Positions 1 through 33,330 are shown, counted from the stretch's first letter. The stretch is 33,330 bases of DNA from a virus (IMGVR_UViG_3300048925_000213:1-33330); one strand, 5' to 3'. Numbers and translations are program-made. The notes: generated from the letters alone by a model not told the origin.

Positions 1-1
1 T

Positions 2-193
2 CTGAAGAGCTACAGTGCGGACGACGGCTGGGATCCGTACCTTGAGCTGACGGCGAGCTATAACTTCCTCGGTGACTGGAACGTCTACGGTACCGGGCGC
101 TATGAGCGTCTGAGCGATGAAGTGAAGGACAGCCCGATGGTTGATAAGTCCTGGGCGGGCATATTCTCAGTCGGTGTGTCCTACAAGTTCTGA
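2..193 (+). CDS. mipA: MipA/OmpV family outer-membrane protein, C-terminal end (partial)
   Basis: This is the last 63 codons of a gene that begins outside the window. The residues alternate as in outer-membrane beta strands, for example LELTASYNFLGDWNVYGTGR, and the protein ends in SVGVSYKF, with a terminal Phe typical of Bam-assembled porin-like proteins. MipA is a scaffold that binds the lytic transglycosylase MltA and penicillin-binding protein 1B. The identity rests on family resemblance and on synteny: the gene after the prophage looks like yeaE, which follows mipA in E. coli. The stop codon lies 35 bp before the prophage core, so the gene itself is intact. Confidence 0.75.
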   Translation: MKSYSADDGWDPYLELTASYNFLGDWNVYGTGRYERLSDEVKDSPMVDKSWAGIFSVGVSYKF

Positions 194-228
194 TTGTGCA
201 TTAAAACAGTGCAATCATTGCATCAAAA

Positions 229-245
229 CGGGGCGCTTGCGCCCC
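229..245. repeat. attL core
   Basis: The 17 bases cggggcgcttgcgcccc recur identically at 33119-33135. Host sequence (mipA) lies on one side and phage arm sites plus the integrase gene on the other, as expected of a P2-type attL. The exact crossover point within the core cannot be told from one sequence. Confidence 0.7.
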
Positions 246-250
246 TTTTT
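230..250 (+). terminator. mipA intrinsic terminator, overlapping attL
   Basis: A GC-rich hairpin (ggggc-gcttgc-gcccc) is followed directly by TTTTT, 37 bp after the mipA stop. The hairpin is also the left copy of the attachment core. The T-tract lies on the phage side of the core and differs from the sequence after the right copy (GTTTG), so the T-run was probably supplied by the phage on integration. Confidence 0.7.
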
Positions 251-336
251 AACATCTGCAAAAACAATAACTTATATTCAAATCAAGCAGTTACCACCTC
301 AACGAAACCAACCAAAACCCCTCTAAATCAATCCTG

Positions 337-377
337 TGTGGTCAAAATGTGGATCACTGCTTTTTCTATTGTGGTCA
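337..377 (+). promoter_or_regulatory. Integrase arm-type binding sites, left arm
   Basis: TGTGGTCA occurs at 337-344 and 370-377, and TGTGGATC at 348-355. They resemble the P2 integrase arm consensus TGTGGACA. The pair at 337-355 is copied with the same 3-nt spacing at 33053-33071 beside attR. The sites lie between the core and the end of int, where P2-type arm sites are found. The rest of 246-391 shows no gene. Confidence 0.6.
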
Positions 378-391
378 CTTTGGGGCAGGGA

Positions 392-1384
392 TCAGTCGAG
401 GTTAACCAGCGGGTTTAACGTCACTGCATCAGCCAGGTGATCGGGTGAGAAATGCGCGTAAACCATAGTCTGGTTAATGCTGGAATGGCCCAGAATGCGC
501 TGTAAAACGAGGATGTTGCCGCCGTTCGCCATAAAGTGGCTGGCAAAGGTGTGACGAAATACATGTGTGGCCTGACCTGCGGGTATTTCAGGGGCAACGC
601 GTTTAAGTGTCTTACGGGCAAGGTCGTAATCAATGTTTGGGAAAAGCAACCGGCCTTCGCCCTCGGTGATCTCCTTCGCCAGTTCGGCGGTAATGGGAAC
701 TGTTCGGTGCTGCCCGTTTTTGGTTTCGGTGTAAGTGACACGATCGCTGTATACGCGATCGCGTGTGAGTCTGGCCGCTTCATTCCAGCGGGCACCTGTT
801 GAAAGGCATAGCTTTGCAGCTTTCAGGTTGTCGCCCTCGAAAGCGGAGAGAACGCGGCGGATCGCGTCTTTGGTCAGGAAGCCTAATTCCGTTTGAGGTA
901 ATTTCAGTTCGCTGAGTTCGGTTAATGGATTTTGATCATGAAATAAACCCAGCTCCCGCAGCTTGTTGAACATCGCTTTTAGATCGCGGTGTTCGTTGTT
1001 GACGGTCTTACGGGCAATGCCATCTGTAATACGCTTTGCCCGGTACTGTGCAAACGCTTCGGGTGTAACGTCGATCGCGCGCGGGAAACCTAACCGGCGA
1101 TCGGTGGCCTTTAGTTTTACGTGACGGTTTTCGCCATCTTTCAGTGTGCTGCCGCAGCGATCCCACCATAGTGCTATCAGGTCCGTAAGTGAACTTCGGT
1201 CCCTGGGTTTATCAACCCATTCCTTGTTGTGATGGGTTGCGATGGCCCATCGTTCATATTGCTGGGCCTCGGATTTGGTAGCGAATTTCTTGCGGATTCG
1301 CTTACCGTTACGCCCCTGTGGCCTTACATCCACCATCCAGCCATCGCTACCCAGTGATTTAATCGTCATGTCAAAAACACTCAC
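392..1384 (-). CDS. int: P2-like tyrosine-recombinase integrase
   Basis: The product is 330 aa, against 337 for P2 Int, and is similar along its whole length, including an N-terminal arm-binding region (VDVRPQGRNGKRIRKKF). The catalytic residues are visible: Arg199 in LSTGARWNEAARL, His274 and Arg277 in THVFRHTF, His300 in LGHSS and nucleophile Tyr309 in MVYAHF. It catalyses integration and, with Cox, excision at the att sites. It is transcribed leftward behind the C gene, so the same transcript probably makes both. The first codon used here is GTG at 1384. An in-frame ATG at 1369 is an alternative, and neither has a strong ribosome-binding site. Confidence 0.95.
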   Translation of the reverse strand: MSVFDMTIKSLGSDGWMVDVRPQGRNGKRIRKKFATKSEAQQYERWAIATHHNKEWVDKPRDRSSLTDLIALWWDRCGSTLKDGENRHVKLKATDRRLGFPRAIDVTPEAFAQYRAKRITDGIARKTVNNEHRDLKAMFNKLRELGLFHDQNPLTELSELKLPQTELGFLTKDAIRRVLSAFEGDNLKAAKLCLSTGARWNEAARLTRDRVYSDRVTYTETKNGQHRTVPITAELAKEITEGEGRLLFPNIDYDLARKTLKRVAPEIPAGQATHVFRHTFASHFMANGGNILVLQRILGHSSINQTMVYAHFSPDHLADAVTLNPLVNLD

Positions 1385-1451
1385 CCAAAGAAACTAACAA
1401 TCTCGCTGCAAATACCACCGTTGCCCCAATTTTTATAAATCCTGTAGATAG

Positions 1452-1754
1452 TTAGCCAGCCTTCTGGCCTTTTTGGGGGCTGGAGATGTTGCCTTGCCCA
1501 TCAGGGGAGAGAGCCGGGGATATTTGTCCCGATTCTGGTGCTATTTGGTCAGTCATTAACCAAAGTGTGTATTTCGTAAATCGGGGGTGCTGAGTGATCA
1601 TCATAAGAAATTCACTGCCAATACTTTTAGTCCTCCCTGTTTCATAACGCTTTGTATTGCCAGCAGGTACGCCGGTTATCTGCTCAAACTCATCCCGGCT
1701 CAATCCTTCAGCTTCACGAATGAGTCTTAATTTTTCGCCTACGTCGCTTGACAT
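1452..1754 (-). CDS. C: P2-type C repressor
   Basis: The 100-aa protein matches P2 C (99 aa) in length and pattern. A helix-turn-helix spans about residues 19-41 (LSRDEFEQITGVPAGNTKRY). The central stretch FTKYTLWLMTDQIAPESGQI is close to P2 C. It is a dimeric lysogeny repressor that shuts off the early promoter and competes with Cox. It has no peptidase domain, so a direct RecA-dependent self-cleavage route is not expected. Its start codon touches the first of two operator-like palindromes, which suggests autoregulation. A possible ribosome-binding AGGGGA lies about 12 nt upstream. Confidence 0.92.
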   Translation of the reverse strand: MSSDVGEKLRLIREAEGLSRDEFEQITGVPAGNTKRYETGRTKSIGSEFLMMITQHPRFTKYTLWLMTDQIAPESGQISPALSPDGQGNISSPQKGQKAG

Positions 1755-1803
1755 GGTACGTATTTGTCCCCTAATCTTTGCTCAAGGGTACGTATTTGTA
1801 CCC
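1754..1803. promoter_or_regulatory. C operators between divergent C and cox-like genes
   Basis: Two copies of ggtacgtatttgt (1755-1767 and 1787-1799) lie 32 bp apart, about three helical turns. The second copy sits in a full palindrome, gggtac-N6-gtaccc (1786-1803). The first is the weaker tggtac-N6-gtcccc (1754-1771). P2 C also binds two direct-repeat operators between C and cox. I could not assign convincing -35 and -10 boxes, so promoter positions are left open. Confidence 0.75.
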
Positions 1804-1841
1804 AAAAGAAACCAATCTAAACCGATCCTAAAGGATAGCCC

Positions 1842-2186
1842 ATGACGACAACGCGGAAAAGCACCACTGAAAAGGCTGCGTCTTCAAAGGTGCGTAAAAT
1901 CACAGATTTACCAGTCTGCGGCACTAAAGAACGCGAAGCCATGACACTGGCTCTTGCGTATCTGACTGAGAAAGGCATCAAGCCACGCATGACACTCAAA
2001 GAGTTTGCAGAGTTTTACGGCATGGATTTGCGTCAAGTGCAAAGCGATGCTGAGCGCAGTTATTTGCCACTGGTGCCGAGAGCAATACCAGGCCGCAGAG
2101 AGTTATTGCAGGTCAACATGGTGGCGTATTACGCCCGTATGTATTTGGACGGCTTCAACCATCTGGATAAAGCCTCTGCTTTTTAG
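1842..2186 (+). CDS. cox: Cox-like excisionase and early regulator
   Basis: The 114-aa basic protein begins 88 bp from the start of C on the opposite strand, the place of Cox in P2 (91 aa) and Apl in 186. AAGGA at 1831-1835 fits as its ribosome-binding site. Residues about 45-85 (MTLKEFAEFYGMDLRQVQSD, then PLVPRAIPGRRELLQVNM) read like a winged-helix or MerR/AlpA-type DNA-binding domain. By position it should direct excision with Int and repress the C promoter. The sequence is clearly diverged from P2 Cox, so the name rests mainly on synteny and fold type. The first 30 residues are a Lys/Thr-rich extension. Confidence 0.65.
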   Translation: MTTTRKSTTEKAASSKVRKITDLPVCGTKEREAMTLALAYLTEKGIKPRMTLKEFAEFYGMDLRQVQSDAERSYLPLVPRAIPGRRELLQVNMVAYYARMYLDGFNHLDKASAF

Positions 2187-2232
2187 ATGGGAATAAGTCG
2201 TGAACCCAATCTGTTCTTTGGTGAGTTAAAAA

Positions 2233-2493
2233 ATGAAAAAGCGCTATTCACAACATGGGTCACATGCTGGAAGCATTCCGGGTTTGGTTCAGGTAAGCAA
2301 AAACGTTTATGTCTTTAACGGCTTCACTATCCGTAAATCACCGCGCAATGCTTTTAACAGAAGTAATTCATACCTCATTAATAAGCGGGATGATAACGGC
2401 AATATTGATAATTATTATGGTCGTGACTTTGCATTAGCTGAAGCAATGCGAACAATTGAACGGCTGAATAGAGGCAGGAATCATGAAGGTTGA
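2233..2493 (+). CDS. Small early phage protein, unknown function
   Basis: The 86-aa protein is rich in basic and Asn/Tyr residues (KNVYVFNGFTIRKSPRNAFN). I recognise no domain. It begins 46 bp after the cox-like gene behind a weak GGTGAG site, and its end overlaps the next small gene by 11 nt, so it belongs to the early operon. DNA here is more AT-rich than in the structural genes. Confidence 0.6.
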   Translation: MKKRYSQHGSHAGSIPGLVQVSKNVYVFNGFTIRKSPRNAFNRSNSYLINKRDDNGNIDNYYGRDFALAEAMRTIERLNRGRNHEG

Positions 2494-2656
2494 AATATTT
2501 ATCGGCCTTTCTATTTTTGCTGTGCTTGTTTTGTATCTAATTCAATTCCTGATCAGACAGCGAATAGAAAACGCTAAGCAGAAAAGAATTAAGGCGCTTG
2601 CTGAATATCAAGCCCGCCGTGAAGAAGTTGAACTAAAAGCCCGTAGGCAACTGTAG
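2483..2656 (+). CDS. 57-aa single-pass membrane protein
   Basis: This small gene starts inside the end of the previous one, with AGGAA just upstream as ribosome-binding site. The product has a short N-terminus, one strongly hydrophobic helix at about residues 5-24 (IFIGLSIFAVLVLYLIQFLI), and a highly charged helical tail rich in Lys, Arg and Glu. This layout predicts an inner-membrane anchor with a cytoplasmic coiled-coil tail. The function is unknown. A role in altering host division or blocking superinfection is only a possibility. Confidence 0.6.
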   Translation: MKVEIFIGLSIFAVLVLYLIQFLIRQRIENAKQKRIKALAEYQARREEVELKARRQL

Positions 2657-2668
2657 CAGGTATACGAT

Positions 2669-2896
2669 ATGAACGATAACGCACCATCACTTGCCAGCCT
2701 GTTAAAGCATGGTTGCCAGGTCACGCACTACCGCAATACACGCGGCTGGATTGAATGCCCGGACGGCCGCTTCTTTAAGCCGGAGCCGAACAAGGTACGT
2801 TTTATTAAGGGCATGAATAAGCCTTTTGTTTATACGAGTAAGATAAATAAAGGGCTGTTAGCAACTCTGGTCAGGGCGTTAAAGAAACTCTTGTAA
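2669..2896 (+). CDS. fil: Fil-family phage filamentation protein
   Basis: The 75-aa protein has the pattern MNDNAPSLASLLKHGC followed by RGWIECPDGRFFKPEP. It resembles small P2/186-group proteins annotated as the Fil family. Phage 186 Fil makes host cells filament when expressed and is an early lytic protein. The C-terminus is basic (TLVRALKKLL). It lies 12 bp after the membrane microprotein in the early operon. The assignment is from memory of the family motif and is moderately sure. Confidence 0.6.
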   Translation: MNDNAPSLASLLKHGCQVTHYRNTRGWIECPDGRFFKPEPNKVRFIKGMNKPFVYTSKINKGLLATLVRALKKLL

Positions 2897-2916
2897 CATC
2901 GTTGGGAGCGGCTTGC

Positions 2917-3189
2917 ATGTTTACTGAAGAGAAAACATCTTGGGAGCGGGAAATGTTGATCCGCGAATCAATTGAAAGCGCCGAAAAAGGTTTTACCGTT
3001 CAGCTTAAAAATGGTTCGCGTATCTATATAACACCAGACAGCCCGACAATTGATTTGATTGTCTATGGCCTTGAAAAGTCAATCAGGGGAAATCATGAGC
3101 GTGCACGTATGACGTTCATTGATTTTCTTTATTACTGGCATGAAAGGCTGTTCAGACAGATAAAAAGAAAACCTCGCACCACTCATTAA
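2917..3189 (+). CDS. Early phage protein, unknown function
   Basis: The 90-aa protein has an acidic N-terminal half (EKTSWEREMLIRESIESAEKG) and a helical C-terminal half ending in a basic tail (RLFRQIKRKPRTTH). The ATG at 2917 is preferred because GGGAG lies 8 nt upstream. An in-frame TTG at 2902 has no comparable site. I do not recognise a family. It sits in line with the early operon, 20 bp after the Fil-like gene. Confidence 0.6.
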   Translation: MFTEEKTSWEREMLIRESIESAEKGFTVQLKNGSRIYITPDSPTIDLIVYGLEKSIRGNHERARMTFIDFLYYWHERLFRQIKRKPRTTH

Positions 3190-3210
3190 TTAATCCGCAT
3201 TAAAAAACAT

Positions 3211-3225
3211 CGGCATTTTTTGCCG
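3211..3225 (+). terminator. Short hairpin in early operon, possible attenuator
   Basis: CGGCA and TGCCG pair around a TTTTT loop, followed 20-25 nt later by a T-rich stretch. The stem is short and the T-run is displaced, so this may be a weak attenuator or nothing. It lies in the only sizeable gap (3190-3257) in this part of the early operon. Confidence 0.25.
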
Positions 3226-3257
3226 GGGCTTCGTTTTGCCTTTTTCAGGAGGTAGTT

Positions 3258-3482
3258 ATGTCGGTCAAGTCAATAAAGCTGGATAGCGAGATAAGCGATC
3301 CAGAGTTTGTGGCAATAAGCGCCAGCGCCCGCAAGGGTGAACGCGTTCACCTTCTTGGCATGCTGCGAATTCGCATGGCCCAACTGAAAAAGGAAAGCGC
3401 CACCTCTGAAGAGATTTTTTCATCCGTCGAGCAGTGGATCTGCAACCGCGAAATAACCAATAGTGAGGACAAAAACCAATGA
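3258..3482 (+). CDS. DUF2732-like small phage protein
   Basis: The 74-aa protein has a strong ribosome-binding site (AGGAGG, 3247-3252). The central helix ARKGERVHLLGMLRIRMAQL resembles small P2-group early proteins annotated DUF2732. No function is known for that family. Its TGA overlaps the ATG of the next gene in an ATGA junction, so the two are translationally coupled. The family call is tentative. Confidence 0.6.
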   Translation: MSVKSIKLDSEISDPEFVAISASARKGERVHLLGMLRIRMAQLKKESATSEEIFSSVEQWICNREITNSEDKNQ

Positions 3483-3727
3483 ACAACGTCATGTTAAATG
3501 TGCATCCACGTCTTTCAATAGCTTGCAGTGCGCCATTGCATGTATTCCTCAGGGCCGCCGCAGCCCTGAAATGCTTTGCTCGCGGTCGGCGCAACTTCTC
3601 CCGCGTCAAACCGCACTCCTATCTTGTGATCCGTATTGGCCGTCGCTGGCGCTTGCTCAGCAAGAACGGCGGCGCTCAGTGGCGACTTCTGACCCATGAA
3701 ACCTACAACCAGGAGTTTCGTAAATGA
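3479..3727 (+). CDS. Small basic phage protein, unknown function
   Basis: The 82-aa protein is Arg- and Ala-rich and ends in SYLVIRIGRRWRLLSKNGG followed by QWRLLTHETYNQ. I recall this ending from several enterobacterial phage early proteins of unknown function. It overlaps both neighbours by ATGA junctions, which supports real translation. A class of phage cell-division-inhibitor-like proteins carries a similar ending, but I cannot confirm the link. Confidence 0.55.
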   Translation: MNNVMLNVHPRLSIACSAPLHVFLRAAAALKCFARGRRNFSRVKPHSYLVIRIGRRWRLLSKNGGAQWRLLTHETYNQEFRK

Positions 3728-3918
3728 GCTACTCACCTGAATACATCAAAGGTGCCATTGCAGCGCTTAACGAAGTTAAAGCCAGCGGCCTAGCAATGGC
3801 AATGCATGTAGGAATTATTCACGGAAAGGAGTCCGGTGAGGGGGTGAAGAGTTTGTTTGATAGTGTTGCTGATCCGCTGATCGGGAAATACAAAACAGCG
3901 GGGACGAAAGATGATTAA
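3724..3918 (+). CDS. Small early phage protein, unknown function
   Basis: The 64-aa protein begins in an ATGA overlap with the gene before and ends 8 nt inside the methylase gene. It is a mostly helical, weakly hydrophobic sequence (YIKGAIAALNEVKASGLAMA) with no motif I recognise. Tight overlaps on both sides show it is part of the early operon and may couple translation of the methylase. Confidence 0.55.
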   Translation: MSYSPEYIKGAIAALNEVKASGLAMAMHVGIIHGKESGEGVKSLFDSVADPLIGKYKTAGTKDD

Positions 3919-4876
3919 GTCACCTCTGAAATGGGCGGGCGGCAAGACGCGTGTTATGCCGCGACTGCTCAAGCATTTGCCGAAAGCTGATTGCCTGATT
4001 GAGCCGTTTGTTGGTAGTGGGGCTGTATTTATGAATACGGAATACCGCCGCTATGTGCTTTGCGACAGCAATCTGAATTTGATCAACTTTTTCCGTCAAT
4101 TAACAGGCCGCCTGGAAGATACGATTGCCGGTTGCCGCTGGCTTTTCAAAGGCGGAAATAGTGCCGATGAATATTACAAGCGACGTGCTGAGTTTAATTC
4201 ACTTGCTCAAAAAGCGGACTCTGATCCGGACGCAGCATTACTTCTTGCTTCCTATTTCCTGTACCTGAATCGCCACGGATATAACGGGCTATACCGCGTT
4301 AATCAGAAAGGTGAATTTAACGTTCCTTTCGGCAAGTATGCCGAGCCTTACTTTCCTGAAGTGGAAATGCGCTTATTCGCCGAAAAGGCTAGCGACACAA
4401 AAGCAGTCTTTATCCATAGTGATTTCCGCCAATCTATCCCTGACGTTATGCAACTCGCGCATGACGCGGTGATTTATTGTGACCCGCCCTATATCCCTGC
4501 GAGCGACACCGCCAATTTCACCGCCTACGGCAAGCCATTTACCCTGGATGATCACCGCGCTCTGGTGGCGGCTCTTGTGGCTGTCAACCGTCAGTACGCC
4601 ACCCGCTCGATCATCTCAAACAGCGATACGCCTGAAACACGCGAAATTTATTCCGCCTTCAACCTTCACTCTCTGAGTGTCCGTCGTTCCGTGAGCGCCA
4701 AAAGCCGCGATATGGCTGGCGAGGTTATTGGCGTTCTTCGCGTGTGTGATGGCTGTGACCGTGCTGGCGGTGGTTGCTGCCCGGATTGTGGACCGGTAAT
4801 GGGTGATGCGACTTACGCCGGTATGTTTTTAGGCTTTGACCCTGCCCAGGGCTGTGAAACGCAGGAGCCTTTCTGA
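3911..4876 (+). CDS. dam: DNA adenine methylase, Dam (D12) class
   Basis: The 321-aa N6-adenine methyltransferase has PLKWAGGK (residues 5-12) and FVGSGAVF (33-40) for S-adenosylmethionine binding, RHGYNGLYR (121-129) and the catalytic DPPY (191-194). Dam-type enzymes methylate GATC, though the target here is inferred. An unusual C-terminal extension carries Cys279, Cys282, Cys289, Cys290 and Cys293, which looks like a zinc ribbon and may add DNA binding. Methylation in the early operon could protect phage DNA from restriction or affect phage promoters. No cognate restriction gene is nearby. The gene overlaps both neighbours. Confidence 0.92.
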   Translation: MIKSPLKWAGGKTRVMPRLLKHLPKADCLIEPFVGSGAVFMNTEYRRYVLCDSNLNLINFFRQLTGRLEDTIAGCRWLFKGGNSADEYYKRRAEFNSLAQKADSDPDAALLLASYFLYLNRHGYNGLYRVNQKGEFNVPFGKYAEPYFPEVEMRLFAEKASDTKAVFIHSDFRQSIPDVMQLAHDAVIYCDPPYIPASDTANFTAYGKPFTLDDHRALVAALVAVNRQYATRSIISNSDTPETREIYSAFNLHSLSVRRSVSAKSRDMAGEVIGVLRVCDGCDRAGGGCCPDCGPVMGDATYAGMFLGFDPAQGCETQEPF

Positions 4877-5082
4877 TGACCATCAAAAAGACTCATACGG
4901 GCATCGTTATTACCAAAGACGGCCCGCAGCGCAAGAAGTTGCACCAGACGGAATCCATGTGGGTAGTCGGCAAAACAGAGTGTTACCGGAAAGATACCGG
5001 TAAACGCCACTTTGCCGAACATACCCGCCGTCGATTGCTGCTTGATTCAATTGAAGAGATTCAGGAGGGCGTCACCCGATGA
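4876..5082 (+). CDS. Small basic phage protein, unknown function
   Basis: The 68-aa, Lys/Arg-rich protein (GIVITKDGPQRKKLHQTESM) is coupled to the methylase by a TGATG overlap. A similar sequence is, as I recall, common in P2-like prophages of Salmonella and relatives, with no known function. Its strong positive charge would suit nucleic acid binding, but that is inference. Confidence 0.55.
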   Translation: MTIKKTHTGIVITKDGPQRKKLHQTESMWVVGKTECYRKDTGKRHFAEHTRRRLLLDSIEEIQEGVTR

Positions 5083-5252
5083 ACACAGTTGATGCAGTAG
5101 TAACGCGCGTGTTTGATGTTCGCCCATATCGTGATTTCTGGATCGTGGAAGTAGAGGTGATGAGATGGGGTGCATGTAGTCAGACCACTCTCATTTGTAA
5201 TACCGAAAAAGAAGCTCGTCAGGTTAAGTCCGGCGACACCGTGACAGTTTAG
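5079..5252 (+). CDS. 57-aa phage protein, unknown function
   Basis: The ATG overlaps the TGA of the gene before (ATGA), with AGGAGG 15 nt upstream. The product is MNTVDAVVTRVFDVRPYRDF, then a beta-rich body ending in SGDTVTV. The alternating pattern suggests a small beta-barrel (OB- or SH3-like). No family was recognised. It lies 10 bp before the cytosine methylase gene. Confidence 0.5.
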   Translation: MNTVDAVVTRVFDVRPYRDFWIVEVEVMRWGACSQTTLICNTEKEARQVKSGDTVTV

Positions 5253-5262
5253 GCGGTGCTTG

Positions 5263-6252
5263 ATGACGGCTTACTACAACGAGATCGACCCATTCGCCGC
5301 GCAATGGCTGCGCAACCTGATCGACGCCGGGAATATTGCCCCTGGTGTCGTTGACACTCGCTCAATTGAGGAAGTAACCGCAAATGACCTTAAAGGATTC
5401 ACGCAATGCCACTTCTTTGCCGGGATCGGTGTCTGGTCTTACGCCCTGCGGCGTGCCGGATGGCCCGATGATCGCCCCGTCTGGACAGGTTCGTGCCCTT
5501 GTCAGCCTTTCAGCGCCTGCGGAAAGCGGCAGGGATTTGACGACCCCCGCCACCACTGGCCCTCATGGGTTCACCTTATTAAGGAGTGCGCGCCTCACGT
5601 TGTCTTTGGGGAACAGGTTGCAAGCAAAGACGGCCTCGCATGGCTCGACACTGTACAGGCTGATCTGGAAAACGCGGATTATGCCTTCGCAGGTTTCGAT
5701 CTCTGCGCTGCGGGCTTCGGTGCGCCGCACATCAGGCAGCGTCTTTTCTGGGTGGCCAACGCCGACAGCGAGATCGGGAACGGGGCCGGGAAATCAAGGC
5801 CGACTGGGCGGATTGAACTTGCAGACGGCGGCGGCTTTATCGGGGTGGACTACGCCGAGTGCGAGCGACGGGAAGCGGGGCGGAACCGGGATTACTCCGG
5901 GTATGTCAGGCAGCAGTCTGGCGCAATTAGTGAAGCTGGCCGGTTGGCCGACACCAGCAGCAACGGACGGGAAAGGCGGTTATCAGGGTGGGAGAGTTCG
6001 AAACGGGAAGATATCAACGGATCGGCTGGATGTGACAGCGCAGCTTGTGGAACCAATGCGGTTAACGGTTTCTGGGGATCTGCTGACTGGCTCTTCTGCC
6101 GCGATGGAAAGTGGAGGCCAGTTAAACCCGGAATTAGCCCTTTGGTTGATGGGGTTGCCGGACGAGTGGGCCAGCTGCGCGCCTACGGTAACGCCATCGT
6201 TGCGCCGGTCGCAGAAGCGTTTATAACCGCATATCTGGAAAGTGCGCAATGA
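5263..6252 (+). CDS. dcm: C5-cytosine DNA methyltransferase
   Basis: The 329-aa protein has the ordered 5mC-methylase motifs: FFAGIG (motif I), TGSCPCQPFSACG with the catalytic Cys (IV), FGEQVAS (a variant of ENV, VI), FGAPHIRQRLFWVA (VIII) and a C-terminal AYGNAIV (X). The region between VIII and X is the expected target-recognition zone. It lacks a partner endonuclease and probably protects phage DNA. The ATG at 5263 is preferred over a TTG three bases earlier. A second frame stays open through most of the gene (5384-6226, listed separately). The stop overlaps the start of gene A (ATGA). Confidence 0.9.
   Translation: MTAYYNEIDPFAAQWLRNLIDAGNIAPGVVDTRSIEEVTANDLKGFTQCHFFAGIGVWSYALRRAGWPDDRPVWTGSCPCQPFSACGKRQGFDDPRHHWPSWVHLIKECAPHVVFGEQVASKDGLAWLDTVQADLENADYAFAGFDLCAAGFGAPHIRQRLFWVANADSEIGNGAGKSRPTGRIELADGGGFIGVDYAECERREAGRNRDYSGYVRQQSGAISEAGRLADTSSNGRERRLSGWESSKREDINGSAGCDSAACGTNAVNGFWGSADWLFCRDGKWRPVKPGISPLVDGVAGRVGQLRAYGNAIVAPVAEAFITAYLESAQ
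5384..6226 (+). other. Long alternative-frame ORF inside dcm
   Basis: A 280-codon open frame runs in the +1 frame of dcm. Its translation has the repeated pattern GWPTPTARSG, GWTTPSASDG, GWPTPAATDGKGG and the ending GGQLNPELALWLMGLPDEW. I recognise this as a protein family often annotated in other phages as hypothetical or methylase-like. The same DNA in the dcm frame gives clear methylase motifs, so most copies of that family may be frame-shifted readings of dcm. It could instead be a real overlapping gene or a remnant of a frame switch. No good ribosome-binding site was seen. Confidence 0.3.
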
Positions 6253-8639
6253 CCACTTCAAACCGTGGGCGTCGCGCCCCTTTCCGGCCAAAGGTTATAC
6301 GGTGTAAGCCTGAAGATTCTGAATGGTACAGATCTGAATGGTTTAAGCCGCGCCTGGCTATTGGCCGTGATGTGCAGCCTTCTGCTAATAGCTTTGAATA
6401 TCTGACGCCGGAAGGTTCCCGCAAAAAAATTGATGTTGCGGATTTGTTTGAAGAGAGCGAAAAGCCGGAGCGCAGCACGTTGTTGCGCCGCCGTCTGGCT
6501 TCTCTTCCTCAGTATATCCGTCGCCACTTTGCCGCGAAGCTGGATCAGCTTGACGCGAAAGACCGCAAAGCGGCAGATCACTGGCTGGTTAATACCTTTG
6601 AGCGCCACGTATTAACGCGTATTGATAGCGTGAACAGCGTATACCAGCCTGACACTGTGATGCCCGGCATTCTGCTGCCAGTCCGCGATCAGCTTTTCCG
6701 TATGCTCTGGGCAGGGAAAAAAGAGTTAAAACGACTGGCATATACGCTTGCCGATATCTTTACGAGCGAGTTTATACGCGAGTCCGATCACCAGTTGGCG
6801 CGCACCGGCGATCCTGAGTTTGCGGCGATTTCTGGTTATGGTCGTATTGCGTCGCTGGCGGTGCATCTGAAAACGCCGATACCCGGCTGGACAGCGTATT
6901 GCAATGAAGAGCTTGAAGCGGAGGACGCATTACGTGCGGTACTTCGTCTTGAGTCACCGCAGTGGTGGTTAAACCGTCTGCGCCGTATCCATGCCCGCTG
7001 GCGTGAGCATTTGATGATCGCGGCGGGATACGTTCAGAAAAAATCCTCTCCATACAGCAGCGCCCCGTGCCTTACGGAATGGCTGGCCCAGAAAAAGGCT
7101 AACCGTGAATACCTTAAGGCTATGGAACTGGAAGACCAGGACACGGGCGAGCGCATTTCTCTGATCGATAAAGTCGCCGGCAGTGTTGCCAATCCGGCTA
7201 ACCGTCGCCGCGAACTCATGACAAGAATGCGCGGATTTGAAGAGCTGGCAAAGCTGGAAGGGCTGGCCGGTGACTTCTACACGCTGACTGCACCTTCCCG
7301 CTATCACGCTATGCAGCATAACGGGCGTCGTAATAATAAATACTGTGGCGCGTCACCTCGCGAGACGCAGCAATACCTCTGCAAGGTCTGGGCGAGAACC
7401 CGCGCCGCGTGGAAGAGAAAAGGGATCCGTGTTTTTGGTTTCCGCGTAGTTGAACCGCACCACGATGCAACGCCGCACTGGCACTTACTTCTTTTCATGC
7501 GCCCGGAAAAGGTCGAACAGGCGCGCGATATCTTCCGTAAATATGCGCTTAGAGAAGACGGCTGCGAGCCAGGAGCATGGGAGCACCGCCTTGAATTTAA
7601 GCCGATTGAGGACGCTTTAGGCAGCGCAACCGGCTACATAGCGAAATACATTTCGAAGAATATCGACGGCTTCGCACTGGATGGCGAAAAGGACGACGAA
7701 ACAGGGGAAGACCTGAAAGAGATGTCACTCCGCGTTAGCGCGTGGGCGTCGCGCTGGTCTATTCGCCAGTTTCAGCAGATCGGCGGTGCGCCGGTCACGG
7801 TATATCGTGAGCTTCGCCGCCTGGGTAATCGCGAACTGGTGTTACACCCTGAACTGGAAACCGCCCGACAGGCCGCTGATGCTGGCGAGTGGGATAACTA
7901 CGTATTAGCCCAGGGTGGCCCCCTGGTTGAGCGCGACAAGCTGCGCATCCGTCTGAACTATGAAACCACCGAAAACGGCAACGCCTACGGCGATGACGTC
8001 CAGCGCATCACCGGTATCTATTGCCCGATAACGGGCAATGACTCTTTGATCTTCACCCGCACCGCTCAATACAAAATCGTTCCGAAGCGTCAGAGCGCTG
8101 ACGGTGTGGCCGTTGACGTTGGTTTTTCAGGCGGCAGCGCCGCCCCTCGGAGTTCTGTCAATAACTGTACGCGGGATCCCGCGGCAGGTGCTGACGGTGT
8201 TGAACATGCCGCCAGCGAAGCTACAGGCCAGTCGGAAATGACTGTGCCAGCTGAGGGCGTGACGGTGAATTTTGACGCCCTTTCACGGCAGGAAAAGCGA
8301 GAACTGGCGCAGCGGCTTAGTGACGATGTGCGAAGTAAGCGTAAAAAACGGCTACCGGAACGAAAAGAGGTGGTCGGGCTGTCCGTCAAAGAGCAACAGA
8401 TCAGTGAGTTGCTGGCGCTGCGTGGGATTGATGCCAGCGCCGGAATGGTCAGATCGATGATGGCCGGTGCGTCAGTCGCGTGCGGTGATCTCGTCATGGC
8501 TGTGCAGGGCGGACGGCTGGTATCACGCAACCGCGCCGCGTCCGGGCTAGATAAGCTGCCGTCGCAGGTGATGGCAGCGAAGAAAAAGACAAGCGACCTC
8601 GTGAACCGGATGAAGACCGCATTTTCGGGGCGGAAGTAA
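6249..8639 (+). CDS. A: Rolling-circle replication initiator endonuclease gpA
   Basis: The 796-aa P2 gpA homologue nicks the phage origin and attaches covalently to the 5' end. The HUH metal site is PHWHLLLF (His410, His412). The paired nucleophiles are Tyr463 and Tyr467 in YIAKYISKN, matching the Tyr-x3-Tyr of P2 gpA. A low-complexity linker at about residues 625-665 separates the catalytic part from a basic C-terminal domain. Its DNA is a candidate for the origin, which in P2 lies inside gene A. The start overlaps dcm in an ATGA junction with GGAAAG upstream. It is the last and largest early gene. Confidence 0.95.
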   Translation: MTTSNRGRRAPFRPKVIRCKPEDSEWYRSEWFKPRLAIGRDVQPSANSFEYLTPEGSRKKIDVADLFEESEKPERSTLLRRRLASLPQYIRRHFAAKLDQLDAKDRKAADHWLVNTFERHVLTRIDSVNSVYQPDTVMPGILLPVRDQLFRMLWAGKKELKRLAYTLADIFTSEFIRESDHQLARTGDPEFAAISGYGRIASLAVHLKTPIPGWTAYCNEELEAEDALRAVLRLESPQWWLNRLRRIHARWREHLMIAAGYVQKKSSPYSSAPCLTEWLAQKKANREYLKAMELEDQDTGERISLIDKVAGSVANPANRRRELMTRMRGFEELAKLEGLAGDFYTLTAPSRYHAMQHNGRRNNKYCGASPRETQQYLCKVWARTRAAWKRKGIRVFGFRVVEPHHDATPHWHLLLFMRPEKVEQARDIFRKYALREDGCEPGAWEHRLEFKPIEDALGSATGYIAKYISKNIDGFALDGEKDDETGEDLKEMSLRVSAWASRWSIRQFQQIGGAPVTVYRELRRLGNRELVLHPELETARQAADAGEWDNYVLAQGGPLVERDKLRIRLNYETTENGNAYGDDVQRITGIYCPITGNDSLIFTRTAQYKIVPKRQSADGVAVDVGFSGGSAAPRSSVNNCTRDPAAGADGVEHAASEATGQSEMTVPAEGVTVNFDALSRQEKRELAQRLSDDVRSKRKKRLPERKEVVGLSVKEQQISELLALRGIDASAGMVRSMMAGASVACGDLVMAVQGGRLVSRNRAASGLDKLPSQVMAAKKKTSDLVNRMKTAFSGRK
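8170..8183. repeat. 14-bp palindrome, candidate part of the replication origin
   Basis: CGCGGGATCCCGCG is a perfect palindrome inside gene A, in the linker between the catalytic and C-terminal domains. P2-type phages have their nick site inside A. The adjacent cctcggagttctgtcaat (8146-8163) is, from memory, conserved in related A genes more strongly than the protein requires. The nick site itself is not identified. Confidence 0.3.
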
Positions 8640-8663
8640 GACGCTGATCAGCATGGTCGGCTT

Positions 8664-8725
8664 TGACAGTGTGGTACCGAAATACCGCGATGGCCGGAAC
8701 GGTCAGCATTGACGGTGTGGTACCG
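8664..8725 (+). repeat. Direct repeats TGAC(A/G)GTGTGGTACCG after gene A
   Basis: Two 16-base copies that differ at one base lie at 8664-8679 and 8710-8725, 46 bp apart. They stand in the 199-bp gap after gene A, which holds no gene I can support. Related TACCGTCATTT copies follow at 8738-8748 and 8774-8784. The cluster looks like a set of protein-binding sites or decayed repeats. Confidence 0.55.
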
Positions 8726-8767
8726 GATTCCGGCAAATACCGTCATTTCCGGCAGTGTTGGCCATAC

Positions 8768-8817
8768 ATCGAGTACCGTCATTTTTAACAGTGCTGCAGG
8801 TTGTTAAAAATGACGGT
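8768..8817. repeat. Inverted repeat before the second adenine methylase; copy 1 of a dispersed element
   Basis: The arms accgtcatttttaaca (8775-8790) and tgttaaaaatgacggt (8802-8817) pair perfectly over 16 bp with an 11-nt loop. There is no T-run, so this is not a normal terminator. The left part (8768-8799) recurs at 25129-25160 with 29 of 32 bases identical. Both copies border cargo genes. Confidence 0.7.
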
Positions 8818-8838
8818 GCCAGCTGAGGACGAAAGAAA

Positions 8839-9543
8839 ATGAGTTATCTGGGAAGTAAAGCGGCAAGTGGGGTTTATCAGAAGATTATTGCTGAAATGCC
8901 ACCGCATGATACCTACATTGAAACGCACCTGGGCAGTGGTGCGGTAATGTTTCACAAGCCACTTGCAGCCAGGACGATTGGAATTGATGTTGATGAAAAT
9001 GCTTTTAAATTAACACGGGAGCGCTGGTCAGATATGGGGCAAACACCGCCCCGGTTGCATCTGTATCATGGTGATGCTGTAGGCTTTCTGGAAAGAGAAG
9101 ACTTTACTCAACATGGCCGCGTTCTGGTTTATTCCGATCCTCCATATCTGCTTGAAACCCGCACCAGTCGCGCCCGCTACCGCCATGAATATACGGTTGC
9201 CGATCATGAACGTCTTTTAGCCTGCCTCATAAACCTGCCGGAAAACGTCAGTGTGATCCTGTCTGGCTATCCGTCGCGGCTCTATGACGACACGTTAGCG
9301 GGCTGGCGAAGTAAGGAGTTTCAGGCCATGACGCGCGGCGGCGTGCGAACAGAAAAAATCTGGATGAACTACCCCGAAGGGCGCGCATATTCCCACACGT
9401 TTGCCGGAAAAGATTACAACGATCGGCACCGTATAAAGCGCAAAGCTGAGCGCTGGCGCGCGAAATATGCAGCCCTTCCGCCTGCTGAACGGCTGGCGAT
9501 CATGGTGGCATTAAATGAAGTGGACGGGGGTAATCATGGATGA
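8839..9543 (+). CDS. Second DNA adenine methylase (D12-like)
   Basis: The 234-aa methyltransferase has a compact motif set: MSYLGSKAASGVYQKII at the N-terminus, THLGSGAVMF (residues 29-38) for cofactor binding and SDPPYL with catalytic DPPY at 100-103. It lacks the long insert of the Dam at 3911 and is not a recent duplicate of it. The target is unknown. It lies in the region between A and cos, where P2 carries its cargo genes old and tin, and it follows a repeat-rich gap, so it is probably acquired cargo. Likely roles are anti-restriction or regulation. Confidence 0.88.
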   Translation: MSYLGSKAASGVYQKIIAEMPPHDTYIETHLGSGAVMFHKPLAARTIGIDVDENAFKLTRERWSDMGQTPPRLHLYHGDAVGFLEREDFTQHGRVLVYSDPPYLLETRTSRARYRHEYTVADHERLLACLINLPENVSVILSGYPSRLYDDTLAGWRSKEFQAMTRGGVRTEKIWMNYPEGRAYSHTFAGKDYNDRHRIKRKAERWRAKYAALPPAERLAIMVALNEVDGGNHG

Positions 9544-9775
9544 ACATCAGACGTTTTCTGATTCCGCTTGTGTGCTGACGGCTGAAGAGCAGAAAGTTGC
9601 TCAGCTTTTGGGTGATGCGTGGAATCTCTACCTTACATTGCCTGTTGAGCATCCAATGGGGAGGGATGAATTTTGCCGTGCCATTCACCACTGTCAAAAC
9701 ATGGTGCTGGCACGTCCGGCAATCAGGGCGCTGGCAGAGAAAGGCCAGGGATATAAGGGGCCAGTATCAGTATGA
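9536..9775 (+). CDS. Small phage protein, unknown function
   Basis: The 79-aa helical, acidic protein (LTAEEQKVAQLLGDAWNLYL, then HCQNMVLARPAIRAL) starts at an ATG with GGGGG 6 nt upstream and overlaps the methylase end by 8 nt. Similar short proteins occur, as I recall, in many P2-like prophages without known function. Coupling to the methylase suggests they are expressed together. Its stop lies within the first repeat of the hicAB control region. Confidence 0.6.
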   Translation: MDEHQTFSDSACVLTAEEQKVAQLLGDAWNLYLTLPVEHPMGRDEFCRAIHHCQNMVLARPAIRALAEKGQGYKGPVSV

Positions 9776-9833
9776 CTTCATCAGTTGACTTCATTAATGA
9801 TGCGCGCAATAATGACTTCATAAAGTGACTTCG
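9773..9833 (+). promoter_or_regulatory. Four TGACTTCAT repeats, probable hicAB operator
   Basis: TGACTTCAT occurs at 9773-9781, 9786-9794 and 9813-9821, with a variant TGACTTCG at 9826-9833. The copies form two pairs, each with 13-nt spacing, and the pairs are 40 nt apart. They end 11 bp before the hicA start. HicB antitoxins bind DNA and repress their own operons, so these are the likely sites. Confidence 0.6.
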
Positions 9834-9844
9834 TGAGGCAGGGA

Positions 9845-10120
9845 ATGAAAGAGAAGGTTTCATCGCTACGGAAGAAGCAAAAAAGTACGCTTGAGCAGAT
9901 ATTTAAAACGCCCGTTCAGTCGGGCATTAAATGGGCTGATATCGAGTCACTGATCAAGGCGCTGGGAGGGGAAGTAAAAGAGGGGCGCGGTTCCCGCTGT
10001 AAGTTTATCCTTAACGGCAGCATCGCTAACTTTCATCGTCCCCACCCCTCACCAGATACGGACAAAGGCGCAGTAGTTAACCTGCGCGACTGGCTTGAAA
10101 GCACAGGAGTTAAGCCATGA
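9845..10120 (+). CDS. hicA: HicA-family mRNA interferase toxin
   Basis: The 91-aa protein has the HicA fold pattern: a helix for strand-end binding (WADIESLIKALGGEVKEGRG), then SRCKFILNGSIANFHRPHP and NLRDWLESTGVKP. HicA toxins have a dsRNA-binding-like fold and cleave mRNA. The catalytic His of short E. coli HicA (in GSNH) is not at the same place. Here GSRCKF occupies it and His residues follow in FHRPHP, as in the longer phage and Pseudomonas-type branch. It overlaps hicB by 4 nt (ATGA). The ATG at 9845 is preferred to a GTG at 9833. Confidence 0.85.
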   Translation: MKEKVSSLRKKQKSTLEQIFKTPVQSGIKWADIESLIKALGGEVKEGRGSRCKFILNGSIANFHRPHPSPDTDKGAVVNLRDWLESTGVKP

Positions 10121-10476
10121 GCAAACCATCAACACCGAATACCATTGATATCGCCGGGCAACCCGCCATTATCAACTACGTGCCGGAGCTTGGCGCTTTT
10201 CGCGGCAAGTTTCTGGGGCTGACCGGATATTGTGATTTTGTCTCAGACAGTATCCAGGGGCTGAAAAAAGAAGGTGAGATTTCACTGCGTGAATATCTTG
10301 AGGATTGCAGTGCGGCGGGAATTGAGCCGTATGCGCGGCAGGAAAAAGTTAAAACATTTACGCTACGCTACCCGGAATCGTTTGGTGAGCGCCTTAATCA
10401 GGCTGCGGCTGAGCATGAAACATCAGTCAATACCTTCATTATTGAGACATTAAACGAACGAATGAAACACGCCTGA
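10117..10476 (+). CDS. hicB: HicB-family antitoxin
   Basis: The 119-aa protein has an N-terminal HicB domain (INYVPELGAFRGKFLGLTGY) that binds and blocks HicA. A C-terminal ribbon-helix-helix segment (VKTFTLRYPESFGERLNQAA) should bind DNA. The toxin-first gene order and the 4-nt overlap are typical of hicAB. It probably represses the operon through the TGACTTCAT repeats. As prophage cargo the pair may stabilise the lysogen or abort infection by other phages. A strong terminator follows 14 bp after the stop. Confidence 0.87.
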   Translation: MSKPSTPNTIDIAGQPAIINYVPELGAFRGKFLGLTGYCDFVSDSIQGLKKEGEISLREYLEDCSAAGIEPYARQEKVKTFTLRYPESFGERLNQAAAEHETSVNTFIIETLNERMKHA

Positions 10477-10490
10477 TCCCTTTCTGTTTA

Positions 10491-10510
10491 TGCCGCCAGA
10501 TCTGGCGGCA
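10491..10510 (+). terminator. Intrinsic terminator after hicAB
   Basis: TGCCGCCAGATCTGGCGGCA is a perfect 20-bp palindrome followed by TTTCTTTCTT. It separates the early and cargo transcripts from the cos region. Confidence 0.85.
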
Positions 10511-10540
10511 TTTCTTTCTTCCTGGTCTCTTTTCTCCGTT

Positions 10541-10681
10541 GCACAATAGTGCACAAATTTGCACAATTTTTTTGAAGCCATTTATACCCTTTCCACCCTG
10601 TGGCGGCGTGGTCTGCCCCCTGATCGACAGATGCACAAAAAACGAAGCAAATGTCGCGCGCAGGTGACGGGGGAACAGCCC
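10541..10681 (+). other. cos region with helically phased repeats and candidate cohesive end
   Basis: The 10511-10904 stretch has no convincing gene. GCACAA repeats occur at 10541, 10551 and 10561, exactly 10 bp apart, with another at 10633, and may be terminase-binding (cosB-like) sites. The 19-mer at 10663-10681, GGTGACGGGGGAACAGCCC, matches the P2 cohesive end GGCGAGGCGGGGAAAGCAC at 13 of 19 bases and lies in the expected place and orientation, about 250 bp before the end of leftward Q. The cut positions are inferred. Confidence 0.45.
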
Positions 10682-10904
10682 ACGCGACAGGGGTCAGGGA
10701 GGGGGTGCCATTAAATGCCATTCTTCGGCCTTTTCCGCCTTCTTCGCGCGCTTTCTCGCTTCCGGGTGTGATGCGGAGTCGATTGCAGTTTGCGCCTGCC
10801 AGAATGGCGCTCATGCGCTCTGAGTGAGGGGGCGTTAAAGGTCGTACCGGGTGGTGATCGGGTGGTTGCCGGTCATGCGAAGATTGAAAATTACTGAAGG
10901 ATAA

Positions 10905-10925
10905 CCGCCGCAGGATGTGCGGCGG
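10905..10925 (-). terminator. Terminator after Q
   Basis: Reading leftward, CCGCCGCA-catcc-TGCGGCGG forms an 8-bp stem just past the Q stop, followed by a moderately T-rich TTATCCTTC. It would end the leftward P-Q transcript before cos. Confidence 0.6.
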
Positions 10926-10935
10926 GTGATGCGGA

Positions 10936-11994
10936 TCACTCGTCTTTGAGCAGAGCGTAGGGATTAAAGCGGATCACTTCCTGACCGAGCCAGTCATTGA
11001 CGCCCTTCATGGCTTCCATCACGGGCAACATTTCGTTGATGGCGAAGACGCGCGCGGCCTTCTCAACGTCACCCAGCGAGCCGTTGCCTTCCGGCATTGC
11101 GCCCATCAGTTGCGGCGGGATGCGGTGAGCGTCGCGTAAATCGTTGCGCGTTGCTGATTTGATGTTAAGAAACTCATCCTTTGCCGATATCTGGCTGAAC
11201 GGCAACAGTTGCACGCCGTCTTTGCCGCCGCCCGGCGCGTGGATCAGCACGTTTTTGAAGGAGCCTTTCCCTCTGGCCTGTGACAGCGTCTTTTGCACCA
11301 CCTTTATGCTTTCCTGATCCACCTTCTCCGACCCGACATAGAGAATGCATCCGGCATGGGATCCGTTGTCGTAATAGAGTTTGCGGAACCTGTCGGCGGA
11401 ATGTGACAGGCTGGCGGACAGAAGCGCCCCCATGTATTCCGGCATACCGTAGATTTCCTGATGAATATCCGGGTTCATGATGTGGCAGACCTGACCCGGC
11501 TTAAACTCGTATTCATCTTTCCACTGCCGGATAAACCAGTACGTATCAAGGTCGCTACCCCGCCGCGTGTTCAGCGCCGGAACATGCTGGAGTTTGAGCG
11601 GGGCACCCAGAAGGTTAGAGCGGCGTTCAAGATAGGCATTACCAAAGACAAACCAGTCCAGTGCAAATGCAGAGAAGGCCTGACGTGACAGTAAGGGGTG
11701 AGGGATATAGCACCCGGTCAGCACATTGCGCTTGAAGTAAAGCGCCGACTGATGCAGCGGGGATTGTGCGAACGCACGTGTTAACCCTTTCCAGTCAATT
11801 GGCGTTTCGTAGTACCGGCCGTTATCGACGCAGCACATGCTGTCAAGCAGGTCATAGCCGTCAGTTACCGAATAGGGCCCGTCAAACGTGAAGGCGCTGA
11901 GCGCCGGATCGCTTCTGAGCGCGTCAGAAATATCAGGCTGTCCGGCACTGCCACTGCTGGCAGCGTGATTGTTTTTGTAGGTGCGCTTCTTCAT
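10936..11994 (-). CDS. Q: Portal protein gpQ
   Basis: The 352-aa protein is close to P2 gpQ (344 aa) and belongs to the PBSX/P2 portal family. Recognisable stretches are TPIDWKGLTRAFAQSPLHQS, GNAYLERRSN and RNDLRDAHRIPPQLMGAMPE. Twelve copies form the portal ring through which DNA enters the head and to which the tail joins. It is the second gene of the leftward P-Q operon. Its ATG overlaps the P stop (TGATG), so translation is coupled. The N-terminal 30 residues are polar and look disordered. Confidence 0.95.
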   Translation of the reverse strand: MKKRTYKNNHAASSGSAGQPDISDALRSDPALSAFTFDGPYSVTDGYDLLDSMCCVDNGRYYETPIDWKGLTRAFAQSPLHQSALYFKRNVLTGCYIPHPLLSRQAFSAFALDWFVFGNAYLERRSNLLGAPLKLQHVPALNTRRGSDLDTYWFIRQWKDEYEFKPGQVCHIMNPDIHQEIYGMPEYMGALLSASLSHSADRFRKLYYDNGSHAGCILYVGSEKVDQESIKVVQKTLSQARGKGSFKNVLIHAPGGGKDGVQLLPFSQISAKDEFLNIKSATRNDLRDAHRIPPQLMGAMPEGNGSLGDVEKAARVFAINEMLPVMEAMKGVNDWLGQEVIRFNPYALLKDE

Positions 11995-13724
11995 CAGAAC
12001 TCCATAGCAAACCCGCCGCTGCCACTCTCCTGGCCCAGCGGTTCGTTAATAATGGCGAGCATATTCGCCCAGGCTAAATCACCGTGGCTGACGCCGCGCG
12101 AGCGGTCAGTGTCATAGGTGATGAATCCGCCAGGCGTCTTTACCTTGCGAACAGAGTTAAAGGCGTTGATCAGGGCGCGCTCGCTGCGGTCATACTCCCA
12201 GCGACCAGCGCGGATCAGCTGTAGCATTTTCAGCACCAGTGCGCGCTTTGACGTCATTGACATGGTGTAGGGCATCGCCATCGGGAAAAACTTCTTCACT
12301 ATCTGGTAAACGGCTTCACCGTTACCGCCCGTCACGTCGATGCCGACATGCTGCACGTTGTATTTGAAGGTGAAGTTTTCGATAACTTTCGCTTGCTCTT
12401 CAAACTCAAGGCCGCGCACCTGTTCTGTTTCCACTGTGCGGAATTTACCGCCCGGCACCAGTGGCGGAACAACAACGCAAATCGCGCCGCTGTCACCGTT
12501 GCCGCTGCTGCCGTTGGCGTCATAGCCGATCCAGACCGGGCGATTACCCATCGGCCTGGACGCAAAAGGCTTCCAGTCCGGCCATTCGTCATAACCATCT
12601 GCACCGCAGCCAATCAGGGCGTTAAGGTTGAAGGCGGACTCACCTTCGCGCACGAACTCGCACATATACAGCTGGCGGAATTCATCCTCACTGTTTTCAT
12701 CCTGAATTTCTTCAAGGTCGGTGTATTCCCAGCCGTGGTCTATCACGTCCTTCAGGGTGACAATCTGGCGCCAGGTCTTATCCGGGCATAACAGTCCGCT
12801 GTTCAGCATTTTCCAGCTAACATCAAACGCTTTGCGCTGTGCCTTCGGGCGTTTCTCATTCCAGCGATCGCCTGTCCAGAAAGGGTAAGCCTCATGGGTT
12901 TCACCTGACGGCGTGGAAAAGTAGGTACGCGTCAGCCCTTTCAGCGTTGCCATTGCACCTGCAACCTTTCGCAGGTTGGTGAAGTTGCTGACCCAGAAGA
13001 ACTCATCGAACTTCAGGTTGCCCGTATATGACTGTGCCGTCGCTGCGGACGTACCGAGGAAATGAAGCTCTGCGCCGTTACTCAGTACGATTTTGTCGCC
13101 ACCCTTAAGCTCAACATCCACCTCTTCGGCCATCCTCTGAATGAATCCCCTGAACTGGTGCGCCTGACGGCGGGATGCTGACAGAAATATCTGGTTGCGC
13201 TGGTACGGATATTTCACATCATCGCGCAGCGCATCCAACAACGCCTCGCGTGCAAAGTACCAGGTTGCGCCAATCTGGCGGGACTTAAGTATCATGCGGT
13301 TTCGGTGATGGCGTTGCTCATACCAGCCGCGTTGATGCCACGAAAGCGAATCAAGTATTTTCTCCCGCAGCGCGACGATCTGTTCTTCGGTGAAGTGATT
13401 TTTCAGCTTGCGCTTGCGCGGCTTTTTGCCCGTCCCGGCCCCTGCCGGTTGTCCGTCAGACAGCTTTTTCAGTTGCCGGGTCAGCAGATCAATCTCCTTG
13501 AAGTCTCCACCGGTCTTGTCTTTCTTGTCCGTCAGCTGGATGAGGCGGGCATCCATAGACTGGCTGACGCGCTGAACGGGCGGCGTTTCATCCCATTCAT
13601 CGCGTTTCTTCCAGGCGTAAATCGTGTTCTGATTAATTCCCATCAGGCGCGCGATCTCCGCTGGCGGGTAGCCCTGCCAGTAAAGTTGTTTTGCCCTCTG
13701 ACGTACAAAAGCGTCCTGTATCAT
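11994..13724 (-). CDS. P: Terminase large subunit gpP
   Basis: The 576-aa packaging ATPase and cos endonuclease compares with 590 aa in P2. An N-terminal helix-turn-helix is at about residues 18-41 (GYPPAEIARLMGINQNTIYA). The Walker A-like KSRQIGAT is at 147-154 and the Walker B LKFDEFFW is at 237-244 with Asp240 and Glu241. The C-terminal nuclease domain begins near WIGYDANGSS and has a second acidic patch at HVGIDVTGG. It acts with gpM at cos. The transcript probably starts at the shared Ogr-box promoter about 75 bp upstream of the start codon. Confidence 0.95.
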   Translation of the reverse strand: MIQDAFVRQRAKQLYWQGYPPAEIARLMGINQNTIYAWKKRDEWDETPPVQRVSQSMDARLIQLTDKKDKTGGDFKEIDLLTRQLKKLSDGQPAGAGTGKKPRKRKLKNHFTEEQIVALREKILDSLSWHQRGWYEQRHHRNRMILKSRQIGATWYFAREALLDALRDDVKYPYQRNQIFLSASRRQAHQFRGFIQRMAEEVDVELKGGDKIVLSNGAELHFLGTSAATAQSYTGNLKFDEFFWVSNFTNLRKVAGAMATLKGLTRTYFSTPSGETHEAYPFWTGDRWNEKRPKAQRKAFDVSWKMLNSGLLCPDKTWRQIVTLKDVIDHGWEYTDLEEIQDENSEDEFRQLYMCEFVREGESAFNLNALIGCGADGYDEWPDWKPFASRPMGNRPVWIGYDANGSSGNGDSGAICVVVPPLVPGGKFRTVETEQVRGLEFEEQAKVIENFTFKYNVQHVGIDVTGGNGEAVYQIVKKFFPMAMPYTMSMTSKRALVLKMLQLIRAGRWEYDRSERALINAFNSVRKVKTPGGFITYDTDRSRGVSHGDLAWANMLAIINEPLGQESGSGGFAMEF

Positions 13725-13790
13725 CTGCCCTCCACCGTTTATGGAGTGAAGATTACCCCGCGCGCGATCCCGCTATCGCCCCCTTTATGG

Positions 13791-13808
13791 TCTGGCCTTC
13801 CTCCGACA
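13791..13808. promoter_or_regulatory. Ogr-type activator box between P and O
   Basis: TCT-N12-ACA matches the P2 Ogr/Delta consensus TGT-N12-ACA at all but one fixed base. It read-matches again on the other strand as TGT-N12-AGA. The surrounding bases (GGTCTGGCC, then GACAACAAAA) recur at 31007-31031 between FI and D. The box centre is about 76 bp from the P start and about 84 bp from the O start, which suits activation at about -55 in both directions. Confidence 0.65.
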
Positions 13809-13883
13809 ACAAAACCTCGTTGAGACAGCAAGTTACGCTCTGCCATCATGGCCGTACAGAAACCACTCAACAGGATTATCGAC

Positions 13884-14720
13884 ATGGCTAGCGCAGCTAA
13901 ACCAGCCCGTAAGAAATTCCGCGTTGCTGTCTCCGGTGCCACCGTTGACGGGCGTGAAATTCGCCCTGAGCACCTTCGTGATGCAGCAGCAAACTACAGC
14001 CCGGACGTGTACGGCGCCCGCGTTAACGTGGAGCACTATCTTTCGCCGTTCCCAGGCAGTGACTTCGGCGCGATGGGGGATGTGACAGCACTGAGTGCTG
14101 AAGATATCAGCGAAGGCCCGCTCGCCGGTCGCACGGCTCTTTACGCTGAGATCGAACCTTCTGAGCGCATGAAAAAGCTGACGGAGGAAGGCAAGAAAAT
14201 TTACTCCAGCATTGAACTGCACCCGCAGTTTGCGCTTAACGGCAAGGCTTATGTGATGGGGCTGGCGATGACCGATACCCCGGCGAGCCTCGGCACTGAG
14301 CGCCTGAAGTTTGCCGCGCAGCAGCGTCAGCAGGTTATGTCCTTCAATAATCAGCAGGGTGAAGCCCCGCTGTTCACCGATGCCATTGAGGCTGAAATCA
14401 TCGAACTGGCTGAGCAGCGCAGCGATGAGGGTAAGCAGTGGTTCGGGCGCGTTATGGGGATTATCGGCAAAGGCCGTAAATCTGACGGTGAACAGTTCAG
14501 CCAGGTGCGTGACGCCGTGGAGAACGTCGCTCAGTCCCATGCCGATTTACTGGACAGTTTCAACGACCTGAGCCGCGCCCGCGAGCAGGACAGCCAGGCG
14601 ATCCAGAAGCTGGCCTCCGACCTTGCCGCGCTGACCAGCAAGCTGTGCAGCACAGACGGCAATTTCAGCCAGCGGGAACCCGCAAACGGCGGCGCAAACG
14701 TGCAGCTTGCTGATTACTGA
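13884..14720 (+). CDS. O: Capsid scaffold and maturation protease gpO
   Basis: The 278-aa protein compares with 284 in P2. The N-terminal half is the serine protease. By alignment with P2 (Asp19, His48, Ser107) the triad is Asp22 in VDGRE, His51 in NVEHYL and Ser109 in YSSIELHP. The C-terminal half is helical scaffold, including the coiled-coil-like RAREQDSQAIQKLASDLAAL. It assembles and trims the gpN shell. ATG at 13884 is chosen because AGGA lies 8 nt upstream and the P2-like sequence begins there. An in-frame ATG at 13848 has no such site. It is first in the rightward late operon. Confidence 0.92.
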   Translation: MASAAKPARKKFRVAVSGATVDGREIRPEHLRDAAANYSPDVYGARVNVEHYLSPFPGSDFGAMGDVTALSAEDISEGPLAGRTALYAEIEPSERMKKLTEEGKKIYSSIELHPQFALNGKAYVMGLAMTDTPASLGTERLKFAAQQRQQVMSFNNQQGEAPLFTDAIEAEIIELAEQRSDEGKQWFGRVMGIIGKGRKSDGEQFSQVRDAVENVAQSHADLLDSFNDLSRAREQDSQAIQKLASDLAALTSKLCSTDGNFSQREPANGGANVQLADY

Positions 14721-14743
14721 TATCCACAACGAGAGCAAAGAAT

Positions 14744-15793
14744 ATGGAAAACACTACCCGCCAGCTGTTTGATCGGTATGTAGCCCAGCAGGCACAGCTA
14801 AACGGCGTTTCAACCTCCGCTATCGCTGCAAAATTTGCTGTAGATCCGACGCGCCAGCAGCGCATGGAACAGGCAGCACAGCAAAATGATTCTTTCCTGA
14901 GCAAAATTAACGTGTTCCCCGTCAACCAGCAGATCGGCCAGAAAGTCCTGATCGGAAGTAAAGGCCCGATGGCTGGTGTAAACAACGGCGTCACCAGCCG
15001 TCGCAACCCTGGCTCAAATCACTCAATGGAGCCGTTCGACTACATGTGCCGCAAGGTCAACTATGACTACGGCATCAGCTATGAACAGCTTGATGCGTGG
15101 GCACATATGCCGGAGTTCCAGCCGCTGATCAGCAAGGCAATGGCCCGCCAGATGTCGCTTGACCGCATCATGATTGGCTTTAACGGCGTGAAGTACAGCG
15201 ATCCGTCTGACCGCGCCGCTAATCCACTGTTGCAGGACTGTGGCATCGGCTGGCTGGAGAAAATCCGTAAGGAGGCACCGCACCGCGTCATTTCCAATGT
15301 GACGATCACCTCGCGCGATGAAGATAACAAGATTGTCGCAAAAGGTACTTACGGCAACCTTGGTGCTGCGGTGTACGACGCCAAAAACAGCCTGATGGAT
15401 GAGTGGCACAAGCATAACCCGGATAACGTGGTGATCCTGGCGGGTGATCTGCTGACGACCAGCAATTTTTCGGCCATCAACGCCTTAAGCCAGACCAACC
15501 CGAATACCGAAATGCTGGCCGGTCAGTTGATTGTTGCGCAGGAGCGCGTAGGCAACATGCCGACCTTTATCGCGCCTTACTTCCCTGTAACTGGCGTACT
15601 GATCACGCCGTTCAAAAACCTGTCGGTGTACTACCAGCGCGGCGGTCTGCGCCGGACGATTAAAGAAGAGCCGGAATACAACCGTGTCGCAACGTATCAG
15701 TCTTCAAACGATGACTTCGTCATTGAAGACTACGGCAATGTTGCGTTCATTGACGGCATTCAGTTCGCCCAGGCCGAACAGGCTGGCGAGTGA
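14744..15793 (+). CDS. N: Major capsid protein gpN
   Basis: The 349-aa HK97-fold shell protein compares with 357 in P2. Typical stretches include VFPVNQQIGQKVLIG, DRIMIGFNG, PLLQDCGIGWLEKIR and a C-terminal EDYGNVAFIDGIQF. In P2 the N-terminal 31 residues are removed by gpO, and the matching region here (before about residue 35, Gln/Ala-rich) is likely cleaved too. The start has GAGAGCAAAG upstream. A hairpin just after the gene may stabilise the mRNA or reduce readthrough into M, which would fit the large amount of gpN required. Confidence 0.96.
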   Translation: MENTTRQLFDRYVAQQAQLNGVSTSAIAAKFAVDPTRQQRMEQAAQQNDSFLSKINVFPVNQQIGQKVLIGSKGPMAGVNNGVTSRRNPGSNHSMEPFDYMCRKVNYDYGISYEQLDAWAHMPEFQPLISKAMARQMSLDRIMIGFNGVKYSDPSDRAANPLLQDCGIGWLEKIRKEAPHRVISNVTITSRDEDNKIVAKGTYGNLGAAVYDAKNSLMDEWHKHNPDNVVILAGDLLTTSNFSAINALSQTNPNTEMLAGQLIVAQERVGNMPTFIAPYFPVTGVLITPFKNLSVYYQRGGLRRTIKEEPEYNRVATYQSSNDDFVIEDYGNVAFIDGIQFAQAEQAGE

Positions 15794-15800
15794 CAGAAGC

Positions 15801-15819
15801 GGCGGGGCATTGCCCCGCC
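15801..15819 (+). terminator. Hairpin between N and M
   Basis: GGCGGGGCA-t-TGCCCCGCC forms a 9-bp GC-rich stem directly after N, with no T-run. It is more likely an mRNA-stabilising or partial-attenuation structure than a full terminator, because M, L and the tail genes lie on the same transcript. Confidence 0.4.
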
Positions 15820-15838
15820 ATGACGGGGAGAAGTGACG

Positions 15839-16696
15839 ATGTTAACACCGGCACAAAAACATTTTCAGAGGGTCATGGCAGAACGCCGGGGCCAGGCGGA
15901 TGAAGAATCCGATATCCAGCGCACCGCACATGAGCAAATTCTGCATCGCCTGCGTATGGACTTGTCCCGCCTCAGCGGCGTGCAGTCCGAAGAAACCAAA
16001 GCCGAAATGAAGAAATCCATGCTGCCTGAATACGAGGGATGGATTGAAGGCACGCTCGACGGCGACAGTGGGCGGCAGGATGAAGTCATTACCAGGCTGA
16101 TGGTCTGGGCGATTGACTGTCGTGACTATGCGCTTGCGTTGAGGCTGGGGCGCTACGTGGTACGCCACGGGCTGACGCTGCCGGATAACTTCAACCGCAC
16201 GGCAGCGACCTTCCTGACTGAAGAAATGAGCAAGCCAGCGCTGACGCTTGCCGCAGCTGATGCTGACGCTGATTTATCGGCCAGTACCGCAGTGCTTGAT
16301 GAAGTGGCGGAGATTGTCGCCGACAGTGATATGCCGGATGTGGTGCGCGCCAAGTTGTGCAAGGCCCGTGCACTTGCCCGCCGTGGCGCGACTGATATCA
16401 CGGCCAAAGCGGAAGCGCTGGCGCTGTTCCGTGAGGCGCTGACGCGCAACCCCAACGCCGGGGTAAAAAAAGAGATTGCCACGCTTGCCCGTGAAGTTAA
16501 GAAGCTGTCTGCGGATAGCGGCACGGGTGAAGGCGGCGCGGCCAGCACCGACAAAACTGACGGTACTGCAGAGCTTGTTCCTGAAAAGACCACCACTGCC
16601 AGCGCAGCAGGTAAAACGGCGACGCGTAAAACCACGACTAAAACGGCAACAGGCAAAGCGACAAAGCGCAAGCCTGCCAGCCAGAAAAAGAATTAA
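15839..16696 (+). CDS. M: Terminase small subunit gpM
   Basis: The 285-aa protein compares with 247 in P2. P2-like features are the start MLTPAQKHFQRVMAE, the helical body with MVWAIDCRDYALALRLGRYV and the pattern DMPDVVRAKLCKARAL. The extra length is a C-terminal Thr/Lys/Ala-rich tail (about residues 220-285) that looks disordered and basic and could bind DNA. It recognises cos and recruits gpP. ATG at 15839 is preferred because GGGGAG lies 8-9 nt upstream. A GTG two codons earlier is the alternative. Confidence 0.93.
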   Translation: MLTPAQKHFQRVMAERRGQADEESDIQRTAHEQILHRLRMDLSRLSGVQSEETKAEMKKSMLPEYEGWIEGTLDGDSGRQDEVITRLMVWAIDCRDYALALRLGRYVVRHGLTLPDNFNRTAATFLTEEMSKPALTLAAADADADLSASTAVLDEVAEIVADSDMPDVVRAKLCKARALARRGATDITAKAEALALFREALTRNPNAGVKKEIATLAREVKKLSADSGTGEGGAASTDKTDGTAELVPEKTTTASAAGKTATRKTTTKTATGKATKRKPASQKKN

Positions 16697-16794
16697 CGAC
16701 TTCGGCCCCGTCCGACAGGCGGCGCGGGTGGAGATCTGCCCGTTTACGGTCTTTTAACCACCCGCCCACCGCCTGATTTATGGGAGATAAGCGC

Positions 16795-17319
16795 ATGAGC
16801 AGCCTTGTGGCAAATAAGCGCGTTTTGCCTGCCGACAGTGATACCGCCGATGTTGATGATGGTGATAGCACCGTCAGCGCCGGGGACTTCTGGCCGGTGA
16901 TAAAACTGGCCGATCTCCGTCTGGCCGCACGCATCACAGGTGGTATCACCACGTCCAGGCTGATGCACGTCACCACGGAAGCGGTAGCCCATGTCACCGC
17001 GCAGTTGCTTGACTGGCGTGCCGGGCAGATCAAAGCAGGTTTTCACACGCTGGAAGATGTGCCTTCAGTCCTGCCATCAGGTGAGCAGGAAAAGCTGATG
17101 ATCAACGGTGAAAACGTGAAGGTGTACCGCTTCCGCCGTGCAGTCTATTCGATTGCCAGGGCCCTGGTGCTTGAAGGCTATCGCGACGTCGATACCACGG
17201 CGAAAGGCGACAAAGACGCCGCCGCGCTTGACCTGCAACGGGATGATCTCTGGCGGGATGCCCGCTGGAGCATCGCCGACATTCGCGACACGCCGCGCCT
17301 TTATGCGGAGCTTTGCTGA
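16795..17319 (+). CDS. L: Head completion protein gpL
   Basis: The 174-aa protein matches the size and place of P2 gpL (169 aa). It begins after GGGAG 8 nt upstream of ATG 16795. A longer in-frame start at 16780 has no site. Conserved parts include FWPVIKLADLRLAARITGGI and the C-terminal DDLWRDARWSIADIRDTPR. It binds filled heads at the portal before tails join. Its stop overlaps X (TGATG). Confidence 0.92.
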   Translation: MSSLVANKRVLPADSDTADVDDGDSTVSAGDFWPVIKLADLRLAARITGGITTSRLMHVTTEAVAHVTAQLLDWRAGQIKAGFHTLEDVPSVLPSGEQEKLMINGENVKVYRFRRAVYSIARALVLEGYRDVDTTAKGDKDAAALDLQRDDLWRDARWSIADIRDTPRLYAELC

Positions 17320-17519
17320 TGAAAGTGAAGGCATTGCAGGGGGATACGGTGGATTTGCTTTGCTGGCGTCACTACGGCACCACGCAGGGCGTGACCGAAA
17401 AAGTGTTATCTGCCAATCCCGGACTGAGTCAGCAGGTTTTTCTTGATGCCGGTCAGGAGATTGAACTGCCGGAAATCGCGCGTAAAGCGACACAGGAGAT
17501 GGTGCAGTTATGGGATTAA
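17319..17519 (+). CDS. X: Tail protein gpX (LysM-like)
   Basis: The 66-aa protein compares with 67 in P2 and has the same frame of motifs: VKALQGDTVDLLCWRHYGTT, then VLSANPGLS and the ending VQLWD. The fold is LysM-like, as in other small tail-tip and baseplate hub parts. It begins in a TGATG overlap with L and ends inside the holin gene, so these genes are translationally coupled. Confidence 0.9.
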   Translation: MKVKALQGDTVDLLCWRHYGTTQGVTEKVLSANPGLSQQVFLDAGQEIELPEIARKATQEMVQLWD

Positions 17520-17812
17520 GTTTCTTTCACCGCCTGAATGACTGGCTGACATTTACCATGTCAGCAATGGTCACGAGTATCGGCGTTATGACGCTGAGCG
17601 AAAAGATTGCGCTGGCCGGTCTTCTCGTCGGGATGGTTTTTGGTGCCCGTGGTTGGCTCTATCGCGCCCGCATGGAACGGGGGCAGAAGCGTCGCAACGA
17701 ACTGATTAATCAGATCCTTGAGCAGGCAGAACACAGGCAGATGACTGGATCAGAGCGCCGGGCGCTTGACCTTCTGCAACAGAATGAGCCGGAAGATGAA
17801 ACAGCTTATTAA
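17510..17812 (+). CDS. Y: Holin, HP1-family-like
   Basis: The 100-aa protein has one or two membrane helices in the first half (FTMSAMVTSIGVMTLSEKIA, then LAGLLVGMVFGARGWLY), followed by a charged cytoplasmic tail (RARMERGQKRRNELINQ). The place matches P2 gene Y, but the sequence differs from P2 Y and looks closer to HP1-type holins. It would trigger release or activation of the SAR endolysin at lysis. It overlaps X upstream and the endolysin downstream. No antiholin equivalent of P2 lysA was found. Confidence 0.75.
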   Translation: MGLSFFHRLNDWLTFTMSAMVTSIGVMTLSEKIALAGLLVGMVFGARGWLYRARMERGQKRRNELINQILEQAEHRQMTGSERRALDLLQQNEPEDETAY

Positions 17813-18341
17813 AAAATGCTCCATTGCGGCCATTGTTGCGCTGGGTATCACGCTCAGTCCTGGCGCGTTGCGCACAACGCCTGAAGGTCAGCAGAAGATT
17901 GCTGGCTGGGAAGACTGCCGGAATACGCCCTACTACTGCACGGCTGGCGTGCTGACGGTTGGGATTGGTTCTACGGGACGTGTTGAAAAGCGGGAGTACA
18001 GCGACAGCGAGATCGCCGGTCGCTGGATTAACGATATGCGGCACGCTGAAAACTGTATTAACCAGAATTTTGAAGGCGGGCATATGCCGCAGTACGCCTT
18101 TGAGGCCATGACGGATGCCGCTCTTAATGTGGGATGTACTGGCCTGATGTGGTTCACGGACAGCCAGAAGCGAAAGCAGCGCACGACCATCTGGAAGAAG
18201 GCGCAGGCGCATGAATGGCAGGCGATGTGTAACCGGCTGACAGACTTTGTAAACAGCGGCGGTAAGCGCAGCCAAGGGCTGGTTAACCGGAGAGCGGATT
18301 TTAAGGCGTGGTGCCTGCGGGACGTGGAGGCTGATAAATGA
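17796..18341 (+). CDS. K: SAR endolysin, GH24 lysozyme of P1 Lyz type
   Basis: The 181-aa lysozyme has an N-terminal signal-arrest-release helix, CSIAAIVALGITLSPGAL. The active site E-x8-C-x5-T is Glu39, Cys48 and Thr54 in GWEDCRNTPYYCTAGVLT. As in P1 Lyz, a Cys takes the usual Asp place. Cys8 in the SAR helix, Cys41 and Cys48 match the P1 cysteines that swap disulfides when the enzyme leaves the membrane and becomes active. It replaces the non-SAR endolysin of P2. ATG 17796 lies inside the holin gene. An earlier in-frame ATG at 17784 would add four residues. Confidence 0.88.
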   Translation: MKQLIKKCSIAAIVALGITLSPGALRTTPEGQQKIAGWEDCRNTPYYCTAGVLTVGIGSTGRVEKREYSDSEIAGRWINDMRHAENCINQNFEGGHMPQYAFEAMTDAALNVGCTGLMWFTDSQKRKQRTTIWKKAQAHEWQAMCNRLTDFVNSGGKRSQGLVNRRADFKAWCLRDVEADK

Positions 18342-18775
18342 AGATTACAGCCATTTTATGCGCATTGCTGGCGCTGGCCTCTGGTGGCCTGCTCTGGCAG
18401 ACACATCAACGCGGAAAAGACTCTGCTCGCAATGAAGCGCTTTCCCGCGAGGTGAAAAGTAATGGTGAAGTGCTGGATGAGTTGCGGGCACTGACTGCTG
18501 ATGCCCGCGAAGTGCTTGCACAGTTGCGGGCAACCGAGCAGCAAAGAAACGCCGAGGGAGAAAAGCGACGTGAAAACATGCGCGATGCCATCAAAGACGA
18601 TACGTGTGCCAGTACTGTTGTGCCTGCTTCTGTCAGTAACAGCCTGCAACATCGCACCGCCTCAGCCACAAATGAAAATCGTGTACGAACCGGTGCCGGA
18701 AAGCCTGACGGCAGCAACGCCAGCGCCGGAACTGACCGCCCCGGTAACGTGGGGCGCGATAGCTATCTGGAGTGA
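18338..18775 (+). CDS. lysB: Inner-membrane spanin subunit (LysB, Rz-like)
   Basis: The 145-aa protein has an N-terminal anchor (MKITAILCALLALASGGLLW) and a long helical periplasmic stretch (REVKSNGEVLDELRALTADA) typical of i-spanins. The C-terminal third is polar and Ser/Asn-rich, where the outer-membrane partner is encoded in another frame. It overlaps the endolysin stop by ATGA. With LysC it spans the periplasm and fuses the two membranes in the last step of lysis. Confidence 0.9.
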   Translation: MKITAILCALLALASGGLLWQTHQRGKDSARNEALSREVKSNGEVLDELRALTADAREVLAQLRATEQQRNAEGEKRRENMRDAIKDDTCASTVVPASVSNSLQHRTASATNENRVRTGAGKPDGSNASAGTDRPGNVGRDSYLE

Positions 18776-18884
18776 TCGCCTGCGCGATGCGCTGGATACC
18801 TGCAACGCCGATAAGGCGGCGATAGCCGATCTCGACCTGCGCCGCCTGAAAAGACTGACTGACCACGCGAGGGCAACACAATGA
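18570..18884 (+). CDS. lysC: Outer-membrane spanin lipoprotein (LysC, Rz1-like)
   Basis: The 104-aa lipoprotein is encoded in the +1 frame within lysB and runs 109 bp past its end. The signal peptide (KTIRVPVLLCLLLSVTAC) ends in the lipobox VTAC with lipidated Cys26. The mature protein starts Pro-rich (NIAPPQPQ), as in Rz1-type o-spanins, then has a helical region absent from the smallest Rz1 proteins. GTG 18570 is favoured, with GGGAG 9 nt upstream. ATG 18585 is possible. Confidence 0.85.
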   Translation: MKTCAMPSKTIRVPVLLCLLLSVTACNIAPPQPQMKIVYEPVPESLTAATPAPELTAPVTWGAIAIWSDRLRDALDTCNADKAAIADLDLRRLKRLTDHARATQ

Positions 18885-18973
18885 CCTTATTCGACTATCT
18901 GAGTGCTCACCCGCACTGGACGCTTATCTATCTGTTGATCATCGCGGCTGCGATTGAACGTTCTGGGCGCTGA
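18881..18973 (+). CDS. 30-aa membrane microprotein
   Basis: The start overlaps the lysC stop (ATGA). The product MTLFDYLSAHPHWTLIYLLI continues with a short hydrophobic stretch and ends IERSGR, giving a single membrane helix. It ends 12 bp before R. Coupled translation and the lysis-cassette setting suggest a real gene that tunes lysis, but no family is recognised. Confidence 0.45.
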   Translation: MTLFDYLSAHPHWTLIYLLIIAAAIERSGR

Positions 18974-18985
18974 GAAGGTATCACC

Positions 18986-19456
18986 ATGCTGAAAGCTGAT
19001 TCACTGCGCGATGCCCTGACCCGTGCAAACAAATGGTGCAGGGCCAATCCTGAAGCCTTCACCGTTTTTGTGGAAGAAGGGAATATCGAGACGACCGGCG
19101 AAACGCCGTCGTTTATGTACCGCTATACCCTGGTGCTGTTTGTGATGAACTTTGCCGGTGATATTGATGATTTCACGCTGCCGTTAATGGCATGGCTCTG
19201 GCACAACCAGCCCAGTCTACTGCTGAACCCGGAGAAGAACCGGGACGTTAAATTTACGACCCTTATCAACAACGACGATACCGCCGACATTCTGTTTGAA
19301 ATGCCGCTGTGCGAGCGCGTGAAGGTCACTCTGGATGCGAATGGCATTCCCCGGGCGGAGCATTTACCGGAACCTAAGCCGCGCATCCCGTCAGCAGACG
19401 GGGACTGGAGCACCATCTTTGAGGATGTGACGTGGGAGGCTGACGCGCATGAGTAA
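18986..19456 (+). CDS. R: Tail completion protein gpR
   Basis: The 156-aa protein matches P2 gpR in length and pattern (MLKADSLRDALTRANKWCRA, DFTLPLMAWLWHNQPSLL, DILFEMPLCERVKV). It acts at the head-proximal end of the tail so that the tail can join the head. AAGG precedes the ATG. The end overlaps S by 8 nt. Confidence 0.92.
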   Translation: MLKADSLRDALTRANKWCRANPEAFTVFVEEGNIETTGETPSFMYRYTLVLFVMNFAGDIDDFTLPLMAWLWHNQPSLLLNPEKNRDVKFTTLINNDDTADILFEMPLCERVKVTLDANGIPRAEHLPEPKPRIPSADGDWSTIFEDVTWEADAHE

Positions 19457-20087
19457 CGATCTCTTCCGTGAACTGGATCAGGTATTCAGCGACATACTCG
19501 CGGGCACCTCGCCGGGCGGACGTGTTCGCACTGCCCGCGCTGTTGGCCAGGCGCTGCGTAAGAGCCAGCAACGGCGCATAAAAGCGCAGCAAAACCCGGA
19601 AGGTTCGCCGTATCCCGCCCGCCGCCGCAGGGTGCTGCGTTCTCAGCAGGGTATTGTGTTTGTCTGGCAGGGTGAGATCCGTCGCCTGAAAAACTGGCAC
19701 GGTGGCCGGGGGAAATACGGGCGCACCATCACTGGCTTTGACGAAGAACGAAATAATATCCGCACGTTTTACCGCAGCGATATTGAACGTTACATCGAGA
19801 TCAATACGCGCTCAGTACGCCGCAATACCACAAAAAAAGTGCCGATGTTTCAGCGGTTGCGAGGCTTTCGCTTTCTCAAAATGCGTGCCGATGCTGGCGG
19901 CACTTCCGTGGGTTATGACGGTGTGGCCGCACGCATTGCGCGTGTACACCAGTACGGCCAGCGCGACCAGGTCGGGCCGGGTGCTTTTGCTAAATATCCG
20001 GTACGTGAGCTTCTGGGCTTTACCGCTGGCGATGAACAGATGATTACGGAACAGGTAGTTAACAGCCTGGGGAGTGCCACACGATGA
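19449..20087 (+). CDS. S: Tail completion protein gpS
   Basis: The 212-aa protein of the phage virion morphogenesis family has landmarks RARRVLRSQQGIVFVWQGEI-like basic stretches, FQRLRGFRFLKMRA and RIARVHQYGQRDQVGPG. P2 gpS is shorter (150 aa). Extra sequence here lies around residues 75-115 (HGGRGKYGRTITGFDEERNN). It works with gpR at tail completion. It overlaps R and, by ATGA, V. No late promoter gap is seen between S and V, unlike P2, which has a separate V promoter. Confidence 0.88.
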   Translation: MSNDLFRELDQVFSDILAGTSPGGRVRTARAVGQALRKSQQRRIKAQQNPEGSPYPARRRRVLRSQQGIVFVWQGEIRRLKNWHGGRGKYGRTITGFDEERNNIRTFYRSDIERYIEINTRSVRRNTTKKVPMFQRLRGFRFLKMRADAGGTSVGYDGVAARIARVHQYGQRDQVGPGAFAKYPVRELLGFTAGDEQMITEQVVNSLGSATR

Positions 20088-20665
20088 GCGCTGAACTGAT
20101 CCGCCTGCTGGAAAATATCCTCCGCGTTGGCGTCGTTATTGCCGTTGATGAAGAGAGCTGGCGCGTGCGCGTGCAAAGCGGCGAACTTCAGACCGACTGG
20201 CTGCGCTGGAACACCACGCGCGCCGGGGCATTCAGTATCTGGGTGCCGCCTTCAGTCGGTGAGCAGGTCTGGCTTGGCTGTATCGGTGGCAACCCTGAAA
20301 CAGCGGTCATTATTGGCAGTCTCTACAGCAACGATCACCCAGCACCGGGCAGCAGCCTGAAAGAGATTGTGCTGACAGCACCAGACGGCGCGTCTTTCCG
20401 CTATGACGCAGAGGTCAGCGCGCTGGATGCTCAGGGCATGAAAACGGCACATATCAAAGCTTCTGCCAGCGTCACGCTTGAAACGCCGGTGGTTGAATGT
20501 ACCGAACACCTGAGAGCGCGGACGTTCGAACTGACGGAGGGCGGCACGATGAAGGGCACTATCACTCATTCAGGCGGTTCACTGTCGTCTAACGGGGTGA
20601 CGCTGCATTCACATGTGCATGGTGGTGTGCAGGGTGGCAGCAGCAACACAGGAGGGCCGAAATGA
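20084..20665 (+). CDS. V: Baseplate spike protein gpV
   Basis: The 193-aa protein compares with 211 in P2. It has an OB-fold N-terminal part (WRVRVQSGELQTDWLRW, then VPPSVGEQVWLGCIGGNPE), a beta-helical stem with repeated short strands, and a tip with His175, His177 and His179 in LHSHVHGG. HxH motifs at the tip bind an iron ion in P2-type spikes. The trimer punctures the outer membrane. The gene overlaps S and W by ATGA. Confidence 0.93.
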   Translation: MSAELIRLLENILRVGVVIAVDEESWRVRVQSGELQTDWLRWNTTRAGAFSIWVPPSVGEQVWLGCIGGNPETAVIIGSLYSNDHPAPGSSLKEIVLTAPDGASFRYDAEVSALDAQGMKTAHIKASASVTLETPVVECTEHLRARTFELTEGGTMKGTITHSGGSLSSNGVTLHSHVHGGVQGGSSNTGGPK

Positions 20666-21030
20666 CAGTCCGCTACACCGGAATGAACCCGGACGGCACG
20701 GGCCAGCTTACGGACACCGATCAGCTGTGGAATTCTGTACGCGACATACTGACCACGCCTCTGGCAAGCCGGGTGATGCGACGGGATTACGGCAGCATGA
20801 TCCCCGATCTGCTGGATGAGCCACAGAACGAAGTGACGCGCCTGCAATGCATGAGTGCTGCGGTGATTGCCCTGACAATGTGGGAACCGCGTATTGCCCT
20901 GAACGGCATCAGTATCAGTTATTCAAGGGATGGCGCTGTCACCGCTGAACTGGTCGGCATCATCACCGAAACCATGCAGACGGCAGGCACTACGCTGGCG
21001 CTCAGGAGTGGCAGTAATGGCAACAGTTGA
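20662..21030 (+). CDS. W: Baseplate wedge protein gpW (gp25-like)
   Basis: The 122-aa protein compares with 115 in P2 and has the gp25/lysozyme-like wedge pattern TDQLWNSVRDILTTPLASRV, then MRRDYGSMIPDLLDEP. It is part of the wedge that starts sheath assembly. It overlaps V by ATGA and J by 14 nt. Confidence 0.93.
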   Translation: MTVRYTGMNPDGTGQLTDTDQLWNSVRDILTTPLASRVMRRDYGSMIPDLLDEPQNEVTRLQCMSAAVIALTMWEPRIALNGISISYSRDGAVTAELVGIITETMQTAGTTLALRSGSNGNS

Positions 21031-21913
21031 TTTATCGCAGCTACCGCAGCCGCAAATTATCGAAGTGCCGGACTTTGAGGTCATTCTCAGCGAGGTCAGA
21101 GCCGTAATGCTTGCCGCCTTCCCGCAGGAACAACAGGCATCTGTTGCCGCTGCGCTGGAGCTGGAGTCAGAACCGCTGAACGTGATCGCCCAGGTGGTTG
21201 CCTACCGTGAAATGACGCTTCGCCAGCGCATCAATGAGGGCGCAGCGGCATGTATGCTGAGTCATGCCGTATCGACGGATCTTGATAACCTCGCGGCCAA
21301 CCTGAATACCGAACGTCTGATCATCACACCGGAAACGACAACTGCTGACGCGGAAACGGAAAGTGATACCGCACTGCGCCTGCGTGCTCAGTCTGCTTTT
21401 GAGGGGCTGAGCGTGGCTGGTCCAACCGGGGCATATGAATATTTTGCAAAGAGCGTCAGCGGAAAAGTGGCGGACGCGAGAGCAACCAGCCCGTCGCCCG
21501 CTGTCGTGATCGTTTCAGTGCTTTCCACTGAAGGTGATGGTACGGCACCGGCAGAGTTACTGAATGACGTCAGAAATGCCCTTAATGACGAAAACATACG
21601 GCCAGTCGGTGACAGGCTTACGGTACAAAGTGCTGAAATTATTGATTATCAAATCAGGGCGCAGCTTTATTTCTATCCCGGCCCTGAGTCTGAGCCGATC
21701 CTTACCGCTGCGCAAAATGCCCTACAGTCATGGCTCAGTCAGCAGGGCAAAATTGGTCGCGATGTCGCCCGTTCAGCCATCATGGCTGCCTTGCATGTTC
21801 AGGGTGTGCAGCGTGTGGAGTTGCAGGAGCCTGCGGGCGATCTTGTGATTGATGATACGCAGTCGGCTCGCTGCACGTCTTTCGCTATCAGCAAAGGGGG
21901 AACCGATGAGTAG
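21017..21913 (+). CDS. J: Baseplate assembly protein gpJ
   Basis: The 298-aa protein compares with 302 in P2. It begins MATVDLSQLPQPQIIEVPDF, much as P2 gpJ does, and carries LESEPLNVIAQVVAYREMTL and the gpJ-type C-terminal domain (LSQQGKIGRDVARSAIMAAL). It forms the outer wedge with gpI and gpW. ATG 21017 is chosen because AGGAG lies 8 nt upstream and homology begins there. Confidence 0.95.
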   Translation: MATVDLSQLPQPQIIEVPDFEVILSEVRAVMLAAFPQEQQASVAAALELESEPLNVIAQVVAYREMTLRQRINEGAAACMLSHAVSTDLDNLAANLNTERLIITPETTTADAETESDTALRLRAQSAFEGLSVAGPTGAYEYFAKSVSGKVADARATSPSPAVVIVSVLSTEGDGTAPAELLNDVRNALNDENIRPVGDRLTVQSAEIIDYQIRAQLYFYPGPESEPILTAAQNALQSWLSQQGKIGRDVARSAIMAALHVQGVQRVELQEPAGDLVIDDTQSARCTSFAISKGGTDE

Positions 21914-22433
21914 CAGCCTGCTGCCTCCATCAGCCAGTGACTTCATGCGAAACGCGGAGAAGGTGACGGAGAAGATTACTGATATTCCGGTAATGCTTCG
22001 CACATTGTGGAACGCAGATACCTGCCCGGTGAGTCTTCTGCCCTATCTGGCTTGGGCGCTTTCAGTAGACAGGTGGGATAAGGACTGGCCGGAGCAGACC
22101 AAACGGCAATCTATCCGTGACGCCTGGCTGATTCACCGACACAAAGGCACCATCGGCGCATTACGCCGTGTTGTGGAGCCGCTCGGATACATTATCAATG
22201 TTACGGAATGGTGGGAAACCAACGATCCCCCAGGCACATTTCGCCTTGATATCGGTGTCTTAGAGTCTGGCATCACCGAGGAAATGTATTACGAAATGGA
22301 GCGGCTCATTGCCGATGCTAAGCCCGCAAGCCGCCATCTTATCGGGCTAAATATTATTCAGGACATACCCGGCTACCTCTACACCGGTGCCCTGACCTAT
22401 GACGGCGACATCATCACGGTTTACCCCGGATAA
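21906..22433 (+). CDS. I: Tail baseplate protein gpI
   Basis: The 175-aa protein compares with 176 in P2. Signature stretches are LLPYLAWALSVDRWDKDWPE and RDAWLIHRHKGTIGALRRVV. It sits at the baseplate edge and links to the tail fibre. It overlaps J by 8 nt, with GGGGG upstream of ATG 21906. Confidence 0.95.
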   Translation: MSSSLLPPSASDFMRNAEKVTEKITDIPVMLRTLWNADTCPVSLLPYLAWALSVDRWDKDWPEQTKRQSIRDAWLIHRHKGTIGALRRVVEPLGYIINVTEWWETNDPPGTFRLDIGVLESGITEEMYYEMERLIADAKPASRHLIGLNIIQDIPGYLYTGALTYDGDIITVYPG

Positions 22434-22444
22434 GTGAGAACAAA

Positions 22445-24283
22445 ATGGCAGTGAAATTTAAAACAGTTATCACCAAGGCGGGCGCAATTAAACTGGCTGC
22501 AGCTACCATGCCGAACGGGAAGAAAGTTAACCTGACCGTTATGGCTGTGGGGGACGGTGGCGGCGTGCTACCGACGCCGGACCCGAATCAGACGAAACTC
22601 ATCAATGAGGTCTGGCGTCACGCACTCAACAAAATCAGCCAGGACAAAAAGAATAAAAATTATGTCGTGGCGGAGTTGTTGATCCCGCCTGAGACTGGCG
22701 GTTTCTGGATGCGTGAATTAGGTCTTTATGACGACGCCGGCACGCTGATCGCGGTCGGTAACATGGCCGAAAGCTATAAGCCAGCGCTCGCGGAGGGGTC
22801 CGGGCGTGCTCAGACCGTGCGCATGGTCATCATGGTGAGTGATATCGAGTCAGTCGAGCTGACGATTGACAGTTCAACGGTGATGGCAACGCAGGATTAC
22901 GTCGACGATAAGATTGCAGAGCATGAGCAGTCACGCCGTCACCCTGATGCCACGCTCACCGCAAAGGGCTTTACACAGTTAAGCAGTGCAACTGACAGCG
23001 TGTCTGAGTCGCTCGCTGCGACGCCGAAAGCGGTTAAGGCGGCATATGACCTTGCCAAAGGGAAATACACCGCTCAGGACGCTACCACCGCGCAAAAGGG
23101 TATTGTCCAGCTAAGTAGCGCAACCGACAGTACGTCTGAGTCGCTGGCAGCGACGCCGAAGGCGGTAAAGGCAGCGTATGACCTTGCCAAAGGGAAATAC
23201 ACGGCTCAGGACGCCACCACGGCGCAAAAAGGTATTGTCCAGCTAAGTAGCGCAACCGACAGTACGTCTGAGGCGTTAGCTGCGACACCGAAAGCCGTTA
23301 AAGCTGCGAATGACAACGCTAACGGGCGAGTGCCTCTAACAGGGGGAACCGTGACAGGTAATTTGTCTGTTAATGGACAAATTGCAGTGGGCGATTCGCG
23401 AAAGCTTGCAGTGTATTCCTTAAACACATCGTCACTTGCCGGAGCTGTCACTCTGTGGGGAAATGTTGACAGGCCGACAGTATTAGAGTTTAAGGATGCT
23501 AACGGCTATCACTTTTATTCACAGCGAAATGTAAATGGTTCCGTATCATTCAGTTTTAATGGTGCGGCAAATTTTGTTGGTGAATTGAGCGCATATTATT
23601 ATAAGGCAACTCAACGACCAGGCGCAGGGGCGTTTGCCAGTCAATACACTAGCCTGGCCCCGTTCTACCATGAATTTTCAAGCGCAAGTGCCTCTGAATA
23701 TAACCCGCTATGGAAGCAGAAACATACTGCTGGTCACATGTGGTCTGGTGGAATGCTTGTAAATGCAGAAAGTTTCGTTATTCAGTACATAGGTTCAAAC
23801 GGAACTAACGTACTTTTCACTTTTGCAAAAGATGGTCAGTTTACCCCCGGCAACTGGGCTAATTTCGACGCCAGATATCAGGCAAAAGGCAGTTACACCC
23901 CAGCAGGGCAGGCTTACACCAAAGCGGAAAGTGATGCTCGTTTTCAGCCTAAAGGCAACTATACGCCTACCGGAACGGCTTATACCAAAGCGGAAAGCGA
24001 CAGCAAATATCAATTAAAAGGCAATTACGCGTTAGTCGGCGCGTCCTATACGAAGGCTGAGTCTGATGCGCGGTATGGGGTTATAAATGGTATTCGCCGC
24101 GGGGGTCAACAAATCAGAAACCCGACTGATGCCTGGTTTGGCAACTGGGAGTCACCTGCCGGTTGCGTAGTGACGGGGATTCAAATGGACGGCAGAAGTG
24201 ATGGCCGAAAGCTTGGCGTTTATTTCCGTCAAATGCAGTACCTGAATAAACAAACTAATGCATGGGTCAACATCGGGGATTAA
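22445..24283 (+). CDS. H: Tail fibre protein gpH
   Basis: The 612-aa fibre has a P2 gpH-like N-terminal attachment domain (residues 1-165, VKFKTVITKAGAIKLAAATM). Residues 175-295 are three 44-residue fibre repeats beginning GFTQLSSAT or GIVQLSSAT. After a unique shaft and tip region come YTKAESD repeats (about 495-540) and a C-terminal receptor-binding head. The repeats suggest length change by recombination, and the AT-richer 3' part suggests exchange of the receptor-binding end. It determines host range and is matched to the assembly gene that follows, whose start lies 2 bp past its stop. Confidence 0.93.
   Translation: MAVKFKTVITKAGAIKLAAATMPNGKKVNLTVMAVGDGGGVLPTPDPNQTKLINEVWRHALNKISQDKKNKNYVVAELLIPPETGGFWMRELGLYDDAGTLIAVGNMAESYKPALAEGSGRAQTVRMVIMVSDIESVELTIDSSTVMATQDYVDDKIAEHEQSRRHPDATLTAKGFTQLSSATDSVSESLAATPKAVKAAYDLAKGKYTAQDATTAQKGIVQLSSATDSTSESLAATPKAVKAAYDLAKGKYTAQDATTAQKGIVQLSSATDSTSEALAATPKAVKAANDNANGRVPLTGGTVTGNLSVNGQIAVGDSRKLAVYSLNTSSLAGAVTLWGNVDRPTVLEFKDANGYHFYSQRNVNGSVSFSFNGAANFVGELSAYYYKATQRPGAGAFASQYTSLAPFYHEFSSASASEYNPLWKQKHTAGHMWSGGMLVNAESFVIQYIGSNGTNVLFTFAKDGQFTPGNWANFDARYQAKGSYTPAGQAYTKAESDARFQPKGNYTPTGTAYTKAESDSKYQLKGNYALVGASYTKAESDARYGVINGIRRGGQQIRNPTDAWFGNWESPAGCVVTGIQMDGRSDGRKLGVYFRQMQYLNKQTNAWVNIGD
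22967..23295 (+). repeat. 132-bp tandem repeats in the tail fibre gene
   Basis: Two full units (22967-23098 and 23099-23230) and a partial third (from 23231 to about 23295) encode 44-residue fibre repeats. Units 2 and 3 are nearly identical at the DNA level over their shared part, so copy number can change by recombination or slippage without loss of frame. Confidence 0.85.
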
Positions 24284-24285
24284 AT

Positions 24286-24801
24286 ATGGATAAGTTTATT
24301 AATCCAGTTATTTATAATTATGAACATATTGAAGTCAGCGGAATAATGCGTACCGGTCTTTATTATAAGGATGAGCAAGGCCGGGACTGGTATGAAACCT
24401 TAACAGGCTGGAAAGGCGCGGTTTCTGTGGATAGTGACGGGATTGTCGTTGCTTACGAACATGATGTTTCGTATATGGGGATGGAGGAAGGCCGCAATGT
24501 CTATGAGGTCGATCCCCTCAGCGTGCCGGTAGATGTGTTAGGGAATTACAAATATGCGGATGGTGTTTTTTATGATATCCGCCCTGATGCGGCAACGCTT
24601 GCCGAACAAACGCGAAAACAGCTTATTGAGGATGCGGGCCTTACAATTTCAGTCCTGCAGGATGCCGTTGATTTAGGGATGGCAACAGAAAACGAGGTAG
24701 AGCAGTTACGCTTATGGAAAACTTACCGTATCAGACTGAGCCGAATCTCACCGGCGACAGCGCCCGAAATTGAATGGCCTGAACCACCTTCGAACGATTA
24801 A
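24286..24801 (+). CDS. G: Tail fibre assembly protein gpG
   Basis: The 171-aa Tfa-family chaperone folds the end of gpH. Family features are the N-terminal DKFINPVIYNYEHIEVSGIM, YYKDEQGRDWYETLTGWKGA and a C-terminal helical segment (EVEQLRLWKTYRIRLSRISP). ATG 24286 has GGGG upstream. It is the last gene of the rightward late operon. Confidence 0.92.
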   Translation: MDKFINPVIYNYEHIEVSGIMRTGLYYKDEQGRDWYETLTGWKGAVSVDSDGIVVAYEHDVSYMGMEEGRNVYEVDPLSVPVDVLGNYKYADGVFYDIRPDAATLAEQTRKQLIEDAGLTISVLQDAVDLGMATENEVEQLRLWKTYRIRLSRISPATAPEIEWPEPPSND

Positions 24802-24805
24802 GAAA

Positions 24806-24826
24806 AAGCCCGCTATAAGCGGGCTT
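24806..24826 (-). terminator. Terminator for leftward transcripts from U and the microprotein
   Basis: AAGCCCGCT-tat-AGCGGGCTT is followed in the leftward direction by TTTCT. In the rightward direction there is no T-run. It lies at the stop of the 40-aa leftward gene and just after G, so it mainly ends leftward transcription. Confidence 0.7.
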
Positions 24827-24947
24827 AATCATAGGGGCATTCTTCATAGTCTTTTTCTGTTTCATCACCTGCAAACAGTCTTAGCCAGCAAAAGCCAAAT
24901 GCACACCATGCAGCCAGACCACCAACAACCCAGATTAAAATTGTCAT
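24825..24947 (-). CDS. 40-aa membrane microprotein, cargo gene
   Basis: The product starts MTILIWVVGGLAAWCAFGFC and continues WLRLFAG, then an acidic tail (DETEKDYEECPYD). A hydrophobic helix spans about residues 2-25. GAGGGAA lies about 6 nt before the ATG. The gene is leftward between G and the FI-U block. P2 carries its cargo gene Z/fun leftward at the matching spot. The size and membrane nature suggest superinfection exclusion or a related effect on the host surface, but this is inference. Confidence 0.5.
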   Translation of the reverse strand: MTILIWVVGGLAAWCAFGFCWLRLFAGDETEKDYEECPYD

Positions 24948-25007
24948 TCTCGTTCCCTCATTAGTGGCGCAACGATAACGACAATAGCCCTTCATTGATA
25001 ATGGATT

Positions 25008-25048
25008 AAAACGATCGAATTTCATTAATCGATCGGTCAAAACGATCG
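25008..25048. promoter_or_regulatory. GATC-rich repeat block upstream of the 40-aa gene
   Basis: AAAACGATCG occurs at 25008-25017 and 25039-25048, 31 bp apart, with ATCGATCGG between them. Three Dam sites (25013, 25031, 25044) fall within 35 bp. The block lies 61-101 bp upstream of the leftward microprotein and could be an operator sensitive to methylation. The rest of 24948-25233 holds no gene. Confidence 0.35.
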
Positions 25049-25128
25049 TACCGCATCAGCTACCATCACCCGCCGAACGATTTCGCGGCCGTTCCACATG
25101 GCCGGTTTCAACCGTGCTGGCCACTGGT

Positions 25129-25160
25129 ATCGAGTACGGTCATTTTTAACGGTGCTGTAG
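25129..25160. repeat. Copy 2 of the dispersed 32-nt element
   Basis: 29 of 32 bases match 8768-8799. The bases that follow (25161-25180) also resemble the right arm of the inverted repeat at 8802-8817, but are decayed, so the hairpin here is imperfect. The element lies between cargo and the inverted tail-gene block. Confidence 0.7.
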
Positions 25161-25194
25161 CACTGTCAGTTATGGCGGTGTACTCCTGAAGATG

Positions 25195-25214
25195 AAGCGG
25201 GCAAATGCCCGCTT
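25195..25214 (+). terminator. Terminator facing rightward into U
   Basis: AAGCGGGCA-aa-TGCCCGCTT is followed by TAGTTTTA. It would stop transcripts from the G operon before they run antisense through U. It also lies 20 bp past the U stop, but has no T-run in that direction. Confidence 0.65.
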
Positions 25215-25233
25215 TAGTTTTATGTGGAAGCCG

Positions 25234-25722
25234 TCAGAACAGGCCCGACAGCGTACCGCTCGCAGAGTTATATGCAGAGGTGGCTTTATCCTTCAGCCCA
25301 GAAAGCAGATCGCCAACGGATGAGGCTTGCAGGCGTTCGCGTAAATCTTCATCACAGCGCTGAAAACTGATCGAGAATTCTATTTTTTTCGCCTTTCCGT
25401 AGCGGTCAAATTCTGTATGCGTGGCCTGAAGCCCGGTCAGCACATACATGCCGTAAATCTGCCCCGCACCGCTGATTAAGGGCCAGGGACGCCCGGTGTA
25501 TGCCTGCGTTGCCAGAACGGTAAGAGATACGTCACCGCCCGTAATTTCAGGGTAAAGCACCCCGTCAAGGTTGATCTGCGTCTCCCCAGCGCCGATGTAC
25601 TGCCATTTTGCCGATCGGTTGATGCGGTCATTTTTCACATGCCGCCAGTTAAGCGAATGGCGCAACTGCTGATAAGGCAGTGTCTTCAGTTCAAAAACGA
25701 ACATCCCGTATATCATCATCAT
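25234..25722 (-). CDS. U: Tail protein gpU
   Basis: The 162-aa protein compares with 159 in P2. The landmarks are FVFELKTLPYQQLRHSLNWR, KWQYIGAGETQINLDGVLYP and SISFQRCDEDL. It acts in tail tube and baseplate assembly after the tape measure. The C-terminus (DKATSAYNSASGTLSGLF) is a gpU-type tail. It is the last gene of the leftward FI-U operon and starts 14 bp after the T stop. Confidence 0.94.
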   Translation of the reverse strand: MMMIYGMFVFELKTLPYQQLRHSLNWRHVKNDRINRSAKWQYIGAGETQINLDGVLYPEITGGDVSLTVLATQAYTGRPWPLISGAGQIYGMYVLTGLQATHTEFDRYGKAKKIEFSISFQRCDEDLRERLQASSVGDLLSGLKDKATSAYNSASGTLSGLF

Positions 25723-25736
25723 AATGTTGCTTCCCC

Positions 25737-28724
25737 TTAATCTCTGTCTTTGAAACTGCCACGGTTGAGCCGTTCACGGCGGGCCAGTTCGGCACTTACT
25801 TGTTCGGCGACAATCCTGCCAATTTCGCGCGCGTCCTGCCGGTCAACGCCGTGCAGATGTACGTGGATTTCGCCCGTAAAGCCGCCACTGGCAACCGGGA
25901 TATTGCTGGCGCTGCGGCTGACTGGCAGAAGTTCAGCCTGTTTAACGGGAAGTGATGCCGCTACCACTGCGGGACGTGCGCTTAACCCGTTGTTCCTGAC
26001 CGTGCTGGCCAGCTGCGACTCCTTCCATTCCCCACGAACGGCCAGAGCACGCGGCAGGTTTTTAAACACGATATCGCCGGGGCCGATCTTCTTCGTGTTG
26101 TCGGCTGTCGTTTTGGTGTTGCTGTCGATACTCTGCAACCTGCGCATAGTGCCGTTATCGCCGGTCAGCGGGGATGTGGGCTGCGGTGCTCCCGGTGGTG
26201 GGGTGTTCCCGGTATTGTTTTTACCTGTTGAGGCAGGCGACCAGTTCCAGCCCTTTTGCACCATTTTTTTCTGTTGCGGATCCCACTCCCACATAACAGG
26301 GTCTTTTTTAAGGCTTTCAGCCTTCAGGCGTGCAGCTTCCAGACCAGAAGGGATAAGTTCGAGTTTTTCCAGAACCCAGCCAATGCCTTCCATGAGGGTT
26401 GTCAGCGGTAACAGCAGCAACTGAAGTGCACCCCCCAGGACTTTACCGAAGGTTTCCCCTGCTGATGCGCATTTATCAAGGGATTCGCGGCTACTTTCTA
26501 CAGGTGTTAAGAGTTTTGAAAACCAGTCCCAAACCTTGCTAACAGCAGCACCAATTGCTGAGAAGACCAGCGTTAAAGTGAAAAAGGCGTCGCGGAAAGG
26601 AGCCAGTTGCTGCATAACCCCACTAAAAAAGCCGGTGAAAAAGGCTTTTATCTGTTCCCAGTACCGCCAGATCAGTAGCCCGGCAGCAATAAACGCGGTA
26701 ACTAACAGGCCGATCGGACTAAAGACCAGTGACAGCGCTGTACCCAACGTAGATACCGAAGCAGTAATCATGCTCCATATGGCTGGTAAACCTGTCAGGC
26801 GAAGGGCGAGCATTCCGAGGTTTTTAGTTAATGCTCCCAGCGCGGCACCGGGCGCGAGAAATGCCCCCATAAGTGCGCCACGCATAACAGGGATGATGGT
26901 TGAAACGCCGCGCATTTTCCCTGCTATCGAGCCGAGAACTGGCCCCCACCCGCGCACGCTTGCCATTGCCGGGCCGGAAGCCGTGCCGAGTGTTCTGAGA
27001 GCGGAAATCGTTCCGGTTATGCCTCTGCCCCCTGTCAACAGGGTAAAACCTAACTGGAGTTTAGCCAGAGGGCCCATTAGCAGGCCGATCGCCAGCGATG
27101 TGCCACCAATGGCGGCGGTCAGTGCCAGAACGCTGCCGCCGACAACCAGCAAGGATTGGGCGAGCTTCGGATTTTCCTTCGCCCACTGCGTCATATTCCC
27201 CACAACGTCACTCAGTCCCTGAGTCAGGCCGCGAAGCTGATTGTTGACGAGATCGTTAATCTGGATGCGGAAGCCCTCCCAGGCGCTGTCCAGATTTTTG
27301 AGATCGCCATCAAGGTTATCCGCCATTATTTTGGCGGCTTTCTGTGCCTCTCCTTTAGCATTTTTCAGTGCTTCCAGTAACTTCTGGAGTTCTCCGCTCC
27401 CTGCCGACATAACCAGAGCCTGCAATGACTTTGACGCCTCTTCACCGGCAATATCTTTGAAGAAAGAGAGCTTATCGGTGTCGCCGTATTTGCTGATTTT
27501 TTTATAGAGTTCAGTAAGAACCTCTTCAGCAGGGCGCATTTTCCCCGTGGCGTCAGCAACGTCTACGCCCAGTTCTTTAAGCGCAGTTTTTGCCCTGCCG
27601 GTTGGCGCGGCAAGGCGTGAAAACGCGGCCTGTAAACCCGTACCGGCGATACTCCCGCGCAGACCCACGTTTGCCATTACGCCGATCATGGCTGTAGTCT
27701 GCTCAACACTGACGCCAAGATTGGAAAGGCCTGTCCCGGCGTACTTCATCGCCTCACCGATATTTTGCAGATCGGTGTTGGTTCGGGTAAATGCGCCGGT
27801 TAATACATCACTGACGCGATCCATTTCTTTGGGATCCAGACGGAACTGAGACAGTATGTTTGAGCTGATATCGGCACTTTCGCCTAAATCCATCCCCCCT
27901 GCCAGCGCCATATTGAGTACGCCAGGCAATGCAGCCTGTATAGCCTGCGGAGTGAAACCGGCCATCGCGAGAAACGCCTGTCCGCTGGCTGCATCAGTCG
28001 TGGTGAACTGCGTTTCACCGCCCAGCTTTTTGGCTTGATCGCGGAGTGCGGAAAAGTCTGCTGAGCTTTTATCTATGCGGGTTAGCGCCTGAACACGGGA
28101 CATTTCACGGTCAAACCCAACGGCGGGGGATAAAAAGCGCCCCGCTACGTAACCGGCAGCAGTTGCCCCGGCAACGGCCATCGTGCCCCCGCCGCGAAGT
28201 TTGCCAGCCGTTTGCTGCATCTGGTCATAGCGCGCACGTGCCTGCGTGACCGCAGCAAGCTGTCGCCGTTCCCGCTCAAGTGTCCGGTTGTACTGTTCAG
28301 TACGACGAATGGCGCTCTGTATGGTGCGGTCACTGCCGACCAGCGAAACACCGTGGCTGCGCAGTGCCTGTGAGGCGGCGCGAAGCTTGACCATTTCCTG
28401 TGTGCGTGCAGAGTTAAGGCGATCCAGCTTTGCGGCCAGCGCTGCCATATGGGCTTTCTGCTTATCTGTAAGCTGTGTACCTTCCCGCTGCGCCTGATTC
28501 AGGCCTTCAAGCGTCCGGCTGGCGTCGTCGATTTTGCGGGAGGTCTTTTGTACGCTGTCGCGCAGACGGTTGAACGTGCGGGACTGACTGTCCAGATCTT
28601 TAATACTGGACTGCGTTTTTTTGAGGGATTCAGACAAACCGCCCGCACTCTGGCGGGCGGCATTGACCGGGCGGGTAAGTTTATCGATCGCGCTGAACGC
28701 GACGCGGATATTAAGGCTTTTCAC
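25737..28724 (-). CDS. T: Tail tape measure protein gpT
   Basis: The 995-aa protein compares with 815 in P2, which implies a somewhat longer tail. The order is: N-terminal coiled coil (SLKKTQSSIKDLDSQSRTFN onward), a conserved tape-measure domain (about residues 200-410, DKSSADFSALRDQAKKLGGE), then hydrophobic segments (LLVVGGSVLALTAAIGG, LSLVFSPIGLLVTAFIAAGL) and a Pro/Thr-rich linker before the C-terminus. The start is uncertain. GTG 28724 has GGAG 9 nt upstream. GTG 28730 and GTG 28760 are in frame. All overlap E'. Confidence 0.93.
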   Translation of the reverse strand: MKSLNIRVAFSAIDKLTRPVNAARQSAGGLSESLKKTQSSIKDLDSQSRTFNRLRDSVQKTSRKIDDASRTLEGLNQAQREGTQLTDKQKAHMAALAAKLDRLNSARTQEMVKLRAASQALRSHGVSLVGSDRTIQSAIRRTEQYNRTLERERRQLAAVTQARARYDQMQQTAGKLRGGGTMAVAGATAAGYVAGRFLSPAVGFDREMSRVQALTRIDKSSADFSALRDQAKKLGGETQFTTTDAASGQAFLAMAGFTPQAIQAALPGVLNMALAGGMDLGESADISSNILSQFRLDPKEMDRVSDVLTGAFTRTNTDLQNIGEAMKYAGTGLSNLGVSVEQTTAMIGVMANVGLRGSIAGTGLQAAFSRLAAPTGRAKTALKELGVDVADATGKMRPAEEVLTELYKKISKYGDTDKLSFFKDIAGEEASKSLQALVMSAGSGELQKLLEALKNAKGEAQKAAKIMADNLDGDLKNLDSAWEGFRIQINDLVNNQLRGLTQGLSDVVGNMTQWAKENPKLAQSLLVVGGSVLALTAAIGGTSLAIGLLMGPLAKLQLGFTLLTGGRGITGTISALRTLGTASGPAMASVRGWGPVLGSIAGKMRGVSTIIPVMRGALMGAFLAPGAALGALTKNLGMLALRLTGLPAIWSMITASVSTLGTALSLVFSPIGLLVTAFIAAGLLIWRYWEQIKAFFTGFFSGVMQQLAPFRDAFFTLTLVFSAIGAAVSKVWDWFSKLLTPVESSRESLDKCASAGETFGKVLGGALQLLLLPLTTLMEGIGWVLEKLELIPSGLEAARLKAESLKKDPVMWEWDPQQKKMVQKGWNWSPASTGKNNTGNTPPPGAPQPTSPLTGDNGTMRRLQSIDSNTKTTADNTKKIGPGDIVFKNLPRALAVRGEWKESQLASTVRNNGLSARPAVVAASLPVKQAELLPVSRSASNIPVASGGFTGEIHVHLHGVDRQDAREIGRIVAEQVSAELARRERLNRGSFKDRD

Positions 28725-28922
28725 TGTCACTGGCTCCACTTCGGACAGCCGCCCGCTCACGCCAGGCTATGACTTCGCCCAGTTCCATCGTGAAGACTTC
28801 AGAGGGCGGCCAGTTGAAAACAACCGCGATATCAGCAACCAGATCGTCGATCAGGTCGAACCGCAGGAGTGTTACTGATTCTCCGTCTCCGCCTCGCTCG
28901 ACGCTCCAGACCCCGCAGGTGT
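28711..28922 (-). CDS. E': gpE' extension, read by -1 frameshift from E
   Basis: After the slippery T TTT TTG at 28923-28929 the -1 frame stays open to a TAA at 28711. It encodes 70 residues, including DLIDDLVADIAVVFNWPPSE and MELGEVIAWRERAAVRSGAS, the hallmark of the GpE family. It has no credible own start, so it is made as a 159-aa E+E' fusion, as in P2. In P2-type and lambda-type tails such fusions chaperone the tape measure protein. Its end overlaps the start of T. Confidence 0.88.
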
Positions 28923-29189
28923 CAAAAAAGGGACGAGCGCTTCAGACAGGCTGACAAAATCGCGGGTATCCATTTCGTTGATTTCAGTCTGTTTGAGGCG
29001 TGGTGACGTCACACGGGTCAGCAGTATCGCCACCGAATCCACATCCATGTTCATCACGTTGACAAGCTTCAGACCGCGCAGGGAGCCAGCCTGTTTGATC
29101 TCATCTGTGATCGTTACCTGAGTGATTTTCTCATCGCCGCGAACAACAGGTTTTGCCAGCGTAATGGCGTTATCGGTTTTCTTGCTCAT
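28872..29189 (-). CDS. E: Tail assembly chaperone gpE
   Basis: The 105-aa protein compares with 91 in P2. It starts MSKKTDNAITLAKPVVRGDE at ATG 29189 with GGAGT about 8 nt upstream and continues LTRVTSPRLKQTEINEMDTR, then DFVSLSEALVPFL. A T-run near codon 88 makes the -1 frameshift site. The zero-frame protein ends 16 codons later in a Ser/Glu-rich tail. The ratio of E to E+E' controls tape-measure assembly in related phages. Confidence 0.92.
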   Translation of the reverse strand: MSKKTDNAITLAKPVVRGDEKITQVTITDEIKQAGSLRGLKLVNVMNMDVDSVAILLTRVTSPRLKQTEINEMDTRDFVSLSEALVPFLTPAGSGASSEAETENQ

Positions 29190-29237
29190 TCTTGAATACT
29201 CCGGGCGGCACGGGTGTACCGCCACTTATCAGGTTAA

Positions 29238-29753
29238 TCAGTTACCCATTCCCAGCGCAGACGTGATGCGGTCAGGGTAGAGGTTTTTGCCATCTTTCTT
29301 GTAGATGAAGTTCAGCAGATCAAACTCAAACAGCGGCTTGTCGTCGATGGTGAGCCTGTAATAGGTGTTCTTCATCGTGTAGCTGACGGAGGTATCTTCT
29401 CCCTGCTTGCTTTCACCGCCATCCATTTCGGTGATACGTCCGCGCAGTTCGACCTCAACCAGCAGGCTTTCGCCATCGGTGTAATATTCACCGGCGAAGC
29501 GGAAGCGGGTTTCGTCGATATCGCCGCAGTAGTTCAGCAGTAGCGACTGAACCAGACCACCAACCACCATCGTGGTGTCCAGCGCGCCACTGTCCAGACC
29601 GAGATCCACCGCAGCGGAGCCAATCATCCCGCCGCCCTGAAAATCTTCAGTTTTACGGGTCAGTTTTGGCAGCGTCACGGAAGAGACTTTGCCGATGCAG
29701 TTGCTGCCGTTCACAAAGCAGGTGAACAGACGCAGTTTGTGAGGAACCGCCAT
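29238..29753 (-). CDS. FII: Major tail tube protein gpFII
   Basis: The 171-aa protein compares with 172 in P2. The landmarks are VPHKLRLFTCFVNGSNCIGK, RKTEDFQGGGMIGSAAVDLG and a C-terminal TRLTIDDKPLFEFDLL-like strand region. Hexameric rings stack to form the inner tube. Its ATG directly follows the FI stop with no gap. Confidence 0.95.
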   Translation of the reverse strand: MAVPHKLRLFTCFVNGSNCIGKVSSVTLPKLTRKTEDFQGGGMIGSAAVDLGLDSGALDTTMVVGGLVQSLLLNYCGDIDETRFRFAGEYYTDGESLLVEVELRGRITEMDGGESKQGEDTSVSYTMKNTYYRLTIDDKPLFEFDLLNFIYKKDGKNLYPDRITSALGMGN

Positions 29754-30935
29754 TTATGCACCTCCCAGGGAAGAAAACGCCGATTCGAAATACTCGTCCG
29801 TGAAGGTCTGGTAGAGTGTCAGATCTTCCATAGGCGGAACCGGTGTGTATTTATAGCGAATGCGTACCTGACCCTGGCGGAGACCGGTTGTCGGGTTATC
29901 CAGGATATCAAACCAGCATTCGGCACCAATTAGCCGCCCCAGCGTCACCAGCGAATTGAGTTTGCCGCTGATGCCGCTGACCACGTCCTTGACGTTGGCC
30001 GGGGTTAGCGGTTCGTCCACTGATTCAAATTGCGCCTCAGCGATACTGTCAGCCAGTATCTGTGCCGTTCGGGTATAAACCTCAAAGATATAATCTTTGG
30101 TGTCCGTAACGCGGTTGCCCCAGAACCGGAAACCGTTACGCTTGATGAGCGTCGTGATCTCCTTGTTGTTCAGTTCGTTCGCGTCGCTGTCTTCAGCCTG
30201 AAGGGACCAGAAAACATCCTGCGAAATACCCAGCACGTTCTTGACCGCCACGTTGGAAAGCGATTTATGCCAGCCCAGGTTGTTGTCAATCAGCGCACGA
30301 AGGCCGCAGGCATAGGCCGGGGCCGGGAAGATTTCATTTTCTCCGGTCTGCGGGTTGTATGCGATGAAGTCAGGCCAGATAAGCATTAGCTCACGATAGG
30401 CGAAGGTTGCGCGGTAGGCGATAGCGTCTGCCATCGTCGTGCAGCCGTAGCAACTGGCATAAACAAAAGCGCGCAGGTTCTGTGCAATGACACACAGCGC
30501 GGAGGTCACTTCTTCCGTGTCGTAGTCTGGTGCGGCCAGAATGCGCGGACGATAGCCTACCTTCTGTTCAGCCGTCAGAAATGCGTACATGCCGGTATAG
30601 CTGCCGTCTTCTGCTGTGCCACCCATGATGAGCTGCGACTGCGTTTTACCGCCTTCTTCTTCGGTAGCTGCTGCCACGCGCACAACGATGACCTTCGGGC
30701 TGGTCTGGTCAGCGATGGCTTTAAGCGTTTTGTACAGGGAGCCGGTTTTACCCGCCTTACCCAGTACATTGTTAACCCGCGTCAGTAACACGGGGGTATT
30801 CAGGGGAAAGGTATCTGCGTCGGCATCATCCGCCACGGCAACGACTCCAATGACACTTGATTCAATGTCATTGATGGCCGTTACCAGGTCGGTATTCTCC
30901 CGGACGCGTACACCGTGGAAACGTGTCTCTGACAT
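29754..30935 (-). CDS. FI: Tail sheath protein gpFI
   Basis: The 393-aa protein compares with 396 in P2. It has FPLNTPVLLTRVNNVLGKAG, YTGMYAFLTAEQKVGYRPRI, RELMLIWPDF, RNGFRFWGNRV and the C-terminal YKYTPVPPMEDLTLYQTFTD. It forms the contractile sheath. The ATG at 30935 is preferred because MSETRFHGVRV aligns with the P2 start. In-frame ATGs at 30944 and 30980 would lengthen it. It heads the leftward FI-U operon from the Ogr-box promoter near 31017, whereas in P2 this operon is rightward. Confidence 0.95.
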   Translation of the reverse strand: MSETRFHGVRVRENTDLVTAINDIESSVIGVVAVADDADADTFPLNTPVLLTRVNNVLGKAGKTGSLYKTLKAIADQTSPKVIVVRVAAATEEEGGKTQSQLIMGGTAEDGSYTGMYAFLTAEQKVGYRPRILAAPDYDTEEVTSALCVIAQNLRAFVYASCYGCTTMADAIAYRATFAYRELMLIWPDFIAYNPQTGENEIFPAPAYACGLRALIDNNLGWHKSLSNVAVKNVLGISQDVFWSLQAEDSDANELNNKEITTLIKRNGFRFWGNRVTDTKDYIFEVYTRTAQILADSIAEAQFESVDEPLTPANVKDVVSGISGKLNSLVTLGRLIGAECWFDILDNPTTGLRQGQVRIRYKYTPVPPMEDLTLYQTFTDEYFESAFSSLGGA

Positions 30936-31008
30936 GTTAGCCACCATTACGTTATTGAGTTCGCAGTGATAATCCCTCATGTCTGAACGCCACTCACGCT
31001 ATTGCGGG

Positions 31009-31026
31009 TCTGGCCGGACGGCGACA
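31009..31026. promoter_or_regulatory. Ogr-type activator box between FI and D
   Basis: TCT-N12-ACA, with the same flanks (GGTCTGGCC and GACAACAAAA) as the box at 13791-13808. The centre is about 82 bp from the FI start and about 72 bp from the D start. This near-symmetry suggests that one box serves both divergent late promoters. Confidence 0.65.
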
Positions 31027-31088
31027 ACAAAAACCGATTTAGTCTCTCCCGCGCGCGTGGGATCCTTCGCCGGAATAAGGGGGGAGGC

Positions 31089-32225
31089 ATGGCACTTACA
31101 GACCTGAAAAAATCACTTAACGACGCCGTCAGCAGCTATAACGATTCACTTACCGATGCTGTAAAAAGTCCGGGATTCAGCATTACGATGGGCGGCGAGG
31201 TGCTGACGCAGCTTGATGATCGGATCATGTCGCTGTCACTGACGGACAACAGGGGGTTCGATGCCGATCAGCTGTCCATTTCCATTGATGACAGTGACGG
31301 TATGGTTGCCCTGCCGCCGCGAGGGGCTGAGCTTGCCGTATCAATTGGCTGGCTGGGAGAGCCGCTGATCTACAAAGGGTTGTACACGGTTGATGAGGTT
31401 TCCCATGAAGGCCCGGCAGATACGATTGGCATTACTGCCCGCAGTGCTGATTTTCGTGAAGAGTTCAACGTAAAGCGCGAAGTCTCATGGCATGACGTGA
31501 CTGTCGAGCGAGTCGTGTCGGCCATAGCGCACCGTTACGGACTTAAGGCGCAAATCAGTGAAATGCTCATGGATATTGAGATTGATCACGCCGACCAGAC
31601 GCAGGAAAGCGATATGTCTTTCCTTACCCGCATGGCGGAAATGCTGGGTGCAATTGCCACCGTCAAAAACGGCAATCTGCTGTTTATTCTGCCTGGCGGC
31701 GGTGTAACCTCTGAAGGGAAGGCACTACCCTCTGCCAGCATTGACCGCACGAGCGGTGACCATCACCGCTTTCGTATTGCCGATCGGGATGCATATACTG
31801 GCGTTCGGGCCTACTGGCTGGATCTCAATTTTGGCAAAAAGAAGAAGGTCAGCGTTAAGCGCCGCAAGCCTGCAAAGCCCAAAAAAGATAAGAGCAGTAG
31901 CCGTGAGGGCGATTACATGGAGGGCGCAGACGGTAACGTTTATGTGCTGCGCAAGACCTACCAGAATGAAGAAGCGGCAAAACGCGCGGCGGCGGCAAAA
32001 TGGCAACAGCTTCAGCGTGGCGCGGCAGAGTTTTCGATCACCCTGGCGCGTGGCCGCGCTGAGCTATACCCCGAAATGCACGTCACGGTTAGCGGTTTTA
32101 AGGATGAAATAGATAATCAGGACTGGATCATTGCGCGTGCTGAGCACGTCATTGACGACAGCGGCTTTACCACCCGGCTGGAGCTGGAAGCGAAAATACC
32201 TGACTGGATAGCGGAAACTGAATAA
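31089..32225 (+). CDS. D: Tail protein gpD (hub/late control protein)
   Basis: The 378-aa protein compares with 387 in P2. It is a T4 gp27-like hub with MSLSLTDNRGFDADQLSISI, LPPRGAELAVSIGWLGEPLI and the conserved ADQTQESDMSFLTRMAEMLG. A Lys-rich loop (KKKKVSVKRRKPAKPKKDKS) interrupts the middle. GGGGGAGG precedes ATG 31089. In P2 it is the last gene of the FI-D operon. Here it stands alone in rightward direction next to FI. Confidence 0.94.
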   Translation: MALTDLKKSLNDAVSSYNDSLTDAVKSPGFSITMGGEVLTQLDDRIMSLSLTDNRGFDADQLSISIDDSDGMVALPPRGAELAVSIGWLGEPLIYKGLYTVDEVSHEGPADTIGITARSADFREEFNVKREVSWHDVTVERVVSAIAHRYGLKAQISEMLMDIEIDHADQTQESDMSFLTRMAEMLGAIATVKNGNLLFILPGGGVTSEGKALPSASIDRTSGDHHRFRIADRDAYTGVRAYWLDLNFGKKKKVSVKRRKPAKPKKDKSSSREGDYMEGADGNVYVLRKTYQNEEAAKRAAAAKWQQLQRGAAEFSITLARGRAELYPEMHVTVSGFKDEIDNQDWIIARAEHVIDDSGFTTRLELEAKIPDWIAETE

Positions 32226-32264
32226 AATGAAATGGAGTTCAACTCCCACAGGGGAGCCATCATT

Positions 32265-32513
32265 ATGTTCAGATGTCCATTTTGCGGCGCTATGGCCCGC
32301 ACCCGTACCAGCCGTAAAATAACCGATATGACAATCCGGCAATATCACCAGTGTCAGAATCTGGAATGTAGCCGGTCATTCACCACGCTTAACAGCGTGG
32401 AAAGGGAGGTAACAAAGCGTGCAGGTGCTGCACCGTTACCGCCTGACTTCATCCCACGCGATGCATTCCCTGCATCACATTACGGCAGAGACCAGCTTAA
32501 TTTGGCTCTCTGA
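32265..32513 (+). CDS. ogr: Late gene activator Ogr
   Basis: The 82-aa protein compares with 72 in P2. A zinc finger is formed by Cys4, Cys7, Cys30 and Cys35 in MFRCPFCGAM and QCQNLECSRSF. TRTSRKITDMT matches the Ogr family. It binds TGT-N12-ACA-type boxes and contacts RNA polymerase alpha to start late transcription. GGGGAG lies 8 nt before ATG 32265. It is 39 bp after D. The extra C-terminal length is Pro-rich. Confidence 0.95.
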   Translation: MFRCPFCGAMARTRTSRKITDMTIRQYHQCQNLECSRSFTTLNSVEREVTKRAGAAPLPPDFIPRDAFPASHYGRDQLNLAL

Positions 32514-32638
32514 GCATCGTCAAATCGCTCCCGCAAATTCACTAAGTGCGGGGGCAAATTCAAGTAAAACGCTTTTTCCAAAGAAAATAACTTTGATAAC
32601 ATCGGTCTGCATATTAATAGCGATGATGGGATAGGGAT

Positions 32639-33022
32639 ATGAAAAAGGTATTGTTAATACTGGCTATGGTTTCTCTCGTAGGATGCAAGCCCAGTGCTGA
32701 TAAAGCTGTAGAATTAGGTAAGAAAGAAATATCAGCAGATGTTAGGGATCCGGATAGCGTCAAATTTAGATATCTAAGATTCATTCAGACTGAACAGTCA
32801 CCGGAAGGAGCTACTGTTGGTTATGTTTGCGGTCAGATTAATGGCAAAAATGGTTTTGGTGCCTATGAAGGATTTTCTCCATTCATTATGAAAATCAGCA
32901 TGAAACCTAAGGGGATGTTTTCTACTAGCGTCTCATACTATGTAACCGATAAAAAAATCTACACCCGATTCAGCGAGCCAGTGCCAGCTAGTTACAGGGA
33001 GAAGTGTGGGGCTGATGAATAG
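32639..33022 (+). CDS. Lipoprotein cargo gene beside attR
   Basis: The 127-aa precursor has a signal peptide MKKVLLILAMVSLVGC with lipobox LVGC and lipidated Cys16. The residue after Cys is Lys, not Asp, so outer-membrane sorting is expected. The body has DVRDPDSVKFRYLRFIQTEQ and VGYVCGQINGKNGFG, a pattern I recall in small bacterial proteins of unknown function. The DNA is AT-richer than its neighbours, and the gene lies between ogr and attR, where P2 has none. A surface change such as superinfection exclusion is plausible but unproven. Confidence 0.75.
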   Translation: MKKVLLILAMVSLVGCKPSADKAVELGKKEISADVRDPDSVKFRYLRFIQTEQSPEGATVGYVCGQINGKNGFGAYEGFSPFIMKISMKPKGMFSTSVSYYVTDKKIYTRFSEPVPASYREKCGADE

Positions 33023-33052
33023 CTGACCAATCTCTTTGTGATTGATTAGATG

Positions 33053-33071
33053 TGTGGTCATTTTGTGGATC
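33053..33071 (+). promoter_or_regulatory. Integrase arm-type binding sites, right arm
   Basis: TGTGGTCA (33053-33060) and TGTGGATC (33064-33071) repeat the pair at 337-355 with the same spacing. Only the three bases between differ (TTT here, AAA there). They lie 48 bp inside the attR core. Confidence 0.6.
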
Positions 33072-33118
33072 TAAATTATCTTTGTTTAATAGGAATCAAT
33101 GATTTAGGTTTAGTGTAG

Positions 33119-33135
33119 CGGGGCGCTTGCGCCCC
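33119..33135. repeat. attR core
   Basis: Identical to 229-245. Beyond it the sequence is GTTTGCATTGG leading to yeaE, presumed chromosomal. Here the hairpin lacks the T-run seen at attL. Confidence 0.7.
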
Positions 33136-33174
33136 GTTTGCATTGGTGTGGTGCAACGAAAAAGAGGGAATGAT

Positions 33175-33330
33175 ATGAGCGTAAAAACCGTGACCTTTTC
33201 CGCGGGGCGTCCACTTCCGGCTATTGGACAGGGTACCTGGTATATGGGAGAAAAAGCCAGCCAGCGTAAATCCGAAGTGAATGCACTGCGGGCGGGCATT
33301 GATCTGGGGTTAACGTTAATTGATACCGCT
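33175..33330 (+). CDS. yeaE: Aldo/keto reductase YeaE, N-terminal part (partial)
   Basis: The first 52 codons of a gene that continues past the window. MSVKTVTFSAGRPLPAIGQG, then TWYMGEKASQRKSEVNALRA and LGLTLIDTA match the start of E. coli YeaE (methylglyoxal-reducing aldo/keto reductase). The NADPH-binding and catalytic Tyr regions lie outside the window. GAGGGA precedes the ATG. It marks the chromosomal right flank. Confidence 0.88.
   Translation, partial: MSVKTVTFSAGRPLPAIGQGTWYMGEKASQRKSEVNALRAGIDLGLTLIDTA

Follow-up and report, generated by a model that had tools for sequence, protein, structure and literature searches.

An inverted tail-gene block as a fixed trait of a clade of P2-like phages

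We analysed a stretch of viral DNA of 33,330 nt (IMGVR_UViG_3300048925_000213:1-33330, hereafter the window), a P2-family prophage or phage in which a block of tail genes between G and D (FI, FII, E/E', T and U; 25234-30935) is read leftward, whereas in P2 the same genes are read rightward. A reading of the sequence alone had treated this inversion as an event particular to the phage at hand and had called for a comparison with its relatives. That comparison revealed instead an old lineage trait, the outcome which the reading itself had named as counting against it, since 180 of 180 relatives in the clade carry the block in the same orientation. The arrangement is thus real, old and fixed, and a regulatory reason for it is plausible. 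Very probably, a single ancient inversion of the block together with its late promoter pF founded the clade, with one shared activator box now driving the genes on both sides.

Many treatments take the order of genes in the P2 tail operon as a constant of the family, and the inverted clade breaks that order, once and cleanly. Its P88-like members alone are present in about a quarter of complete E. coli genomes. Although these genomes are public, the inversion is apparently unremarked in the open full-text literature that was searched, where we found no statement of it; for P88 and phiSM, the passages searched in the papers on them make no mention of it. The inverted block could also serve as a marker for taxonomy and annotation.

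Layout of the window and of its inverted block

Gene identities were assigned by Pfam and PHROGs profile searches, and order and strand by tblastn with P2 and window proteins. From left to right the window holds an integrase and a repressor, replication genes and a small accessory region, then the leftward pair Q-P, a rightward run from O to G, the leftward block U-T-E-FII-FI, and finally D and ogr, again rightward (Table 1). The tblastn strands were Q-, P-, O+, N+, S+, V+, J+, U-, T-, FII-, FI- and D+ in the window and J+, FI+, FII+, T+, U+ and D+ in P2, so that profiles and gene order both agree with the sequence-only reading that the FI-U block is inverted relative to P2 while G, D and ogr keep their direction. 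The FI start that it had placed at 30935 is supported as well: MSETRFHG aligns with the start of P2 FI, and the Ogr box then lies 82-83 bp away, as in P2. The mechanically called ORF and the phiT5282H annotation start FI 45 bp farther upstream. The D start at 31089 is preceded by a good ribosome-binding site, and the slippery heptamer between E and E' is kept, as expected of a functional operon.

Table 1. Coordinates of the inverted block, its neighbours and the predicted regulatory elements in the window
Feature	Position	Strand	Evidence
Ogr-type box, TGGTCTGGCCTTCCTCCGACAACA, between P (leftward) and O (rightward)	13788..13811	.	sequence match
G-type tail fibre assembly protein, last of rightward operon	24262..24801	+	phrog_136 6.6e-37; Pfam Caudo_TAP 1.9e-23
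Leftward terminator-like hairpin, for FI-U transcript	24806..24826	-	consensus match only
Rightward terminator-like hairpin, for G operon; near-identical in phiT5282H	25193..25216	+	terminator-like hairpin match
U, tail protein, last gene of inverted block	25234..25722	-	Pfam Phage_P2_GpU 3.7e-39
T, tape measure protein, 1007 aa	25737..28760	-	phrog_28 5.5e-180
E, tail assembly chaperone; E' by -1 frameshift	28872..29225	-	Pfam Phage_TAC_7 4.1e-8
Slippery site TTTTTTG, E to E', P2-type heptamer	28923..28929	-	sequence read directly; function inferred from P2
FII, tail tube	29238..29753	-	Pfam Phage_tube 7.2e-45
FI, tail sheath, first gene of inverted block	29754..30935	-	phrog_23 2.2e-122; Pfam sheath domains
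Predicted promoter core of FI, ATTATC, 44 bp from box centre	30968..30973	-	sequence pattern
Ogr-type activator box, GGGTCTGGCCGGACGGCGACAACA, common to predicted FI and D promoters	31006..31029	.	sequence match
Predicted promoter core of D, ATCCT, mirror position, 44 bp from box centre	31062..31066	+	sequence pattern
D, baseplate hub, original orientation	31089..32225	+	Pfam Phage_GPD 1e-17; phrog_52 5.3e-158
Ogr/Delta-type late activator, directly after D	32232..32513	+	Pfam Ogr_Delta 6.3e-17

With regard to family membership, the window has head genes of P2 type, Q-P pointing leftward and O-N rightward, together with the tail proteins FI, FII, E, T, U and D and the Ogr activator (Pfam, PHROG). 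P2 (Peduovirus) and 186 (Eganvirus) share these genes, the late activator family, a box about 82 bp from FI and a single box common to the divergent P and O promoters, but in both FI-U is co-oriented with G and D in a single F operon, with D translationally adjacent to U. In the window the contiguous, one-direction F operon FI-FII-E-T-U-D is absent, D being divergent from FI-U. Such an operon is typical of P2 but is no ICTV requirement for Peduoviridae, and four named genera placed in this family also lack it, so its absence does not bar membership.

At the left junction, the convergent terminators proposed from the sequence were recovered as terminator-like hairpins, one for each of the two operons. 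The region as a whole shows no clear excess of hairpins over shuffled sequence (14 against 10.8), and these two are its best G+C-rich ones. About half of the representatives have similar hairpins there, several of them usable in both directions. A 32-bp stretch is found with 91% identity at both 8736-8830 and 25125-25165; the copy at 8770-8820 lies within a long inverted repeat, CCGTCATTTTTAACA ... TGTTAAAAATGACGG, and similar sequence is also present at the left junction of phiT5282H. In ST16-OXA48phi5.4 a gene for a DUF262-domain protein and a hypothetical gene are inserted at the left junction (28611-30514 of locus L117), which suggests a cargo site.

Distribution and descent of the inverted arrangement

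Gene orientation was surveyed in five viral-contig scans with the sheath and D proteins of both phage kinds, in one bacterial-genome scan and in fetched phage records, and was readable at 429 loci, 180 inverted and 249 canonical; with some contigs fetched twice, the loci distinct by FI+D sequence number 141 and 245, respectively. FI is 55.3-100% identical to that of the window at inverted loci and 33.9-51.8% at canonical ones, with zero overlap and no exception. HP1 was left out, no FI homologue being detectable in it by the method used, and 17 loci were too short for a call. One locus (L108) was considered as an orientation conflict and rejected: its J match lies about 10 kb past D and probably belongs to another element.

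The inverted arrangement is found in named members of at least four ICTV genera, represented by the isolates phiT5282H (Novemvirus), 3LV2017 (Reginaelenavirus), P88 and phiSM (Xuanwuvirus) and ST16-OXA48phi5.4 (Reipivirus). The hosts named in the records of the clade include Enterobacter, Kosakonia, Klebsiella, Pantoea, Mixta, Erwinia, Serratia, Rouxiella, Edwardsiella, Citrobacter, Brenneria, Trabulsiella and Symbiopectobacterium. Among complete E. coli genomes, the divergent FI-D junction of P88 type, at least 80% covered, is present in 1,294 of 5,426. About 70 further E. coli genomes gave a partial match to the FI-D probe; among those shown, one is a remnant and others carry an internal IS30 insertion.

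The nearest named relative is phiT5282H (Peduoviridae), 91% identical in DNA along the 8.1 kb that reach from the capsid region to I; by megablast this identity extends over only 42% of the 19.3 kb compared. The proteins FI, D and U are 96-99% identical between the two, FI 97%, and phiT5282H has the same inverted block, the same FI-D box and a near-identical terminator by U; it differs in its tail-fibre and accessory genes and in an annotated FI longer than the one supported here. P88 (Escherichia; FI 76% identical) and phiSM (Citrobacter) share the inverted block, but their left junction holds a DNA invertase and a flipped fibre cassette, neither of which is present in the window. 3LV2017 (Klebsiella) and ST16-OXA48phi5.4 have the same block and box, with FI 74-78% identical, and differ at the left junction in their fibre and accessory genes. 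In the phiSM record (L448) the gene at the D position is named 'ogr/Delta-like' and the one at the FI position 'late control gene D' (2294-3403 and 3561-4745), probably a misannotation.

A tree of FI (92 rows) needs a single change of orientation, on a branch with support 100/100 and a stem of 0.75 changes per site, and when rooted on a distant canonical relative it nests the inverted clade inside canonical lineages. The trees of D, U, the capsid protein N and the terminase P likewise need one change each; N and P lie outside the block, and their trees hold only five inverted rows and no distant outgroup. Canonical orientation is also found in the outgroups VHML, Mannheimia, Wohlfahrtiimonas and Cardiobacterium; outgroups among which is VHML have FI-FII-E-T-U-X-D on a single strand, the same as J. 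Given the single change on the trees and the canonical distant outgroups, one ancient inversion in place is the best and simplest reading.

The J tree needs two changes, owing to a locus from Erwinia rhapontici (L099) that combines the inverted FI-U block with a canonical-type J and is thus a recombinant at the left breakpoint. At least one exchange of the module to the left of the breakpoint has therefore taken place. Mannheimia phage 1152AP (L123) departs from the tail order of P2 in another way, its T-type tape measure gene standing before V and not after E.

The activator box between FI and D

The FI-D gap of 153 bp holds a single Ogr-type box, in line with the shared box that the sequence-only reading had placed at the right junction. 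Its form is GGTTGT-N12-ACAACA, which is perfect in several relatives, whereas in close relatives of the window the left half is degenerate (GGGTCT). By a symmetric half-site score with a maximum of 10, 129 of the 141 distinct inverted loci reach at least 8, against 6 of 141 shuffled sequences; the deepest members (L387, L393 and L441) have weak scores. The spacing to FI is conserved, with the box centre 75-89 bp from the FI start at 135 of 141 inverted loci. For the corresponding box of canonical loci the distance to FI is 80-89 bp in 160 of 245 cases (82 bp in P2, 81 bp in 186), and the distance being kept as in P2 argues that the pF box moved along with FI.

Mirror-image promoter cores flank the box. 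Among these 135 loci an AT-rich core stands 44-45 bp from the box centre on the FI side at 118 and on the D side at 65, the latter by a strict pattern that leaves out the window's own ATCCT; at canonical loci no position is preferred for a core on the corresponding far side of the box. The layout at FI-D is therefore that of one two-fold symmetric box between divergent genes with equidistant cores on both sides, and it recurs in the clade between P and O, where both sides of the same kind of box have the core at 43-50 bp. In the P2 record, pO and pP have a single annotated activator site between their start sites, each of which is about 55 bp away from it; the 186 record likewise has a single site common to the divergent P/O (p12/pV) promoters.

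It had been argued from the sequence that D, cut off from its operon, needs a promoter of its own. A promoter-like element is indeed present at D, but the claim can be sharpened, as the box of the FI promoter appears to serve both sides. Because the mirror layout of the cores resembles that at P/O in the clade, in P2 and in 186, we think it most likely that one box drives both FI-U and D(-ogr), with Ogr binding to it and both promoters firing.

Origin and stability of the arrangement

In the scenario that we favour, one ancient inversion of pF and FI-FII-E/E'-T-U within Peduoviridae would have founded the clade to which the window belongs. One breakpoint would lie immediately beyond the right end of the tail-fibre/invertase cassette and the other between U and D, and the pF activator box, carried with the block, would have ended up between FI and D. 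There the same box may drive FI-U leftward and D(-ogr) rightward, with terminators where the two late operons converge. That one box could serve both sides would follow from the two-fold symmetry of Ogr-type boxes, which already serve two divergent promoters at P/O. Whether the symmetric box also acted as an evolutionary hinge, its two-way firing making an operon-splitting inversion viable at once so that it became fixed across at least four genera, seems to us an evenly balanced question. If it did, expression of sheath, tube and tape measure would have been split from that of the hub (D) and the activator (ogr). The clade offers a testable case of changing operon order under a symmetric activator site.

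As to the recombination event itself, the serine DNA invertase of the fibre cassette may have acted off target, its own site or a nearby sequence recombining with a quasi-site between U and D; this concerns the origin only and is compatible with the scenario above. Whichever way the block points, the invertase gene adjoins its left edge and keeps one position and direction with respect to the fibre genes (110-169 bp from FI at five canonical loci and 42-139 bp from U at seven inverted ones), which puts the left breakpoint at the edge of the invertible fibre cassette. No crossover-like site is left at the right junction, where age would have erased one, and ordinary illegitimate recombination accounts for the data equally well, so that we hold the involvement of the invertase to be possible but rather unlikely.

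Import of an already inverted block from another phage is considerably less probable. P2-family phages are mosaics, and the exchanged J region of the Erwinia rhapontici locus is a case in point, but the trees of FI, U, D, N and P agree on the clade and on a single change, and the spacing between box and FI is still that of P2; congruent trees and a conserved distance point to a common history of block and chassis.

It is very improbable that the block is an invertible segment, with the window caught in one state of a phase variation. The adjacent P2-like tail-fibre cassettes are invertible, and P88 is among the seven inverted loci with an invertase close to U, but the opposite state occurs at none of the 180 loci of the clade. 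In E. coli, 1,396 genomes contained the halves of a probe representing the flipped junction, in which U would adjoin D, but never in joined form, against the 1,294 genomes with the FI-D junction. In P88, crossover-like sites border the fibre cassette alone (23826 and 26897), with none at FI-D; those of SEN8 lie around its fibre cassette, apart from a single weak, isolated match at another position. An invertase is absent from the junction in the window, and no Gin-type crossover site was found at the FI-D junction or within the window. In agreement with the sequence-only reading, which had seen no clear inverted repeats at the two junctions and had judged the arrangement settled, the junctions share no exact repeat of 9 bp or more, direct or inverted. 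Its suggestion that both orientations might coexist in one culture receives no support from the 1,396 E. coli genomes with P88-like genes, none of which has a flipped junction. The inverted block is a fixed, vertically inherited trait and not a phase switch.

An assembly error at the junctions, which had been raised because such an error would remove the inversion and which could be thought of for a virus record from a large collection, is practically ruled out by the same order in the five isolates, in bacterial contigs and in the 1,294 complete E. coli genomes. Moreover, P88 is described as plaque-forming with a burst of about 65 (PMC5285337) and phiSM as active (PMC6456863), and the plaques and burst of P88 indicate that the inverted order is compatible with a working phage.

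Some further features of the window lie outside the tail region. A HicA-type toxin (9833-10120) followed by a HicB-type antitoxin (10117-10476) is encoded in the accessory region, which lies between the replication gene and Q. A full-length homologue of D12-type adenine methyltransferases is located at 3911-4876, and a short one at 8839-9543 matches only the C-terminal part of the family and is likely truncated. If O began at its first possible start, an ATG at 13848, it would overlap the promoter core of its own operon (13848-13881); the start annotated in phiT5282H, about 33 bp further on, is a better fit. Finally, S and V overlap (19449-20665), so that a separate promoter for the V operon, present after S in P2, would not fit, and the O operon of the window probably runs on to G.
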